Shown here piece by piece: positions 1 to 64,000 of a DNA stretch of 64,000 bases. A program made the translations under genes and the position numbers. The stretch is from the NCBI GenBank assembly GCA_016213945.1, contig JACQZF010000077.1, positions 1-64,000 on the forward strand, given 5' to 3'. The notes beneath the pieces are model-generated. The model was not told the DNA's origin, searched no databases, and saw only the letters and a program-made list of their open reading frames with translations. Source of the DNA: Nitrospirota bacterium. Its GTDB lineage: Bacteria; Nitrospirota; Thermodesulfovibrionia; UBA6902. Every line of letters starts with the position of its first letter. The stretch's first letter is position 1.

Positions 1-4
1 AAAA

Positions 5-52
5 AGTTCTTTAAAAAATCTGTGAAATCTGCGTCATCTGTGGATAAATATT
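5..52. repeat. ATCTGTG-type dispersed repeat, half copy
   Basis: The tract contains AATCTGTGAAATCTGCGTCATCTGTGG, read here in pieces: ATCTGTG, AATCTGCG, ATCTGTGG. The same words in similar order recur at 33258-33347, where the two halves face each other. It lies just past the leuC stop, so it belongs to the intergenic repeat background rather than to a gene. Confidence 0.5.
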
Positions 53-58
53 CTTTGA

Positions 59-1315
59 TTATACAACCTCATCCTGTGTCGCTATCCTTCCTTTGATCGC
101 CGAAGCTGCGGCGACTGCGGGGTTTGAGAGATAGACCTCGCTCTCAGGGTGTCCCATCCTGCCGACAAAGTTCCTGTTCGTTGTAGCAATGGCCCTTTCG
201 CCCTTTGCAAGAATTCCCATGTGCCCGCCGAGACACGGGCCGCATGTCGGCGTGGAAAAAACCGCTTCCGCGTTCACGAATATCTCTGCCAGTCCTTCTT
301 TGACCGCCTGCAAATAGATCTGCTGGGTCGCTGGGATGACGATCATCCTGACATTTGGATTTACCTTTTTACCTTTTATGATCTCAGCGGCCACTCTCAG
401 GTCCTCGATCCTTCCGTTTGTGCAGGAGCCGATGACCACCTGGTCTATTGTGACGGATGAAAGCTCCGCAGCGGGTTTCGTGTTTGACGGCAGGTGAGGG
501 CAAGATACGGTCAAAGGGATTTTCGAACAGTCGTATTCCTTAACCTCGACATATTTGGAGTCTTTGTCGGATGAATAGAATTTATATTCACGCTTGGCCC
601 TGCCTTTGGCATACTGTTCAGTAATTTCGTCAGGGGTTATGATCCCGTTCTTTCCCCCGGCCTCGATTGCCATGTTGCACATTGTCAGCCGCGCGTACAT
701 CGGCAGTGCACTGATGGTCTCGCCTGTAAATTCCATGGCCCTGTATAATGCGCCGTCAACGCCGATATCGCCGATTGTGTGAAGTATTAAATCTTTTCCG
801 CCGACCCACTTGTTCAGTTTTCCGTAATAAACAAACTTCATGGACTCAGGCACCTTAAACCAGCATTCGCCGGTTGCCATTGCGGATGCCACGTCTGTTG
901 ATCCCACGCCGGTAGCGAACGCGCCCAGCCCGCCGTATGTGCAGGTGTGGCTGTCGGCGCCGATGATCAGATCGCCAGGCACCACAAGCCCCTGCTCCGG
1001 CAGAAGCGCATGTTCCACGCCCATTCTGCCGACTTCAAAATAAAGTCCGAGGTCATAACTTTTTGAAAAGTCCCTGAGCATCTTGCACTGTTCCGCGGCC
1101 TTGATGTCTTTCTGCGGGGCGAAGTGGTCGGGGATGAACACGATCCTGTTTTTGTCAAACACGCCTTTTGCGCCGATCTTTTTAAACTCGGTGATCGCGA
1201 TGGGCGCGGTTATATCATTGGCAAGGATCAGGTCCACCTTCGCGTTGATCAACTCTCCGGGTACGACCTCTTTTTTGCCGCAGTGGGCTGCAAAAATCTT
1301 TTCCGTGATTGTCAC
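59..1315 (-). CDS. leuC: 3-isopropylmalate dehydratase large subunit (LeuC)
   Basis: Aconitase-family [4Fe-4S] enzyme that isomerises 2-isopropylmalate to 3-isopropylmalate in leucine synthesis, working with LeuD. The 418-residue length fits the short LeuC/HacA subfamily. Visible motifs are [20 protein letters not shown] near residue 120, the first cluster cysteine in [13 protein letters not shown] and the other two in [11 protein letters not shown]. The start is GTG, preceded by a strong GGAGGAAC site. It is divergent from ilvC; leuA lies 3 kb away and leuD is not in the window, perhaps just to the left. A homoaconitase role is possible but the neighbours favour leucine synthesis. Confidence 0.95.
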
Positions 1316-1508
1316 TGTTCCTCCAAAAATTGATAATTGTGATAAGGAATTTTCCTGAAAAAAAGATATACAAAAATACTACAAGATGGTGCAGCTATTA
1401 GTCAATTCGTCGACCTTAACTTTCAAAATTCAATTAAATCTGATATTATTTTTGAGTTCATCGGCAATAGTAATGTTAACTTGCAATATGACAGCAATTA
1501 ATTTTTAG

Positions 1509-2531
<1,023 letters not shown>

Positions 2532-2545
2532 GAAGATACCATAAT

Positions 2546-2656
2546 AAAAAAAATCCCCCTTACTCCCCCTTTTTCAAAGGGGGATTTTTCCCTCTATCAA
2601 GAGGGGTTAGGGGTGTGTTCCCCTTTTGACAAAGAGGGGTTAGGGGAGATTTTTTA
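2546..2656. repeat. CCCCTC-rich 110-bp repeat, copy 1
   Basis: Nested palindromes built from AATCCCCCTT, CCCCCTTTTTCAAAGGGGG, GAGGGGTTAGGGG and GGGGAGATTTTTT. A second copy in inverted orientation is at 31142-31256, upstream of sdhB; by eye they agree over nearly the whole length. Internal hairpins with T runs could terminate ilvC transcription. Confidence 0.75.
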
Positions 2657-2663
2657 ATCAACC

Positions 2664-3299
2664 ATGTTCCAATTCGCCAAAGAAGGTTATCCGTTCATCC
2701 TGGTTTTTATCTCTCTTACCGCCGTGTCTGCGCTTCTCAGGTCCCACTGGCTGACAGCGGTATTCCTGATACTCACGCTTTTCATGTTCTATTTCTTCAG
2801 AGACCCTGACAGGGTGACGGTCCCTGATAAGGACGCGTTTTACTCCCCAGCGGACGGAAAGATAATCGTAATTACAGAAGCGGCGGAGGACGAGATATTG
2901 CATGAGAAAGCGCTGAAGATCAGCATCTTTATGTCGCCGCTGAATGTGCATGTGAACAGGGCGCCTTGCGACGGAGTTGTAAGGGATGTCAGACATTATC
3001 CCGGGAAGTTTTTGTCAGCGTTTAAAGATGAAGCCTCAATAGTCAATGAACATATAACCATGCTTCTTGAAGGCCCGCACGGAAAGATCGTGGTAAAGCA
3101 GATAGCCGGTTATGTAGCGCGCCGCGCAGTCTGCAGGGTAAAACCGGGGGAGGCACTTGCGCAGGGGCAGAGATACGGTATAATTAAATTCAGTTCGAGG
3201 CTTGATGTCTTTTTACCATTAGGCACCAAAGTTAAGGTAAAATTAGGCGACAAGGTAAAAGCGGGGGAAACGGTGTTAGCAAAGAGAAGTGAGAAGTGA
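2664..3299 (+). CDS. psd: Phosphatidylserine decarboxylase proenzyme, short type
   Basis: Makes phosphatidylethanolamine from phosphatidylserine at the inner membrane. The 211-residue size matches the short bacterial/archaeal Psd class, which self-cleaves to give a pyruvoyl group. Two N-terminal membrane segments (residues 8-45) precede FFRDPDR and FYSPADGKI; KISIFMSPLNVHVNR and KQIAGYVARR are family blocks, and KFSSRLDVFLP near residue 178 holds the serine expected to become pyruvoyl. The last codons (AKRSEK) read through a GAAGTGA repeat tract, so the C-terminus may be repeat-derived. Its substrate comes from pssA, the next gene. Confidence 0.93.
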   Translation: MFQFAKEGYPFILVFISLTAVSALLRSHWLTAVFLILTLFMFYFFRDPDRVTVPDKDAFYSPADGKIIVITEAAEDEILHEKALKISIFMSPLNVHVNRAPCDGVVRDVRHYPGKFLSAFKDEASIVNEHITMLLEGPHGKIVVKQIAGYVARRAVCRVKPGEALAQGQRYGIIKFSSRLDVFLPLGTKVKVKLGDKVKAGETVLAKRSEK

Positions 3300-3366
3300 G
3301 AAGTTATTATATGCAATTTTCTCGGTCTTTTACTTCCGACTTCCTACTTCTTACTTCCTACTTAAC
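3287..3366. repeat. Low-complexity AAGTGAG / ACTTCCT tract
   Basis: GAGAAGTGAGAAGTGAGAAGTT is followed 25 bases later by ACTTCCGACTTCCTACTTC and more of the same, forming an imperfect inverted pair. It covers the end of psd and the spacer before pssA. Similar wordy tracts occur beside several other genes in the window. Confidence 0.6.
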
Positions 3367-3369
3367 ATT

Positions 3370-4092
3370 ATGAAAAAAGGGATCTACATATTACCCAATT
3401 CGTTGACTCTGTGCGGGATGTTCTGCGGGTTCTACGCAATCCTTGCGTCATTCAAGGGCCACTTTGTTTATGCCGCATGGGCGATATTGATAGCAAATAT
3501 CTTTGACGGGCTTGACGGCTGGGTCGCCCGGCTGACAAACAGCACGACAAAATTCGGCGTGGAGCTTGACTCTCTTTCCGACCTCGTCGCATTCGGTGTT
3601 GCGCCCGCTGTAGTGATTTACAGTTGGGGCGACCTGCATTCTTTCGGCAGGCTTGGGTGGGGAGCGGCTTTTATCTATGTAATCTGCGGGGCCCTGAGGC
3701 TTGCAAGGTACAACGTGCAAATGGGGACCACCGAGAGCAAGGCGTTTACCGGCCTTCCGATCCCCGGGGCAGGCACGGTGGTGGCGTCACTCGTTTTGTT
3801 TTATAATGAATTATTGGGAGAGCCGGGAAGTAAAAACTATATAATTCTCTTTCTGCCGTTTCTGCTCGCAGCGCTGATGGTAAGCACGCTGCGGTTTCAC
3901 GGATTGAAGGAGATCAATTTCAAAGAGAGGAAACCGTTCTGGCTCCTTGTAGTTATAGTGTCGGCCTTTGTGCTGATATTTATGTACCCTGAGATCGTGA
4001 TATTTGTTTTCGCGATTATTTATGTAATATGGGGCATCATTGAAGGAACGTATTTGCTGAGCAAAAAAAGGAAAATGAAGGCGACGTCTTAA
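3370..4092 (+). CDS. pssA: CDP-diacylglycerol-serine O-phosphatidyltransferase
   Basis: Transfers phosphatidyl from CDP-diacylglycerol to serine, giving the Psd substrate. The CDP-alcohol phosphatidyltransferase motif is intact: DGLDGWVAR, then G, then ELDSLSD (D-x2-DG-x2-AR-x8-G-x3-D-x3-D) near residues 42-64. Seven or eight hydrophobic segments make it integral to the inner membrane. The open frame extends 27 codons upstream, but that part is translated repeat (FYFRLPTSYFLLN) and the ATG before KKGIYILPNS matches family N-termini, giving 240 residues. Confidence 0.94.
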   Translation: MKKGIYILPNSLTLCGMFCGFYAILASFKGHFVYAAWAILIANIFDGLDGWVARLTNSTTKFGVELDSLSDLVAFGVAPAVVIYSWGDLHSFGRLGWGAAFIYVICGALRLARYNVQMGTTESKAFTGLPIPGAGTVVASLVLFYNELLGEPGSKNYIILFLPFLLAALMVSTLRFHGLKEINFKERKPFWLLVVIVSAFVLIFMYPEIVIFVFAIIYVIWGIIEGTYLLSKKRKMKATS

Positions 4093-4093
4093 T

Positions 4094-4175
4094 CTGTCAT
4101 TCCGGCAGTCCTTAGGCCGGAATCCAGTTCCTATAAGACCCTGGATTCCCGCTCAAAAGATTGCGGGAATGACAG
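4094..4175. repeat. GTCATTCC palindromic dispersed element
   Basis: Begins CTGTCATTCCGG and ends GGGAATGACAG, with inner inverted pieces CCGGAATCC and GGATTCCCG. Occupies most of the pssA-leuA spacer. One of about ten related elements in the window. Confidence 0.75.
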
Positions 4176-4214
4176 ATTGAAAATATTCTTCTTGCGGACA
4201 ACAAGGACAACATC

Positions 4215-5723
4215 ATGAGGACAATAAAGATCTTTGACACGACATTAAGGGACGGCGAGCAGTCACCCGGCGCGTCAATGAACGTGGGCGAAAAGCTGCA
4301 AGTTGCAAAACAGCTTGCAAGGCTCGGCGTGGACATTATCGAGGCGGGATTTGCTATCGCGTCCCCCGGTGATTTTGAGGCAATAAAGAGGATCGGCGGC
4401 GAGGTGGAAGGCCCTGTCATTTGCAGTCTTGCGAGGGCCAGAGAAGAAGATATCAAGCGCGCGTGGGAGGCGTTGAAGGACACGCAGAAGAGGCGTATTC
4501 ATACTTTCCATTCCACTTCCGATATCCACCTGAAGCATCAGTTCCGCGTTAGCCGTGAAGAGGCGCTGAAACGTTCGGTGGAGATGGTGAAGCTCGCAAA
4601 GAGTTTTACAGAGGATGTCGAATTCTCGCCGATGGATGCGACGCGCACTGAAATAAATTATCTGTGCGAGGTTGTGGAAGCGGTCATTGCGGCAGGGGCG
4701 TTGACAGTGAATATTCCTGACACGGTAGGCTACAGCATCCCAAGCGAATTCGGGGCGATGATAAAGACCATCTTTGAAAAAGTGAAGAATATTGACAAGG
4801 CCGTGATCGCGGTCCATTGCCACAACGACCTCGGGCTTGCAACTTCCAATTCCCTTGCAGCAGTCCTTAACGGCGCGGGGCAGATCGAATGCACCATTAA
4901 CGGGATCGGTGAGCGCGCAGGCAACTGTTCAATGGAAGAAGTTGTAATGGCGTTAAGAACGCGTCGCGATATATTCAATGCTGATACTAATATCAAAACA
5001 GAAGAAATTATGCGGAGCAGCAGGCTCGTAACAAAGATCACCGGCATGTATGTTCAGCCCAACAAGGCGATTGTCGGGGCGAACGCGTTTGCCCATGAAT
5101 CGGGGATACACCAGGACGGCCTGCTGAAGGAGAAATCCACCTATGAAATTATCAGGCCGGAGACCATCGGCCTTCATAAAACAAAATTTGTCCTCGGAAA
5201 ACATTCAGGCAGGCATGCTTTCAGGACGAGACTGAACGAGTTAGGCTATGCACTTAATGATGACGAAGTGAATAGCGCGTTTGAGCGTTTCAAGAGACTC
5301 GCGGACCAGAAAAAGGAAATCTACGATGAAGACCTTGAGATCCTCGTAACAGAAGAATTCACGACAGTGCCTGAAATATACAGCCTTGTTGATCTCAATG
5401 CTTCAGCGGGCATTCATCTGAGACCGACTGCCGTTATTAAGCTTAAGGTCAGTGAAGAGCTGATTGAAAAGACAGAGCACGGAGACGGCCCGGTTGACGC
5501 AGCGTTCAAGGCGATTGCTTCAATCACAGGCACAAAGAGCAAGCTTCTCAAATATGAGGTGAAGGCGATCACGGGCGGCACGGACGCGCTTGGCGAGGTT
5601 GTTGTCTCGCTTGAGGAAGACGGCAAGTCAGTCACCGGCCACGGCAGCGACACAGACATCATCATCGCCTCCGCAAAGGCGTATATCAACGCATTGAACA
5701 AGCTGGCAGCAAGAAAGAAATAG
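4215..5723 (+). CDS. leuA: 2-isopropylmalate synthase
   Basis: First committed step of leucine synthesis: acetyl-CoA plus 2-oxoisovalerate to 2-isopropylmalate. The TIM barrel starts with FDTTLRDGEQSPGASM at residue 6, and has VHCHNDLGLATSNSLAA near 197, GIGERAGNCSMEEV and HESGIHQDG further on. A C-terminal LeuA dimer/allosteric domain (about residues 365-495) ends in DTDIIIASAKAYINALNKL, so leucine feedback is expected. The length of 502 is normal for bacterial LeuA; the full regulatory domain and neighbours leuC/ilvC argue against homocitrate or citramalate synthase. Confidence 0.96.
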   Translation: MRTIKIFDTTLRDGEQSPGASMNVGEKLQVAKQLARLGVDIIEAGFAIASPGDFEAIKRIGGEVEGPVICSLARAREEDIKRAWEALKDTQKRRIHTFHSTSDIHLKHQFRVSREEALKRSVEMVKLAKSFTEDVEFSPMDATRTEINYLCEVVEAVIAAGALTVNIPDTVGYSIPSEFGAMIKTIFEKVKNIDKAVIAVHCHNDLGLATSNSLAAVLNGAGQIECTINGIGERAGNCSMEEVVMALRTRRDIFNADTNIKTEEIMRSSRLVTKITGMYVQPNKAIVGANAFAHESGIHQDGLLKEKSTYEIIRPETIGLHKTKFVLGKHSGRHAFRTRLNELGYALNDDEVNSAFERFKRLADQKKEIYDEDLEILVTEEFTTVPEIYSLVDLNASAGIHLRPTAVIKLKVSEELIEKTEHGDGPVDAAFKAIASITGTKSKLLKYEVKAITGGTDALGEVVVSLEEDGKSVTGHGSDTDIIIASAKAYINALNKLAARKK

Positions 5724-5736
5724 TAGTTAGGATTTT

Positions 5737-5770
5737 GCAGGAGCACGGTGCTCCGTGCCCCTGCATTTTT
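5737..5770 (+). terminator. Terminator after leuA
   Basis: Stem GCAGGAGCACGG / CCGTGCCCCTGC with a short loop and one mismatch, followed by ATTTTTTG. It belongs to the GCAGGGGC palindrome family also seen at 36909 and 46459. Confidence 0.7.
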
Positions 5771-5782
5771 TGATTTCTGCTT

Positions 5783-6673
5783 ATGAAAACCGTTAGATAT
5801 TTCTACAAACTTTTACCTCTGATTATTTTCTTTATATTCACTGTCTCCTGTGCGCCGAAGGAAGAAATCAAACCTCCACTTAAGCCCGCGAAGGTAGCAG
5901 TAGTTCTTGGCGCAGGCGCGTCAAAGGGTTTTGCGCATATAGGTGTTCTGAAAGTCCTTGAAGCGAATAAGGTGCCGATCAACATGATAGTCGGCACAAG
6001 CGCGGGGAGTTTCGTGGGCAGCCTGTATGCGTACGGGTACAACGCCTTCAAGCTCCAGGAAATTTCTTTTGCGATAGAAAGAGGTGACATCATTGATTTC
6101 GGCCTCCCGGACAAAGGATTTATTAAAGGGGACGCGCTGGAAGAATTTATAAACAGGAAAGTCAGCAATGCCCATATTGAAAATTTAAAGATACCATTCT
6201 ATGCTGTTGTTACCGACATTCAGAGCGGCGAGGAGATGATCTTCAGCAGCGGCAGCACGGGAACGGCTGTAAGAGCAAGCTGTTCAATTCCCGGGGTGTT
6301 CAGGCCCGCACAAATAGGGGACAGGCTTTATGCTGATGGCGGCATCGTCAGCCCTGTTGCAGTTGACGCCGCAAGACGCCTCGGCGCGGACATTGTTATT
6401 GCCGTGGATATTTCCGCTGATATTGATAATACGCTGCCTGAGGGCACTATTGATATGATCCTCAAGTCGGTAAGCATCATGCATTCCAAGATCGCAGCCA
6501 CGCAGCTTGAAAAAGCTGATGTTGTGATAAAACCGAAGGTCGGGTATATCGGCTCCAGCGATTTCACCAAAAGACACGAAGCCGTGCTTGAAGGCGAAAA
6601 GGCCGCCACAGGAGCTTTGCCGGAACTTCAGGATATCATCACCAAACTCAGGCAGGAAGGAAGACTGAATTAG
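5783..6673 (+). CDS. Patatin-like phospholipase lipoprotein
   Basis: RssA/patatin-type serine hydrolase, 296 residues, probably attached to a membrane by lipidation. The signal peptide ends in a lipobox with Cys at residue 23 (FTVSC). The oxyanion-hole glycines are in VLGAGASKGFAHIGVL, the nucleophile is in GTSAG (near 72-76) and the catalytic Asp in ADGGIVSPV, so the Ser-Asp dyad is intact. Such enzymes act on phospholipid or acyl esters; the substrate cannot be told from sequence. It sits alone between the leuA terminator and ssrA. Confidence 0.88.
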   Translation: MKTVRYFYKLLPLIIFFIFTVSCAPKEEIKPPLKPAKVAVVLGAGASKGFAHIGVLKVLEANKVPINMIVGTSAGSFVGSLYAYGYNAFKLQEISFAIERGDIIDFGLPDKGFIKGDALEEFINRKVSNAHIENLKIPFYAVVTDIQSGEEMIFSSGSTGTAVRASCSIPGVFRPAQIGDRLYADGGIVSPVAVDAARRLGADIVIAVDISADIDNTLPEGTIDMILKSVSIMHSKIAATQLEKADVVIKPKVGYIGSSDFTKRHEAVLEGEKAATGALPELQDIITKLRQEGRLN

Positions 6674-6710
6674 TGAATACTGAAAATCTAAGATACTATC
6701 TGCCTGTAAC

Positions 6711-6775
6711 GTTGTCATTCCGGCTTGTCCGGAATCTTTCTTTCGGACGGACTCCCGACAAGCGGGAGTGACAAC
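6711..6775. repeat. GTCATTCC palindromic dispersed element
   Basis: Starts GTTGTCATTCCGGC and ends GCGGGAGTGACAAC; inner arms GGCTTGTCCGGAAT and ACTCCCGACAAGCGG. It separates the patatin gene from the ssrA promoter. Confidence 0.7.
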
Positions 6776-6801
6776 TCAGGAGGCCATTGGTTTTGCAGAA
6801 A

Positions 6802-6833
6802 TTGATAGCTCACCATCCTTAGTGTGCTATAAT
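6802..6833 (+). promoter_or_regulatory. Probable ssrA promoter
   Basis: A perfect -10 hexamer TATAAT lies at 6828-6833, nine bases before the first G of the tmRNA. The nearest -35-like word is TTGATA at 6802-6807, giving a long 20-base spacer, so the -10 box is the firm part. Confidence 0.6.
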
Positions 6834-6841
6834 AAATTGAC

Positions 6842-7188
<347 letters not shown>

Positions 7189-7209
7189 CAGTAAGTTGTA
7201 TAGTAACTT

Positions 7210-7241
7210 GAGAAACCCTGTATCCTGATACAGGGTTTCTC
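7210..7241 (+). terminator. Hairpin terminator after ssrA
   Basis: A perfect 15-bp stem, GAGAAACCCTGTATC with GATACAGGGTTTCTC, and a two-base central gap. There is only a weak T run afterwards (ATTCTGT), so termination is inferred mainly from the stem and its place 23 bases past the tmRNA. Confidence 0.7.
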
Positions 7242-7394
7242 ATTCTGTCATTCCGGCTTCTGTTCTCCGTAGTAGCTACGAAGAATGAATGCCCAGAGTC
7301 TTTTATGATTCTCTATAAGTCAGAAAGATTCTCGCTATTTCGCATATCTCATTAATTTCATTATGCCCCAGAAGGCTTAATTCCAAATAACATC

Positions 7395-7430
7395 TTGACT
7401 GCCTGTCAATTAGTGGTAACATTATTACCA
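7395..7430 (+). promoter_or_regulatory. Promoter with operator-like dyad before the DUF3300 gene
   Basis: TTGACT at 7395-7400 and TAACAT at 7417-7422 are 16 bases apart. A perfect dyad TGGTAA-N5-TTACCA (7414-7430) covers the -10 region, placed where a repressor would block polymerase. The binding protein is unknown. Confidence 0.4.
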
Positions 7431-7469
7431 ATAGACTTTGATTTTCCCGTAAGCGCAAAAGGAGATATT

Positions 7470-8600
7470 ATGAGAGCTTCAATAATCATTATTCGGGGGT
7501 TGGCATGGATGATCATCGCCATGCTCGTCATACCTCCCGGTATACCTGCGCAGGATACCGGGGAACCAGAGCAAACCGACAGGTTCGGGGAAGAAGAATT
7601 GACGCAGATGCTTGCGCCGATTGCCTTATATCCCGATTCTCTGATAGCTCAGATACTGATGGCATCGACCTATCCGCTTGAGGTGGTTGAGGCTGAACGC
7701 TGGCTGCGTCAGAACAAGGACCTGAAAGGCGATGCACTCAACGACGCCCTGCAGGAAAAGACCTGGGACCCAAGTGTGAAAGTGCTGTGCCATTTCCCGG
7801 ACGTTCTCTTTGCCATGAGCGACAAACTCGACCAGACGCGGAAATTAGGCGATGCCTTCTTAAGCCAGGAGGGTGAGGTTACGGCCACCATACAAGAATT
7901 GCGCCGGAAGGCCGAAGAGCAGGGAAACCTCAAGACGACAAAAGAACAGCAGGTCATAGTCGAGAAGGAAGTAATCAAGATCGAACCAGCTGACCCGCAG
8001 GTTGTCTATGTCCCGGTCTACGATCCGTTCTATGTATACGGCCCGTGGTGGTACCCTGCATATCCACCTTATTACTGGTACTATCCGCGCGGTTTTGTCA
8101 CCGGCGGTTTTATCAGTTACAGGCACCGGGTATTTATTGGACTCAGCTTGTTCCCATGGGTCTGGTTCGACTGGCATTTCCATAGTATCCATATAGATAT
8201 TCATAAAACGAGTCGGTTCCACAGGTTTGACCACAGGTGGGATTTCGACAGGCCTGTCTGGAGACATAATCCGCACCACAGAAAGGGGGTGGCCTACAGA
8301 AACAGGATAACGAGCCAGCGCTTCGGATTGAGACCGTCACGAGTGTCACCAGCGAGCCCGGAAATGCGCGGTTATCCGGGAAGGCGCATTGAAAGACAGG
8401 ACGGGCGACCATCTCAGCGCCCCATTGAACGCAGGGAAGACGTCGGCACGCCAAAGGCCAGGCCCGAAAGGGAAAGGGGTCGCGGCCCTGTAGTCAGGGA
8501 TACTCCATTCAGGGGAATCGGCGAAGGCAATTTTGAGCGCAAAGCAAGCGAACGCGGAGGTGTGGGAGTCCCCACTGTCATCACTTCCACACCCGGATAG
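7470..8600 (+). CDS. DUF3300 family secreted protein
   Basis: A 376-residue protein with an N-terminal membrane/signal segment (IIIIRGLAWMIIAMLVIPPG). The DUF3300 core runs from LTQMLAPIALYPDSLIAQI through WDPSVKVLCHFPDVL to VVYVPVYDPFYVYGPWW, followed by an aromatic stretch YPAYPPYYWYYPRGF and an Arg-rich, probably disordered tail ending in the family-like GIGEGNFERKASERG. AAGGAGATATT before the ATG decides the start; the frame is open 25 codons further up but without a ribosome site. Function is unknown; it is envelope-located by its signal. The last ten residues (VGVPTVITSTPG) look like read-through into other DNA, see the overlapping minus-strand entry. Confidence 0.82.
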   Translation: MRASIIIIRGLAWMIIAMLVIPPGIPAQDTGEPEQTDRFGEEELTQMLAPIALYPDSLIAQILMASTYPLEVVEAERWLRQNKDLKGDALNDALQEKTWDPSVKVLCHFPDVLFAMSDKLDQTRKLGDAFLSQEGEVTATIQELRRKAEEQGNLKTTKEQQVIVEKEVIKIEPADPQVVYVPVYDPFYVYGPWWYPAYPPYYWYYPRGFVTGGFISYRHRVFIGLSLFPWVWFDWHFHSIHIDIHKTSRFHRFDHRWDFDRPVWRHNPHHRKGVAYRNRITSQRFGLRPSRVSPASPEMRGYPGRRIERQDGRPSQRPIERREDVGTPKARPERERGRGPVVRDTPFRGIGEGNFERKASERGGVGVPTVITSTPG

Positions 8601-8648
8601 GGACAGCGCCAGGACCACCATAATTCCAAAATAAAGCAGTCTTTTCAT
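8346..8648 (-). pseudogene. Head of a lipoprotein gene running antisense into the DUF3300 gene
   Basis: An open frame starts with a strong GGAGGATAAC site and ATG, then a textbook lipoprotein signal: KRLLYFGIMVVLALSLSGCG followed by SDDSGDSHTS, with the lipobox Cys at residue 20. After about 30 residues it enters the strand opposite the conserved DUF3300 C-terminus and becomes an antisense shadow (PFPFGPGLW...). The simplest reading is a truncated lipoprotein whose body was replaced by a rearrangement joining it to the DUF3300 gene. A functional 100-residue protein is less likely. Confidence 0.4.
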
Positions 8649-8857
8649 GTTATCCTCCACGTGATTTTTCATTGGATAGACCACCGGATTCTATCCTGAA
8701 CTATTATCAACTTACCAAGTTTGGTATGAGAAAAGTATCACTATCCGATTTCAGGATCTCCGAACAAAGAGTCTTTATATAAGAAGTGTATCCCATTTTT
8801 TAAAATCGGGCAAGAAAAATTATATAGCTTGTTTGTGCTTCCATCTCTGTATCGCCA

Positions 8858-9133
8858 ATGCCGGCAATTAAACTGCTTGCCTATTATCCGCTTGGTGGCA
8901 GTGTGCTGGACTCAAGCGGTAATAACTATAACGGAACCGTTGGCGGCACCGCAGCATACGGTGTCGGTTATAAAGATCAGGCATTTTCTTTTAACGGCGC
9001 AACCTATATTTCTACATTGCTTAATATCGATGTTAGCGTGCAACCCCAGATGACCTTGGGGGACTGTGTGCGTCCGTCAGGCTTCTTTTATGGACAGGTT
9101 ATAACGCATGGAAATCATTCTTTAAACCTGTAA
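8858..9133 (+). pseudogene. LamG/concanavalin-like domain fragment
   Basis: The frame reads LLAYYPLGGSVLDSSGNNYN, then a GYKDQAFSFNGATYIST segment, which matches the opening strands of LamG-type lectin/glucanase domains of large secreted proteins. It has no signal peptide, no convincing ribosome site and stops after 91 residues, about half a domain; the last 30 residues drift from the family (CVRPSGFFYGQ). I read it as a leftover of a larger surface protein gene. Confidence 0.5.
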
Positions 9134-9166
9134 GCATCAATTTCAAAGCCCTCACAAATTATTATC

Positions 9167-9195
9167 TTGCAGGTTACAGTAACGTTTGTTAGTAT
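9167..9195 (+). promoter_or_regulatory. Candidate promoter of the 34-residue protein gene
   Basis: TTGCAG at 9167-9172 and TAGTAT at 9190-9195 are 17 bases apart. The spacer contains the palindrome GTTACAGTAAC. About 115 bases of leader follow, including an inverted repeat GCATTGTAAG / CTTGCAATGC (9266-9298) that ends right at the ribosome site. Confidence 0.4.
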
Positions 9196-9309
9196 GATGA
9201 GCATAAAGATATTTGGAAAGACTAAAGTATTTGTTTGTAATGGACGTTCTTATAACTCAATTGCATTGTAAGCAATAAATAAAAACTTGCAATGCGGAAA
9301 GGAGAAAAA

Positions 9310-9414
9310 ATGGCAAAGAAAGTAAGATGTGTTGAAAAAACAAAAGAGGGGAAAAGATGTAAAAATACCGCAACCGGCACCTCAAAATGCTGTGCTGCTC
9401 ACAAGAAAAAATAG
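9310..9414 (+). CDS. 34-residue Cys/His-rich small protein
   Basis: ATG follows GGAAAGGAGAAAAA, a very strong ribosome site. The product is MAKKVRCVEKTKEGKRCKNT followed by ATGTSKCCAAHKKK. Cys7, Cys17, Cys27/28 and His31 give a C-x9-C-x9-C(C)-x2/3-H pattern with the GKRCKN core, much like the small zinc-binding DUF5763-type motif found alone or appended to larger proteins. A strong terminator follows at 9445, so it is a single-gene unit. Likely a zinc-knuckle peptide; role unknown. Confidence 0.7.
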   Translation: MAKKVRCVEKTKEGKRCKNTATGTSKCCAAHKKK

Positions 9415-9444
9415 TATATAGAAATTACATATTGAGTCAAACTG

Positions 9445-9474
9445 AAAGGGGCTTGTTTCGGCAAGTCCCTTTTA
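9445..9474 (+). terminator. Rho-independent terminator
   Basis: AAAGGGGCTTG, loop TTTCGG, CAAGTCCCTTT then TTAATAT; eleven pairs with one G-U. It ends the small-protein transcript. Confidence 0.8.
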
Positions 9475-9646
9475 ATATATGAATCATAATTTTTTGTTAC
9501 GGGCGTGACCAATCAATGATGATGAAACTATGAAATTTGCTGTGGCGCGGTTACATGGGCACTGCATCGTCTTGCATTTTTTCACAGTATTCGTATACTT
9601 TAATTGTCTGATTTATTTCTTAATATTTTTCTGAACGAAAGTTTAT

Positions 9647-10867
9647 ATGGCATATCCGAAGACTCTTGCAATGATAATGGCGGGCGGAAGGGGAGAAAGG
9701 CTTTTCCCCCTGACGTTTGAGCGTTCCAAGCCGGCGGTCCCGTTTGGCGGCCGTTATCGTATTGTTGATTTCGTCCTCAGCAATCTTATCAACTCACAGA
9801 TCTTTTCGATCTATCTCCTCGTGCAGTACAAGTCCCAGTCCCTCATTGAATACACGAGGGAGAACTGGGGGCTTTCCGCGGTAATGAGCGACCATTTTGT
9901 TACCGTTGTCCCGCCTCAGATGAGGTATGGCCCCGACTGGTTTCAGGGCACGGCGAACGCGGTTTTTCAAAACCTCAATCTCATCCGGCAGCACAAACCG
10001 GAACTGGTGATCGTCTTTGGGGCCGACCACATTTACCGCATGGACATCAGGCAGATGATAGATTTTCACCTTAAACGCAATGCGCATGTGACGGTCGCCG
10101 CGAGGCCTGTTCCCATAGTAGAGGCCAGCGCGTTCGGTATTATTGATGCGGAAGCAGACGGCAGGATAAAAAGCTTCGTAGAGAAACCGAAGAGCCCGCC
10201 GCCGATGCCCGATGATCCAACGAGGGCCTACTGCTCAATGGGCAATTACATCTTCAATACCGACGTCCTGATCAAGGCGCTGATACAGGCCGAGCGGAAT
10301 AAAGAATATGACTTCGGCAAGCATGTAATACCGAATCTTCTAAACGCGGGCGAAGGTCTCTTTGCGTACGACTTTGCCACAAATATAATTCGCGGAACAA
10401 AGCCTCATGAGGAGCTCGGCTACTGGCGGGATGTAGGCAATATCAAATCTTTCTGGGACGCGCATCAGGACATGCTTGGAGAAAAGCCTGTGTTTGAGAT
10501 CAACAACGAGTTGTGGCCTATCCGTCCGTCAAGGAATGAATTGCCTGCCACAAAAATATTGGGCGGAGAGATCACCAACAGCATCATCGCGGAGGGAACG
10601 CTCATTAATAAATCGAAGATAGTGAATTCCGTTATCCGCCGAGGGGTCGTTATCGAGGACGGAGTTGAGATCAGGGATTCGATAATCATGGATTACGTGA
10701 CGCTTAAAAAAGGCTGCACTTTAAATAAAGTGATCGTTGACGCGCATAATGTGATTGAAGAAGGTATACATATCGGGTACGACAGCAAGAAACCATACTG
10801 GCGCGCGCATTTAGACCCCTCAGGAATTACGGTCATCGCAACCGAGAAACATACCGGCAGGGTTTAA
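9647..10867 (+). CDS. glgC: Glucose-1-phosphate adenylyltransferase
   Basis: Makes ADP-glucose for glycogen synthesis. The 406-residue protein has the nucleotidyltransferase signature MAGGRGERLFPLTFERSKPA at residues 11-30, FQGTANAVFQNL, FGADHIYRMD, FVEKPKSPP and GYWRDVGNIKSFW, then a C-terminal left-handed beta-helix (from about residue 300) that carries allosteric contacts. It ends convergently with the PilT-like gene; the two stop codons overlap by four bases. No other glycogen gene is in the window. Confidence 0.94.
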   Translation: MAYPKTLAMIMAGGRGERLFPLTFERSKPAVPFGGRYRIVDFVLSNLINSQIFSIYLLVQYKSQSLIEYTRENWGLSAVMSDHFVTVVPPQMRYGPDWFQGTANAVFQNLNLIRQHKPELVIVFGADHIYRMDIRQMIDFHLKRNAHVTVAARPVPIVEASAFGIIDAEADGRIKSFVEKPKSPPPMPDDPTRAYCSMGNYIFNTDVLIKALIQAERNKEYDFGKHVIPNLLNAGEGLFAYDFATNIIRGTKPHEELGYWRDVGNIKSFWDAHQDMLGEKPVFEINNELWPIRPSRNELPATKILGGEITNSIIAEGTLINKSKIVNSVIRRGVVIEDGVEIRDSIIMDYVTLKKGCTLNKVIVDAHNVIEEGIHIGYDSKKPYWRAHLDPSGITVIATEKHTGRV

Positions 10868-11925
10868 CCCTTCTTCAGAAATCTCTCAAAGGCGTTTTTA
10901 TCATTGGCCTTCAGGTGCGCCTCTTCAGGCGCGATCTTCCTCTGCATTAGAAAGTCCATTATCGCCTGGTCAAGGAGCTGCATTCCTTCGCCCTTTGAAG
11001 TTTGCATGATAGATGGGATTTGGAAGGTCTTTCCTTCCCTGATCAGATTTGCGATCGCGGTCTTGCAGTATAGTATCTCAAGGGCAGCCAGCCGTCCGGG
11101 CTTATCAACCCTCTTTAACAACTGCTGGCAGATGACGCCTTTCAATGATTCGGAGAGCATTGTCCTTATCTGCGCCTGCTGTCCAGCGGGAAAGGCGTCG
11201 ATTATGCGGTCAATGGTCTTTGCGGCGGAGCTTGTGTGAAGCGTGCCGAAGACGAGATGCCCTGTCTCGGCAGCGGTTATCGCGAGCTGAATCGTTTCCA
11301 GATCACGCATGTCACGCACGATAATCACGTGCGGGTCTTCTCTCAGCGCGGCCCTCAACGCGGATGCGAATGATTCAGTATGGCTTCCGATCTCCCGGTG
11401 ATTGATCAGGCATCCTTTATTCTGATGCACAAACTCAACAGGGTCTTCGATTGTCAGGATATGGTCTTTCCTGTTTGCGTTAATGTAATCAATGATCGCC
11501 GCGAGGGTTGTGGATTTCCCGCTTCCTGTCGGGCCGGTTACAAGCACAAGCCCCCTGCTTAAATTGGTAAATTTCAAAACCTGGTCCGGCAATCCCAAAT
11601 CCTGCACAGTGAGTATTTTTGTGGGAATGATCCTGAAGACCGCGGCGATGCCGCGTTTCTGCTCAAAATAATTTGCGCGGAACCTCGCGACCCCTGGGAT
11701 TTCGTATGCGAAGTCCAGGTCCCTTTTTGCATTAAATGTCTTCTGCTGTTCCTCAGTTGCGATCTCAAACAGGAGGGTTTTCAGGGAATCGTTTGTCAGC
11801 TCAGGCTGGTCCATTTCCACGAGCTCCCCGTGTTTTCTTATCTTGGGTTTTGCCCCGGTGCTCAGGTGCAGATCGCTTGCGCTGTTCTGCATCATGTAAT
11901 TAAATAACGCGTCAATCTCTGCCAT
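10864..11925 (-). CDS. PilT-like pilus retraction ATPase with altered Walker B
   Basis: A 353-residue hexameric ATPase of the PilT/PilU group, acting at the cytoplasmic face of type IV pili. It has the Walker A GPTGSGKST at 131-139, the Asp box TIEDPVEFVH, the His box FGTLHTSSAAKTIDRIID, and AIANLIREGK corresponding to the AIRNLIRE motif of PilT. The Walker B region reads VIIVRDMRDLET: PilT normally has VGEMRD, so the Gly-Glu pair at 204-205 is Arg-Asp and the catalytic Glu is replaced by Asp. It follows the MshEN protein gene by one base and probably shares its transcript. It may be a PilU-like accessory. Confidence 0.85.
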   Translation of the reverse strand: MAEIDALFNYMMQNSASDLHLSTGAKPKIRKHGELVEMDQPELTNDSLKTLLFEIATEEQQKTFNAKRDLDFAYEIPGVARFRANYFEQKRGIAAVFRIIPTKILTVQDLGLPDQVLKFTNLSRGLVLVTGPTGSGKSTTLAAIIDYINANRKDHILTIEDPVEFVHQNKGCLINHREIGSHTESFASALRAALREDPHVIIVRDMRDLETIQLAITAAETGHLVFGTLHTSSAAKTIDRIIDAFPAGQQAQIRTMLSESLKGVICQQLLKRVDKPGRLAALEILYCKTAIANLIREGKTFQIPSIMQTSKGEGMQLLDQAIMDFLMQRKIAPEEAHLKANDKNAFERFLKKG

Positions 11926-11926
11926 A

Positions 11927-12994
11927 TTAACCTTTGTTTAACCTTTCCCGAAGTTCACCGGAGGAATACATCCCTTCAAATTTCTGAAATTCATACCCCA
12001 GTCCTTTACACGCCGCACAGCCTGTCCCGCTGCAGGACGGGCATTTTGAAGGGACAAATATTTTCACATAACACTTCTTGAGATCTTCCGGCGCTGCATC
12101 AATGACATAAACAGATTTTTCAAAAGCAAGGGTGTTTCTTTTTGTCAAAAAATAATTGTATCCGTGGACCGGGTTGTCAAAATGGAAAACTTTGTGAAGG
12201 CCGTGAACATGAGCGTCTGCAAAGAAAATATCACCGGGCAGCATGAGCCCGTATTCCCCGGTGATCGCGGGCAGGGACGGCATATCAAATTTGTTTTTCA
12301 GAGGGTAGGCTGTTAGAAAAGTCCTTTCACCGTTTGAGGCATGGTCATAAAGGAATGGTGTTTTCATCTCATCAAACGCGGAGCATATATCTTCCTTGCT
12401 GAAAGCCCCTTTGATTGTCATCATATTCTTTAAAATCCCGGAGCCGAAGATACTTATCTTGCAGGCGTGTTCTGCCAGCAGGAAATCTATCCGGTAAAAA
12501 GAGGTCCCTTTAATCCTTTCAGTGATGTTTTTCAGGGCGGAGAGCAGGTCCGGGAGGACTAAGTCTTTAAAAGTGTTTTTTAGCAGTTCCTCTATCTTGC
12601 TGCCGCTGCCTGTAGATACATTTACTTTCTTGCTGAAAGAGTCTTCGATGAAGCCGATAGCGGTTTTATTGAGAGGGTCTTCCGCCACGATTGATATCTG
12701 ATCATCTGTTTCATAAAGCGGGAGTATCCTGTTGCCGATCAAAAAATCTTTCTCGAATTTGCTAAGCAGTTCCAGGTTGGGGACAATGTCCTCGACGATC
12801 ACAAAGGGGATATCAAGCTGCTTGCTCAGCACCCAGTCTATATCATCCATGCTGACCCTGCCGAGTTTGACCAGGGCCTCGCCCAGTCTCAGGCCGGATT
12901 CCTTCTGAAGCTTGAGTCCCTCCAGAAGGTCATCATTATTGATCAATCCGTATTCCAGCAGTAATGTTCCGATATCTATCCACTTGTTGGACAC
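11927..12994 (-). CDS. GspE/PilB-like N-terminal (MshEN) protein lacking the ATPase core
   Basis: The first 140 residues match the T2SSE/MshEN domain: GTLLLEYGLINNDDLLEGLK, LGEALVKLGRVSMDDIDWVL and LPLYETDDQISIVAEDPLN, a fold that in MshE binds c-di-GMP. The middle (150-310) is not recognised and has no Walker A. The C-terminus carries CPSCSGTGCAACKGLGYEF near residue 320, like the tetracysteine zinc module of GspE/PilB. The overall 355 residues therefore look like an extension-type ATPase whose motor was lost or replaced. It sits directly upstream of the PilT-like gene and could be its regulatory partner. Confidence 0.7.
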   Translation of the reverse strand: MSNKWIDIGTLLLEYGLINNDDLLEGLKLQKESGLRLGEALVKLGRVSMDDIDWVLSKQLDIPFVIVEDIVPNLELLSKFEKDFLIGNRILPLYETDDQISIVAEDPLNKTAIGFIEDSFSKKVNVSTGSGSKIEELLKNTFKDLVLPDLLSALKNITERIKGTSFYRIDFLLAEHACKISIFGSGILKNMMTIKGAFSKEDICSAFDEMKTPFLYDHASNGERTFLTAYPLKNKFDMPSLPAITGEYGLMLPGDIFFADAHVHGLHKVFHFDNPVHGYNYFLTKRNTLAFEKSVYVIDAAPEDLKKCYVKIFVPSKCPSCSGTGCAACKGLGYEFQKFEGMYSSGELRERLNKG

Positions 12995-13094
12995 GATGCT
13001 CTCCGTAATTATTTGACAGGAAGAAGCTAAAAATCTGTTTGAATATATATCGGAAGATTTTTAGAAAAGCTGAATTTTATTGAAAGACCCAAAG

Positions 13095-13124
13095 AAAGAT
13101 TCCGGACAAGCCGGAATGACAGAA
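13095..13124. repeat. GTCATTCC element, half copy
   Basis: GAAAGATTCCGGACAAGCCGGAATGACAG: the right half of the dispersed palindrome, between the MshEN gene and the pentaheme cytochrome stop. Confidence 0.6.
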
Positions 13125-13175
13125 ACAGAATAAATATCTACGAACTGCAGGAGATAAATTCATTACATGGGGAAT

Positions 13176-14378
13176 TTACTGCTCTATTTCAACCTTCTGA
13201 ATTACTTTCTGCATTGTGAATGTCTCGTCGCGGGTATATAAATAGTTAACAGTCACTTCAACAGTTGCGGAAGTCGTGTCGGATTTAAGTGGTATAACAA
13301 AAGTGTTTCGATCAGGCACGTTGGGCTTAAGCCCCAATTCAACATGCTCTGTGGCGGTCACGTCCCACTCAGCCATCGCGACCTGCTTGCCCCCTTTAAA
13401 ATACAGGTCGCCGACCGTGAATTCCTTCCGGTTGGAAAATATTTCCCTGCCGTCCTGGTCTCTCACGGAGACATCCATATGCATCCGGGGCATTACAGCG
13501 CAGCCGTGCGGGACCACATGTCCCGCGTTGTTTGTTAATTCCGTTTTTACGACCACCACCGGCATTTTTTTATTTTCGTAGATATCTATATACCTGGTCG
13601 GCCTTGCATTGACCGAAAGGCTGATTGATGATTTAAGAAAGTCAGGATTGTTAGGGCCTAAGAATTTGTGGCTTAATTTTTCCCCCTGCATATGACAATC
13701 CTGACAGGTTTCCTTGTGTCCTTTATGCGCAAAATCTTCCATGTAAGAAGTGTAAAGAGTGGGGCATTCCTTCCACGGCACATCAGGCGGGCAATGATGG
13801 CATACCGCGCAGAATTCGGATGTCGCCAGCAGATCTGATTTCCCGGTCTGAAAGCCTATCTCTTCATGCGGATTGTCTTCCAGTTTTCTCGGTCCGTAGA
13901 TCATCTTTTCTTTGGGTTGAGATTTAGGACCCGTTGCTGCTAAATTGTGACATCCAAGACAATTGAGGTTTAGTTTGGCAAGCTCCTTTTTCGCCGCTTC
14001 TTTTTTTGTTTCGTCCTTGTCTTCCACGGCAATAAGCACCATGTCGCCGATACGCAAAACAAGTTCCGCAGAGGCGTCTTTTATTTGAGGCACATGGCAA
14101 TTCAGGCATATGGTCAGATCTCCCCTGCTCATTGATTTTTCCTGGTCCAGCGCCAGCCTGATAAAGGTCCTCATGCCTCTCAACACCCGGGGGTCCGCGA
14201 CGGAGTTTCCCATGGTTGAGGTTTTCCACTCGTTATATTTGTCTTCGTGGCAGTCAGCGCATGACCTGATGTCGTACATTTCCACAAGCTCGTCAATTGT
14301 CTCCGCCTTTTTTGAGAATGCAAAACTGGGAAGAAGGGCCATAACTAAAATGAGAATGCACAGATTGAGTGATCGCAT
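13176..14378 (-). CDS. Pentaheme c-type cytochrome
   Basis: A 400-residue exported cytochrome with signal peptide (LNLCILILVMALLPSFAFS) and five CXXCH sites: CADCH, CLNCH, CLGCH, CAVCH and CQDCH, all in residues 40-230. The fourth is followed by HCPPDVPW, a cytochrome c-554-like arrangement with extra His ligands. The C-terminal 170 residues are heme-free and beta-rich (ARPTRYIDIY, TELTNNAGHVVPHG). It is divergent from rnfC across 224 bases; Methanosarcina Rnf works with a multiheme cytochrome, so a link with the Rnf complex is an open possibility. No ribosome site precedes the ATG, see the promoter entry. Confidence 0.85.
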   Translation of the reverse strand: MRSLNLCILILVMALLPSFAFSKKAETIDELVEMYDIRSCADCHEDKYNEWKTSTMGNSVADPRVLRGMRTFIRLALDQEKSMSRGDLTICLNCHVPQIKDASAELVLRIGDMVLIAVEDKDETKKEAAKKELAKLNLNCLGCHNLAATGPKSQPKEKMIYGPRKLEDNPHEEIGFQTGKSDLLATSEFCAVCHHCPPDVPWKECPTLYTSYMEDFAHKGHKETCQDCHMQGEKLSHKFLGPNNPDFLKSSISLSVNARPTRYIDIYENKKMPVVVVKTELTNNAGHVVPHGCAVMPRMHMDVSVRDQDGREIFSNRKEFTVGDLYFKGGKQVAMAEWDVTATEHVELGLKPNVPDRNTFVIPLKSDTTSATVEVTVNYLYTRDETFTMQKVIQKVEIEQ

Positions 14379-14384
14379 ATCTTA

Positions 14385-14414
14385 ATTATAAGGGCATCCC
14401 TGCCATTATGTAAA
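14385..14414 (-). promoter_or_regulatory. Promoter of the pentaheme cytochrome, possibly leaderless
   Basis: On the minus strand TTTACA (14409-14414) and TATAAT (14385-14390) are 18 bases apart, and only six bases separate the -10 box from the ATG. Transcription would start at or next to the A of the start codon, giving a leaderless message; no Shine-Dalgarno is present. Confidence 0.5.
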
Positions 14415-14463
14415 GAATTGTTCCTCGCTCTGCAATTCTGCCCGCTACTACCGACAAAAATGC

Positions 14464-14492
14464 TTGACATTAAACCGGGCAAATGTTAATAA
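14464..14492 (+). promoter_or_regulatory. rnf operon promoter
   Basis: TTGACA at 14464-14469, a 17-base spacer and TAATAA at 14487-14492. A leader of about 100 bases follows before the rnfC ATG. Confidence 0.6.
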
Positions 14493-14602
14493 TAATCGCT
14501 TTGCTTAAAATTGGAGTAACAAGTTTGAGTTATAAGCTCATAAACTAAACTTAAACTCTTCTTCTAAATTCGGTTCTGAATAATATTGAAGGGGTCAGCA
14601 AA

Positions 14603-15913
14603 ATGAGTAAAGTTGCGACATTCGAAAGAGGGATACATCCAAAGTATAACAAGGAATTATCTTCGGGGAAATCCATCACCCCGGCAAAGCTGCCTCAGAG
14701 AGTAGTCATTCCGCTCAGCCAGCACATCGGCGCTCCCGCAAAATGTGAAGTGAAGATCGGAGACGAAGTTAAAAAAGGCCAGGTCATCGGTACTCCCGCT
14801 GGTTTTGTGTCCTCGCCGGTCCATTCGTCCATTTCAGGGAAGGTTATTGCAATTGCCGATTTTCCCACCGCTGTCGGAAGGCTGGTACCCTCGGTTGTTA
14901 TTGAAAGCGACGGGAAAGATGAAGCGGTCGCGTTCAAGGAAAATCCCAATTACATGAATCTGGGCGCTGATGAGATCAAAGCCGCTATAAAAGATGCGGG
15001 AATCGTCGGTATGGGCGGAGCAGCATTCCCGACTAATGTAAAACTCTCCCCGCCAAAAGAAAAACCCATTGACACAGTCATACTTAACGGCGCTGAATGC
15101 GAGCCTTATCTTACCGCCGACCACAGGCTTATGGCGGAACGTCCCAAAGATGTGGTTGAAGGACTGAAGATCATTATGAAGTCGCTCGGCGTTAATAAAG
15201 GCTATATCGGAATTGAGGAAAATAAACCTGACGCCATTGCAGCTATAAAATCCGCCGCTTCAGGCGAGTCCAGCATTGAAGTACATACTCTTGAGATAAA
15301 GTACCCGCAGGGCGCTGAAAAGATGCTGATAAAGGCGATAAAGAACAGGGAGGTCCCAAGCAAGGGTCTTCCAATGGATGTGGGTGTTGTCGTCCAGAAT
15401 ATCGGCACTGCGATAGCGATATATGAAGCGGTGCGGTACGGCAAGCCCTTAATAGAAAGGGTTGTAACTGTAACTGGAAGAGGAATCAAAGAACCCCGCA
15501 ATATGATGGTGAGGGTAGGGACCCTGTTGTCGGATGTTATCGAGCAGTGCGGCGGACTTGTTGAAGGCGCGGTGAAAGTGATCTCCGGAGGCCCCATGAT
15601 GGGGTTCGCGCAGTGGACCCTTGATGTGCCTGTTACAAAAGGCACTTCCGGCATTCTTGTCCTCAGCGAGGAGGAATATGTATCGTCTGAGGAATATTTC
15701 GCCTGCATAAGATGCGGGCGGTGCGTTGATGTATGTCCCATGGGACTCAACCCGTCAATGCTGAGCATCCTGATCGAGAAAGGGCATTACGAAGAGGCAA
15801 AGGATTATAACCTCTACGACTGTTTTGAGTGCGGCTCATGCGCTTATGTGTGCCCGGCAAAGAGGCCGATGGTGCAGTTTATGAGGCTGGCGAAGTCTCA
15901 GGTGAAACCGTAA
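14603..15913 (+). CDS. rnfC: Rnf complex subunit C
   Basis: NADH-binding, FMN- and Fe-S-carrying peripheral subunit of the ferredoxin:NAD+ oxidoreductase. At 436 residues it has the N-terminal barrel-sandwich part (residues 35-90), the Gly-rich nucleotide site GIVGMGGAAFPTNVKL at about 130 and LNGAECEPYLTADHRLM, a SLBB-like region, and two ferredoxin motifs, CIRCGRCVDVCP and CFECGSCAYVCP, in the last 75 residues. First gene of a CDGEAB operon, the gene order of clostridial Rnf. Confidence 0.95.
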   Translation: MSKVATFERGIHPKYNKELSSGKSITPAKLPQRVVIPLSQHIGAPAKCEVKIGDEVKKGQVIGTPAGFVSSPVHSSISGKVIAIADFPTAVGRLVPSVVIESDGKDEAVAFKENPNYMNLGADEIKAAIKDAGIVGMGGAAFPTNVKLSPPKEKPIDTVILNGAECEPYLTADHRLMAERPKDVVEGLKIIMKSLGVNKGYIGIEENKPDAIAAIKSAASGESSIEVHTLEIKYPQGAEKMLIKAIKNREVPSKGLPMDVGVVVQNIGTAIAIYEAVRYGKPLIERVVTVTGRGIKEPRNMMVRVGTLLSDVIEQCGGLVEGAVKVISGGPMMGFAQWTLDVPVTKGTSGILVLSEEEYVSSEEYFACIRCGRCVDVCPMGLNPSMLSILIEKGHYEEAKDYNLYDCFECGSCAYVCPAKRPMVQFMRLAKSQVKP

Positions 15914-15955
15914 GAAAAGCGCAATAGCGCAGAAGAGCAAAAGTGCATAAGTAAT
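15913..15955. repeat. Low-complexity AGCGCAATAGCGC / GCAGAAGAGCAAAAGTGC tract
   Basis: AAAAGCGCAATAGCGCAGAA continues into GAGCAAAAGTGCATAAG. The words match the pair of tracts at 19045-19080 and 19197-19246 around the rnfB start. Confidence 0.6.
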
Positions 15956-15960
15956 GAAGC

Positions 15961-16040
15961 GTCATTCCCGCGAAGGCGGGAATCCAGAGAATGAATAAGC
16001 AGGATTAACGAGAGATGCCGAAACAAGTTCGGCATGACAC
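15961..16040. repeat. GTCATTCC palindromic element overlapping the rnfD 5' region
   Basis: GTCATTCCCGCGAAGGCGGGAAT at the left and GATGCCGAAACAAGTTCGGC followed by ATGACAC at the right. The right arm ends 17 bases before the rnfD start and lies in frame with it. Confidence 0.75.
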
Positions 16041-16056
16041 AAAGAGGAAAATAGAA

Positions 16057-17073
16057 ATGGCAACTGATGTAAAGACTCATCCATTAATAGTTTCGGTAAG
16101 CCCGCATGTGAGGGACGAGGAATCCATTGCAAAGATCATGTGGACGGTCAACTTCGCGCTCCTTCCCGCTTTTATTATGTCTGTATATTATTTCGGCCCA
16201 AGGGCGGTTTATGTTACGGGCCTCTGCATTTTGACCGCGGTCTTATCAGAGCACCTCTTTCAGAAGGGACTGAACAGGAAAATTACCTCAACCGATGGAA
16301 GCGCATTTTTAACAGGGCTTCTGCTTGGCATGAACCTTCCGCCGGCTGTGCCGTTCTATATTCCGATTGCAGGATCTTTAGTAGCGGTCGTTATCACAAA
16401 GATGCTCTTCGGCGGACTTGGATACAATATCTTCAATCCTGCGCTTGTCGGCAGGGCGTTCTTATTGATCAGCTGGCCCAAGTTAATGACGATATGGTCA
16501 ACGCCTACCGCTCAGTTTCTGGCAATGGATGCCAGGACAACGGCGACCCCTCTCGGCATCTTAAAAGAAGAGGGCGCTGTTAAGCTCATGGAAGTCTTCG
16601 GAGACAAGGCGAGTCTCTACTCACAACTGCTCATGGGAAACAGGGCAGGCTCTCTCGGTGAAACATCGGCAATAGCCCTGCTCATCGGCGCGGCCATACT
16701 CATTTACAAAAGATATATCACGTGGCATATCCCCTTTTCATTTCTTGGAACAGTCGCGGTAGCAGCATGGATATTCGGCGGCAGGGGCGGACTTTTTACA
16801 GGGGATCCGGTCATACATCTTTTAAGCGGCGGTCTTATGCTTGGCGCATTTTTTATGGCAACCGATTATGTCACTTGCCCCACGATCAAAAAGGGTCAGA
16901 TAATCTTCGGCATCGGCTGCGGCGCGATAACAATGCTTATAAGATTGAAAGGCGGTTTCCCCGAAGGCGTCATGTTCGCGATACTGTTGATGAACTGCTT
17001 TGCGCCTCTTATTGACAGAGGTGTATCGCCAAAAATGTTCGGCGCCGTGAAGAAGAAGGAAGAAAAAAAATGA
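16057..17073 (+). CDS. rnfD: Rnf complex subunit D
   Basis: Integral membrane subunit with covalently bound FMN and part of the ion path. About nine hydrophobic segments span 338 residues. The flavinylation region is DARTTATPLGILK near residue 172, where the second Thr is the expected phosphoester site. FMATDYVTCP and MLIRLKGGFPEGVMFAILLMN are family blocks. The frame is open 14 codons upstream, but that part is dispersed repeat; AGAGGAAAATAGAA before this ATG and the family N-terminus support the start given. Overlaps rnfG by four bases. Confidence 0.94.
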   Translation: MATDVKTHPLIVSVSPHVRDEESIAKIMWTVNFALLPAFIMSVYYFGPRAVYVTGLCILTAVLSEHLFQKGLNRKITSTDGSAFLTGLLLGMNLPPAVPFYIPIAGSLVAVVITKMLFGGLGYNIFNPALVGRAFLLISWPKLMTIWSTPTAQFLAMDARTTATPLGILKEEGAVKLMEVFGDKASLYSQLLMGNRAGSLGETSAIALLIGAAILIYKRYITWHIPFSFLGTVAVAAWIFGGRGGLFTGDPVIHLLSGGLMLGAFFMATDYVTCPTIKKGQIIFGIGCGAITMLIRLKGGFPEGVMFAILLMNCFAPLIDRGVSPKMFGAVKKKEEKK

Positions 17074-17684
17074 CACCAAAAGAGATAGTAAAGATAGCGA
17101 TCAATCTCGTTGTAATATACGTTCTCGGAGGACTGCTGCTTGCGTTTGTCTACGCAAAGACCTCTCCCATCATGTTTATCAAGGCGAAGGAAGAAAAGGA
17201 AGCGGCCCTCAAGACAATGATGCCCGATGCGGACAAAATAGAAGAGATAGGCAAGTGGGAGCCGCATCACAAACACGCCGGTTATTATGTCGCCAAAAAA
17301 GACAATGAGGATATCGGTTACATCGTTGAAAGTTTTGGCAAGGGGTATTCAAGTTATATAAACATGCTCGTTGCTGTTGATAAAAATTTTACTGTCAAAA
17401 AAATAAATATCCTGCATCATGCTGAAACCCCCGGATTGGGCGATGAGATTGAAAAGGATTATTTCCTCAGCAGGTTTGCTGGAAAGACCGTTGACACTCT
17501 CGTAGTCATAAAAGGAGATACCGCGGACAAGGTCGAGGCGATCTCCGGGGCCACTATTTCAAGCCGCGCGGTGACCGAGGACGGCGTCAGGAACGGCGTA
17601 AAGATGCTGACGGAAAAGCTCTCAGGCGGCGGAGAAGAAAAGAAGGAAGAACAGGGAAAGGAGCAGGAACATGGCTCACACTGA
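17070..17684 (+). CDS. rnfG: Rnf complex subunit G
   Basis: Single-pass membrane subunit with an FMN-binding domain facing the periplasm. One N-terminal membrane helix (residues 8-28) is followed by the FMN-binding fold; HHAETPGLGDEI near 117 and SGATISSRAVTEDGV near 160 are diagnostic, with Thr in SGAT as the flavinylation residue. The Lys/Glu-rich tail (EEKKEEQGKEQEHGSH) is typical filler. Start overlaps the rnfD stop and the end overlaps rnfE by 14 bases, so translation is coupled. Confidence 0.95.
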   Translation: MTPKEIVKIAINLVVIYVLGGLLLAFVYAKTSPIMFIKAKEEKEAALKTMMPDADKIEEIGKWEPHHKHAGYYVAKKDNEDIGYIVESFGKGYSSYINMLVAVDKNFTVKKINILHHAETPGLGDEIEKDYFLSRFAGKTVDTLVVIKGDTADKVEAISGATISSRAVTEDGVRNGVKMLTEKLSGGGEEKKEEQGKEQEHGSH

Positions 17685-18324
17685 TAAAAGCAACTGGGAA
17701 TTAATAAAGAACGGGATGTTCAGCGAGAACACCATCTTCAGGATGGCTATCAGCCTGTGTCCCTCGATCGCGGTAACCAACAGTTTAAAGAACGGTTTCT
17801 TCATGGGCGTTTCTGTTATATTTGTCCAGACAATGGTCAATCTCACTGTCTCATTGATCAGGAATTTTATCAACCCCAAGATCCGTATCCCCATATTCAT
17901 GATGGTCATTGCTGGTTACGTGAGTCTGATAGATATGTCGATGGCGGCCTTTGCCCGCCCGGTTTACAAACAGATAGGTCTTTATATACAGCTTATCGTT
18001 GCGTTTGCGTCGATCTTTGCAAGGGCCGAGGTCTTTGCGGTAAAGAACAAAATAATTCCGTCGGTAGCTGACGGCCTCGGCATGGGCATAGGTTTCTTTT
18101 TGGCAATGATAGTGATCAGCTTTTTCAGGGAGCTGTTAGGGAAAGGCGCTTTATGGGGCTTACCTATTGTGTCGGGCAATCCGCTTCTCATAATGGTGTT
18201 GCCGGCAGGCGGATTCTTTGCGGTCGGCCTTTTGATGGGGTTTTTCAACTGGGTTGATATAAGATTAGCTGAGCGCAAGGCAGCAGCGGCGGAAACGGCT
18301 CCTTCTGTAGAAACGACGGGGTAA
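17671..18324 (+). CDS. rnfE: Rnf complex subunit E
   Basis: One of the two homologous membrane subunits (with RnfA) that hold the membrane-embedded Fe-S site of Rnf/Nqr complexes. Six hydrophobic segments; ISLCPSIAVTNSLKNG at residues 27-42 and FARAEVFAVKNKIIPSVADG near 113 contain the conserved cysteine and charged motif. At 217 residues, slightly extended by an Ala/Glu tail. Followed by a CACAGAG inverted repeat before rnfA. Confidence 0.94.
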   Translation: MAHTDKSNWELIKNGMFSENTIFRMAISLCPSIAVTNSLKNGFFMGVSVIFVQTMVNLTVSLIRNFINPKIRIPIFMMVIAGYVSLIDMSMAAFARPVYKQIGLYIQLIVAFASIFARAEVFAVKNKIIPSVADGLGMGIGFFLAMIVISFFRELLGKGALWGLPIVSGNPLLIMVLPAGGFFAVGLLMGFFNWVDIRLAERKAAAAETAPSVETTG

Positions 18325-18330
18325 AAGATT

Positions 18331-18427
18331 GAACCACAGAGAACACAGAGGCACGGAGGAAAGTAAAATCGAGAAGAGAATATCTTGGTTACTATTTAAC
18401 AGGTAGTTCTCTGTGTCTCAGTGGTTA
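18331..18427. repeat. CACAGAG inverted-pair repeat
   Basis: AACCACAGAGAACACAGAGG on the left and CTCTGTGTCTCAGTGGTTAAT on the right, facing each other over about 60 bases. Located inside the rnf operon between rnfE and rnfA; could form a long hairpin in the mRNA. Related pairs are at 33212, 33985, 35559 and 44957. Confidence 0.7.
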
Positions 18428-18455
18428 ATATTAATAAATTTTTGGAGATTAAATT

Positions 18456-19043
18456 ATGGACTTCGGAAAACTTTTTCAGCTTGTAGTAGCCGCGTCATTG
18501 ATCAACAACTTCGTCTTTACAAGATTCCTGGGGTTGTGTATCTTCTTCGGCGTTTCCAAAAAGATGGAGACCGCTGTTGGAATGAGCGTAACATTTACCG
18601 CGGTCATGGTCATAAGCTCTGCCCTGAGCTGGGTGGTCTTTAAATACCTGATGGTGCCGCTGGACATCACGTTTCTTAAGATAATCGTATTCATCGGTAT
18701 CATAGCGGCATTCGTGCAGTCCGCTGATACTATTATGAAGAAGGTCAGTCCCGCGCTCTATTACAAGCTCGGCATCTACCTCGCGCTGATCACCACGAAC
18801 TGCATAATCCTTGCAGTGCCCCTGATAAATTCAGGCGAGGGATACAGCTTTCTTGAGAGCATGGCATTCGGCGTCGGTTCGGGATTAGGCTTTGCTCTTG
18901 CGCTTGTTATAATGGCGAGCATCCGTGAGAAACTGGAGCTTGCCGACATTCCGGCACCTTTCAGGGGACTGCCGATATCATTTATAGTCGCCGGGCTTAT
19001 TGCCCTGGCTTTTACGGGATTCTCAGGATTGATAACGCTGTAA
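18456..19043 (+). CDS. rnfA: Rnf complex subunit A
   Basis: A 195-residue six-helix membrane subunit paralogous to RnfE. LINNFVFTRFLGLCIFFGVS near residues 14-33 carries the conserved Cys region and YYKLGIYLALITTNCIILAV near 103 the second. The gene stands 131 bases after rnfE, separated by a repeat, with TTTTTGGAGATTAAAT before the ATG. It ends in GLITL. Confidence 0.95.
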   Translation: MDFGKLFQLVVAASLINNFVFTRFLGLCIFFGVSKKMETAVGMSVTFTAVMVISSALSWVVFKYLMVPLDITFLKIIVFIGIIAAFVQSADTIMKKVSPALYYKLGIYLALITTNCIILAVPLINSGEGYSFLESMAFGVGSGLGFALALVIMASIREKLELADIPAPFRGLPISFIVAGLIALAFTGFSGLITL

Positions 19044-19044
19044 T

Positions 19045-19080
19045 AAGCGCAAAAGAGCAGAAGAGCAATAGCGCAAAAGT
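19045..19080. repeat. AGCAGAAGAGCAA tract, upstream copy
   Basis: Contains AAAAGAGCAGAAGAGCAA at 19051-19068. The exact reverse complement of these 18 bases is at 19208-19225, inside the rnfB coding sequence, so the two arms flank the rnfB promoter and start. Confidence 0.75.
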
Positions 19081-19086
19081 GGATGT

Positions 19087-19117
19087 TTGAAAATTACTGT
19101 GATGAAATTGTTATAAT
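19087..19117 (+). promoter_or_regulatory. Candidate internal promoter before rnfB
   Basis: TTGAAA at 19087-19092 and a perfect TATAAT at 19112-19117, 19 bases apart. It sits in the loop of the inverted tract described above, 40 bases before the rnfB ATG. Confidence 0.4.
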
Positions 19118-19156
19118 TAAGTCGTAACCATTCTAAGATACTTAAGAGGACACGAT

Positions 19157-20371
19157 ATGTTTAACATTTCCAAAACGATAAAAGCCGCAATATTTACTTT
19201 TGCACTTTTGCTCTTCTGCTCTTTTGTGCTTTTGCACTTAAGCGCGTCCGCGCTTTACGCCGGGGTCGGCGGCGGCGTTGATGCGCGTGAATCGGTAAAC
19301 CTTGCTGAGGTTTTAAAATTCACGGCGATATTCCTTGCCGGGATCAGCGCCATATTTGGCGTGGGCCTTGCCTTTGCCGCCAAAAAATTTGCGGTCCAGG
19401 AAGACCCCCGCATTGACCAGGTATCAGAAGTGCTTGCACATGCCCATTGCGGCGCGTGCGGTTTCGCGGGCTGCAGGCAGTATGCCGAGGCAGTGGTCCT
19501 GAAGCCTGAGGTCGCTCCGAATCTCTGTACGCCCGGCGGAAAGGCTTCCGCTGAAGCCGTTGCTAAAATTACAGGAAAGGTAATGACCCAGCTTGAGCCC
19601 AAGATCGCGCGTGTATTCTGCCAGGGAGGGTGCTCCAAGTCAGTTCGCAGGTTTAAATATGAAGGCGTTGCTGATTGCAGGGCCGCGATACTCGCAAGCG
19701 GCGGCGACAAGGCATGTATTTACGGCTGTCTAGGCTATGGGACCTGCTCAAGGGCCTGTCCCTTCGGGGCCATTACAATGAGCGAAGAGAACCTGCCTGT
19801 CATAAATCCAGCCAAATGCACGGCCTGCGGAAAGTGCGCCCAGGCATGCCCGACGAAAGTTATCGAGATACTGCCGATGGCAAAGGAAGTCCTTGTGCGC
19901 TGTCATTCAAAAGACAAGGGACCTGCCACAAAGAAGAACTGTCAGACAGGCTGCATTGCCTGCGGTATTTGTGTAAAGGTCTGTCCTTATAACGCTCCGT
20001 CAGTTACTAACAACTTTTCAAAGATTGATCTTGAAAAATGCAAGGTCTGCGGTCTCTGCGCTTCTAAATGTCCGACTAACGCGATCATGGACTATATCCC
20101 AAAGAGGCCGAAGGCATTCATTACTGAAAAATGCATCGGCTGTCATATGTGCTCAAAGGTATGTCCTGTAAATGCGCCGTCAGGCGAGATGAAGAAACGT
20201 CATGTCATCGCACGGGACAAGTGCATAGGCTGCGGCATCTGCACATCCAAGTGTCCGGTTGTCGCAATCAACGGCACATTCAATTACGCCGAAATCCTGC
20301 AGGCATTTGAGGCCAAAAAGGCAGCAAGGGAAAAGGCAAAGGCCGAGCAGCAGCCGACCGTCAGCGCTTAA
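19157..20371 (+). CDS. rnfB: Rnf complex subunit B, expanded polyferredoxin form
   Basis: Ferredoxin-accepting subunit, 404 residues. After a membrane helix (about 52-74, KFTAIFLAGISAIFGVGLAF) comes the RnfB Fe-S domain with CGACGFAGCRQYAEAV near 94, then six ferredoxin-type motifs: CLGYGTCSRACP, CTACGKCAQACP, CIACGICVKVCP, CKVCGLCASKCP, CIGCHMCSKVCP and CIGCGICTSKCP. Proteobacterial RnfB has two. The first 45 residues are an extra hydrophobic leader (AIFTFALLLFCSFVLLHLSA) encoded by the low-complexity tract at 19197-19246, so the start region is unusual. A downstream start near residue 45 would give a normal RnfB, but no good ribosome site is seen there. Confidence 0.92.
   Translation: MFNISKTIKAAIFTFALLLFCSFVLLHLSASALYAGVGGGVDARESVNLAEVLKFTAIFLAGISAIFGVGLAFAAKKFAVQEDPRIDQVSEVLAHAHCGACGFAGCRQYAEAVVLKPEVAPNLCTPGGKASAEAVAKITGKVMTQLEPKIARVFCQGGCSKSVRRFKYEGVADCRAAILASGGDKACIYGCLGYGTCSRACPFGAITMSEENLPVINPAKCTACGKCAQACPTKVIEILPMAKEVLVRCHSKDKGPATKKNCQTGCIACGICVKVCPYNAPSVTNNFSKIDLEKCKVCGLCASKCPTNAIMDYIPKRPKAFITEKCIGCHMCSKVCPVNAPSGEMKKRHVIARDKCIGCGICTSKCPVVAINGTFNYAEILQAFEAKKAAREKAKAEQQPTVSA
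19197..19246. repeat. Low-complexity tract inside rnfB encoding a hydrophobic leader
   Basis: TTTTGCACTTTTGCTCTTCT and then GCTCTTTTGTGCTTTTGCAC. It is the reverse complement of tracts at 15913 and 19045 and is translated as FTFALLLFCSFVLLHLS. Confidence 0.7.
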
Positions 20372-20425
20372 AATTATAACGTCATGCTGGACCACGTGTT
20401 AATTTGATCCGGCGTCTATAAATCC

Positions 20426-20456
20426 AAAAGGCCGGACATTAAGCCTGGCCTTTTTT
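20426..20456 (+). terminator. rnf operon terminator
   Basis: AAAAGGCCGG, loop ACATTAAG, CCTGGCC then TTTTTT; one bulged T. Lies 55 bases past the rnfB stop. Confidence 0.8.
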
Positions 20457-20557
20457 GCTTTCACGGTCCTATCTTTAGTTGTGATCCTGACGATTGTATT
20501 TTTTGAAACTGCCTGTATAATAAAACATGTCGCAAAATTGAAGTGGAGGTGATTTTT

Positions 20558-21064
20558 ATGATCAAGAGAACAATAAAACTGGTGTTTGCCGTGATGCTGT
20601 TTATGTCTTTATGGCTCATACACTCTTTAAGTGCTGACGCGGAAGTAAACGTAAATATAAATATCGGGCCGCCGCCTGTCTTTGCGATCCCGGCGCCGCC
20701 TGAAGTTATAGTGATACCAGGGACATATGTCTATTTTGTCCCTGATATTGACGTGGATATTATCTTTTATCACGGCTACTGGTACCGCCCGCACAGGGAC
20801 CACTGGTACAGAGCTGGCAGCTATAACGGCCCCTGGGACTATATCGTTCGTGAAAGAATGCCGGTTGTCATTCTGAATCTGCCCCCGGATTTCCGTCACA
20901 AGCCGCCCCGGCATTCCCGCATTCCTTACGGACACCTCAAAAAGAACTGGAGTGGCTGGGAGAAGGAAAGGCATTGGGATGATGATCACCGGCACCGGGA
21001 CAATGACAACGATCATGAAGGAAGGGGAAAAGGCAAAGGGAAAGAGAAGCGCCACCGCGATTAA
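20558..21064 (+). CDS. Small secreted protein, VNVNINIGPPP family
   Basis: A 168-residue exported protein of unknown function. The signal peptide (FAVMLFMSLWLIHSLSADA) is followed by VNVNINIGPPPVFAIPAPPE, PGTYVYFVPD, a Trp/Tyr-rich part (YHGYWYRPHRDHWYRAGSYN, GPWDYI) and a strongly charged, His/Asp/Lys-rich tail. Such proteins are common in Nitrospirota and Desulfobacterota genomes as hypothetical envelope proteins. GGAGGTGATTTTT decides the ATG; the GTG five codons upstream lies in that site. The His/Asp tail could bind metal, which is a guess. Confidence 0.75.
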   Translation: MIKRTIKLVFAVMLFMSLWLIHSLSADAEVNVNINIGPPPVFAIPAPPEVIVIPGTYVYFVPDIDVDIIFYHGYWYRPHRDHWYRAGSYNGPWDYIVRERMPVVILNLPPDFRHKPPRHSRIPYGHLKKNWSGWEKERHWDDDHRHRDNDNDHEGRGKGKGKEKRHRD

Positions 21065-21083
21065 AGACGACATCTGATATCGT

Positions 21084-21129
21084 TCTAAAAAAAGCAGGTC
21101 AGGTATTTTGTCTGACCTGCTTTTTTAGA
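21084..21129. terminator. Strong hairpin terminator
   Basis: TCTAAAAAAAGCAGGTCAG and CTGACCTGCTTTTTTAGA pair over 18 positions with one bulge and a nine-base loop, with T or A runs on both strands. Confidence 0.85.
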
Positions 21130-21158
21130 AAGTAATGACATGTTACAATAGTAACTGC

Positions 21159-21689
21159 ATGTCAAAGAAAATTGTCCGGCAGAAATATTTTGTATCAAAA
21201 GAGCTCCGCATTTCCATCGCACTTATTATCCTATGGTCGCTGCTTGTGGCCGTTTTCTTCACATATTTCGCAAAAGAACTCAGCGAGAAAATAGGCCACG
21301 GCATTTTACTGTTTGCCATTGTAATGATCGGATATGTCGCGATAGTGGTTGTGCTGACCCTGCTTTTTTCTCATCGCCTGATAGGCCCTTTTCAAAGATT
21401 GAAAACAGAGATAAGGCTTATCGTGGCCGGTGAATACCGGAGGAGGCTGGGAGTCCGGAAAAATGACGACCTGTACATAAAATCATTTATCGACGAAGTC
21501 AACAAGATACTCGATGAGCTTGAAAAGGCGCATGGCTACAAAGAGGAGGTTGTAAGACACGTTGATTCCGAATTGCTGAAACTGATCTCTCTTATTGAAG
21601 AGGGGGAAACATCAAAGGAAAAGTTGAGAGATACAGTCTTGTCCCTTCATAAGAAGCTCAGTCCCGCCGGACCGGGACCTAAGGGATAG
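21159..21689 (+). CDS. Two-helix membrane protein with HAMP-like domain, no output domain
   Basis: The 176-residue product has membrane helices at about 18-38 and 50-75, then a HAMP-like linker (RLIGPFQRLKTEIRLIVAGE) with the usual short beta turn and a coiled coil (EVNKILDELEKAHGYKEEVV) to the C-terminus. No kinase, cyclase or methyl-accepting domain follows. It resembles stand-alone methyl-accepting-like HAMP proteins in delta-type bacteria. Start chosen at the ATG before SKKIVRQ; the frame is open eight codons further up. Thirty bases before a truncated sensor gene, so the two may act together. Confidence 0.55.
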   Translation: MSKKIVRQKYFVSKELRISIALIILWSLLVAVFFTYFAKELSEKIGHGILLFAIVMIGYVAIVVVLTLLFSHRLIGPFQRLKTEIRLIVAGEYRRRLGVRKNDDLYIKSFIDEVNKILDELEKAHGYKEEVVRHVDSELLKLISLIEEGETSKEKLRDTVLSLHKKLSPAGPGPKG

Positions 21690-21719
21690 TCAGCATTTCT
21701 GTTTTTACCGGTGCAATGC

Positions 21720-22586
21720 ATGGATAACGAAAAGACAAGTAAAATCATGCCGGTCCTGTTGCTCAGCGCGGCTGGCTTTGCCGGCAACTGGTTCAAACTT
21801 CCATTATTTTTCAATCTCGATTTTCTGTTCGGTTCCATCTTCGTGATGCTTGCAGTGGGCCTGTATGGAACACTGCCCGGTATTCTTACGGCGGCCATTG
21901 CCGCAAGCTGCACATACCTGCTGTGGAATAATCCCTGGTCCATCATAACCTTCATCTGCGAAGCATTGTTTGTGGGGTATTTGCTGGAGCGCAAATCAAA
22001 AAACATGGTCCTGATTGACACCTTCTTCTGGCTTTTAATAGGGATGCCGATGGGCTGGATGTTTTTCAGCAGCATTATGGGAGTTCCTCACCAGGGTGCG
22101 TTGCTGATAATATTAAAGCAGGCGATTAACGGGATATTCAACACCCTGCTTGCGACCTTTTTGCTTGCTTTCATTAATTATTATAAATTCAGGGGGAAAT
22201 CAAACCATACCCCGACTGTATCTTTCCGTCATGCCATTGGGAACATATTAACTGCGGCGATACTTTCCCCGGCCCTGTTTTTTATGGTCTCCAATATAAG
22301 GGACGAAATGGGCCATCAAGAGAGACAGATGAAGAGGAGGGTGCTGAATGTTTCAAATGCGTCCCGTGAGATGCTGAAAAACTGGTTGGATGAACATCGG
22401 GAGGTCCTTCAGGTGGTGTCCTGTTTTGAAAAAGACCCGGACGCGGTCCCACAGGACAAAATACAGAACGATATTGAATTCATAAGAAAGACAACTACAG
22501 ATTTTCTCCATATCGGGGTCCCGCCATGGACCATCCTTAGGGACCGCATCGGCGCCAAATACCGGAGCAGTCCGGATATGCACTGA
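21720..22586 (+). pseudogene. Membrane sensor module, probably truncated signalling gene
   Basis: The 288-residue frame has five or six hydrophobic segments (residues 10-150, with WNNPWSIITFICEALFVGYL), like the membrane input modules of sensor kinases, another helix near 180, then a periplasmic Cache-like start (MKRRVLNVSNASREMLKNWL, DEHREVLQ). It stops shortly after DIEFIRKTTTDFLHIGV, where Cache sensors continue with a ligand loop, a second membrane helix and a kinase or GGDEF domain. None of this is found, and the frame runs into the repeat cluster at 22681. I read it as a gene remnant; a short functional sensor cannot be excluded. Confidence 0.5.
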
Positions 22587-22937
22587 GAACATGCTGCCGT
22601 CATCGCAAATAGAGCATATCCAGCGATGTCTGTATTCAAAGCTTGAAAAAGTAATCCCTCATAGCTCAAAATACTGCGTTTCAGTCATTCCGGCTTGTCC
22701 GGAATCTTTCCTGAATGAAAGTAGTGAAGAACCCTGCGGCAGAGACCGCAGGGGGTTCATTATATGAAAGTTATTATTGGTGTCATTCCCGCAAGCCCCG
22801 AACAAGTCGGGACAGGCTCCGCGCATCGGGAATCCTTCTGGAAAGATTCCAGGCAAGCCGGAATGACTGAAATTTGGAACTGTGGCAGAGACCACAGGGT
22901 GTAATAAATTAAAAAGGTTCAATATTAATATACACAA
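22587..22937. repeat. Gene-free stretch holding a composite palindromic element
   Basis: Between 22681 and 22870 a 190-bp composite starts TCAGTCATTCCGGC and ends GCCGGAATGACTGA. Inside it and just after it are two hairpins with the same loop CAGAGA: CCCTGCGG-CAGAGA-CCGCAGGG (22732-22753) and CTGTGG-CAGAGA-CCACAG (22880-22897). No coding frame of note is present; the murA ribosome site is weak. Confidence 0.7.
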
Positions 22938-24188
22938 ATGGACAAGATAGAAATCACAGGCGGAATTATATTGCGCGGCGAGGTAGCGATCAGCGGCGCA
23001 AAGAACGCGGTGCTTCCGCTCATGACCGCCTCGATACTCAGCTCCGGCGAGAGCGTTATAGGGAATGTTCCGCACCTTCGGGACGTCAGGACCATGGGCA
23101 GCCTTCTCGCGCATCTCGGTTTCGGGTTCCATCTTGAAAACAACGAGATCATTCTGAATACGAATAAAATAACATCTGTTGACGCGCCGTATGATTTTGT
23201 TAAGACAATGCGCGCCTCAGTTCTTGTGTTAGGCCCTTTACTCGCAAGGACGGGAAAGGCTAAGGTATCATTGCCCGGCGGCTGCGCGATCGGGGCGCGA
23301 CCCATTAACCTGCACATCATGGGACTGGAAAAGATGGGGGCGAAAATTACTTTGTCAGAGGGATACATTGAGGCAAAGGCAAAACGTCTTAAAGGGGCCG
23401 CAATTCATTTTGATACACAGACTGTGACCGGAACGGAAAACCTGATGATGGCCGCGACCCTTGCGGAAGGGACCACTGTCCTTGAGAACTCGGCCTGCGA
23501 GCCTGAAGTCGTGGACCTTGCAAACGCATTAATTTCAATTGGGGCGAAAATCGAAGGCGCAGGCACGAGCATAATCAGGATCACAGGCGTCAGCAAACTG
23601 AAGCCGCTTGATTACAGTGTTATACCGGACAGGATAGAGACAGCGACATTCATTGCCGCCGCTGCCATCACGCAGGGAGAAGTAAAGATAAAAAAGTGTA
23701 TGCCGGGGCATCTTGAGGCTGTAATCAATAAAATAAAGGAAGCCGGCGTAAAGATCTCAAACAAGAATGACAAACTGACCGTGAAAGGTCCTGAGAGACT
23801 AACATCAGTGGACATAAAGACCGTGCCTTATCCGGGATTTCCTACCGACATGCAGGCGCAGTTCATGGCCATGATGGCGGTAGCCGGCGGCACGAGTCTT
23901 ATCACCGAGAATATATTCGAAAACAGATTCATGCATGTGGCGGAGCTGCGAAGGATGGGAGCTGATATAACGGTGGAAGGCTCGACAGCAACGGTCAAAG
24001 GAGTAAACTCACTCAAAGGCGCTCCTGTTATGGCAACCGACTTGCGCGCCAGCGCGTCTCTTGTTGTCGCGGGCCTCGCGGCAGAGGGAACAACGGTCAT
24101 CGACAGGGTATATCATCTCGACAGGGGCTATGAGAAAATAGAGGAGAAATTGAAAATGTTAGGAGCCAGGATCAGGAGAGTGAAATGA
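22938..24188 (+). CDS. murA: UDP-N-acetylglucosamine 1-carboxyvinyltransferase
   Basis: First committed step of peptidoglycan synthesis: enolpyruvyl transfer from PEP to UDP-GlcNAc. The 416-residue two-domain EPSP-like fold starts [20 protein letters not shown], with the Lys22 equivalent in GAKNA. The fosfomycin-target Cys is present at residue 116 ([10 protein letters not shown]). [18 protein letters not shown] and the ending [20 protein letters not shown] are family blocks. Its stop overlaps the hisD start (ATGA), a coupling also known from Geobacter-type murA-his clusters. Confidence 0.96.
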
Positions 24189-25465
24189 GGGTAATAAAAG
24201 GAAACCGGGTTGACGCATTTATCGAGCAACTGAAAAAAAGGGCCTCTGTCTCAATAATTGAAGACGAGATACAGAAGACGGTCAGGAAGATCATCTCCGA
24301 CGTGAAAAGACAGGGCGACAGGGCTGTCAAAAAATACACTGAGAAATTTGATCGCATAAAATTAAAAGGGCTTGCAATCAGCCGGAAGGAGATCGAGTCA
24401 TCAGCTAAAGAGGTTGACGATAAATTCTTAAAGGCGCTGAGGCACGCAGCCAGCAGGATAAAAAAATTCCATGAACAGCAGAGAGAAAAGTCATGGCAGT
24501 TCTCTGAAAACGGAATCACAACCGGACAGATTATAAGGCCGGTTGAAAGAGTCGGGGTATATGTCCCCGGCGGCAAGGCAGCGTATCCGTCTACTGTTTT
24601 AATGAATGTGATTCCCGCGCAGGTGGCAGGCGTTAATGAGATAGCGATGTGCGTTCCGACCCCGGGAGGCAAACTCAATCCCTATGTTGCCTCCGCGGTA
24701 AAACTTCTCGGCGTGAAGGAAGTCTACAGGATAGGCGGGGCCCAGGCAGTGGCCGCGCTTGCGTACGGCACAAAGTCAATAAAAAAAGTTGACAAGATCG
24801 TCGGCCCCGGAAATATCTTTGTGGCTGTTGCAAAGCGAATGGTTTTCGGAGACGTAGGGATTGATATGGTTGCAGGGCCGAGCGAGATTTTGATCATTGC
24901 CGACAAGACTGCGAATGCGTCCTTCATAGCATCAGACCTCCTCAGCCAGGCCGAGCATGATGAGATGGCGTCATCAGTGCTGATTACCGATTCGGAAAGT
25001 TTCGCTGATAAAGTACAGGAAGAGCTTGCAGCACAATTAAGAGATCTTAAGAGAAAAGTCATAGCAAGAAAATCTCTCGCGAAATACGGGGCAATAATCA
25101 TTACAAAGAATCTTGATTCAGCAATCTCAATTGCAAACCGTATCGCGCCCGAACATCTTGAAGTGATGACAAAGAATCCCTCAGCACTATTGCCTAAAAT
25201 AAAAAACGCGGGCGCGATCTTTCTTGGCAAATGGACGCCTGAGCCCCTCGGCGATTACGCGGCCGGGCCGAATCACACTCTGCCAACCAGCGGCACAGCC
25301 CGCTTTTCCTCACCGCTTGGCTTATATGATTTCACAAAACGCACAAGCCTCATCAATGCGACAAAAGAAGGGTTCGATAAACTCGCCGGTACCGTTGAGA
25401 CCCTTGCGGATGTTGAAGGCCTTGAGGCGCATGGGAATACGATAAGGCACAGGCGCGGGTTTTAA
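24185..25465 (+). CDS. hisD: Histidinol dehydrogenase
   Basis: Last two steps of histidine synthesis, oxidising L-histidinol to histidine with NAD+ and Zn2+. The 426-residue protein has RPVERVGVYVPGGKAAYPST near 118-137, GGAQAVAALAYGT, VAGPSEILIIAD, the catalytic Glu-His in RIAPEHLEVM and NHTLPTSG. The last residues (RHRRGF) and the stop codon are encoded by the TTTAAA-centred palindrome at 25451, so the natural C-terminus appears to have been replaced by repeat. hisG is 10.5 kb away. Confidence 0.95.
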   Translation: MRVIKGNRVDAFIEQLKKRASVSIIEDEIQKTVRKIISDVKRQGDRAVKKYTEKFDRIKLKGLAISRKEIESSAKEVDDKFLKALRHAASRIKKFHEQQREKSWQFSENGITTGQIIRPVERVGVYVPGGKAAYPSTVLMNVIPAQVAGVNEIAMCVPTPGGKLNPYVASAVKLLGVKEVYRIGGAQAVAALAYGTKSIKKVDKIVGPGNIFVAVAKRMVFGDVGIDMVAGPSEILIIADKTANASFIASDLLSQAEHDEMASSVLITDSESFADKVQEELAAQLRDLKRKVIARKSLAKYGAIIITKNLDSAISIANRIAPEHLEVMTKNPSALLPKIKNAGAIFLGKWTPEPLGDYAAGPNHTLPTSGTARFSSPLGLYDFTKRTSLINATKEGFDKLAGTVETLADVEGLEAHGNTIRHRRGF

Positions 25466-25475
25466 ATCCGCGCCT
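25451..25475. repeat. GC palindrome centred on TTTAAA; hisD stop
   Basis: AGGCGCGGGTTTTAAATCCG followed by CGCCT. Supplies the hisD TAA at 25463-25465 and, on the other strand, the stop of the 55-residue frame. As RNA it is a convergent terminator-like hairpin. Confidence 0.7.
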
Positions 25476-25629
25476 GCTTCGATTTTGGGTACGCCTGTTT
25501 AATGAAATAAGCAACCATTTTCTTGAAACGCAATATTTCCGTTGAAGGCGGAGAGGTTTTTATTGCGGCAGCGGTGTCAAGCGCACGGATAACGGATTTC
25601 AGGCTGCCAATTCGAGCGCTTCTTTCCAT
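25462..25629 (-). CDS. 55-residue hypothetical protein
   Basis: An uninterrupted frame starting ATG GAA AGA AGC, beginning MERSARIGSLKSVIRALDTA and ending FIKQAYPKSKQARI. It starts 31 bases before the end of the upstream gene (25599-25967) in another frame and stops in the palindrome shared with hisD. A basic, helix-prone peptide; no family recognised. The overlap and operon position make it plausible, but there is no strong ribosome site. Confidence 0.3.
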   Translation of the reverse strand: MERSARIGSLKSVIRALDTAAAIKTSPPSTEILRFKKMVAYFIKQAYPKSKQARI

Positions 25630-25967
25630 CTTGATTCATCTGCCTTTTCAAGTTTGACAAGTTTATTAAACAGGATTTCGTCTTCATGAAGCAGGAAAAG
25701 ATTCTTTAAATGAAGTTCTTTCTTTAAAAAAAGTTTGGAGAGATTTTTGTAAGTATTGCATATTAATAACGCCTTGTTGTATTCGTTCCTGAATACCGGC
25801 TTATTGTCCTGAGAAAGTTTTTCGTAGACCTGTTTCCATTCCCTTCCAGAGTTAATGGCGATATATATCCAGAATAATCCGCTTACGAGAAACTTTTCTG
25901 TAAAAGCGAAAACATCTCTGTCGTCAGCTCCATGGAAATAAATGTCATTTATTCTCTTTTTCTTCAT
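25599..25967 (-). CDS. Hypothetical protein downstream of XRE regulator
   Basis: A 122-residue protein, helix-rich, with no signal peptide. Visible features are KKKRINDIYFHGADDRDVFA, a stretch FTEKFLVSGLFWIYIAINSG that could be amphipathic or membrane-associated, and a Lys/Leu-rich C-terminal half (NLSKLFLKKELHLKNLFLLH). Not recognised. It follows the XRE regulator on the same strand and is probably co-transcribed; small proteins next to such regulators can be effectors or partners, but nothing here proves a toxin-antitoxin role. The frame also allows a TTG start 12 codons upstream. Confidence 0.5.
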   Translation of the reverse strand: MKKKRINDIYFHGADDRDVFAFTEKFLVSGLFWIYIAINSGREWKQVYEKLSQDNKPVFRNEYNKALLICNTYKNLSKLFLKKELHLKNLFLLHEDEILFNKLVKLEKADESRWKEALELAA

Positions 25968-26045
25968 GCTCTTGTATATAACTCCTGTATAACAACTATA
26001 CAATAATAAAACTCCAAATAAAAGGATTTCAAACAGCCGGGGAGT

Positions 26046-26390
26046 TTACACCTTCGAGAAGGTCCTGTTCAACAGGCGGAGAGTTTTTTTGATGAGATGA
26101 AGTTCTTGAGGAGAAAATTTTGATAACGGGCTTTTTTCTTTTACGGTTACTTTTTGCACGGAGATCTTTTCTTTGGAAAACAAATCTCCTATCTTTACTC
26201 TCAATGCCTCTGCAATTCTTACGATAGAGTCGAGACTGACATTGACTTGTCCCCGCTCCAGCTCTCCTATGAATTTATAGTTCAACTCCGCCCTTTCACC
26301 CAATTCTTCCTGTGTAATTCCGGCTGACTTTCTTAATTCCCTTATCCGCTGCCCCAGCTTCCTTCTTGTATCATCTGCGGGATTTTTCAT
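26046..26390 (-). CDS. XRE-family transcriptional regulator
   Basis: A 114-residue protein with an N-terminal HTH_3 domain (residues 12-68): LGQRIRELRKSAGITQEELG, ERAELNYKFIGELERGQVNV, then IVRIAEALRVKIGDLF. The C-terminal 45 residues are basic and lack a ligand domain. The minus-strand -10-like TATAAT ends only six bases before the ATG (26397-26402), suggesting a leaderless message. A GATACC/GGTATC dyad 70 bases upstream is a candidate operator. Likely autoregulated and may also control the plus-strand secreted-protein genes. Confidence 0.8.
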   Translation of the reverse strand: MKNPADDTRRKLGQRIRELRKSAGITQEELGERAELNYKFIGELERGQVNVSLDSIVRIAEALRVKIGDLFSKEKISVQKVTVKEKSPLSKFSPQELHLIKKTLRLLNRTFSKV

Positions 26391-26451
26391 AGCTGAATTA
26401 TATGCAGTATCCCATCAGCAATAAACCATACATATAAGCTATAAATAGTTC

Positions 26452-26479
26452 TTGACAGATACCGTATATATAAGGTATC
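26452..26479 (+). promoter_or_regulatory. Dyad operator with TTGACA box
   Basis: TTGACA (26452-26457) is directly followed by GATACC-N10-GGTATC (26458-26479) with the AT-rich centre GTATATATAA. The dyad fills the spacer of a plus-strand promoter whose -10 is poor. The neighbouring XRE protein is the natural candidate to bind it. Confidence 0.45.
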
Positions 26480-26610
26480 GTTAATTGCTTCCCGGACTTA
26501 TTTCTTAAAACTTATTTCAAGCTGTTAGCTTTTCTATTACGCAGGGGGAGGGGACAAAAATGGGGCAAACAATCTCTATCTTCAAACACACAAGTTTTCA
26601 AAACCTAATG

Positions 26611-26637
26611 TTGTCATTCCCGCTTGTCGGGAATCCT
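26611..26637. repeat. GTCATTCC element, half copy
   Basis: TTGTCATTCCCGCTTGTCGG followed by GAATCC. Confidence 0.55.
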
Positions 26638-26654
26638 TATTTCCAATTTAAATT

Positions 26655-26682
26655 AAAGGGCGGTTTGCGGACCGTTCTTTTT
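26655..26682 (+). terminator. Hairpin with T run
   Basis: AAAGGGCGGT, loop TTGCGG, ACCGTTCTTT then TT; ten pairs including two G-U. It lies 45 bases before the next gene and could be a leader attenuator rather than an end point. Confidence 0.5.
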
Positions 26683-26726
26683 GTTTGCTTTGCAGACAAT
26701 AATTTCTAATCAAAGGGGGATATCTT

Positions 26727-27761
26727 ATGAGAAGGGCAAGAGTTTTTAGTATCCTATTCTGTATCTGCCTGTGTTTCTCCGTGGCAGTATCTTTCGCGGC
26801 AGTTCCCGGAACGCTTAGTTATCAGGGGACGCTAACTAATAACAGTGGTGTATTAATAAACGGCACGGTCACAAGCATTACATTCAGGATTTATGACCAG
26901 CCGACAGGCGGCAATCTGATATGGGGACCGGAGACGCATAATAGCGTTCCTGTAACAAACGGGCTTTTCTCTTGCGTATTGAACAATATAAGCGCTTCTG
27001 TTTTCTCAGACAGTGACAGGTATATTTCAATTCAGGTTGATAATGATTTGGAAATGTCACCGAGACAAAAGATAAACAGCGTTCCATATGCAACTAAATC
27101 AGAAGACGGAATTCCAAGCGGAGTGATAGTCATGTGGAGCGGCACACTCGATCCCAATAAACCAAACAATGGTATTCCTTCCGGCTGGGCATTATGTGAT
27201 GGAACAAACGGCACTCCTAATTTGACTGATAGATTTATTGTGGGTGCAGGATACAATTATAACGTTGATGACAAAAGCTTATCTGTTAATTACACAGTAA
27301 ACTTAAATCATAGCCATACTGTTAACTCTCATAATCACGGTGGAAATACTGTAGCAGCATCTGCAGGAACCGATTTACAAGGAAGCCATAATCATAATGG
27401 AACCATTGGTAATGCCGGATCACATTATCATGAACTACCATTTGGCTTTGGTAATGGATATTTCAGAGGATGGGAGGATGCAGGTGGAAATCCAATTTTT
27501 GGTTTCCGTGTTCAAGATGGAACAATGAGATTTATGGAGTCAATCAGTTTTAGTGGTGGGAGCACAGTGGTTGCTTATTCTTCACAAAATGGAGATCATA
27601 ATCACGGCGTTTCAATTGATTCGCAAGGTTCTCATAGTCATACTGGAATACCACATTCACACGGCATAAATGCTGAATCAATAGGAACGAGCAATCAATT
27701 AAGTTCAACTCAAGATATTCGTCCTCCTTATTACGCGCTGGCATTTATTATGAAACGGTAG
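26727..27761 (+). CDS. Secreted phage-tail-collar-like protein
   Basis: A 344-residue exported protein. After the signal peptide (FCICLCFSVAVSFAA) comes a 100-residue domain with LSYQGTLTNNSGVLINGTVT and MSPRQKINSVPYATKS, a module common in surface proteins of Nitrospirota and Bacteroidota. The rest is a tail-collar domain: IPSGWALCDGTNGTPNLTDR, then FIVGAG, repeats of NHSHTVNSHNHGG type with many His-x-His pairs, and the ending DIRPPYYALAFIMKR. Such proteins are used as trimeric adhesins in bacteria as well as in phage; no phage genes are near. AAAGGGGGATATCTT precedes the ATG. Confidence 0.8.
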   Translation: MRRARVFSILFCICLCFSVAVSFAAVPGTLSYQGTLTNNSGVLINGTVTSITFRIYDQPTGGNLIWGPETHNSVPVTNGLFSCVLNNISASVFSDSDRYISIQVDNDLEMSPRQKINSVPYATKSEDGIPSGVIVMWSGTLDPNKPNNGIPSGWALCDGTNGTPNLTDRFIVGAGYNYNVDDKSLSVNYTVNLNHSHTVNSHNHGGNTVAASAGTDLQGSHNHNGTIGNAGSHYHELPFGFGNGYFRGWEDAGGNPIFGFRVQDGTMRFMESISFSGGSTVVAYSSQNGDHNHGVSIDSQGSHSHTGIPHSHGINAESIGTSNQLSSTQDIRPPYYALAFIMKR

Positions 27762-27770
27762 GAGTGTTAT

Positions 27771-27830
27771 CTGTCATGCTGAATTTATTTCAGCATCTCT
27801 TGAGCCCCTGAAACAAGTTCAGGGTGACAC
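27771..27830. repeat. GTCATGCTGAA variant of the palindromic element
   Basis: CTGTCATGCTGAATTTATTTCAGCA at the left and GAAACAAGTTCAGGGTGACAC at the right. Confidence 0.65.
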
Positions 27831-27861
27831 CAAATGATGAGGACTAAAATCGGAGAATACT

Positions 27862-28581
27862 ATGATCAAACGAAAGTTTTTGTATAAATCAATTCTGATA
27901 ACAGCTTTGCTTTCTTCTTGGTATTCGGTTTCATGGGGGTGTGATTCTGTAATGTCAGGAACAAATTACCGTGTTGAATCCGGCTTTCTGAGCGCTGTGG
28001 GCGGGGAGACAGGTTCAACAAATTACCAGATTATGCAAAGCAACATGGAGCCGATATTTATTCTGGCATCGGTCTGTTTGCCGAATGATGTTGACTGTGA
28101 CGCCTGGACCGCAGATGTTGACTGCGACGACAATGATTACACAGTCAATCCTGCTGGAACTGAAATAGTGAATAACGGAAAAGACGACGACTGCAATCCG
28201 GCAACGCCTGTAAATACCGCCTCCGGTCTCGGATTGAACCAGCCGCTGCCCGGTTTTAACGCAAGCCTGCAGGTAAGTGTTGATGGAGCGAATCCTGGCG
28301 TGGGTCTGGTGAAGTACCGTTACAGCAGGGAGAGACTGACCTTTGCAAGCACTGCAATTTCATCCATCTCCGCATCGGGAGGCACTGCAACTATTACAGG
28401 CACTGGAAATGCCACGCGGACAGGCGGGGCAAGCTGCACGGGCTGTCCGTTTACGGTAACAATTGTTGAAGACAGTCCCGACGGGACGAGCATCAGCATA
28501 AACAACGGAGCTTATTTCAAAGACCCTGCTTCAGGCACGCGGGCTTTGACTTCAGGTAATTTTAACCAGACAGGACAATGA
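27862..28581 (+). CDS. Secreted MopE-like protein with Asp-rich metal-binding motif
   Basis: A 239-residue exported protein. The signal peptide ends near SVSWGC. The segment MSGTNYRVESGFLSAVGGET resembles repeats of large surface proteins. DVDCDDNDYTVNPAGTEIVN then NGKDDDCNP (about residues 89-117) is the MopE/thrombospondin-3-like motif in which Asp residues bind calcium. The C-terminal half is a beta-rich domain with a CTGCPF cysteine pair. No C-terminal sorting signal. It lies between the tail-collar and PEP-CTERM genes on the same strand; function unknown, probably cell surface. Confidence 0.65.
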   Translation: MIKRKFLYKSILITALLSSWYSVSWGCDSVMSGTNYRVESGFLSAVGGETGSTNYQIMQSNMEPIFILASVCLPNDVDCDAWTADVDCDDNDYTVNPAGTEIVNNGKDDDCNPATPVNTASGLGLNQPLPGFNASLQVSVDGANPGVGLVKYRYSRERLTFASTAISSISASGGTATITGTGNATRTGGASCTGCPFTVTIVEDSPDGTSISINNGAYFKDPASGTRALTSGNFNQTGQ

Positions 28582-28603
28582 TAAAGGAAAGGAGATACTA
28601 TTT

Positions 28604-29137
28604 ATGAATACCAAACGGTTCTTCACATCGGCAATTGCTGCAGCAGTGATATTATTGATGGCCTCAATTGCGTCGGCTGTACCTGGAGCGAACTTTGTGT
28701 ATAATGAAACAAATATCGGGGGAAGCTGGCAGTATGACTACACATTCTACAATACATCCACTGAAGGGGAATCCCTGTATGAAGTGTTTTTTTATTTCAC
28801 CCAGGATGTGACAGTAACCGGGACGTCTATCCCGGCAGGATGGGATGGACTCCCATGGACAGGAACGAATACCACCTCATACCTGAATGCTTATTCAACG
28901 GACTTTCCAAATGACATAGCTGCTGGGGGATCTCTCGGCGGATTCAAATTTACTACCGACATACAGGTAGGCAATATCTCTTATGACGCTAATCTTTCCG
29001 GTGATAATGTTATCTCCGGCACTACAGCAGTTGCGCCTGAGCCGGTAAGTTCGTTTCTTTTCATTGCAGGGGGGATAACACTAATTTTCAGAAGATATGT
29101 TAAACCATCGCAGATGCCGAAGGGCTTAAGCACATAG
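28604..29137 (+). CDS. PEP-CTERM sorting-domain protein
   Basis: A 177-residue exported protein. The signal peptide (AAAVILLMASIASA) precedes a beta-rich body (FVYNETNIGGSWQYDYTFYN). The C-terminus has the exosortase signal VAPEPVSSFLFIAGGITLIF followed by RRY: a PEP motif, a membrane helix and basic residues. Exosortase would cleave at PEP and release or attach the protein at the surface. The 15-residue extension after RRY is longer than usual. AAAGGAGATACTATTT precedes the ATG. No exosortase gene is in the window, but a CPBP protease of the linked family is 500 bases away. Confidence 0.8.
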   Translation: MNTKRFFTSAIAAAVILLMASIASAVPGANFVYNETNIGGSWQYDYTFYNTSTEGESLYEVFFYFTQDVTVTGTSIPAGWDGLPWTGTNTTSYLNAYSTDFPNDIAAGGSLGGFKFTTDIQVGNISYDANLSGDNVISGTTAVAPEPVSSFLFIAGGITLIFRRYVKPSQMPKGLST

Positions 29138-29148
29138 AGAGAAAGGGT

Positions 29149-29174
29149 AGAGGCGGGTTTAAAACCCGCCCCTA
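29149..29174. repeat. GC palindrome centred on TTTAAA
   Basis: AGGCGGGTTTAAAACCCGCC, between the PEP-CTERM gene and the convergent small genes; a probable two-way terminator. Confidence 0.65.
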
Positions 29175-29372
29175 TTCATCAATCTGTTTTTGTGTTTCGC
29201 CTGCATGAATTTCCAGATGAGTAAGCCGGGCTGAAAGTTCTCCAAGAATTTCATCTTCCTGGGTTTCCGAAATCCCCGGCGTTTCTAACTGGTTAAGCAG
29301 ACTAAGAATAGTGAGACATTCTTCCTTAAGCTCAGTCAAAAGTGTTTCTGTAAGCTTATCTTTCGTTAACAC
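29172..29372 (-). CDS. 66-residue acidic coiled-coil-like protein
   Basis: Starts at GTG after a strong TTGGAGGGGTAAA site that includes the upstream stop codon, so it is translationally coupled. Composition is Leu/Glu-rich (LTELKEECLTILSLLNQLET, LGELSARLTHLEIHAGETQK) and predicts two helices. No signal peptide, no family recognised. Confidence 0.55.
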   Translation of the reverse strand: MLTKDKLTETLLTELKEECLTILSLLNQLETPGISETQEDEILGELSARLTHLEIHAGETQKQIDE

Positions 29373-29373
29373 T

Positions 29374-29559
29374 TTACCCCTCCAATTTTTTCATTGCTTT
29401 TTCGATCTGATTCTCAAAAGCGGTTATTTCCTTTTGCCAGTGTGCAACACATCCATCATTAGGAAAAGATTTTTGCTTTTCTGCCTGAACTTTATCTTCA
29501 TGTTCTTTGACTTGCTTTCTTAGACTTTCTATCTTTTTCCGCAACTTATTCCGTTTCAT
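29374..29559 (-). CDS. 61-residue basic coiled-coil protein
   Basis: ATG preceded by GAGGGGGCTGA. The heptad-like KRNKLRKKIESLRKQVKEHE suggests a coiled coil; DGCVAHWQKEI contains the only Cys. One base before the acidic 66-residue partner; the opposite charge of the two suggests they pair, which is inference. Downstream of the CPBP protease gene on the same strand. Confidence 0.55.
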   Translation of the reverse strand: MKRNKLRKKIESLRKQVKEHEDKVQAEKQKSFPNDGCVAHWQKEITAFENQIEKAMKKLEG

Positions 29560-29642
29560 TCAGCCCCCTCACTTATAAATTATAACATGAACCTCGACTA
29601 TTCCTTTTAAATATTTCTGAAACAGAACAATATAAAATATTA

Positions 29643-30338
29643 CTACCAGAACATCCACTTGCCTGAATAGAGAACGTAAATCCCCAGGATGAAATTCGTG
29701 ACGCCGTGAGCGATAATGCACAGGGATATGCTTTTCTTGTAGTACAAAAGCAGATTGTAGAGAATTCCTGCAACGATGCCAGCCAGCCACAAATTGTGTT
29801 CTGACCCGAAGAGCAGGACAGTGATAAAAAAAGATTGAAGGCTGAATGTGCCTACTGGTATGGAGAGGAAATTTTTGTCATCGGTCCATCTTATTACAAA
29901 CGATCTCCAGAATATCTCTTCCATGACAGGGACCACAACCGAGGCCCCCAGTATTCGGAAGAAGATCGCGGGATAGAGAATGCCCTTACCAAGCATTGAA
30001 TAAGGATTATTTGCTCTTGGCGAACCAATGACCGCAAAGTCCCACGTCAGATTTATCCATAAGATAAAAACTGTAATTCCCAAGATTACGGCAAGGGAAA
30101 TATCTTTCAAAGAAATATTCCAGCTTATTTCAGAATACCTGTTCCTGAAGTACAGTAATATCAGCCCTACAGTAATACCCTTTGCGATATATATCAGATA
30201 CACATGACTGGTGAATGCGGATTCCAGCATGACAAATGCCATGAAGACTGCGAACGGGAACACCCTCGGAAACCATTCCTGTGTCGACAGATCATTCCAT
30301 TTTGATATTAATGAATTGGTGGTTGGAGGCATAGACAA
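29643..30338 (-). CDS. CPBP intramembrane protease, exosortase-associated type
   Basis: A 231-residue membrane protein with about seven helices and the CAAX/bacteriocin-processing (CPBP) signature: EEIFWRSFVIRW (Glu-Glu-x3-Arg), LFGSEHNLWLAGIVAGILYN with the metal-binding His, and HGVTNFILGIY. The pattern fits the CAAX-related family found beside exosortases (TIGR03008 type). A PEP-CTERM substrate lies close by on the other strand. It may process substrates or be involved in sorting; the precise role of this family is not established. Confidence 0.78.
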   Translation of the reverse strand: MSMPPTTNSLISKWNDLSTQEWFPRVFPFAVFMAFVMLESAFTSHVYLIYIAKGITVGLILLYFRNRYSEISWNISLKDISLAVILGITVFILWINLTWDFAVIGSPRANNPYSMLGKGILYPAIFFRILGASVVVPVMEEIFWRSFVIRWTDDKNFLSIPVGTFSLQSFFITVLLFGSEHNLWLAGIVAGILYNLLLYYKKSISLCIIAHGVTNFILGIYVLYSGKWMFW

Positions 30339-30372
30339 AAATAACAGAAATGCATATTAATTACAAATTGTT

Positions 30373-30399
30373 GCAGGGCGGGTTTAAAACCCGCCCCTA
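30373..30399. repeat. GC palindrome centred on TTTAAA; sdhB stop
   Basis: GCAGGGCGGGTTTAAAACCC followed by GCCCCTAC. On the minus strand it encodes the last residues RGGF and the TAA stop of sdhB (30384-30386). Confidence 0.7.
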
Positions 30400-31139
30400 C
30401 GCCTTATCGCAGCTTTTATGAATTCCCTGTTCAGCTTTGCGATGAACTGCACCTTGATCCCTTTGGGGCAAACGGCCTGGCATTCGTAATGATTGCTGCA
30501 ATTGCCGAAGCCTTCATTCATCATCGAATCGGTCATCACGCACACGCGCCGGGCCGCTTCAATTTTCCCCTGCGGAAGCATTGCAAGATGGGTCACTTTT
30601 GCAGCGGTGAAAAGCATTGCCGAGCCATTCGGACATGCGGCAACGCACGCGCCGCAGCCGATGCATTCTGCCGCGTCCATTGCGGTCTCGGCATTCTCTT
30701 TGGGAATGAGAATGGCATTTGCGTCAGGGATCCCGCCAGTGTGAACTGAAATATATCCGCCGGACTGGATTACGCGGTCCAAAGCGCTGCGGTCCACGAT
30801 CAGATCTTTTATCACAGGAAACGCCCTTGCGCGCAACGGTTCAATGTATATCGAATCCCCGTCTTTAAAATTCCTCATGTGAAGCTGACATACAGTTGTC
30901 TTTTCCTGCGGCCCGTGAGGGACCCCGTTTATCACCTGCGAGCACATACCGCAGATACCTTCGCGGCAATCGTGGTCAAAGGCGACAGGCTCATCCCCTT
31001 TTTTTATCAGCCCTTCATTAACGACATCGAGCATTTCAAGGAATGACATCTCTGCGCTAATATTTTTTGCCTCGTACTGTTCGAGCCTTCCTTTTTTATC
31101 CGGCCCTTTCTGCCGCCATATGAAGAGTGTGAGATTCAT
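30384..31139 (-). CDS. sdhB: Succinate dehydrogenase/fumarate reductase iron-sulfur subunit
   Basis: Electron-transfer subunit with three Fe-S clusters. The [2Fe-2S] ligands are in [17 protein letters not shown] near 64-80 and the C of [19 protein letters not shown] near 155 and [15 protein letters not shown] near 210 bind the other clusters. At 251 residues it is B-type. The frame extends 16 codons upstream through the CCCCTC repeat ([12 protein letters not shown]), so the ATG before NLTLFIWRQ is chosen. The end (RRRGGF) comes from a palindromic repeat. Gene order sdhC-sdhA-sdhB. Confidence 0.94.
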
Positions 31140-31141
31140 TA

Positions 31142-31256
31142 TATTCAAATCTCCCCTAACCCCTCTTTGCCAAAGAGGGGAACACACCCCTTGCCCCTCT
31201 TAATAGAGGGGAATAATGTCCCCCTTTGAAAAAGGGGGATGAAGGGGGATTTTTTC
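31142..31256. repeat. CCCCTC-rich 110-bp repeat, copy 2 (inverted)
   Basis: Reverse-complement partner of 2546-2656: CAAATCTCCCCTAACCCCTC, GAGGGGAACACACCCCTTG, CCCCCTTTGAAAAAGGGGG and GGGGGATTTTTT. It fills the sdhA-sdhB spacer and, unusually, sits directly at the sdhB ribosome site. Confidence 0.75.
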
Positions 31257-31269
31257 AAGTAATAGTCCT

Positions 31270-33183
31270 TCACTTATAATTCCTTACAGCAAGTTCAACA
31301 TTCTCAAACACCAGCGGTTCCTTGTGAAGCTCAGGTCCATTATCAACGCCCTTGAATTCCCAGGCTGCGACATGACAGAAATTCTCATCATCGCGCCTTG
31401 CCTCGCCGTCAGGCATTTGATATTCTGTGCGGAAGTGTCCTCCGCAGGATTCATTTCTATGCAAGGCGTCGCGCGCCATGAGTTCACCGAATTCGAGGAA
31501 GTCCGCGACACGGCCTGCCTTCTCCATCTCCTGATTCAACTCAACTCCGCTGCCGGGCACCTTCACATTCTCCCAAAATTCCGCGCGGAGTCCGGGGATG
31601 AGTTCCATCGCCTTCTTCAGGCTTCCCTCGTTTCGCTCCATTCCAACATTGTCCCACATGATCCTGCCGAGTTCACGGTGAAATTCACTTACTGTTTTCT
31701 TTCCGTTTACTGATAAAAGTTTTTTCGTGAATGACTCTGCATCTTCCATCGATCTTCTGAACTCAGGATGTCCCGCATTAACTTTTCCAAAAGCAGTCTG
31801 AGCAAGATAATCTGATATCGTGTATGGAAGGATGAAATAACCGTCAGCAAGTCCCTGCATGAGCGCGCTTGCCCCGAGGCGGTTAGCGCCGTGGTCGGAG
31901 AAATTGGCCTCGCCAAGGACAAACAGTCCGGGGACATTGCTTTGCAGATTATAATCAACCCAGAGCCCGCCCATTGCGTAATGGGGCGCGGGATAAATGC
32001 GCATAGGCTGCTTATAGGCATTCTCTCCGGTGATCTTTTCATACATCTCAAAGAGGTTCCCGTAACGTTCACGGATTTTATTTTCACCGAGATGTTTTAT
32101 CGCGTCAGCGAAATCGAGGTAAACGCCGTAACCGCTGCTCCCGGCCCCGCGACCTTCATCACAGATCTCCTTTGCGGCACGCGATGCTATGTCACGGGGA
32201 GCGAGATTTCCATAAGCCGGATATTTGCGCTCAAGGAAATAATCACGCTCTGCTTCGGGAATATCATTCGGGGAACGATTATCACCTTTATTTTTGGGAG
32301 CCCAGACCCTGCCGTCATTTCTCAGTGACTCTGACATGAGGGTAAGCTTGGACTGGTGTTCGCCTGATACAGGAATGCATGTCGGATGAATTTGCGTGAA
32401 ACACGGGTTCGCAAAGAACGCCCCCTTTTTGTAAGCGCGATACGCTGCGGTGACATTTGATCCCATTGCATTGGTTGAGAGATGAAAGACATTTGCATAG
32501 CCGCCGGTGCAGAGGCAAACCGCATCCGCCGCGTAACATTCAAACTTACCCGTTACAAGATCGCGCACGGTAATACCTTTTGCCTCGCCGTCAATAACTA
32601 CAAGGTCAAGCATCTCTGTGCGCGGATGAAGCCTGACAGTCCCTTCTTTGATCTGGCGTGAAAGCGCGCCGTATGCGCCGAGCAGCAATTGCTGTCCTGT
32701 CTGTCCTCTGGCGTAAAAGGTGCGCGATACCTGCGCCCCGCCGAAGGAACGGTTTTCAAGATATCCCGCGTAGTCACGGGCAAAGGGCACTCCCTGGGCA
32801 ACGCACTGGTCTATGATGTTGTTGCTTAATACCGCAAGCCTGTAAATATTCGCTTCACGCGCCCTGAAATCCCCTCCCTTGATCGTGTCATGGAAGAGCC
32901 GGAAGATACTGTCTCCATCGTTCGGATAATTTTTTGCCGCATTGATGCCGCCTTGCGCCGCAATGCTGTGGCCCCTGCGCGGGCTGTCCTGATAACAGAA
33001 GGCCTCAACATTATATCCAAGCTCGCCAAGAGTCGCGGCAGCGGACGCCCCGGCAAGACCAGTGCCGACAACGATGATATTATATTTCCTCTTGTTGGCA
33101 GGACTGACCAGCTTCATCTCATTGCGATGCCTGTCCCATTTTTCAGCAAGCGGCCCTGCAGGGCATTTTCCGTTGAGTATCAT
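31270..33183 (-). CDS. sdhA: Succinate dehydrogenase/fumarate reductase flavoprotein subunit
   Basis: Catalytic FAD subunit, 637 residues. The dinucleotide fold [20 protein letters not shown] is at 38-57, and the covalent FAD His is in [20 protein letters not shown]. Substrate residues are in [16 protein letters not shown] and the C-terminal FAD loop in [20 protein letters not shown]. Sequence style is that of the B-type enzymes of Geobacter and epsilon-/delta-type bacteria, which work as succinate oxidase, fumarate reductase or both. Direction cannot be told from sequence. Preceded by sdhC and a cluster of repeats. Confidence 0.95.
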
Positions 33184-33211
33184 GCTGACCGCCTAATCCG
33201 CAGATGCATAA

Positions 33212-33378
33212 ATGACCACAGAGAGCACAGAGACACAGAGGAAGATAAAACTGAATTTAGCCACGGATGGCACAGATGTACACAGATTTTTTTAAAAGAT
33301 TTTTTCTTGATCCGTGTTATCTGCGAAATCTGCGGCTGACATTTGTCGTTCTTCGTGTCCTCTGTGGTTAATTGCATT
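33212..33378. repeat. Nested CACAGAG and ATCTGTG inverted repeats
   Basis: Outer pair ACCACAGAGAGCACAGAGAC and GTGTCCTCTGTGGTTAAT; inner pair GCCACGGATGGCACAGATG and TGTTATCTGCGAAATCTGCG. Fills the sdhC-sdhA spacer. Confidence 0.7.
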
Positions 33379-33388
33379 TTTTGTTCTA

Positions 33389-33961
33389 CTAAATCCTGTT
33401 AAATATTATTATGGAAATATACCCGGCGAGAAGGACCACTGCCAGGCCTTTGCCGATCTTCTCTATAACAGGAAGCGCCCTTTCGCTGTTCCATCCCATT
33501 GTCTGGAAAAAACCTGCGATGCCGTGGTACAGATGGAGAAACAGAGTTGCAAGGGCGGCAACATAAACAGCCGCTACAACATAGCCTTCCTGAAAACTGC
33601 CTTCTAAAATTAAAAACTTCACCTGCAGCACGTGATAGATAATGTACGCGGCGATCAGCAAACCGGTCCATAGCATGGTCTTTCCCGCAAAGGTAGCGCG
33701 GAGGTTTTTCTTAACGGCGTATGCCTCCGGCTTGGCCCTGCGGTTTTCGAGTTCACCCTGTATGCTGAAAAATGTGTGCAGGAAAAATGAAATGAGCATC
33801 ACGGCGCGCATCATCCACAGAAGCACTCCGCTGTCGGGAAGATTGATCGAGTAAGGATTGAAGTAGTTTCCCAGCAGGTGGAAGACCACGAAAACTACCA
33901 TCAACTGGCCGGTAACCGCGATCACTATTTTTCTGCCGACAGTGTTTCTAAAAAACAGCAT
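33389..33961 (-). CDS. sdhC: Succinate dehydrogenase cytochrome b subunit (B-type)
   Basis: A 190-residue membrane anchor with five hydrophobic helices and several His residues expected to ligate two b hemes (VVFHLLGNYFNP, LISFFLHTFFSIQG, AAYIIYHVLQVK, FLHLYHGIAGFFQTMGWNSE). AAAGGACATAAC precedes the ATG before LFFRNTVGRK; the frame is open 25 codons upstream through repeat sequence, which is discounted. Transfers electrons between the quinone pool and SdhB. Confidence 0.93.
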   Translation of the reverse strand: MLFFRNTVGRKIVIAVTGQLMVVFVVFHLLGNYFNPYSINLPDSGVLLWMMRAVMLISFFLHTFFSIQGELENRRAKPEAYAVKKNLRATFAGKTMLWTGLLIAAYIIYHVLQVKFLILEGSFQEGYVVAAVYVAALATLFLHLYHGIAGFFQTMGWNSERALPVIEKIGKGLAVVLLAGYISIIIFNRI

Positions 33962-33984
33962 GTTATGTCCTTTATAGTTCTTTG

Positions 33985-34097
33985 GAAACCACGGAGACAC
34001 TGAGGCACGGAGGGGAAAAATGTGGGACGTCTCCATTGCAAATATTCATTTACTGTTCCCATGAGTTTCTCTGTGTCTCAGTGCCTCTGTGGTAATA
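33985..34097. repeat. CACAGAG inverted-pair repeat
   Basis: AACCACGGAGACACTGAGGC on the left and CTCTGTGTCTCAGTGCCTCT followed by GTGGTAAT on the right, between malic enzyme and sdhC genes. Confidence 0.7.
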
Positions 34098-34125
34098 TTT
34101 ATATTTATTAAAACTTTTTTACCTC

Positions 34126-35529
34126 TTATTTTCCAAGTCCCGTCTTTCTTGCCGCCTCGGCCACGGTGTGCGCGACGGCGGAAACAACTTTCTTATCAAA
34201 ACCACCGGGGATGATATAGTCTTCATGCAGCTCATCATCCTTCAATATATGGGCTATGGCAGCGGCGGCAGCGAACTTCACTTCTTCATTGACTCCCTTT
34301 GCCCTGGCGTCCAGAAGCCCGCGGAATATTCCGGGGAAGCTGAGCATGTTATTTATCTGGTTGGGATAATCTGAGCGTCCAGTTGCAAGCACTCTCACGA
34401 TCGGGAGAGCTTCCTCTGGAGATATCTCGGGGTCGGGATTGGCAAGGGCGAAGACCACACGTTCCTTTGACATCTTATTGATGTCATCCGGCGTTATGAT
34501 ATTGGGTGCTGAGAGGCCGATGAAGACATCCGCTCCCTTCATCGCGTCAGACATGCTGCCCCTGATCTTTCGCCGGTTGGTCATTTTTGCAAGCGACCTT
34601 TTGTATGGATTCATGTCCTGTCTTCTGCCCGGATAAATTGCGCCGTGCCTGTCGCAGACTATTATATCTTTTATTCCAAAGGACAAAAGTATTCTTGCAG
34701 TGCCTGAGCCTGCCGCGCCTGCGCCGGATACAACCACCCTGAACTTTTTAATGTCTCTTTTCAGAAGCCTTGCAACATTCATGAGCGCTGCCAGCACCAC
34801 AACGGCAGTTCCATGCTGGTCATCATGAATAACAGGTATGTCCAGTTCTTTTCTAAGCCGCGGCTCTATTTCAAAACAGCGCGGGGCGGAGATGTCCTCA
34901 AGGTTTATGCCGCCAAAGGCAGGTGAAATATTTTTTACGGTATTAATTATCTCTTCAGTATCTTTAGTCCTGAGGGCGATTGGGAATGCGTCAATTCCCG
35001 CGAACTCCTTGAAGATCATTGCCTTGCCTTCCATGACCGGCATCGCAGCCTCCGGGCCGAGGTCACCGAGGCCGAGTATCGCGGTGCCGTCAGTCACTAC
35101 CGCTACGGAATTGCCCTTGATGGTGTAACGGTAAGCGTGTTCTTTATTTTCATAAATGTCCCGGCAGACCCTTGCCACGCCCGGTGTATATACCTTTGAG
35201 AGGTCATCGCTGTTTCTGACGGAAACCTTGTTGTGTATCTCGATCTTTCCGCCCTCATGAACGTAGAAGGTCCTGTCCATTACCCTGAGGACTTTAACGC
35301 CCTCAACAGTCTTTAATGAGTTTACGATCCTTTTTTCGTGTCCTTCATCGCGCGCGTTGACAGTGATGTCACGGACTATCTTCCCCTTCTCAACCCGGAC
35401 AATGTCTATCGCGCCGAAATCTCCTCCAGCCATGCTGATGGCGTTTGCGATCTTTGAAAACATGCCGACACGGTTTTCTATTTCAACACGGATTGAAATA
35501 CTGTAGCTCGGACTCGGAATACGCGCCAT
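34126..35529 (-). CDS. Malic enzyme with N-terminal ACT domain
   Basis: Oxidatively decarboxylates malate to pyruvate. Residues 10-85 form an ACT-like regulatory domain (SIRVEIENRVGMFSKIANAI). The catalytic part has KVYTPGVARVCRDI, VVTDGTAILGLGDLGPEAAM, the Mg2+ ligands in FGGINLEDISAPRCFEIE and VIHDDQHGTAVV, and the NAD(P) site VVSGAGAAGSGTARILL. The C-terminal phosphotransacetylase-like domain of MaeB is absent; 467 residues is usual for the ACT-type enzyme. Located behind the sdh genes, it would feed malate-derived pyruvate. The ACT ligand is unknown. Confidence 0.93.
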   Translation of the reverse strand: MARIPSPSYSISIRVEIENRVGMFSKIANAISMAGGDFGAIDIVRVEKGKIVRDITVNARDEGHEKRIVNSLKTVEGVKVLRVMDRTFYVHEGGKIEIHNKVSVRNSDDLSKVYTPGVARVCRDIYENKEHAYRYTIKGNSVAVVTDGTAILGLGDLGPEAAMPVMEGKAMIFKEFAGIDAFPIALRTKDTEEIINTVKNISPAFGGINLEDISAPRCFEIEPRLRKELDIPVIHDDQHGTAVVVLAALMNVARLLKRDIKKFRVVVSGAGAAGSGTARILLSFGIKDIIVCDRHGAIYPGRRQDMNPYKRSLAKMTNRRKIRGSMSDAMKGADVFIGLSAPNIITPDDINKMSKERVVFALANPDPEISPEEALPIVRVLATGRSDYPNQINNMLSFPGIFRGLLDARAKGVNEEVKFAAAAAIAHILKDDELHEDYIIPGGFDKKVVSAVAHTVAEAARKTGLGK

Positions 35530-35558
35530 ATTTTTCCTCCTTTACTCATCTTATAAAA

Positions 35559-35664
35559 CCACAGAGACACGGAGGCACTGAGGAAAATTTAATTTGAAAA
35601 TGAAAATTTACAATTTAAGTTTTCAATATCTAAAACTCCGTGCCTCCGTGTCTCTGTGGTAATT
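35559..35664. repeat. CACAGAG inverted-pair repeat
   Basis: AACCACAGAGACACGGAGGC and its near reverse complement GCCTCCGTGTCTCTGTGGT, about 60 bases apart; the best-matched pair in the window. Confidence 0.75.
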
Positions 35665-35703
35665 TCTAATCTAAAAAAATGTCTGCACTTGTTGCGTTGC
35701 AGC

Positions 35704-35850
35704 TCAACCCTTTTTTATCTTAACATTACTGAAAGTGCCTTCAAGCTCCGCCTTGAGGTTCTTGAAATTCCCCGCGCCTTTTGTCCTTTTCACAACGTCC
35801 CTGGACCCTTCCTGCCATGGTGTCTTCCCTGATTTTAGCTTTCGATGGTC
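35704..35850 (-). pseudogene. Fragment of an unrecognised gene
   Basis: About 48 codons without a stop, ending KAELEGTFSNVKIKKG. Codon use looks like real coding DNA and the peptide is lysine-rich and soluble, but an in-frame stop closes it upstream and no ATG or ribosome site is present. Only a GTG (VKRTKGAGNF) could start it. Confidence 0.3.
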
Positions 35851-36022
35851 TTATAAAAAATTAATATCACACAATGGTTGCTATTGCAATATCATGTCAT
35901 ATCAGTAGTTGGTGGTCATTAATTAGAAGTTACCCGACTACTGTCTACTTAGGCATTTGAATATTTTTATCCCCGCTTGTATTATAGAAAAGCTGATAAA
36001 TTGTTTTGAGAGGGTTTAGATC

Positions 36023-36898
36023 ATGAAAAAGGTTTTACGACTTGGCTTGCCCAAAGGAAGCCTGCAGGAATCGACACTGAAGCTTTTCAAAAAGGCCGGA
36101 TACAATGTGTCCGTTGACGCGCGTTCATATTATCCTGTTTTTGATGACATAGAGATCCAGGCGTTGCTCATCAGGGCGCAGGAGATGGCGCGTTATGTGG
36201 ATGACGGAGTGCTCGATGCCGGATTGACGGGAAAGGACTGGATACTGGAACAGGGCGCTGATGTGCACGAGGTCGCAGAGTTGAATTACGCGAAGGGCGG
36301 ATTGAGGCCTGTTAAATGGGTTGTCGCGGTCCCGAACGACTCAAAGATAAAAAGCATCAAAGACTTAAAAGGCAAGCGCATTGCAACGGAGCTTGTCTGT
36401 TTCACGAAAAAATATCTAAAGTCGCAGGGGGTCAAGGCTGATGTTGATTTCTCCTGGGGCGCGACAGAGGTAAAGCCACCGTATCTTGCCGACGCGATCG
36501 TGGAACTGACAGAGACAGGTTCTTCTCTAAGGGCAAATAACCTGAGGGTGATTGAGACTATTCTTGTATCAAGCACAAGGTTCATCGTCAACAAGAAGTC
36601 CTGGAAGGACAGATGGAAAAGGCAGAAGATGGAGAATATCGTGCTTTTGCTGAAGGGCGCGCTTTCCGCTGAAGAAAAGGTCGGCCTCAAAATGAACGTG
36701 CCTGAAAAATCCATGAAGAGGGTGATGACCCTCCTTTCCGCAATGCATTCCCCGACAATTTCCAAGCTTTCGGACAAAGGCTGGTATGCCCTTGAAGTTG
36801 TGATCGATGAAAAGACCGTGCGCGACATCATTCCAAAACTCAAGGCAGTCGGCGCGTCAGGAATCATCGAATATCCGTTAAATAAAGTTATACCGTAG
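36023..36898 (+). CDS. hisG: ATP phosphoribosyltransferase, long form
   Basis: First and feedback-controlled step of histidine synthesis. The 291 residues include [20 protein letters not shown] at the start, [20 protein letters not shown], and the PRPP-binding loop [18 protein letters not shown] near 157-174. The extra C-terminal domain (from about 215; [20 protein letters not shown]) marks the long form that needs no HisZ and is inhibited by histidine. GAGAGGGTTTAGATC precedes the ATG. Separate from hisD by about 10.5 kb. Confidence 0.96.
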
Positions 36899-36908
36899 TT
36901 TAAAATTT

Positions 36909-36937
36909 TGCAGGGGCATTTCATGAAATGCCCAGCA
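36909..36937 (+). terminator. Palindromic terminator after hisG
   Basis: GGGCATTTCATGAAATGCCC is a perfect 20-base palindrome inside GCAGGGGC...CCCAGC, followed by ATTTTTC. Confidence 0.6.
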
Positions 36938-36951
36938 TTTTTCATGGTCCA

Positions 36952-37764
36952 ATGGCAAAGCGTCTTATAAACATAATCCTCCTGATTATCTTTGTCATCC
37001 TTATCCTGCATTTTTTCTTCCGTGAATATATCGAGAGACGGATGCTGTACCACGCCGTGAACAAAATTGAAGCCACTCCCAAAAGCATTGACCTTGAGTA
37101 TGAAGACGTTGTCTTGACGACAAAGGACGGCGTTCAGATTGCCGGATGGTTTGTCCCTGCTGCAAAACCGAGGGCCACAATATTGTTTAGCCACGGCAAC
37201 GGTGGAAACATCAGCCACAGGCTTGAGAAGATAAGTATGTTCAATTATCTCAACCTGAACGTCCTCATCTTCGACTACCGGGGCTATGGGATGAGCAAAG
37301 GCAGGCCATCCGAGGAAGGACTCTACCTTGATGAAGAGGCAATGTATGATTACCTCGTGAATAAGAAAGGGTCAATTCCGCAGGAAATCATTGCATACGG
37401 TGAATCCCTCGGCGGGGCAGTTGCGATTGATCTGGCAGGCAAACATGAATTAGGCGGGCTGATCCTTGAAGGCAGTTTCACGTCAGTAAGAGATATGGCA
37501 AAGAAGTTTTTCCCTTTTGTCCCGCCTTCGGTCATTAAAAGCAGATATGACTCGCTGGGGAAAATAAAGAACATCAATGTCCCTAAATTGATATTCCACA
37601 GTGTCGATGACAATATTGTTCCCTTTGAGCAGGGTAAAATGCTTTTCGACGAAGCCCCTGACCCGAAAGAGTTTGTCCAGCTTCAGGGCGGGCACAATGA
37701 CGCCTTTCTTGTTTCGCAGGAACTGTTCATGGGGAAGATAGATTCATTTGCGGGCAGGATGTAA
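36952..37764 (+). CDS. Membrane-anchored alpha/beta hydrolase (Bem46/YfhR-like)
   Basis: A 270-residue protein with one N-terminal membrane helix (residues 5-24, IILLIIFVILILHFFF). The serine hydrolase fold shows FSHGNGGNISHRL (oxyanion region), DYRGYGMSKG, the nucleophile elbow GESLGG near 138-143, FHSVDDNIVPFEQG with the acid, and GGHNDAF with the His, so the triad is complete. S33/S9-like members of this group are esterases or peptidases of unknown substrate. The start at MAKRLIN is preferred over an ATG eight codons earlier, which lies in the hisG terminator. Confidence 0.85.
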   Translation: MAKRLINIILLIIFVILILHFFFREYIERRMLYHAVNKIEATPKSIDLEYEDVVLTTKDGVQIAGWFVPAAKPRATILFSHGNGGNISHRLEKISMFNYLNLNVLIFDYRGYGMSKGRPSEEGLYLDEEAMYDYLVNKKGSIPQEIIAYGESLGGAVAIDLAGKHELGGLILEGSFTSVRDMAKKFFPFVPPSVIKSRYDSLGKIKNINVPKLIFHSVDDNIVPFEQGKMLFDEAPDPKEFVQLQGGHNDAFLVSQELFMGKIDSFAGRM

Positions 37765-38025
37765 GGCGGGTTGTATTTTCAATTTGTGACAAGGAATACA
37801 AACATAATTCCTCTCAAGCGGTACTATTAAAGAAAGCTTGTTGTCGTGACATGATTGCGTTTAATTTTATGAAGATGAATTCATTGTGAACTCTTTTAAC
37901 TTCCAGCTCTCAACTTTTAACTTAATATACCGATTATAGAAATACTGGAGCAGGCTTTCATTGCTGCCAAAAGACTTTATATGAATGATAACACTCTTAA
38001 TGCATATGAGAATGTTCAAAATACA

Positions 38026-40635
38026 ATGAAGTATTTGAAATTATTCATTGTCATACTCGCTGTATCTTTCTTCGCAAGCGCCTGCGGAGGCGGCGGTGGA
38101 GGCGGCAGCAGTCCAGATACAATTGTACAGCCTGAAGTACCAGTAGTCCCTGAAGTACCTGTTGTACCTTCAGAACCTGTTGTACCTGAAGCATATACTG
38201 TCAGCGGAACGATTCATGCGGCGGCGGGTTCAGCGGTAGACAGTGATGTTAATGATCCGAATGCCCCTTACTCATCCAATGATAATTTTGCCGGCGCGCA
38301 GCCTATTCCCAATCCCGTTACATTAGGCGGTTATGTAAATGTGCCAGGGGCCGGGCCATCCGGCAGGTCATTCTCATCAGGAGATGTTTCGGATTTCTTC
38401 AAAGTCACCCTTGCCGCAGGACAGGCAATAACCCTCATAATTGCAAATCATCCGGCAGCCGACCTCGACCTTTTCCTGTATAAGGAAGACCAAACCCTGG
38501 CTGATTCATCTGAAAATGTAACTCAAACGGAATCTCTAACCGCGGCCTTGCAGGGCGTATACTTTATAGAAGTCCGCGCTTTTGCCGGCGCCTCTAACTA
38601 TACTCTTTTAATTGGCCAGGGCGGATCATCGCTTGCAGCCGGTGCTCTCAGCCTCAGCGATGAATTCGTCCCCGGAGAGTTAATCGTGAAATTTAATGAT
38701 CATTCGCTGTCCAAAGTCAATGCTTTCGGCCCGCAGGAATACGCGAAATCTCTTGGGCTGATACATAAAAAAGGCGGACGGGGACGCTCAATGCTGATGA
38801 GTATCGGGGACATACAGCAGCGGCAGCTTGCATTTAAAACACTTGGCATTCAAGACAGTGAAAGCGTTTCAGCCGTTACTGATAATGAGATAAAACGCAG
38901 GAAGGACACCCTCGAGATAATAAAGGCGCTGAGAAAGCGTTCCGACGTTCTTTATGCCGAACCCAACTACATCCGTCACGCATATGCCGTGCCGAATGAC
39001 ACATATTATCCAAGGCAGTGGAATTACCCTTTAATAAATGTTCCTTCTGCATGGGATATAACAACAGGCAGCAGCGATGTTATCGTCGGCGTAATTGACA
39101 CCGGCGTTCTCCTTAATCATCCTGACTTTCAAGGTCAGCTCGTCAGCGGTTATGATTTTATCAGTGATGCGGCCAATGCGCTTGACGGCGACGGGATTGA
39201 CAGCAACCCTGACGATTCCGGAGACAATCCTAACGGCGGCAGCAGTTTCCACGGCACACACGTGGCAGGCACTATTGCCGCGGCTTCAAACAATGCTGCG
39301 GGTGTTACGGGAATCGCATGGGGTGTGAAGATAATGCCTCTGCGCGTCCTCGGGCAGTTTGGCGGCACATCCTCCGATCTACAGCAGGCAGTGCTTTATT
39401 CCGCAGGGCTTCCCAATGACTCGGGGACATTGCCTGCAAATAAAGCGGATATTATTAACCTCAGCCTTGGCGGCGGAGGGTACTCGCAGTCTGAGCAGGA
39501 TGTCTTTACTCAGGCGCGGAATGCAGGGGTCATTATCGCCGCTGCTGCAGGTAATGAAAACGGCAGCACACTGTCTTATCCCGCATCATATGCAGGCGTA
39601 GTTTCGGTCAGCGCGGTGAATATAAATAAAGGCAGGGCCTCCTATTCAAATTACAATTCATTTGTGGACGTTGCCGCTCCCGGCGGAGACATGGGCGATA
39701 ATAACGGGGACGGCTATCCTGACGGAGTGTTTAGCACGAGTGGAGACGATTCGCAGCATCCTTTACAATATACATATAAGTTCCTCATGGGGACCTCAAT
39801 GGCAACTCCGCACGTGGCAGGTGTTGCCGCATTGATGAGATCCGTTGATCCGGGACTGACCCCCGCTCAGTTTGACAATCTGCTTGCAGGCGGACAACTT
39901 ACTGATGACCTGGGCACGACTGGAAGAGATAATCAGTTCGGCTACGGTTTGATAAACGCGTATAAGGCAGTTGTTGCTGTGGGCGGTGCATCAGCCAGTC
40001 CCTTTTTAGTCGCAAACCCGTCGTCTCTCAACCTCGGAAGATCTCTTGACAGCACCATACTGTCAGTTGAAAACGCACGCGGAGGGACGCTTGTCGTTAA
40101 TAGCCTCTCTGATGATCAAGTCTGGCTTACTATAAACGAATTGAGCGTAGATGCAAACAAACAGGGCACATACAGCGTAACAGTCAGCAGGAGCGGTCTT
40201 GCGGACGGCACCTATACAGCCTCGATAACGGTTGCTTCATCAGCAAACAGCGTTACCGTGCCGGTTATAATGCAGGTCAGCAATATCAGCGCTGCCGCTG
40301 AAGCAGGCCATCATTATGTGTTATTGCTGGATCCAAACACTAATGCCACAGTGAAAGAAATTGCAGTAAGCGCAAACAACGGCGTATACAGTTATACTTT
40401 TTCCAATGTTGCAAGCAATACATACCGCATCCTTGCAGGCACTGATTTTAACAATGACGGTCTGATCTGTGACGCGGGCGAATCCTGCGGTTCATATCTG
40501 ACCCTGGACCAGCCTATTTCGGTTACGGTTAGCGGTTCTCTCACGGGGCTTGATTTTTCCACAGGGTTCAACCCGGTTCATTCAGTGTCATCCGGCCCCG
40601 GCATATCGCCCGTGCGGCGTACTGTTTCAAAATAA
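38026..40635 (+). CDS. Subtilisin-like serine protease lipoprotein
   Basis: A protein of 869 residues. The lipobox FFASAC is followed by a Gly tract and a Pro/Val linker with PEVPVVPEVPVVP repeats, a pre-peptidase C-terminal-like domain (about 85-205), a fervidolysin-type propeptide (GELIVKFNDHSLSKVNAFGP to VLYAEPNYI), and the S8 catalytic domain with Asp in GVIDTGVLLNHPDF, His in FHGTHVAGTIAAAS and Ser in GTSMATPHVAGVAALM. Two beta domains close the protein. Start chosen at the ATG before KYLKLFIV, giving a proper signal; the frame extends 15 codons upstream. The PrcB-like lipoprotein gene follows after 16 bases. Confidence 0.88.
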   Translation: MKYLKLFIVILAVSFFASACGGGGGGGSSPDTIVQPEVPVVPEVPVVPSEPVVPEAYTVSGTIHAAAGSAVDSDVNDPNAPYSSNDNFAGAQPIPNPVTLGGYVNVPGAGPSGRSFSSGDVSDFFKVTLAAGQAITLIIANHPAADLDLFLYKEDQTLADSSENVTQTESLTAALQGVYFIEVRAFAGASNYTLLIGQGGSSLAAGALSLSDEFVPGELIVKFNDHSLSKVNAFGPQEYAKSLGLIHKKGGRGRSMLMSIGDIQQRQLAFKTLGIQDSESVSAVTDNEIKRRKDTLEIIKALRKRSDVLYAEPNYIRHAYAVPNDTYYPRQWNYPLINVPSAWDITTGSSDVIVGVIDTGVLLNHPDFQGQLVSGYDFISDAANALDGDGIDSNPDDSGDNPNGGSSFHGTHVAGTIAAASNNAAGVTGIAWGVKIMPLRVLGQFGGTSSDLQQAVLYSAGLPNDSGTLPANKADIINLSLGGGGYSQSEQDVFTQARNAGVIIAAAAGNENGSTLSYPASYAGVVSVSAVNINKGRASYSNYNSFVDVAAPGGDMGDNNGDGYPDGVFSTSGDDSQHPLQYTYKFLMGTSMATPHVAGVAALMRSVDPGLTPAQFDNLLAGGQLTDDLGTTGRDNQFGYGLINAYKAVVAVGGASASPFLVANPSSLNLGRSLDSTILSVENARGGTLVVNSLSDDQVWLTINELSVDANKQGTYSVTVSRSGLADGTYTASITVASSANSVTVPVIMQVSNISAAAEAGHHYVLLLDPNTNATVKEIAVSANNGVYSYTFSNVASNTYRILAGTDFNNDGLICDAGESCGSYLTLDQPISVTVSGSLTGLDFSTGFNPVHSVSSGPGISPVRRTVSK

Positions 40636-40651
40636 ATTTAGAGGGGGTCAG

Positions 40652-41191
40652 ATGTTGCGCATGAGAAGATTCGTGGCGTACATGCTTGCCGTATTGCTTA
40701 CGGGCTGTTTTCTTCCCGGAATAAGCAGTCAGGTAACAACAATAAACGCCTCTCTCATTTACAGCAACTCAATATGCAACAGCTTTGAAAGTGCACCCGC
40801 TGCAACTTTTATCTCTGATGCTGAGGCCTATTCCCGGATATACGGAAGATTGCGCAAACACATCATCGGAATTGAAAACGACAAAGCCCCGGAAGTTGAC
40901 TTTACCGCTGAAAATATACTGCTTGTTGAAATGGGACAGCGTTCAACTGCTGGCCATGAAATCGGCCTTGCTGGAAATGCCGTTTCTGTGAGTAATGCTA
41001 TTGCTGATGTTAAAATTTCCTGGATTGAACCAAGGGAAGTCTACGTCACGGCGCAGGTCATAACAAGTCCCTGCGTTATTATTAAACTGCCGAAAGGGAA
41101 TTATTCGCATGTTAGGATATCGGATCAGAACAACAAGGTGAGGGTGGAACTTGATGTCCCGGTACAAGGAGCCGCCGATGCGAAGCATTGA
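40652..41191 (+). CDS. PrcB-like lipoprotein, subtilase partner
   Basis: A 179-residue lipoprotein (AVLLTGCFLPG). The mature part ends with a PrcB C-terminal-like domain: VDFTAENILLVEMGQRSTAG, HEIGLAG, EVYVTAQVITSPCVIIKLPK. In Treponema denticola, PrcB is a lipoprotein that stabilises the subtilisin-like protease PrtP, so the pairing with the upstream subtilase fits. GAGGGGGTCAG precedes the ATG; the longer open frame lies inside the protease gene and is not used. Confidence 0.78.
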   Translation: MLRMRRFVAYMLAVLLTGCFLPGISSQVTTINASLIYSNSICNSFESAPAATFISDAEAYSRIYGRLRKHIIGIENDKAPEVDFTAENILLVEMGQRSTAGHEIGLAGNAVSVSNAIADVKISWIEPREVYVTAQVITSPCVIIKLPKGNYSHVRISDQNNKVRVELDVPVQGAADAKH

Positions 41192-41205
41192 AGAATTCTT
41201 TTCAT

Positions 41206-41385
41206 TTATGCCAACGGCTTGAACATGTGCTTGCCAGCCCCGCAGACCGGGCATTTCCAGTCTTCGGGAAGATCTTCAAATATGGTTCCCGGCGGAATCT
41301 TTCCTTTTCTGTCACCTTTATCAGGATTATAAATATACCCGCAATTTACAGTTTGACACTGCCACATCTCTTCCGTTTTTGCCAT
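41206..41385 (-). CDS. Rubredoxin-like protein
   Basis: A 59-residue single-domain iron protein, [20 protein letters not shown] and so on, with the first ligand pair C-x4-C (CQTVNC) and the second [27 protein letters not shown] is the classic second-half signature. The first pair is spaced by four residues instead of the usual two, a known variant group. AAGGAGATTAAT before this ATG decides the start over one five codons up. Cytoplasmic electron carrier, often for oxygen or peroxide reduction. Confidence 0.9.
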
Positions 41386-41415
41386 ATTAATCTCCTTCAT
41401 ATGAATAGTGATAGT

Positions 41416-41556
41416 TAATTAGAGTCTGTTTATAAACTATTGAAAGTCTCAATCGTATGTCATTCCCGCAAGCGAAGCGCGTCGGGAACCCTTCCGGAAA
41501 GATTCCGGACAAGCCGGAATGACAGAACCAGCGAGTTTATAAACAGACTCTAATTA
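41416..41556. mobile_element. 141-bp MITE-like element with 22-bp perfect terminal inverted repeats
   Basis: TAATTAGAGTCTGTTTATAA-AC at 41416-41437 is the exact reverse complement of 41535-41556. Between the arms lies a GTCATTCC palindromic element (41459-41525). No coding capacity. The outer arms are unlike the other repeats of the window; a short AT target duplication is possible but not clear. Confidence 0.6.
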
Positions 41557-41559
41557 TAC

Positions 41560-43350
41560 CTATTTAAATATCTCCTGTAACAGATCTTCGACAGGTTTCT
41601 GCCCGCGCGGAGTTTTATCTCCTTCTGCTCCTTTTTGTTTTTTTAACAGCTTATCAAGCGCCTTCCCGACCTCTTTCTCCAATACCCGTCCCCCCGCTTT
41701 TGCAATATCAACGGTATAAGAGGGATTTGAAAAAGTCCCTGAGATCTTCAAAGGGATATCACCCCAGCCTTTGTCGTCTTTTATATATTTCGCAACACCA
41801 GATCCCATTGCCTTTTTAGTGAGACTGGGTGAAAGTTTTAGATCAACAGCGAGATCGAGGGTTTCATCAAGGCCGATGTTGCCCGAAGGGTCCATTGCGA
41901 TATCGTCAGAGGAGAAGACGCTTTCAAGATGGGCAACGCTGTTTCTGACGGTCACTTCACCGTTTGCCTGTTTCAGGTTTATTGTTTCCAGCTCTTTTAT
42001 GTTGAGAAACTGTGACAGCCCCCTGGTTATTTGAGCGCCCGTGATCTTTCCGTCTCTGATGTTAAAATCTCCGTCTGCAATTAAATTCTTCTTGATGCTT
42101 TCAGGCGCTGTGCCTGAGCCGTTTAATTTAAGATTCAAAGAGAGGAGCCCGAAGACCGTGCCCTTTGCCTTCGGGGAGAAAGAGTTTACAACTTCATCCG
42201 CGTGAAGGGAATCAATATTGGCTGAAAGGTTGTAAGCGTATCCCGGCTTTGAAAGGTCAATCGTGCTGTTGACATTTAATTTCCCCTTTCCTGCAACGGC
42301 GGTCATTTTTACAATCTCAAGTTTACTGTCTTTGAGCAGGTACTTAGTGTGAAAATCGTTCATCGTCAGGTCCCTGTATTTCGCAGAGGATATCTTTATT
42401 TCCCCGCCGGATTTCAGGGAATCAAATTTTTTGGGCATACCAGTTATATTAAAATTCGCTGAATAATTTCCCGACAGGACCAGCCCGTTCATGTCAACGA
42501 CAGACGTGAGCAGTTTCTGTAAATCAGCGGACTTTGTGTCCGGCATCGAAACGGCAATATTGATCTCAGGTTCCTTCCTGAAGTTTTTGACATCACCGGT
42601 TAGCGAGACGGGCACCTCCTGTATTTTAAGGTCTGCTTTATCTATGCGAATATCACCTGGTGAAAGATTTACGTCCGCAGCATATTTCAGCGCCGCATTT
42701 AGATCTCTGATGGGCTTCCTCGAAGGTGTCCCAAAAATAATCTCACTAAGCTTCAGATCAATATTCCCGGTAGAAGATAATTGTGTCCCGTCAGTGCTTT
42801 TAATATTCGAATCAATTGCAAAAGAACCCCTTGTATCAGGCAGCGCCTTTGTCGAATCAACAAAGGAAAACCCAGCATCTTTGATCGAGATATTCTTTAC
42901 GAGCAGGGAAATCGGGAGCCCTTTTGCCGCCGCATCCTGTTTCTCTTCTTTGCCTGCCTGCTGCTTCTCTTTTTCCCCGATGCCCTCAAAATTGAAGCTG
43001 CCTTTATTGTCACGAATGATCCTGATCTCAGGAGACAATAATTTCAGTTCATCAACAATTACTTTCCTGGAAAGAATAGGCAGCAGTTGGAATTTAAGAA
43101 TGAAATCTTTGCATTTTACGAAATCACTTTTTCCATCCGTCTCTTTTATTGCAAAATCTTTTATGTCAATACCTCTAAACAGGCTGATGTTAACCTCTCC
43201 GATGCTTATCTTCCGGTTTAATGCCTGTTCAGCATACGGCACGAGAAAAGCTTTGACTTTTTCCGGCGTGACGTAGGTTTTAATTAATACAACAAATGAA
43301 ATAATAATGACTGCTGTTACGACAATAATTATTGTCAGGATTTTCTTCAT
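41560..43350 (-). CDS. AsmA-family protein
   Basis: A 596-residue inner-membrane-anchored periplasmic protein. One N-terminal helix (ILTIIIVVTAVIIISFVVLI) is followed by TYVTPEKVKAFLVPYAEQAL and RKISIGEVNISLFRGIDIKD, the AsmA N-terminal pattern, long beta-helical repeats, and the AsmA C-terminal region (GDFNIRDGKITGAQITRGLS, GSGVAKYIKDDKGWGDIPLK). A Lys/Glu linker interrupts at about 125-140. AsmA-like proteins are linked to phospholipid transport and outer-membrane assembly. The stop lies four bases from the MITE-like element. Confidence 0.85.
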   Translation of the reverse strand: MKKILTIIIVVTAVIIISFVVLIKTYVTPEKVKAFLVPYAEQALNRKISIGEVNISLFRGIDIKDFAIKETDGKSDFVKCKDFILKFQLLPILSRKVIVDELKLLSPEIRIIRDNKGSFNFEGIGEKEKQQAGKEEKQDAAAKGLPISLLVKNISIKDAGFSFVDSTKALPDTRGSFAIDSNIKSTDGTQLSSTGNIDLKLSEIIFGTPSRKPIRDLNAALKYAADVNLSPGDIRIDKADLKIQEVPVSLTGDVKNFRKEPEINIAVSMPDTKSADLQKLLTSVVDMNGLVLSGNYSANFNITGMPKKFDSLKSGGEIKISSAKYRDLTMNDFHTKYLLKDSKLEIVKMTAVAGKGKLNVNSTIDLSKPGYAYNLSANIDSLHADEVVNSFSPKAKGTVFGLLSLNLKLNGSGTAPESIKKNLIADGDFNIRDGKITGAQITRGLSQFLNIKELETINLKQANGEVTVRNSVAHLESVFSSDDIAMDPSGNIGLDETLDLAVDLKLSPSLTKKAMGSGVAKYIKDDKGWGDIPLKISGTFSNPSYTVDIAKAGGRVLEKEVGKALDKLLKKQKGAEGDKTPRGQKPVEDLLQEIFK

Positions 43351-43539
43351 AATCCCTCCTTTGTACTAATAAACTTTACCATTAAGCAGATGCCTGTTCA
43401 AGGGGTATCGTTTTGGCTGCCGCTCTCAATGCAGCGTGGTATGAAGTAATAATGTTTATTTCACTATTATGTTAATTGACAGGGTATGAATTTAGTGGTA
43501 TTGAAATTATGTAGATATGAAATACGAAAAGGTGTCTTA

Positions 43540-43851
43540 ATGGGAGCCAGAGGTTTTGACAGGATTAATGTACTGATTGCTGTAAAGATAAATTGTCATA
43601 ATAGGACGTATGACGGCACGGTGATAAACCTTTCCGAGAGCGGGATGCTTATCAGGATAAATCAAATATCTTCTCTTATAAACTCACATATCGAAATCTC
43701 CATAACTTTAGAGGAAGAAATGTTAAACCTTTACGGCAGGCTGGTCAGACAGGAAGATATCAGCGGTTATTATAATGGCATTGGTGTTGAGATTATAAAT
43801 CCACCTCAAAAATACCTGGATTTTATTGACAGCCTTATAGCTGTCTTGTAA
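43540..43851 (+). CDS. PilZ-domain protein
   Basis: A 103-residue single-domain c-di-GMP-binding candidate. The two binding motifs are present: RGFDR (RxxxR) at residue 4 and NLSESGMLI (N/D-x-S-x2-G) near 30. The remainder is the PilZ barrel with a C-terminal helix (PPQKYLDFIDSLIAVL). Start taken at the ATG before GARGFD, with AAGGTG nearby; an upstream in-frame ATG adds 18 residues. The partner process is unknown; the pilus ATPase pair at 11-13 kb is one possible target in this genome. Confidence 0.82.
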   Translation: MGARGFDRINVLIAVKINCHNRTYDGTVINLSESGMLIRINQISSLINSHIEISITLEEEMLNLYGRLVRQEDISGYYNGIGVEIINPPQKYLDFIDSLIAVL

Positions 43852-43872
43852 CCTCGTGGATGCTTCCAGCAA

Positions 43873-43924
43873 TGACTCCTGTTTAACTTGTTAATTCACT
43901 GCACCCTGAATACAGGAGTTCTTT
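43873..43924 (+). terminator. Weak inverted repeat after PilZ gene
   Basis: GACTCCTGT and ACAGGAGTTCTTTATT pair across a 30-base loop. Long loop makes termination uncertain. Confidence 0.35.
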
Positions 43925-44009
43925 ATTGGGAAATGGCAACAGCATGCCGATAAACAGGCCTATGCGAGGCTTTCCATAATTTTTAAATAAAAGTTAAAAT
44001 ATTCCAATT

Positions 44010-44954
44010 ATGTTTACAGCGATGAACGCGGCGAAATTAAGATTTTGCTTGACCCCGGTTATTTTTTTTCTGCTGTTATCATCAGGATGTGTGAAAGAAG
44101 AGACCCCGAAGAAGGTCAGTCTTACAAAAAAGACGGTTGAACCGTCAGGGGCCGTTGATTCTACGCCGCCTGACACCCTCTGGTTCGGATTTGACCTCAG
44201 GCTCGGGCCAAAAGAAGACGTAAGGATTTACCTGCCATTTCTTAAATATCTTGAAACTGAAACGGGCAGGCATTTCCGAATTAAATTTTCCGGAAAATAT
44301 GAGGACACGGTTGAAGACCTCGGCAAAGGCGTTACCCACTTCGCGGCGGTCGGAACTCTCAGTTATGTTATAGGCGAGGCCAGGTACGGGATCAAGTATC
44401 TGGCAAGCGGGGTCAATAAGGAAGGCGATACGACATATAATTCAATAATCTTTTCAGCGCCCGATAGCAAGGTCCATGATTTAAAGGATTTGAAAGGGAA
44501 ATGTTTTGCATTCGGAGCGAGGATGTCAACACAGGGACACCTGATACCGAGGAAGATGTTAGAGGACGAAGGCGTCACCCTCAATGATCTCGGCAAGTAT
44601 ATCTATACAGGCTCTCATCTTGACACCCTGAAAATGGTCCTAAACGGAGAGTGTGACGCAGGAGGTATCCAGGACGCGCTCGCAAAAAGATTGTCCTCCG
44701 AAGGGAAGATAAAGATCTTGAAAATTTCAGAGCCGTATCCAAGCAGCCTCATTGCTTATAATAATTCTGTGGACAGTAAAACGGTTGAGGCCGTCAGGTC
44801 CGCCCTCCTTGCGTTTGAACCAGTGGGAAAGCATAAAGCTGTGCTTGAGGATTGGGACAAAACAGAGATGCCCCTGGGCTTTACGAAAGTTAACGAGCTT
44901 GAGATGGAAAAAGTCAAAGCCCTGGCAAGGGAATATGGACTGCTGAAGGAATGA
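44010..44954 (+). CDS. PhnD/PstS-like substrate-binding lipoprotein
   Basis: A 314-residue lipoprotein (lipobox LLLSSGC) with the phosphate/phosphite/phosphonate-type solute-binding fold: TLWFGFDLRLGPKEDVRIYL, FLKYLETETG, the loop THFAAVGTLSYVIGEARYGI, and LKDLKGKCFAFGARMSTQGH with the conserved Ser/Thr ligand turn. No ABC permease or ATPase is near; instead a histidine kinase and NtrC regulator follow. Such stand-alone binding proteins next to kinases commonly act as the sensor input, as in PhnD-like/two-component sets. The ligand is not predictable. Confidence 0.8.
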   Translation: MFTAMNAAKLRFCLTPVIFFLLLSSGCVKEETPKKVSLTKKTVEPSGAVDSTPPDTLWFGFDLRLGPKEDVRIYLPFLKYLETETGRHFRIKFSGKYEDTVEDLGKGVTHFAAVGTLSYVIGEARYGIKYLASGVNKEGDTTYNSIIFSAPDSKVHDLKDLKGKCFAFGARMSTQGHLIPRKMLEDEGVTLNDLGKYIYTGSHLDTLKMVLNGECDAGGIQDALAKRLSSEGKIKILKISEPYPSSLIAYNNSVDSKTVEAVRSALLAFEPVGKHKAVLEDWDKTEMPLGFTKVNELEMEKVKALAREYGLLKE

Positions 44955-44956
44955 AG

Positions 44957-45038
44957 ATTAAACACAGAGACACGGAGGAAAGAAAACTTCTTATCTTCTT
45001 AATTTCTTTTCTCTGTGTCTCTGTGACTCTGTGGTTAA
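44957..45038. repeat. CACAGAG inverted-pair repeat
   Basis: AAACACAGAGACACGGAGGA and TCTCTGTGTCTCTGTGACTC then TGTGGTTAATT, between the binding protein and kinase genes. Confidence 0.7.
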
Positions 45039-45047
45039 TTTTTTAAA

Positions 45048-46442
45048 ATGAAACTACGAACGAAAATAACATTGCTTACAACAGCGATGGCGGTCAGCGT
45101 TGTATTCTTTACCCTGCTTGCAATAAGGGGCGTCATCATCAAAGCCTTCAGGGAGGAACTTGAAAAGAGGGCCGTCTCTATTGCCGGCAACCTTTCCGAC
45201 AGGGTCGCCAACCATGTTCTTCTGAAAGACTATTTCCAGGCATCAAAGGACATAGAAGAAGTCCGTAATAAGGAAAATGATGTCGAGTATATCTTTGTCA
45301 CAAACGAAGAAGGCAAGGTCGTGGCCCACACTTTCATCAGTGAAATCCCTCCCGGCATTTTGACCTGGAACCCTCTTGCTGATAAGACAACAAACGTGCA
45401 GCTCCTTGACACGGAAAAAGGTTTTATCCGGGATGTCGGGGTAAAGGTCTTTAACGGCACAAAGTCGGAGCTGCATCTGGGCATCAGGGAGGACAAATTA
45501 AAACAGACCCTCTCTCAGGTCAGGGGGCTGACCTTTCCGGTAATTGTTTTTGTAACACTTCTTGGCGTGGCCGCATCATTTATTTTCAGCCGTTTGATCA
45601 CAGAGCCGCTGAATAAATTTGTCGAGTTCACAAAGGTCCTTGGAAGAGGGGAATTCGGCAAGAGGGTGGATGTCCCTTACGGGGGTGAAATAGGATACCT
45701 CGCGCGCAATTTCAACAGGCTTTCGATGGAGCTCAAAAAAGTAAAGGAAAAAATGGAAGAGGCATACACGTACACGCACCTTTTGCAGGCCGAGAAGCTC
45801 TCAACCATCGGGCAGATCTCGGCGGGCCTTGGTCACGAGCTGAAAAACCCAATAACAACACTCAAGATGCTTTTCCAGGCATTTAAAGAACAGCCTGACC
45901 TGACAAAGGAAGACGCAGAGGTCATCAGCAAAGAGATCGAGAAGATCGACACCATAATCACAAGATTCCTCGGGTTCGTAAAACAGAAGAGTTTCCATTA
46001 CTCTGAAATAAATCTAAATGCCCTGATTGACCGGGTACTGTCTCTCGCTTCATTCGATGTCCGCAACTACGGCATATCAGTGCAGAAAGATATGATGGAA
46101 ACATTGCCTGAGATAAAGGGGGACAGGTCGCTGCTTGAACATGTATTTCTGAATCTCATCCTAAATTCAGTTCAGGCCATGCCTGACGGCGGAGAGATCA
46201 GGATATCGGGAAAGACGGATGACAAATTCGTGGAAGTAATGATATGGGACAAAGGCTGCGGCATCCCGGCGGACATACGCTCAAAAGTTTTTGACCCTTT
46301 TTTCACGACAAAGGAAAGCGGCACCGGGCTCGGCCTTTCTATCGCCTATAACATCGTCAAATCCCACGGTGGCAAGTTGTTCTTCCACAGCAATGAAGGC
46401 GCGGGCACAGTGTTTACGGTAAGGCTGCCGGTTGGGGAGTAA
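45048..46442 (+). CDS. Sensor histidine kinase
   Basis: A 464-residue membrane kinase. Helix 1 at about 8-30, a periplasmic sensor (31-160, sCache-like), helix 2 at 162-184, HAMP (182-235, ITEPLNKFVEFTKVLGRGEF), HisKA with phospho-acceptor His263 in GLGHELKNPITTL, and the HATPase domain with N box (LLEHVFLNLILNSVQA), WDKGCGIP, FFTTKESGTGLGLSIAYNIV. It belongs with the NtrC-type regulator 87 bases downstream and the binding lipoprotein upstream. Confidence 0.93.
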   Translation: MKLRTKITLLTTAMAVSVVFFTLLAIRGVIIKAFREELEKRAVSIAGNLSDRVANHVLLKDYFQASKDIEEVRNKENDVEYIFVTNEEGKVVAHTFISEIPPGILTWNPLADKTTNVQLLDTEKGFIRDVGVKVFNGTKSELHLGIREDKLKQTLSQVRGLTFPVIVFVTLLGVAASFIFSRLITEPLNKFVEFTKVLGRGEFGKRVDVPYGGEIGYLARNFNRLSMELKKVKEKMEEAYTYTHLLQAEKLSTIGQISAGLGHELKNPITTLKMLFQAFKEQPDLTKEDAEVISKEIEKIDTIITRFLGFVKQKSFHYSEINLNALIDRVLSLASFDVRNYGISVQKDMMETLPEIKGDRSLLEHVFLNLILNSVQAMPDGGEIRISGKTDDKFVEVMIWDKGCGIPADIRSKVFDPFFTTKESGTGLGLSIAYNIVKSHGGKLFFHSNEGAGTVFTVRLPVGE

Positions 46443-46458
46443 AGGTTTACGTTTTAAC

Positions 46459-46487
46459 GCAGGGGCGGGTTTAAAACCCGCCCCTGC
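46459..46487. repeat. GC palindrome centred on TTTAAA
   Basis: GCAGGGGCGGGTTTA and AAACCCGCCCCTGC, 14-bp arms, in the kinase-regulator spacer. The most complete member of this family here. Confidence 0.7.
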
Positions 46488-46528
46488 ATGTTGCTATCAT
46501 TTCAATTCTTACATAAAATAAACACATC

Positions 46529-47932
46529 ATGGACAAAATTCTTGTTGTAGACGACGAGGCGGGGATACTTCATTCTTTCAAAAAAGTCCTTGGGCGGCAC
46601 GACTACGATGTCGTCACCGCGTCAAGCGGCGAGGAGGCCCTTGAAAAAGTAAACAGGGAGCAGCCCGACCTCGTTATCATGGATGTCAACATGCCGGGCA
46701 GGGACGGCATCGAAACACTTAACGAATTGAAATCTCTTCACCCCTCACTCAGCGTAATAATCATGACGGCATACACCACCTCTGAAAAGGCGATAACCGC
46801 GATGAAGAACGGGGCCTTTGATTACATCACAAAACCCGTTGACAATGCCCGGTTAATATCGCTTGTTGAAAAAGCCATTGCGGCAGGAAAGATGAACGTC
46901 CCTGTAAGTTTTGAAGGGGTCCCTGAAGAAGCCGGCGACAGGATCATCGGAAAAGGCGATGCCATGCTTGAGATATTCAAGAAGGTAGGGCAGATCGCTG
47001 CAAGCGATGTCACCGTGCTTTTAAGAGGCGAGACAGGCACAGGTAAAGAACTGATCGCGAGGGCTGTTTACCATCACAGTAAAAGGGTCAACAAACCTTT
47101 TCTGCCCGTTAACTGCGCCGCTATCCCCGAAACACTTCTTGAGAGCGAGCTCTTCGGACATGAGAAGGGCGCATTTACAGGGGCTGAAAATAAAAAGATC
47201 GGCAAGTTTGAGCAATGCGATAAGGGCACAATGTTTCTCGACGAGATAGGAGATATGCCGCTTTCACTTCAGGCCAAGATGCTCAGGGTGCTGCAGGACG
47301 GCTGTTTCCAGAGGGTCGGGGGAAATGATCTGATCAGGACGGACGTGAGGATAATCGCGGCGACAAACAAGAACCTTGAGTCGTTGATCAATATGGGCAA
47401 ATTCAGGGACGACCTTTACTGGCGTTTGAATGTTGTGAGTATCACCATGCCCCCGCTCAGGGAAAGACGGGATGATATAGAAGATATTGCTCAATACTTC
47501 ATAAGGAAATTCAACAGGGAGCTCGGCAAGGAAGTCCAGGGAGTGTCGCCTGAGATACTTGAGGAGTTTAGAAAATACGACTGGCCCGGAAATGTGAGGG
47601 AGCTTGAAAGTGTTATTCAGAGGGGAATGGTTTTATGCAGGAAGGACCTCCTTTCCTATAAAGACTGTGAATGGCTGTCACAGATAAGATTGACCGCTCA
47701 AAGTGTAGATATTGATAAGACCCTTTCCGGCACCATCAATGAAATCCTTCAGCAAGGCGGAACAGATATATACAGGGAGGCTGTTTCAAATTTTGAACGC
47801 CTTCTTGTTAAAAGGGCCCTTGAATTGACCAAAAATAACCAGGCCCTTGCGGCAAAACTCCTCGGCATTTCACGCAATACGCTCAGGGAAAAGATGAGCG
47901 CGGATGACGATAGTAATTTGCGTAAAGAATGA
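46529..47932 (+). CDS. Sigma-54-dependent response regulator (NtrC family)
   Basis: A 467-residue three-domain activator. Receiver domain with phospho-acceptor Asp52 ([12 protein letters not shown]) and acidic pocket VVDDEAG; AAA+ domain with Walker A GETGTGKE, the sigma-54 contact loop GAFTGA, and Walker [13 protein letters not shown]-terminal Fis-type HTH ([18 protein letters not shown]). The domain order and complete GAFTGA motif show a working sigma-54 activator. A near-consensus sigma-54 promoter follows its stop by 75 bases, before the amino-acid-binding protein gene, its likely target. Confidence 0.94.
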
Positions 47933-48005
47933 ACACCCTGCTCAACTTTTGCACAGGCTTCAATAGACGGCTTCTTGATTTTTCAGGAAAATGTATTGAT
48001 TTTTA

Positions 48006-48022
48006 TTGGCACAGATATTGCA
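48006..48022 (+). promoter_or_regulatory. Sigma-54 promoter
   Basis: TTGGCACAGATATTGCA matches the consensus TGGCAC-N5-TTGCA at every invariant position, with GG and GC correctly 12 bases apart. Start of transcription is expected near 48034, leaving a 54-base leader. It directly follows the NtrC-family gene. Confidence 0.85.
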
Positions 48023-48087
48023 AATTTAATGGCATCTAACGGCTTAGCCTTAGCCCAAATGAAACCTTAATGAAAGGAGAATTTTGT

Positions 48088-48960
48088 ATGAAAAGAAGTA
48101 CCGTAATTGTGTTGTTGGCTGCACTGTTGATCGTATCTTTAGTTTCTCTCGCTGCGGCGGAAGGACTGCTTGACGAGGTAAAGAAAAGAGGCGCTGTACG
48201 CATTGGTCATGGTAACGCAACCCCGCCGATGAACTATATTGATGAAAAAGGCGAGTGGACGGGTTTTGACGTGGACCTCGGAAGCGCAATCGCTGAGAAA
48301 TTAGGAGTGAAAATTGAAAGGGTGTTAGTTGATAATAAGACGAGGATCGCTTTTCTTGCCAACAGATCAATCGACATTTCACTGGCAAACATAAGCCAGA
48401 CCAGGAGCCGCGAGGAGCAGATGGATTATGCGGAACCTCCTTATTTCTGGACCGGCAAGATCTTTTATGCAAAGAAGGGAAAATTCAAATCAGTAAAAGA
48501 CCTTGGTGGAAAGAAGTTAGGTGTTGACCAGGGATCAAACGCATTTATCGCTGCTCCGCAGGAAATTGCTAAATATACAGACGCGAAACCTGAGATGCTT
48601 TCCTTCCAGAACAGCGCTGAGGGTTTTCTCGCATTAAAGCAGGGCAAGATTGACGCATACTCACAGGACGCCCAGATCATGGCGTCCATTGCTGCAGCAG
48701 GCGGTTTGGCTGACGAATACGAAGCAGTCGGCGGGGCCATCTGGAGCCCCGGACTTTACGGCATAGGCGTCCCTGAAAACGAAAGCGACTGGAGAGATAA
48801 GATAAGCTTTATTCTGCAGGACATGCTTAAGGACGGGACCTATGAGAAGATTTATCAGAAATGGTTCGGCCCCAAGGGCAAATCCCCTCTCTCGGTAAAT
48901 GCAAGACCGCGTTTACCCAAAGATACATTTGGCGACATGCTTTATGTATGGCCTGATTGA
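48088..48960 (+). CDS. Amino-acid-type ABC substrate-binding protein (family 3)
   Basis: A 290-residue exported protein. The signal (VIVLLAALLIVSLVSLAAA) is followed by the SBP_bac_3 fold: VRIGHGNATPPMNYIDEKGE, GFDVDLGSAIAEKLGVKIE, ANISQTRSREEQMDYAEPPY and KSVKDLGGKKLGVDQGSNAF. Polar amino acids are the usual ligands. Transporter genes are not found downstream; a terminator follows. AAAGGAGAATTTTGT decides this ATG over one six codons earlier. Expression depends on sigma-54, so nitrogen or a related signal is likely. Confidence 0.88.
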   Translation: MKRSTVIVLLAALLIVSLVSLAAAEGLLDEVKKRGAVRIGHGNATPPMNYIDEKGEWTGFDVDLGSAIAEKLGVKIERVLVDNKTRIAFLANRSIDISLANISQTRSREEQMDYAEPPYFWTGKIFYAKKGKFKSVKDLGGKKLGVDQGSNAFIAAPQEIAKYTDAKPEMLSFQNSAEGFLALKQGKIDAYSQDAQIMASIAAAGGLADEYEAVGGAIWSPGLYGIGVPENESDWRDKISFILQDMLKDGTYEKIYQKWFGPKGKSPLSVNARPRLPKDTFGDMLYVWPD

Positions 48961-48988
48961 TTTAAATAGAGCAAAGAACATTTAGTTA

Positions 48989-49024
48989 AAAGAGGCACGG
49001 GTAAAACCTGTGCCTCTTTTTTTT
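48989..49024 (+). terminator. Rho-independent terminator
   Basis: AGAGGCACGGG, loop TAAAA, CCTGTGCCTCT then TTTTTTTT; one G-U pair. Confidence 0.9.
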
Positions 49025-49072
49025 GTCTGGAATCTTGTAAAAGAGATGAGGCAAATGTAATATATTACGGGT

Positions 49073-49969
49073 ATGAAGAAAATTGTCTTTGTTATCATCC
49101 TGATAATTTTCCCTTGTCTTTTTCTGTTTGCAGAGGAAAAAGAAAAAAACGGCAATAACGGCGTTACAAAAACAACGGATATTCATTTTACAGGAAAATA
49201 TTGCACGGAGTGCCACGACAAGACGCCTCAGCAAGGCGGCGATACTTTCCTGAAATTTGGCGGCGATTACACGCAACTGTGCAAATGCCACGGGTATACC
49301 CCGGGCACATATATTCATCCTGTAGAAATAATCCCCTCGGAAGAAAAAAAGGCCAAGATCCCAAAAGACTTTCCCCTGCCGGGCGGCAAGGTGTCCTGCC
49401 TTACATGCCATGACATGTATCTGCAATGCCAGCTTAATCCCCGCGCCCTGTCATTAAACAAGAGATTTTTAAGGGGGGCCCCTTATGTAAGCCGCACCAT
49501 GCTATGCTTCAGGTGCCATGACGAGAAAAAATACACGATGCTGGACCCGCATAATCAAATAAATGAGGCAGGGGCCATTATCGTTGATAAATGCTTATAC
49601 TGCCATACTGAAAAACCCGATGAAAAACGCGCGACCTTCCAGGAAGTCAAGCTTATAGGGGACCTTGAGGTGCTGTGTTTCAGATGCCACTTCAAACAGA
49701 GCCAGCTTCATCCCATAAACGCCAACCACCTGCGCACACCATCCGACAAGACACTGATGACCATGAAGGAATCGGAAAAGAAATACGGGATAATTTTGCC
49801 GTTGAATTATGAAGGGAAAATCACCTGTCCAACCTGCCACAACCCCCATGAAAAAGGTATCATCCCCGGGGAAAAACCGAGCTCACAGGGGGCCAGCGAG
49901 AAGTACAGGCTTCGTCTTGCCGGGAGGAATTTGCAAATCTGCGTAGCGTGTCACAAAGATAAGTTCTGA
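49073..49969 (+). CDS. Multiheme c-type cytochrome, seven CXXCH sites plus one CXCH
   Basis: A 298-residue exported cytochrome (signal VFVIILIIFPCLFLFA). Canonical sites are CTECH, CLTCH, CFRCH, CLYCH, CFRCH, CPTCH and CVACH. Between the first two lies LCKCHGY, a C-x-C-H motif that could be a lost or unusual heme site. Several further His residues could be distal ligands. It is convergent with the four-gene cytochrome group on the minus strand, only six bases from the 9-heme gene, and is likely part of the same electron route. Confidence 0.85.
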   Translation: MKKIVFVIILIIFPCLFLFAEEKEKNGNNGVTKTTDIHFTGKYCTECHDKTPQQGGDTFLKFGGDYTQLCKCHGYTPGTYIHPVEIIPSEEKKAKIPKDFPLPGGKVSCLTCHDMYLQCQLNPRALSLNKRFLRGAPYVSRTMLCFRCHDEKKYTMLDPHNQINEAGAIIVDKCLYCHTEKPDEKRATFQEVKLIGDLEVLCFRCHFKQSQLHPINANHLRTPSDKTLMTMKESEKKYGIILPLNYEGKITCPTCHNPHEKGIIPGEKPSSQGASEKYRLRLAGRNLQICVACHKDKF

Positions 49970-49975
49970 TCTGTA

Positions 49976-51685
49976 TTAAGGATCGCAGCTACTGCCGCAG
50001 TTGGATGAATTATGTTTACTGCTGCACGCACTATTCGTTGAATAACAATTGGATTCTGCATATGTAGTTGGACTGGAGGCTTTTTTAAACCCGCTCAACA
50101 AAAGCCTGTTATCGGAATAATCATAGGGTGACACATCAGAAACATAGCCTATGAGTCTTGACCTTTTTGAGCCATGAGGTACAGCTACATGACAATACAC
50201 ACAGGACATCTCGTTGTCGGGGCCTAATGTTCTGTTATCATGATCTTTATGGACATCATTTTTCCATGTTGTACCGGTAATCATTGGGTGACAATTTACA
50301 CAGAACAGTTCGGTTGACCAGTTATTAGTATTATCGTTTATATCCTTTAAGCTGAACAGCGCACCGGCAGCACTTGCAGGCCAGTATTGTCTTGTCCTGT
50401 TGAGCATAAATTTTCTCGTTGACCCGTGAGGGCCTTTTGCTGCCGAGCTTTCGTTGTCTGCCCCGTGACAGTCGGAGCAGTACATGGTTTGTGTTCCTAC
50501 GCTTGTCCAGGGGGAAGACATTTGACCCGCAGTTAATGCCTTAGGAGTGCCGGAGCCGGTCTGGTTATTTAATGTTACAGCCACTGGATGGGCGGATTTG
50601 TTGTTTGGATTGAATTCCCAGGCCTGGTCGGTAATCGCAGTGCCGGATGGGCCGGTAATCGATGAGACCCCGTTTGTTAATGTGCCGAGTCCGTAATAGG
50701 AGTGGCATTTGAAACATATCTGGTATTCATACTGGCTGCCGTCATTATATGCAGGCGGTTTCCTGACGGTGAATGATGTCGGCTGGGTCCAGATCGCGGT
50801 CCATGCCGGTTCAACGCCCCAAACGTACTTCAATACATCAGACACCGCGTTCCCGGACGTTGCGGCAGTATGAATAGTTCCGCTGACTACTGTATGCGGG
50901 TTGTGGCAGTCAACGCATTCGGCATGTCTGTTGGCTGCCGCCGGGCCGAAGCTTGTTCCTCCCGGTTGTCCGGTTTCAGGCAGTGTATGGCGGTTATTAT
51001 AAGTATGCGTTGGATGGGCGTAGGTTTTATTTAACTGTGCTTTTACGTCTTTTGCCGCGCCGCCTTGCGTTCCGTTATGACATGCCTCGCATCCCATTTC
51101 ATAAGCGGGACTATCTCCTGTAGCCGAGTCCAGAGCAAAGAGCATCGACGCATACGGAGCGCCGCCTGCGGTTGCGTTATATCCATGGGGATTGTGGCAA
51201 TTATGACAATTACCCGCGTCGCCGCTTGGATATGCGGGACCCGGAGGCGAAGCATCGGGGGTCCATTTCATGCTGGCGCTTGAGTAGTGTATTGAGGCAT
51301 TATATTTTGTCTTCCCCTGATAAATACCGTAGCTTCCATAACCGAGGGTCATGCCTGATAAGGTAAATGTCTCATGACAGGCAAAGCAGAGTTCATTTCT
51401 GCTGGCCCCGTAATTAGACCTGAACAAGGCATACGATGAAGCCCCCTCAGAAGCAGGAAGGGTCGGCTCAGCTCCGTCGATGCTTGCGTGTTGTTCATGG
51501 CAGTGCCCGCAATGCCCCAGAGTAGTGTATGTATAGCCGGGGGTGACTACCGAGCGGTTGGCAGATGTGCCGTGCTTTGTCTGGATGTATGTCCCGCCGA
51601 AACCTTCGGCAGTTAGAAGGAAGCAAAGAGCGAAAAGCATAGAACATAGAGCATAGGGCACAGGGCGTATGGGACCTCTTCGCAT
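49976..51685 (-). CDS. Nonaheme c-type cytochrome with repeat-derived signal peptide
   Basis: Nine CXXCH sites: CGHCH, CFACH, CHNCH, CEACH, CVDCH, CFKCH, CSDCH, CVNCH and CVYCH, spread over about 570 residues with long Ser/Thr/Gly-rich loops; secreted or periplasmic. The signal peptide PYALCSMLFALCFLL is encoded by a low-complexity tract (51618-51675, AGCATAGAACATAGAGCATA). The start is uncertain: the frame is open back to 51790, overlapping the upstream gene by 22 bases; the ATG before RRGPIRPV gives the best signal length. Ends SSNCGSSCDP, a Cys pair. Confidence 0.82.
   Translation of the reverse strand: MRRGPIRPVPYALCSMLFALCFLLTAEGFGGTYIQTKHGTSANRSVVTPGYTYTTLGHCGHCHEQHASIDGAEPTLPASEGASSYALFRSNYGASRNELCFACHETFTLSGMTLGYGSYGIYQGKTKYNASIHYSSASMKWTPDASPPGPAYPSGDAGNCHNCHNPHGYNATAGGAPYASMLFALDSATGDSPAYEMGCEACHNGTQGGAAKDVKAQLNKTYAHPTHTYNNRHTLPETGQPGGTSFGPAAANRHAECVDCHNPHTVVSGTIHTAATSGNAVSDVLKYVWGVEPAWTAIWTQPTSFTVRKPPAYNDGSQYEYQICFKCHSYYGLGTLTNGVSSITGPSGTAITDQAWEFNPNNKSAHPVAVTLNNQTGSGTPKALTAGQMSSPWTSVGTQTMYCSDCHGADNESSAAKGPHGSTRKFMLNRTRQYWPASAAGALFSLKDINDNTNNWSTELFCVNCHPMITGTTWKNDVHKDHDNRTLGPDNEMSCVYCHVAVPHGSKRSRLIGYVSDVSPYDYSDNRLLLSGFKKASSPTTYAESNCYSTNSACSSKHNSSNCGSSCDP
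51618..51675. repeat. Low-complexity AGCATAGAACATAG tract inside a cytochrome gene
   Basis: GCAAAGAGCGAAAAGCATAG then AACATAGAGCATAGGGCACA and GGGCGTATGGG. Read on the minus strand it gives the hydrophobic signal peptide of the 9-heme cytochrome. Confidence 0.65.
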
Positions 51686-51768
51686 AAACTTTTCGCATAT
51701 ATGCAAGTTCTCAACTCCTGGCATCGTTCTTTCTTTTTTTCTCTCTGCGACAGGCTCTTTTTTCATAG

Positions 51769-52851
51769 TTAATTTTTGCTCGTGTGACAAACATTACAGC
51801 CGGATATGGCTGTTGAAAGTGTCGCGCTTTTAAAGTTCCATCTTAACATCTTGTAATTATCCGTAGCATGGGCTGCATGACAGGACAAACACATGACAAC
51901 GTCAGTACCGGGAGTTACGGTGTTACTGATAGAGCTGGCGACCGTAGTTCTCGCAACTGGAGTCACTACACTGTAGGATGCATAACTTGCATATTCACCG
52001 CTGTTCGGTAACACCACATCGGTAGGGTGCCTGGTAAATGGAGAGCTTGTATCTCCTCCAATCCCGTCAGCTACGTGCAGCTCTCTATGACAAGTGCCGC
52101 AAAACCCGCTGATCGTGTTATTGACAGGTTGTACTCCGTCCGGGGTGTGACAGATACTGCAGTTGCTGCTGTAAGTCATGGGAGTTGCTGCGCCGTAGTA
52201 TTCATTGTGATTGTTCGCATCCTTGTTCTGCCACTTATATGTACCGTTATTTTCATATCCTTTTACGCCTTTCAGGAAGCGGTAGCTGTCGTAGATATCA
52301 CTTGCGGTATCGCACCTGCCATCTACATTCTTGTGGTGGGCGCCTTTAAAGTGGACACCGGATGAACGTGTGCCATGACAGCCGAATATCCCCGAGCACG
52401 TGATACTGACCCCTATAACCATAGGATCGTGATGTCCGGGCGGGCCAAGGAGTGTGCCCTCTAACTTGCCGAATTCAACAACATTATGCCCTTTGTAATC
52501 AGCGGCCCCGCTGCCCTTGTTCCCCAATATATAGGCAAAGTTCCCGCCTGCAAGATCATCCGAGGCGCCTGTGTGATAGACCTGCGGCGCCCCTGTTACC
52601 GCGTCAATGTTGCTTGACGTTCCCGATGCATGGCATCCCAGACAACCTCCCCGGGTCAATGTCTCGTAAGGCCCGGTGCCTTTCCAGGGCTGGCCGTCAG
52701 CGCCGTACGTTGCCATTGCCGAGCCGTTCTGGCTGTTGTGCATGGTATGACATGTGCTGCAATTGCCGCTTATTGCGGAAGTTGCTACACCTGCATAAAG
52801 CGGGACGAATAAGACCGTAAAAAAAGCGGATATATATTTTATTAATTTCAT
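51769..52851 (-). CDS. Multiheme c-type cytochrome, six CXXCH sites plus one CX5CH
   Basis: A 360-residue exported cytochrome (signal [17 protein letters not shown]). Canonical sites: CSTCH, CLGCH, CSICH, CGTCH, CLSCH, CNVCH. A seventh candidate is CSGIFGCH, with five residues between the cysteines, followed by a His-rich stretch ([11 protein letters not shown]) that could supply axial ligands. Expanded heme motifs exist in a few multiheme proteins, but five residues is rare. Overlaps the next gene frame and is probably co-transcribed with it. Confidence 0.83.
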
Positions 52852-52971
52852 CAGCTTACAACAAAGTCCTTTATATAAAATAAATCATCTGCATATTTTG
52901 CAATTACTATGCCAAATATTTTTGAATACGGTCAAGAAAATAGGCAGATAGTCTTTAGTTTTCTACAACCG

Positions 52972-54273
52972 TCACATTTTATGACACTGTACGCAGAGCG
53001 CCCTGTTTCTGTCTGCAGTGAGCAGAAACTCGGCCATGGCAGAATGCATACTATGACACGAAGTGCAGGTAACAGGCTTTCCATTGCGGGGGTCTATCAC
53101 AGTGGCGCCGATCGGATGGGTGATCTTATGCTGAGATTCGTGGCACCTGGCGCACATCAGGTCTTCAGCATCTCTGTAATTGAACGGCCTGTCGGAGTGC
53201 ATCGGTATGTGACATTCAAAGCATTTTCTGTCTCTGACAGGCGCACATCTCACCGTCTTTAAAGCCTTCTCCATGGATGCAGTCCTTTTCTCCGTGCTTT
53301 CATGACAACCGTTACAAATTTTCTTTTCGTTCTTTGTAAGGTTTTTCTTTCTTGACCCGTGATAGTCATGGCAAATATTGCAGGGATTCTTGACGTTCTT
53401 TACATGAACGTCATTGTCGATATATTTATATTTTGAATCTTCTTTTTTGTGACAGCTGAAACACAGGGCCTGGCCTTCCAGCCGGGTGGTGATCTTCGCA
53501 TTCGCGGTAATTGGATTATGGCACTTTTCGCAATTCCTGATCAAGAAATCAGTATGGCCGTAAGGGCCGGGAAGCCCCTTGGTCCTTGAGCTGTGCCCCG
53601 TGTGGCAAGATGTGCAATCCGAATCTTTCACCATAGTTGATATGGAAACCTCACCCGCCCTGCAACGCGGAGGATGGCATTTCTGGCACAGCTTGTTAGA
53701 TGAAGAAAGCAGCAGGCCCTCTTCAGTTGACGCGTGAGAATTATGACACTCTGAGCATTTCCCCTCCTTGAACGGAACACAGGCATGGGGTTTTTCAAAT
53801 TGCTCCTTCAGTTTCTCATGGCAATTTCTACAAAGCGTTTTTTCCTCTCCTATCAAAATATAATTGTATTCGCTGCTGTGGGCGTTATGGCATCCGGTGC
53901 ATGAACTTTCCTTGAGCGCGGGGTGCACAATGCCTTTGCGGATAAGGTCCCTGAGGTTTTCATGACAGCTCAGGCAAATGGAATTTATGTCGTCATTCAT
54001 CAATCCCTTGATAGTGCTTACGTGTGAATTGTGGCAGGTAATGCATTTTCCGTCTTTAAAAAGAAAGTGCACATACTTTGCCGACAGGTCCTTTTTCAGC
54101 TCTTTATGACAGTCGTAACACAGGTCGGGGATATTTGCTTTTAACTTTGCCTCGGCATCAACTTCTCCCACATTGACTGCTGAAAGCCAGATAAGCATAA
54201 GACAGATGGACAGGAGAGCGAAATAAAAGTTTTGTATTGCCTTTATCGACTTCTGACTTCTGCTCCTATTCAT
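52972..54273 (-). CDS. 16-heme c-type cytochrome (doubled-CXXCH family)
   Basis: Sixteen CXXCH sites in 433 residues, from CYDCHKELK to CVQCHKM, which is three residues from the end. Many occur as the paired pattern CxxCH...H..H with CHNSHAS/CHNAHSS-type followers, as in doubled-CXXCH domains. The signal helix is NFYFALLSICLMLIWLSA. The codons just after the start (RSRSQKS) come from a CAGAAGTCAGAAGTC tract. Its start overlaps the stop of the 26-heme gene by eight bases, so the two are made together, probably as parts of one electron conduit. Confidence 0.88.
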   Translation of the reverse strand: MNRSRSQKSIKAIQNFYFALLSICLMLIWLSAVNVGEVDAEAKLKANIPDLCYDCHKELKKDLSAKYVHFLFKDGKCITCHNSHVSTIKGLMNDDINSICLSCHENLRDLIRKGIVHPALKESSCTGCHNAHSSEYNYILIGEEKTLCRNCHEKLKEQFEKPHACVPFKEGKCSECHNSHASTEEGLLLSSSNKLCQKCHPPRCRAGEVSISTMVKDSDCTSCHTGHSSRTKGLPGPYGHTDFLIRNCEKCHNPITANAKITTRLEGQALCFSCHKKEDSKYKYIDNDVHVKNVKNPCNICHDYHGSRKKNLTKNEKKICNGCHESTEKRTASMEKALKTVRCAPVRDRKCFECHIPMHSDRPFNYRDAEDLMCARCHESQHKITHPIGATVIDPRNGKPVTCTSCHSMHSAMAEFLLTADRNRALCVQCHKM

Positions 54274-56233
54274 GACATGCCTCGCAGCGTCCCTCGGTAA
54301 AAGGTGTATGCATGATATTTTTAAGCAGCCCGGGTTTTTCCGTCACATGGGGCTGATGACAGGTTGTGCAGTGATCGATTTTATTTACAGTTTGTCTGTG
54401 CGCCTTCATCAGCCTTTCCGTATCAACTGCATGACACTTGGTGCACAGCGCGGGGTCTTTTCCGCTGAGCAGGTTTTTTATTTCAGAATAGTGTGAGGTA
54501 TGACAGCTTAAACAATCCCCGCCTTCCATTGATATATGTCCCTTCCTGATCTTTGTAGTGACTATTCTCTCGTGGCATGAGAGGCAAAGTTCGTTTGGCC
54601 TGTCAAGGAGCTGGAACCTGAGCTTTGTCCCGTGGGGGCTGTGGCATGATGTGCACTTGCCTTCTTCCACAGGGAGATGTTTGTGGCTGCCGGCTTTTAC
54701 TTTGGACTCCATGTTTTTATGACATTCGTAGCAAAGTTCCTTTTGAGATTTTACGGTCGACGCGATGAAATCACTCGCGTGAGGGGCGTGGCAGGCCTTA
54801 CAGTTTTTGTCCCTGAACAACGGGTGCGTGCCTTCCGGTTTAATGTCGGTGTACATATTGTTGTGACATGTTATACACAACTGTTCATAGGGAGTATTCA
54901 ACAGTCCCGCGTAAGGCGAGGTATGGGCCTTATGGCAGGCGCCGCATTGTCTTTTTGCTACAGGCGTATGAACGTAGGCCTTGAGGTACTTGTTCTTGTC
55001 ATGACACGTGTAACATGATTCAGTCAGGGGCAACTTTAACATGACAAAGTTATTGGAGCCGTGTGAATCGTGACACTTTGCGCACTCAACTTTAGAAAAC
55101 GGCTCATGCCTGTATGGGTCCTGCAGATCTTTCTCGACTTGCGGGTGACAGGAAAAGCATATCTGTTTCTCAGACGCGATCAGGTAAAAGCGGTTTGCAG
55201 AGGCGTGCGGATTGTGACAGGCGATGCAGCCCTGTTCTTTTATCGGCTTATGCAAATAACTAACGTCGATCTTCGGTTTATCTTTGTGACAGCTTATGCA
55301 AAGCTCTTTATTTTTCATAAGTGTGATCCTGGGATAATCAGTGGCATGAGGGTCATGACAGGTCAGACACTTTCCCTGGTCCGTCAGCGGATGCCTGTAC
55401 GCCGCGCTATATTTCTTCTCTTCCTTTGTGTGGCAGGTATAACAGAGCTTTCCGTCGGATGCGATTGTCTTCAACGCGTCCGGGCCGGTTGCCGGTTTGT
55501 GGCAGGAGGAGCACTGTCCGAGTGTTAACGGCTCATGAACGGACTCCCTCAGCAATTTGTCATTTGTAGAGCTGTGAGCGGCATGACAGCCTGAGCATTT
55601 TGACTGTTCCACCGGATAGTCCTTATGCGCGGATGCAAAGGGGGGAACTTTATAATCATGGCAGGAGCGGCAAAGCTCGCTTTCTTCTTTAACGAGGTTA
55701 TATTTATACGGAGAGGCATGTGCGCTATGGCAGTTAAGGCATCCGTCATCAAGGGGTTTGTGACGGGTGGCGCGCATAAAAGGACTTTTATCGTGGCATG
55801 AAAAGCATTGCTTGTTTCCTGTTTTTACCTGGAGGGCTTTATTGTCTGATGCGTGAGGATTATGACATGGAATGCATTTGCCCTGTTTCAGGACTGTGTG
55901 GACATTGGCCGTCTTTTCCATATCAGCCGCCATCTGTTTATGGCAAATGTAGCAAAGCTTGTTTTCCTCACTTTCCACAAAAGACTTGACCGCGAGTTTG
56001 CCGTGGCGCAGATGACAGGCTTCACAATCATTGCCTGCCATCGGCGCGTGCACGAATTTCTTAGTGAAGTCGCCCTGTTTTTCCTGGTGACAATCCATGC
56101 AGGGTTTGGGGGCGAAGCCTTTCTTCACCTTTTGTTCAGGCGCGCATGTGATGAGGGCGGCGAGTATGAAAAACAACAGGATGAGTTTCAAGGAATGTTT
56201 TTTAGTGTTTAAAATGTCTCTGCTAATATACAC
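54266..56233 (-). CDS. 26-heme c-type cytochrome lipoprotein
   Basis: I count 26 CXXCH sites in 655 residues, one per 25 residues, from CMDCHQEK to CEACHE at the very end. The signal helix LKLILLFFILAALITC ends in a lipobox (Cys30), so it is probably outer-membrane anchored. Repeat units of about 50 residues alternate CHNPHAS-type and CHKxM/CHDK-type sites, each of the first kind followed by a second His, typical of doubled-CXXCH cytochromes. Roughly all hemes could be bis-His. No catalytic motif is visible, which suggests a conductive role. Overlaps the 16-heme gene. Confidence 0.9.
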   Translation of the reverse strand: MYISRDILNTKKHSLKLILLFFILAALITCAPEQKVKKGFAPKPCMDCHQEKQGDFTKKFVHAPMAGNDCEACHLRHGKLAVKSFVESEENKLCYICHKQMAADMEKTANVHTVLKQGKCIPCHNPHASDNKALQVKTGNKQCFSCHDKSPFMRATRHKPLDDGCLNCHSAHASPYKYNLVKEESELCRSCHDYKVPPFASAHKDYPVEQSKCSGCHAAHSSTNDKLLRESVHEPLTLGQCSSCHKPATGPDALKTIASDGKLCYTCHTKEEKKYSAAYRHPLTDQGKCLTCHDPHATDYPRITLMKNKELCISCHKDKPKIDVSYLHKPIKEQGCIACHNPHASANRFYLIASEKQICFSCHPQVEKDLQDPYRHEPFSKVECAKCHDSHGSNNFVMLKLPLTESCYTCHDKNKYLKAYVHTPVAKRQCGACHKAHTSPYAGLLNTPYEQLCITCHNNMYTDIKPEGTHPLFRDKNCKACHAPHASDFIASTVKSQKELCYECHKNMESKVKAGSHKHLPVEEGKCTSCHSPHGTKLRFQLLDRPNELCLSCHERIVTTKIRKGHISMEGGDCLSCHTSHYSEIKNLLSGKDPALCTKCHAVDTERLMKAHRQTVNKIDHCTTCHQPHVTEKPGLLKNIMHTPFTEGRCEACHE

Positions 56234-56251
56234 CTGAAAATACTCCGTTAA

Positions 56252-56389
56252 GTGTCATGCTGAACTTGTCTCAGCATTCTTTTTTTCTTGTATCTTGCAC
56301 AGAGTTCCTTATTTTGTCATTCTGGCATGTCCAGAATCTTTTTGTGATCTCAAAAAGTCAGAAAGATTCCCGACAAGCGGGAATGACAA
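56252..56389. repeat. Composite GTCATGC / GTCATTC palindromic element
   Basis: GTGTCATGCTGAACTTGTCT with CAGCA, then TTTGTCATTCTGGCATGTCC and the closing arm GATTCCCGACAAGCGGGAAT then GACAAC. It separates the parvulin gene from the 26-heme gene. Confidence 0.7.
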
Positions 56390-56425
56390 CAAAATAGCTA
56401 CTCATCTTTCAGATACCGTTTAAGC

Positions 56426-58156
56426 TTACTTGCCAAACATTTTTTTAAACGACTGCACGGCATCTTCATTTATTGTTATCTGAGCGTCTTTTTTCAGTTT
56501 GGCTAAGTATTCATCATAAAGCTTCTTGAACTTTTCCGTAAAAACTTTTCTCTGGATAACAGGTTTTACATTGTTGAACTCTACGAACTCCTTTGCGGTC
56601 TTTTCCTGCAATCTGAAAATATTAAAATTAGAATCCACCTCAACTACCGGACTGATATCGCCCGGATTCAGAGTATCAATGATACTTTTTATCTCAGCAG
56701 GCAACTGCTCTTTAACAAGCAAGTCCGTTGTCCCGCCGGCTGATGCATTGGGACCTATTGATTTAGTCTTTGCCAGCCATGAAAAATCAGCGCCGTTTTT
56801 CAGGCTTTTTAAAATGTCCTCAGCCTCTTCCCTTGTCTTTACGGTAATCTGCTGCAGCTTATATCTGAACGGGCTTGCAAAGTCTTCTTTATGGGCTGAG
56901 TAGTATGCCGTCATCTCCTGGTCCGAGATCTTTATTTGCGGCACAAGCATTTTATTTATGAAGGCGTCCTTGAGTATCTGGTTTTTGTAACGCTGCAGCA
57001 TGTCCTTCAGGTCTGAATATAATTCGTAATGATGGCCCAGGGCCTCAACGTCCACCAGTTTCCGGTCGATCCAGCGGTTAAGGACCGGCTCTTTAATGTT
57101 CTCGTCGCTTGATGAAAGCATTGCCACAAAGTCCTTTACCTTGAGAGTCATACTGTCAATCTCGACCAGGGGACTTTCATCCCTGGCCCATTTCTCCCTC
57201 TCCTCGTTTCCGCCTTTTAAATTAATGGAAGAAAGCAGCTCATTATTGATCTTCGGCTTCAGCTTTTCGCGCAGGCCTCTCAGATATTCGTTGCTGCGGT
57301 CTTTTGCCTTCTGTGATTTAAGCTGAGCGGCAATGCTTCCCCTGACCTTTTCAAGTCCTTCCTCCGGGGCCTCCTGCCGGTTTATTAATTTTACGATGTA
57401 GTATTTGTCTCCGCTTTGTTTGATGCCGCTTAAATCTCCGGGGGTCAGGCCTGAGGCGGCCTCTTCAAAAAAAGACCCCATGGATTTCCGCTGGAGCGGC
57501 ATCTCTCCGCCGTCTTTCTTTGAAACATGGGTGGAATACTCCAATGCAAGCTTTTTGAAATCTGCCCCCTTTTTCAGTTTTTCCAGAATTTTTTGCGCGT
57601 CTTTTTCAGAGCTGAGCTCTATTATGCCGAGTGTGAACTCTTCGTTGTTCTTTTTGTAGTGATCCACAATGTCCGCTTCGCTGACGTTTATCTTTTTTTC
57701 AATTTCCTCGTTATAAAGCTTTACAACCGATTCCCTCAGAATATATGCCTCGATTTTATTCTGCACCTCCGGGTATTTTTCCACCCCCGCGCGCTTCGCC
57801 TCAATTGCAATCAACCTGTCGTCAACAAGCTTCTGCACATATTGGGTAATATCGATCCCTTTAGCGGAAGAGAGGTCCTCTCTCCGGTGGGCTATCTCGA
57901 GTGAATATTCAAGGTCCCCTTTCGTGATCGGCTCGCCCTCCACAATTGCCAGCACATCAGCCTTTTTTTCTTTTTTAGGGACGGAGGCGCAACTCCACAA
58001 TGACAGAAGACAGAACACAGTAGACAGAACACAGATGACAGATGACAGAACACAGAGGGGAAAATATTCACAGCTATCTGTCTTCTGACTTCTGACTTCT
58101 GGGGTCTTTTCCGTAAGGGACTGACGACTGTTGAATGAGGCCTGTCTTATTGCCAT
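56426..58156 (-). CDS. Parvulin-type peptidyl-prolyl isomerase lipoprotein with two rotamase domains
   Basis: A 576-residue SurA/PrsA-like foldase. The lipobox LSLWSC (Cys56) follows an unusually long leader whose hydrophobic part (PLCVLSSVICVLSTVFCLLS) is encoded by low-complexity repeats. The chaperone-like N region is followed by rotamase domain 1 (about 170-260: ADFKKLALEYSTHVSKKDGG) and domain 2 (about 430-520: ADFSWLAKTKSIGPNASAGG). It overlaps the upstream gene by ten bases. In extracellular-cytochrome clusters such isomerases probably help fold exported cytochromes; here it lies between the cytochromes and the barrel. Confidence 0.87.
   Translation of the reverse strand: MAIRQASFNSRQSLTEKTPEVRSQKTDSCEYFPLCVLSSVICVLSTVFCLLSLWSCASVPKKEKKADVLAIVEGEPITKGDLEYSLEIAHRREDLSSAKGIDITQYVQKLVDDRLIAIEAKRAGVEKYPEVQNKIEAYILRESVVKLYNEEIEKKINVSEADIVDHYKKNNEEFTLGIIELSSEKDAQKILEKLKKGADFKKLALEYSTHVSKKDGGEMPLQRKSMGSFFEEAASGLTPGDLSGIKQSGDKYYIVKLINRQEAPEEGLEKVRGSIAAQLKSQKAKDRSNEYLRGLREKLKPKINNELLSSINLKGGNEEREKWARDESPLVEIDSMTLKVKDFVAMLSSSDENIKEPVLNRWIDRKLVDVEALGHHYELYSDLKDMLQRYKNQILKDAFINKMLVPQIKISDQEMTAYYSAHKEDFASPFRYKLQQITVKTREEAEDILKSLKNGADFSWLAKTKSIGPNASAGGTTDLLVKEQLPAEIKSIIDTLNPGDISPVVEVDSNFNIFRLQEKTAKEFVEFNNVKPVIQRKVFTEKFKKLYDEYLAKLKKDAQITINEDAVQSFKKMFGK
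57995..58112. repeat. Low-complexity ACAGAACACAG / CTTCTGACTTCTG tract inside the parvulin gene
   Basis: AATGACAGAAGACAGAACAC and ACAGATGACAGATGACAGAA, then TGTCTTCTGACTTCTGACTT on the other side. Read on the minus strand it makes the leader and signal helix of the lipoprotein. Confidence 0.7.
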
Positions 58157-59928
58157 TTAGCTGTCTTCATTTTTCTTACCAGCTCCAAAACTGATTTGTA
58201 AGCCACCCTGTCGACCGGTTTCTTTTCTGCCCACTCAAAGGCGATTATGTCTTTTTCACCAGTTGATTGCTGCGTATTATACCACAGAATTTTGTTCTTT
58301 CGTGCGTCCAAAAGCCTGGCCGTCATGGTCACTTTCGGAGGGGAAGATGCATCTGTGCTTTCGTTGAACTGCTCCACTGCACCGAGCAATATCCCTCCCG
58401 CGCCCGAACGTTTTGACAAGGCCTCCATGGTTTTATAATCCATCTCGCTCTTGTCCCTTATTCTCAACTCCACGACTATCTTTCTGACATCACCGTATTC
58501 CACCGGCTCGAAAATCTCATTCTTGAAAAGCTCCACCAGAAACATATACATGGCAATAACGCCTGCGCTTTTGTGTTTGCTTCTGTTTTGAAACGGCATC
58601 ACCGCAATCCTGTACAAGGTCTCCGGGTCTTTTTGAGGCGGAGAGGTATTAAAAGAGGCAAGCAGGATATCAACAGCCCTTGAAGTAAGGTCCTCAATGT
58701 TATTTATTCTGCCGAGACCGAGGATGGTGGTGAAATCGTCACTGGTGACAGATGCATAATTTGCCCAGATTATAAGCCCCGTGGAAGGGTCAATCAGTCT
58801 TGCCAAAAGACTGATCTGAGGATTTTCGCCTGAGGAGTATGAAATAATTGCGCCCGCCATTATTGCGTTTGTCGACAATTCCTTTTCTATTTTTTGCGCC
58901 ATCTCTTTAGAAATATGCCCCGTGGCCCTTACCCTTTCATTGCATAAAAATCTGTTAAGGTTGTTTTCATCAACAATCCCCAGGCCTTTCTTTTCCAGCC
59001 GCGACCTCAGCAGTGGTGTTACCTGGGTCAAGGCGTCCTTGCTGTCAGTGAAATTTTCAAACGGCAGGAGGGCTATTTTTTTTTGGGTCCCAGCGTGTTC
59101 TTTTTCCTCAGACGAAAGTTTATAACTTTCTTTCTGAGAAATTATAACCGGCGCTGCTGCCTGGGTTAAAGGCTCAGGGGTTATTTTTACAGGCGGAACA
59201 GTAGCAGCTTTCGGCGCCACAATTGCAGCTTCAGGCAAGCTCACTGCTGGAATTACACCTGGTTCTCCATCTGGTTTTTGGACGTCTGCTTTTGGTAATG
59301 TGTCAGTTATTTCTTTTTGAGGTTCCTGCTCCCCGGGCTTCTTCGCTTCTTCTTTGAGTTGGGCAACTACAGTCTCTTTTTTTATCTCTGGAGAAGGCCT
59401 TGCGGTAATCTCAGTTTTTGGCGACTCAACAGGTTTCATGGGTTCTTCTTTAAGAGGTTCAATTTTTTGAGGCGCTACAATAGGTCTCTCTTTTTTATCT
59501 TCATGAGGAGGCTTCTTTGTTTCTCCCTTTGGCGTCGCGACCTTCGCCTCTTTTACAATCTCCTGCGAAGGCTTTTTCAAACGCTTTCCCGGTTTTTTCT
59601 TTGAATGTTTAGCACGTGTTCCTTTTTTAATCTTGCCGTTAGTTTTTTTTGCAAGCAGGGTTTTTTGTTTCTCCGCGGGTTTTCTGGCTTCTTTTACGGA
59701 TGGAGCTGCCTTTGTTTGCGTCCCGGCTTTTTTCGGAAGTGTTTCTTTAGTTAACTGTTCTGGTTTTTCTTCAGACTTCTTAACCTTTTCATTTGGCAGC
59801 GGAACTGCCTTTTCTTTTTTAACCACCAGAGACGGCGCAATTTTGGCTTCTTTCTTGAAATAAATAAAATAGGACAAAGCCGAGAAAGCAAAAAGCAGCA
59901 GGATAAGGACAAGGATTTTATTCTTCAT
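58147..59928 (-). CDS. Membrane-anchored protein with tandem CsgG/TolB-N-like domains
   Basis: A 593-residue protein. One N-terminal helix (ILVLILLLFAFSALSYFIYF), then a 230-residue Lys/Pro/Glu-rich spacer (KKTNGKIKKGTRAKHSKKKP), long enough to cross the periplasm as in TonB-like linkers, and two copies of a CsgG-like alpha/beta domain: KIALLPFENFTDSKDALTQV to ARLIDPSTGLIIWANYASV and IAVMPFQNRSKHKSAGVIAM to ARLLDARKNKILWYNTQQS. The adjacent two lipoproteins have the same domain. Likely spans the envelope and helps a secretion or assembly channel; exact role unknown. Confidence 0.72.
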   Translation of the reverse strand: MKNKILVLILLLFAFSALSYFIYFKKEAKIAPSLVVKKEKAVPLPNEKVKKSEEKPEQLTKETLPKKAGTQTKAAPSVKEARKPAEKQKTLLAKKTNGKIKKGTRAKHSKKKPGKRLKKPSQEIVKEAKVATPKGETKKPPHEDKKERPIVAPQKIEPLKEEPMKPVESPKTEITARPSPEIKKETVVAQLKEEAKKPGEQEPQKEITDTLPKADVQKPDGEPGVIPAVSLPEAAIVAPKAATVPPVKITPEPLTQAAAPVIISQKESYKLSSEEKEHAGTQKKIALLPFENFTDSKDALTQVTPLLRSRLEKKGLGIVDENNLNRFLCNERVRATGHISKEMAQKIEKELSTNAIMAGAIISYSSGENPQISLLARLIDPSTGLIIWANYASVTSDDFTTILGLGRINNIEDLTSRAVDILLASFNTSPPQKDPETLYRIAVMPFQNRSKHKSAGVIAMYMFLVELFKNEIFEPVEYGDVRKIVVELRIRDKSEMDYKTMEALSKRSGAGGILLGAVEQFNESTDASSPPKVTMTARLLDARKNKILWYNTQQSTGEKDIIAFEWAEKKPVDRVAYKSVLELVRKMKTAKWQ

Positions 59929-59935
59929 TTGTATT

Positions 59936-60514
59936 TTACTTGGCCAGCGTCCGGATAGCTTCTCTTACGGCAGTCAAAACAGTTTCGCTCATGGTTTCCG
60001 ACCTGGCCCCGAAATGCCTCGCCATAAAACCCGCACCGCCGCGGGTTGTTGTAATGGACCAGATGATATTGCCTGTGCCGGCATCCGCCATCATTAATGT
60101 AATGGTTACTTCCGGGGCGGAAATATTCCCTGACCTTGACTCCCCGTATTGTTCGACCGAGCCCATAATAAGCGCCTCAACCTTAAGGGCCTTGCCGAGC
60201 GCCTTTATCTGTTTTTCACTCAGGGATGAGATGTTCTTGATATCCAGTTCGCTGACTGCGGCCATTACTTCCCCGGGCACCACAACGTCCACAAGTCCCG
60301 AAGAAAGCAATTCACTTATGACCACCTGCCTGACAACCTCCCCCGCTGTTCTATCATTGCTCAGATTATCAAGGGGCATCACGGCAACCTTCTTAAAGTA
60401 ACTGAAATCGATATCTTCACGGATATGATAGACCGGGGCCTTGCCGCCACACCCTGAAGTAAAGAGAAAAATAAGTAAAGCAGAAACCGGGACAATTTTC
60501 ATAAATGAATTCAT
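59936..60514 (-). CDS. GNA1162/CsgG-like lipoprotein, copy 2
   Basis: A 192-residue lipoprotein (lipobox FLFTSGC). The mature part reads VAVMPLDNLSNDRTAGEVVR, EALIMGSVEQYGESRSG, ITLMMADAGTGNIIWSITTT and ends in GARSETMSETVLTAVREAIR. This is the same fold as the paralogue at 60531 (about 35-40 percent alike by eye) and as the two domains of the downstream protein. GNA1162 and CsgG relatives sit at the outer membrane; a secretion or assembly role is inferred. Confidence 0.75.
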   Translation of the reverse strand: MNSFMKIVPVSALLIFLFTSGCGGKAPVYHIREDIDFSYFKKVAVMPLDNLSNDRTAGEVVRQVVISELLSSGLVDVVVPGEVMAAVSELDIKNISSLSEKQIKALGKALKVEALIMGSVEQYGESRSGNISAPEVTITLMMADAGTGNIIWSITTTRGGAGFMARHFGARSETMSETVLTAVREAIRTLAK

Positions 60515-60530
60515 GGTGCGTCTCCTTTTT

Positions 60531-61109
60531 TTAAAATAATGTATCGATCGCTTCTTTTATTACTTTTTTTGAAGTTTCGTCAAGCGTAGATCCCTCTGCC
60601 CCAAAGTGCCTGGTCCAGAAGCTTGCGCCCCCCGCGGTATGCCACACCGACCAGATGATTTTCCCTGTCTTTGCGTCAAACAGGATTAAATTGACAGAGA
60701 CCTCGGGGTAAGAAACCGATATTCCCCTGCTTATGCCAAACGCTTCAACGGCCCCCGTCATAACGGATTCTACATTGAGGGCTTCGCCAATATTCTTAAT
60801 ATCCTGCTGGGTCAGGGATTGGGCGGATTTCACCTTCATCTCCTGCAGGATTTTTAATACCTCTCCGGGTTCTATGACATCAACGCCTCTTGACATAAGG
60901 TCCATAATTACAACGCTTCTGACCTTATCGTCAGCGAATGTGTCAGGCGTAAAATTCTCAAACGGCAGCACCGCAATCTTTTTAATTTTGGCCGCGTCGG
61001 TATTAGGCCTGACATAATGCTTTATGCCGTTTGAACATCCCGACATGAAAATCAGACAAAGGCTTATAACCATGCCGGAGAAGATATCTTTTCTTGTGAG
61101 GATGTTCAT
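60531..61109 (-). CDS. GNA1162/CsgG-like lipoprotein, copy 1
   Basis: A 192-residue lipoprotein (lipobox IFMSGC) equal in length to its neighbour. Blocks: KIAVLPFENFTPDTFADDKV, VIEPGEVLKILQEMKVKSAQ, NVESVMTGAVEAFGISRGIS, LILFDAKTGKIIWSVWHTAG and FWTRHFGAEGSTLDETSKKV. It arose by tandem duplication with the copy at 59936. Lies 39 bases after the outer-membrane barrel gene in the same transcript. Confidence 0.75.
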   Translation of the reverse strand: MNILTRKDIFSGMVISLCLIFMSGCSNGIKHYVRPNTDAAKIKKIAVLPFENFTPDTFADDKVRSVVIMDLMSRGVDVIEPGEVLKILQEMKVKSAQSLTQQDIKNIGEALNVESVMTGAVEAFGISRGISVSYPEVSVNLILFDAKTGKIIWSVWHTAGGASFWTRHFGAEGSTLDETSKKVIKEAIDTLF

Positions 61110-61148
61110 AACAATATATAATACCTCGAAAAAACCCCGCTTATTATA

Positions 61149-63410
61149 TCAGAATCTTATATTTAAATTTGCGTTGAAATTGTAATTTTCCGTTTTAATA
61201 TCCTCTATGGTTTTTGTGTAACCGGTTGAAATACGGATATCGGCAAACTTTGTTATATACCAGATGCCGTAGCCATTGATGCTGTCGGTTTTTGATGTCT
61301 TAGGGTCAGTATTGCTGTGGAGGTAATTCATATTTAATCTGATCGCGGGAAGCGGCAGCCAATCCACTGACAATCCTTCCGAGGTGGTCTTGCTTTCATC
61401 AGATCCAAAATAATTCACATTGCCGGAAATGTTTATGGACCGTCCGGGCTGATAGTTAATAATAATCAGGGCATTTTTTGAGTCGGTAGTGGTGTCGTCT
61501 GATGAAATCCTGCTCAGATTATAATTAAGAGTGCTGGATACCTGCTGTGTAATGCGCGCGTCAACAGTGCCGTTTATTGAGTAAGTGGAAGTTGTTGCAT
61601 TTGTCGAGACTGTATCGGTTTGGTTATACCCGAGATCGGTAATCATATTTACGTTTTTATAAAGCCTTGAACCTACGCTCAACAGATAAGAGTCGTTCGT
61701 GGAATCCTTTTTATCAAAGTTATATCTTATGGTTCTGGTATAAGACAGGGTGGTGTCGAGGGTCGGCAGCGGAACGGAATTAAAAGAAATGTTGTAAGAG
61801 TCAAAATCAGTATCGGTTTCTTCCCGGCTGTCGAAGTTCTGGCTTTTTTGATAGCGTGCGATGGTAGTTAGATACCGGTGCGTCAACCACGTGGCCCCCA
61901 TGCCGTAGTTTCTTGAGATAGTGCTCCTGAAATTACTTTTATTATCAGGCAGGGAATCGCTGAAGATGTTTTCAAAAACTCCGCTGAGAGAATTTGTAAG
62001 AGACACGGGATTTTGATCCGACCTGTCGAGAGAGTAATTAAGAGAAACGGTCAATTGTGTAAAAGGTCTCGCGCTGGCGGCAAAATTCAGACCCTGCTCA
62101 AAGGTGTTGAATATATCGAGAGAGGTTTTCGATCCGATGTTGTCTGTGCCGTACGCCTCTATCTCGGTCACCAGCACACTGGCGATATTGGAAGTCACGT
62201 TATTGACCGCTTTATAAAATGAGTCACTCTGCGGCTCTAAAAATTCTATCTCGAAGATGTATATATTATTAGGCCTGTCGTAAACAGTCACTTTTGCATC
62301 TTTAACATTTACCGCGGACCATGTCCCGTCCTGATTGAAGTTGCTTTTAAAAACACTCCAGTTGCCAGCATTGTCCAGGCTGTCTCCGGTCGGGTCTGTA
62401 ATTGACGATACATATATAAATAACCTGTCCACTGTCTTTTGCGACGACACCGAAATCCCGGTATTGTGAAACCTGTTGGTTGGATTTGCGCTCCCGATAT
62501 CAATGCCTGCGCTTGTCTTAAAGTCCTCATCGACCAACAGGCCGTTAGCGTTTAACGTCCCGAGGTCCTGCGTTACGCCGTCATGTTTATGCCATCCGCC
62601 CAGCGACGTCCGCTTGGTTGTTACGGTGCCGGTCTGCTTAAAGGTCTGGCGGCTTTTGTTCCTTGAATAATTGCCCTGATACAGCAGGGAGTAAGTTGCC
62701 GTGTCTCTCAACAACGCCCCTGTGTAGCCGATGTTGTAGTTGCCGCTGAAATTATCATTTACTGTTTTCTCTATTATGTTTGCCTTGTCCCTGTCTATGT
62801 TATGAGAGTAATTTAAAATATATCTGAACCTTACATCGCGCGAAGGCAGTTCATACGTTGAGCTTATGGCATATTCATCATTGGTGCGGTCAATTTTGCT
62901 GACGCTGAGGTAGTCGAAATCCCTCAGCCTGTCTACATTGATAGACAGGGAAGGGAGTGAAGCGGGGACTAAATTAAAGCGTGAATAATACAGTTCGGTA
63001 GTCTCCCTGCTTTCATCCCGCAGGTGCGCGGTGGTCCACTCTTCCTGCCTGCGGTATCCTGCGGTAAGGTCGTACACGGGGTTCTGCAGCAGGAGGTCCA
63101 GTGTCGGCTCCACCATCCTCTTGTAAGTGGTTGTTGTTTCATCTGCAGAGTCTGTGATGCGGGAATCGATCAGGTTTGATCTCAGATAGATATGATAAAC
63201 AAGCACTGGAGTGACCGGTTTTTCAAAATTCAAAAAATAATTCTGATTTAAGGTGCTGGAGTCCGAGGTCCTTTTCCCGTCCTGATACCCGCTTGAGTTG
63301 TCACTGATTATATTCAGCCATCCGCTCAGCCCCTGCGTAAATGCGGGAGTGCCGCACAGTAATATCACTGTTACTGACAGCGTTAGTATCTTCCATATTA
63401 TATTCCTCAT
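61149..63410 (-). CDS. Large outer-membrane beta-barrel protein
   Basis: A 753-residue exported protein (signal ILTLSVTVILLCGTPAF) made almost wholly of alternating polar/hydrophobic strands with aromatic ends (YDLTAGYRRQEEWTTAH, VRFRYILNYSHNIDRD, VSSTLNYNLSRISSDDTT) and ending in NFNANLNIRF, with the terminal Phe recognised by the Bam machinery. About 30 strands could fit. An insert at about 285-440 (KTVDRLFIYVSSITDPTGDS) looks like a separate soluble domain. No TonB box or plug. In this context it is a candidate porin for a porin-cytochrome conduit; sequence alone does not place it in the MtrB family. Confidence 0.75.
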   Translation of the reverse strand: MRNIIWKILTLSVTVILLCGTPAFTQGLSGWLNIISDNSSGYQDGKRTSDSSTLNQNYFLNFEKPVTPVLVYHIYLRSNLIDSRITDSADETTTTYKRMVEPTLDLLLQNPVYDLTAGYRRQEEWTTAHLRDESRETTELYYSRFNLVPASLPSLSINVDRLRDFDYLSVSKIDRTNDEYAISSTYELPSRDVRFRYILNYSHNIDRDKANIIEKTVNDNFSGNYNIGYTGALLRDTATYSLLYQGNYSRNKSRQTFKQTGTVTTKRTSLGGWHKHDGVTQDLGTLNANGLLVDEDFKTSAGIDIGSANPTNRFHNTGISVSSQKTVDRLFIYVSSITDPTGDSLDNAGNWSVFKSNFNQDGTWSAVNVKDAKVTVYDRPNNIYIFEIEFLEPQSDSFYKAVNNVTSNIASVLVTEIEAYGTDNIGSKTSLDIFNTFEQGLNFAASARPFTQLTVSLNYSLDRSDQNPVSLTNSLSGVFENIFSDSLPDNKSNFRSTISRNYGMGATWLTHRYLTTIARYQKSQNFDSREETDTDFDSYNISFNSVPLPTLDTTLSYTRTIRYNFDKKDSTNDSYLLSVGSRLYKNVNMITDLGYNQTDTVSTNATTSTYSINGTVDARITQQVSSTLNYNLSRISSDDTTTDSKNALIIINYQPGRSINISGNVNYFGSDESKTTSEGLSVDWLPLPAIRLNMNYLHSNTDPKTSKTDSINGYGIWYITKFADIRISTGYTKTIEDIKTENYNFNANLNIRF

Positions 63411-63416
63411 AATTTA

Positions 63417-63453
63417 TAAACTGTAAGCTAATAGCTGTCAGCTATCAGCTATT
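63417..63453. repeat. AGCTAATAGCTGTCAGCTATC low-complexity tract
   Basis: TAAGCTAATAGCTGTCAGCT and ATCAGCTATT; the beta-propeller stop codon lies in it. Confidence 0.55.
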
Positions 63454-64000
63454 TGGGAAACATCGCTATCCCGTAAGGCTTCATACCGGCGGGGATTACA
63501 CGCTCCTGCTTTCTTGTAGTCTTGTCGATTATCGAAATATTGTTAGACCCTCTGTTAACCACATATATTTTTCTGAGTTCTGAGTCCAGTATAAAAGAAC
63601 GCGGAGCGCTCCCTGCGGGAATAATTCCCATCACAGGGGGCATTACAGTCTGGGCCGCGCTGTCCGTAAAGGGCTTAATGATCATTATCTCGCCGGGCCT
63701 TTCTTTTAAAAGATAAATTCTGTCAAATGACGGTTCGGGTATCACCCCTGTTATGGAGGCGCCCAGATTATTGATAGTGCTTACCACCGTGGTTTTATTG
63801 CCTTTGATAATTTGCAGGATGTCTATGACTGAGAGTTTGTCGGAATTATAATTTGCAACATAGACTTTCCCTCTCTGATAATCGACGGCAAGCGCGATGG
63901 GGTTCCAATCCACGTTGACAGTAATAACATCTTTAGGTTTGCTTGTAAGCGAGTCCATCATTATTACTGAAACGCTGTTTGAATTTTGGTTAACAACATA
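63449..64000 (-). CDS. YVTN-type beta-propeller protein (C-terminal part)
   Basis: The gene is cut by the window end; the frame is open to the last base (it begins YVVNQNSNSVSVIMMDS), so no start is visible. Three or four blades are seen with the repeats GKVYVANYNSDKLSVIDI, DRIYLLKERPGEIMIIKPF and RKIYVVNRGSNNISIIDKTT. Such YVTN/NHL propellers are surface or periplasmic binding scaffolds and often accompany multiheme cytochromes. Ends GMKPYGIAMFPK. First visible gene of the minus-strand cluster. Confidence 0.85.
   Translation of the reverse strand, partial: YVVNQNSNSVSVIMMDSLTSKPKDVITVNVDWNPIALAVDYQRGKVYVANYNSDKLSVIDILQIIKGNKTTVVSTINNLGASITGVIPEPSFDRIYLLKERPGEIMIIKPFTDSAAQTVMPPVMGIIPAGSAPRSFILDSELRKIYVVNRGSNNISIIDKTTRKQERVIPAGMKPYGIAMFPK

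Follow-up and report, generated by a model that had tools for sequence, protein, structure and literature searches.

In Geobacter, the osc (omcS-companion) block GSU2500-GSU2493 has been linked to the maturation and secretion of OmcS nanowires (PMC12977616, PMC13194489). These sources tentatively assign the secretion of OmcS to OscE, OscF and OscG, its folding to OscH and an influence on nanowire morphology to OscD. Proteins of the OmcS type need not polymerise, and OmcS alone has been demonstrated as a wire (PMC12977616). A core of 26- and 16-haem cytochromes, a PPIase and a propeller was described in 2017 in an operon of SEEP-SRB1 (PMC5539420), and the barrel was described in 2023 as OetI, within the OetABI conduit of ANME-partner sulfate reducers (PMC10553843).

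We think that the locus presented here, which comes from an uncultured bacterium, is probably the Thermodesulfovibrionia (Nitrospirota) version of the osc cluster, alias the Oet or 26/16-haem cluster, with a role in OmcS-type export or filament assembly. It occupies the end of the window, that is, the whole stretch of 64,000 nucleotides that was analysed. Its features are the following.

48007-48021, plus strand: perfect sigma-54 (-24/-12) site, TGGCAC-N5-TTGC, 63 bp upstream of a solute-binding protein gene (48070-48960)
49073-49969, plus strand: 7-haem cytochrome, 7 CXXCH, convergent with the operon
49976-51790, minus strand: 9-haem cytochrome, 9 CXXCH, 3' end of the cluster
51769-52851, minus strand: OmcS-family (filament-type) cytochrome, 6 CXXCH and one CX5CH (CSGIFGCHG) replacing OmcS haem 3
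52900-52914, minus strand: sigma-54-like site with 1 mismatch, preceding the OmcS-family gene
52972-54273, minus strand: 16-haem cytochrome, 16 CXXCH, counterpart of OscJ (GSU2494)
54266-56233, minus strand: 26-haem cytochrome, 26 CXXCH, lipoprotein-like signal, counterpart of OscI (GSU2495)
56426-58156, minus strand: tandem parvulin PPIase, likely a lipoprotein, counterpart of OscH
58147-59928, minus strand: counterpart of OscG, two PelC/GNA1162/CsgG-like domains
59936-60514, minus strand: PelC/GNA1162/LpoB-like lipoprotein, counterpart of OscF, copy 2
60531-61109, minus strand: PelC/GNA1162/LpoB-like lipoprotein, counterpart of OscF, copy 1
61149-63410, minus strand: large outer-membrane beta-barrel, 753 aa, with an inserted discoidin (F5/8 type C)-like domain, counterpart of OscE / OetI
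63449-64000, minus strand: DUF4382 and YVTN propeller lipoprotein, counterpart of OscD; full gene at contig positions 63449-65122

A preliminary description of this DNA had counted 64 CXXCH motifs in five cytochromes, and our recount gave the same number (7, 9, 6, 16 and 26); after shuffling of the residues within the same five proteins, 0.6 motifs remained on average and never more than 3. The two-domain parvulin that it reported was confirmed by Pfam, which finds two PPIase stretches. Other statements needed amendment. The YVTN propeller is present, but the window ends inside its gene, which reaches contig position 65122. The genes, said to lie nearly all on one strand, include the 7-haem gene at 49073 on the opposite one; a cytochrome with 7 CXXCH also adjoins the cluster in most relatives. 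The cluster itself continues to position 68785 of the 69,265-bp contig, and beyond the window lie the remainder of the YVTN propeller, an NHL propeller and two further cytochromes. The annotated start of the 9-haem gene is a TTG that overlaps the neighbouring gene, and its true start is likely further downstream.

The ordered block propeller, barrel, OscF, OscG, PPIase, 26-haem and 16-haem cytochrome is present in the window, and the same order was recovered in Geotalea, Geomonas and Geobacter sp. H2geo, the last being named as a carrier of the eight-gene GSU2500-GSU2493 block (PMC12977616). The loci of relatives were found by scanning genome contigs with an alignment of the 26-haem protein; the same kind of scan with a single barrel sequence as query gave no matches. 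Among 61 genomes, a filament-type cytochrome occurs in all 26 that carry the barrel, and an ortholog of the 26-haem protein in 24 of them. The initial reading of the locus as a system for extracellular electron transfer or cytochrome filament assembly is thus supported, its parts being co-conserved as a set. By contrast, its claim of a kind not matching OmcS sets does not hold, as the cluster is already described in Geobacter (PMC12977616, PMC13194489). dsrA was also considered as a correlate of the cluster; it is carried by most Thermodesulfovibrionia genomes and is uninformative because it is nearly universal among the relatives examined.

The 753-residue barrel, correctly recognised at the outset, was modelled by AlphaFold2 with a pLDDT of 89.6 and has about 28 long strands, as counted from DSSP, besides the inserted domain. 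It is homologous over its full length to the barrels of Geobacteraceae and related loci (hhalign probability 100, E 2e-70, 686 columns). Judging from sequence, it would belong to the OetI family: the SEEP-SRB1 genome C00003106, source of the OetI query, has a single barrel-family match, which is to this family (E 6e-145). Most Foldseek matches of the model were to TonB-dependent receptors, at TM values of about 0.2-0.3 that reflect generic barrel likeness, and this assignment was rejected. The preliminary description held that its view would fall if the barrel belonged to an unrelated transporter family and the cytochromes were not co-conserved with it. This is not the case, because the barrel has no such assignment and the cytochromes are conserved along with it.

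On a rival reading, the barrel is not a secretion channel. It would instead be the porin sheath of an MtrCAB-like conduit, formed with the 16- and 26-haem cytochromes across the outer membrane, while the small cytochromes would be exported otherwise and merely donate or receive electrons. A conduit of this kind was put forward for the SRB homolog of the cluster (PMC10553843), and the barrel match of C00003106 is the only one in that genome. Moreover, the 26-haem protein carries a lipoprotein-like signal and its profile matches chain A of the Mtr complex 6r2q (E 6e-24), and the barrel model, which matches solved barrels loosely, has 6r2q_B as its best-TM neighbour among the matches listed (0.36/0.40). 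However, MtrB/PioB (PF11854) had no match among 46 barrels, and a search of the window's genome for this family was likewise negative. In each clade with good coverage, genes for the PPIase and the PelC-like proteins are conserved between those of the barrel and the cytochromes; a bare conduit would have no need of them, and OscE-G are assigned to OmcS secretion in the Geobacter work (PMC13194489). We consider it unlikely that the barrel serves as a conduit in place of secretion, although the two roles are compatible and neither excludes the other.

Three genes next to the barrel had been called CsgG/GNA1162-like and suggested as a possible new export or assembly part. Pfam does find CsgG, LpoB or GNA1162 matches in all three (58147-59928, 59936-60514 and 60531-61109), but PDB profile searches relate them more closely to PelC and GNA1162 than to CsgG. 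The OscF profile matched 9h80 (named PelC; 1.3e-8) and 5t11 (1.1e-8), and the OscG profile matched 5t11 (3e-7), with GNA1162 next in both cases; 5t10, 5t11 and 5t0z are PelC structures. Both OscF and OscG thus match PelC by sequence profile. An outer-membrane channel built from these three lipoprotein-type proteins themselves is very improbable. The Pfam CsgG match of the OscG counterpart (E 4e-7) covers positions 10-107 of the 210 of the model, short of a full-length match with the membrane-hairpin region, and the PDB profile searches gave PelC, GNA1162 and LpoB, and no CsgG. OscF has 192 aa, about the size of LpoB or GNA1162, and a dedicated barrel is encoded alongside. Nor is the idea of a new part supported, since OscE/F/G were already proposed for OmcS secretion in Geobacter. 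The OscG counterpart has an N-terminal hydrophobic anchor without lipobox, followed by a K/P/E-rich, TonB-like linker of ~250 residues.

The cluster encodes three OmcS-family cytochromes of 360-386 aa at its two ends, the only full-length genes of this family in the window's genome. They match in-cluster counterparts of Geotalea (1e-96) and Geobacter (5e-98), and their family profile matches OmcS (6ef8/6nef; E 1.4e-19) in a PDB profile search. A single Nitrospirota cytochrome as query found no PDB relative, OmcS being reached by the family profile only. AlphaFold2 modelled a filament-type cytochrome poorly (pLDDT 57), and Foldseek matched the model to no structure. OmcS haem sites 1, 2, 4, 5 and 6 and several further OmcS histidines are kept, and genomes hold several copies of the subunit, as in Geobacter. 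Both facts argue against the view that the cluster exports and anchors surface multihaem cytochromes, as a coat or partner-contact layer, and builds no nanowire. The divergence of the Nitrospirota subunits, with their changed haem-3 site, speaks for that view, as do Geobacter genomes that have the cluster without true OmcS and still carry the OmcS-like GSU2501 type (PMC12977616). We regard such a non-filamentous layer as improbable, and the subunits as candidates for polymerisation.

The changed site deserves attention. The count of six CXXCH first given for 51769-52851 is correct, but a CX5CH motif escapes it. Six canonical sites at the OmcS positions are not found: site 3 is altered, and the window copy has one additional CXXCH. 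In 47 of 51 Nitrospirota or SRB-type homologs the haem-3 CXXCH is replaced by CX5CH, in the form C[AS]GxxGCHG, and new histidines are near-invariant (His172, His173 and His215 in window-copy numbering). In the papers searched, no mention of CX5CH was found under that exact spelling. It is tempting to propose, tentatively, that Nitrospirota and ANME-partner-type proteins attach the third haem through this site, and therefore that "pentahaem" proteins would in fact be hexahaem wires whose haem-3 pocket has been rebuilt. They would be exported by a PelBC-like barrel and collar, the OscG of which, in many Nitrospirota, would have its anchor in the inner membrane and reach across the periplasm. Two predictions can be tested: that the wire contains a non-canonical haem site, and that a PelC-like collar lies beneath the barrel.

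A third prediction, based on promoter motifs, is that sigma-54 may control the filament genes: 16 of 53 filament-type genes have a sigma-54-like site in front of them, vs 5 of 517 other cluster genes. An NtrC-type response regulator gene (46529-47932) adjoins the perfect site at 48007-48021, which is tied to the cluster by position only.

We hypothesize that the three OmcS-family cytochromes are the filament subunits, exported by Sec, loaded with haem in the periplasm and then folded with the aid of the tandem PPIase (OscH). The two OscF and the two-domain OscG would assemble in the periplasm into a collar beneath the OscE barrel, like the PelC ring under PelB, guiding the subunit outward through it. 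The propellers (OscD, NHL) might work at the base of the filament or influence its shape, and OscI and OscJ could pass electrons between the pool in the periplasm and the filament outside. The roles of OscD-H are transferred by analogy from Geobacter (PMC12977616, PMC13194489) and are presumably the same in this organism.

Compared with PelBC (PMC12141448), the locus likewise pairs an outer-membrane barrel with PelC-like lipoproteins, PelC being the closest solved relative of OscF/OscG. The proposed cargo, however, is a haem protein and not a polysaccharide, the sequence likeness lies in the lipoproteins, any kinship of the barrel with PelB being hypothetical, and the ring is predicted. MtrCAB and PioAB also combine a barrel with multihaem cytochromes, and OscI is similar to chain A of the Mtr complex, but the barrel has no MtrB/PioB family match and the gene set differs. 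The Oet and SEEP-SRB1 clusters share the homologous barrel, the 26- and 16-haem cytochromes, PPIase, propeller and OmcS-like cytochromes, mostly with CX5CH too. Nitrospirota OscI nevertheless forms a separate clade (support 100/100), and the OscF/OscG arrangement is unlike that of SRB, which have two separate CsgG-like genes. With osc of Geobacter sulfurreducens (GSU2493-GSU2504) the locus shares the order of propeller, barrel, lipoprotein, CsgG/PelC-like protein, PPIase, 26-haem and 16-haem cytochrome, as well as adjoining OmcS-family hexahaem-type genes. It differs in several respects: OscF is duplicated, the NHL propeller is located upstream of OscD and not terminally, OscG often lacks a lipobox and has a long K/P/E-rich linker, each end of the cluster carries filament genes, 9-haem and 7-haem cytochromes are additional, and the haem-3 site of the OmcS homologs is CX5CH. 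In summary, osc and Oet appear to be two literature names for one homologous cluster, and the comparison places a full gene set for OmcS-type nanowire assembly in Thermodesulfovibrionia, whose members inhabit the subsurface and sediments.

The gene list of the preliminary description was accurate: the five cytochromes carry 7, 9, 6, 16 and 26 CXXCH motifs, 64 in total, against a mean of 0.6 once residues are shuffled. Reading the contig genes (69,265 bp, of which the window is bases 1-64000; genome 3.5 Mb, 98% complete) revealed that the cluster extends past the window end, beyond what had been described. In transcription order it begins with:

Contig 67625-68785, minus strand: OmcS-family cytochrome
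Contig 66331-67488, minus strand: OmcS-family cytochrome
Contig 65076-66095, minus strand: NHL propeller
Contig 63449-65122, minus strand: DUF4382-YVTN propeller lipoprotein
61149-63410, minus strand: barrel

Two 192-aa lipoproteins, a tandem CsgG/PelC-like protein and a tandem parvulin follow, and then the 26-haem, 16-haem, third OmcS-family and 9-haem cytochromes, all on the minus strand. The 7-haem cytochrome gene has the opposite orientation, facing the cluster.

Presence was surveyed in 61 whole genomes, its own and 60 relatives. The barrel, one family throughout, was present in 26 of these 61 mutually related, non-independent genomes. An OmcS-family cytochrome (profile E < 1e-20) accompanied it in 26/26 barrel-positive vs 2/35 barrel-negative genomes, and a 26-haem ortholog (at least 50% identity) in 24/26 vs 1/35, the exceptions being incomplete genomes (78-88%); in both comparisons the genomes are related and the counts not independent. 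Gene order is conserved, and nearly all intact loci retain 26 and 16 CXXCH. When the 26-haem alignment was run against named genomes, it hit 80 loci with the same gene block, distributed over Thermodesulfovibrionia/Nitrospirota and, at greater distance, Desulfobacterota (among them SEEP-SRB1 C00003060 and C00003106, Geobacter sp. H2geo, Geotalea and Geomonas), Rokubacteria, Schekmanbacteria and others. The 26-haem tree places the window inside a Nitrospirota clade (32 rows, support 100/100), apart from the Geobacter and SRB clades.

Two side observations concern relatives. A second, divergent locus of this kind occurs in the family (L053, G026:C91, 8123-17353; also G001, G004, G005, G011, G015, G036 and G044). 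The barrel there has about 24% identity, and the 26-haem-like proteins, some 700 aa long, have 36-39%; a second large cytochrome lies near the latter in G004, G005 and G015. In the single-contig genomes G023 (331362, 1834592) and G033 (569192, 499687) propeller-barrel-OscF lies far from OscG-to-16-haem, so that the cluster is in two halves; rearrangement or assembly error may account for this.

The Nitrospirota barrel profile matched that of barrels from Geobacteraceae and related loci with probability 100 (E 2e-70, 686 columns). Its AlphaFold2 model (46 sequences, pLDDT 89.6) shows about 28 long strands (our own count). An insert spans roughly residues 261-425; strand counting would place it extracellularly. 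Some family members match the F5/8 type C domain, at residues 309-405 in L053. Solved barrels resemble the model loosely, the highest TM among the matches listed being 0.36/0.40, to chain B of an Mtr complex. Chain A of PDB 6r2q, an Mtr-complex cytochrome chain, has cystathionine beta-synthase as its molecule name, which looks like a labelling error.

OscF (lipoprotein) and OscG (CsgG/PelC-like) profiles ranked PelC structures first (5t11, 9h80, 5t10; we take 5t10 and 5t11 to be PelC), then GNA1162, with LpoB next for OscF. PelC forms a ring of twelve beneath the PelB barrel (PMC12141448). Together these suggest that the exporter is a barrel with a collar and not a CsgG pore. The OscG of the window (58147-59928, minus strand) lacks a lipobox; it has a hydrophobic N-terminal segment and, for about 250 residues, a K/P/E-rich linker (62% P/E/K/Q/A), like TonB linkers. 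Several relatives share this form, while most Geobacter-type OscG have a lipobox. OscG ranges from 335 to 798 aa among relatives, with strongly variable linker length.

Cluster cytochromes of Geotalea and Geobacter match OmcS at 1e-96 and 5e-98, and the Nitrospirota profile by itself at 1.4e-19 over 315 positions. We aligned 64 members (window 51769-52851, contig 66331-67488 and 67625-68785, all minus strand, and the OmcS-family set of compared loci L057-L136). Haem sites 1, 2, 4, 5 and 6 are retained. Site 3, CxSCHDPHG in OmcS, reads C[AS]GxxGCHG (CX5CH) in 47/51 Nitrospirota/SRB-type vs 0/13 OmcS-type (Geobacter-type) proteins, accompanied by three new near-invariant histidines. Related ANME-partner proteins were named pentahaem (PMC9539880); such OmcS-like proteins may be cryptic hexahaems through this putative haem site.

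Sigma-54-like sites (perfect or one mismatch, within 250 bp before the gene) precede 16/53 filament-type genes across the relatives vs 0/53 shuffled stretches and 5/517 other cluster genes. The raw pattern count over the window is near chance; the signal is in site position:

52900-52914, minus strand: sigma-54-like site before the window filament-type gene
Contig 68901-68915, minus strand: sigma-54-like site before a filament-type gene
48007-48021, plus strand: sigma-54 site before a solute-binding protein gene

Nearby, at 45048-47932, lie genes for a histidine kinase and a regulator of the NtrC type.

The best-supported mechanism would be PPIase-assisted maturation of OmcS-type cytochromes and their export through the OscE barrel with a PelC-like collar, the 26- and 16-haem cytochromes linking periplasm with filament. 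Two alternatives compete with it: a purely OetABI-type conduit, or a surface layer of cytochromes without polymerisation. The genome has dsrAB-like genes, and electron uptake has been discussed for the homologous SRB cluster (PMC5539420).

The preliminary description had proposed an electron-transfer locus matching no Mtr, Pcc or OmcS set. Geobacter sp. H2geo is counted among carriers of the eight-gene osc (omcS-companion) block, GSU2500-GSU2493 (PMC12977616), and profiles identify the eight genes of its locus (L113) as propeller, barrel, lipoprotein, CsgG-like, PPIase, 26-haem, 16-haem and NHL propeller. The names oscC (GSU2501), oscI (GSU2495) and oscJ (GSU2494) are published, with OscH assigned to folding, OscE/F/G to secretion and OscD to morphology (PMC13194489); we infer the remaining letters for the window genes from the H2geo gene order. 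The same core was reported in SEEP-SRB1 in 2017 (PMC5539420), and in 2023 its barrel received the name OetI (PMC10553843); the genome that supplied the OetI query has one barrel-family match. The locus is real and its conservation is good, but it belongs to a system already known. The new features are points of detail, namely the rewritten haem site, the OscF duplication, the linker-bearing OscG and the sigma-54-like sites before filament genes.
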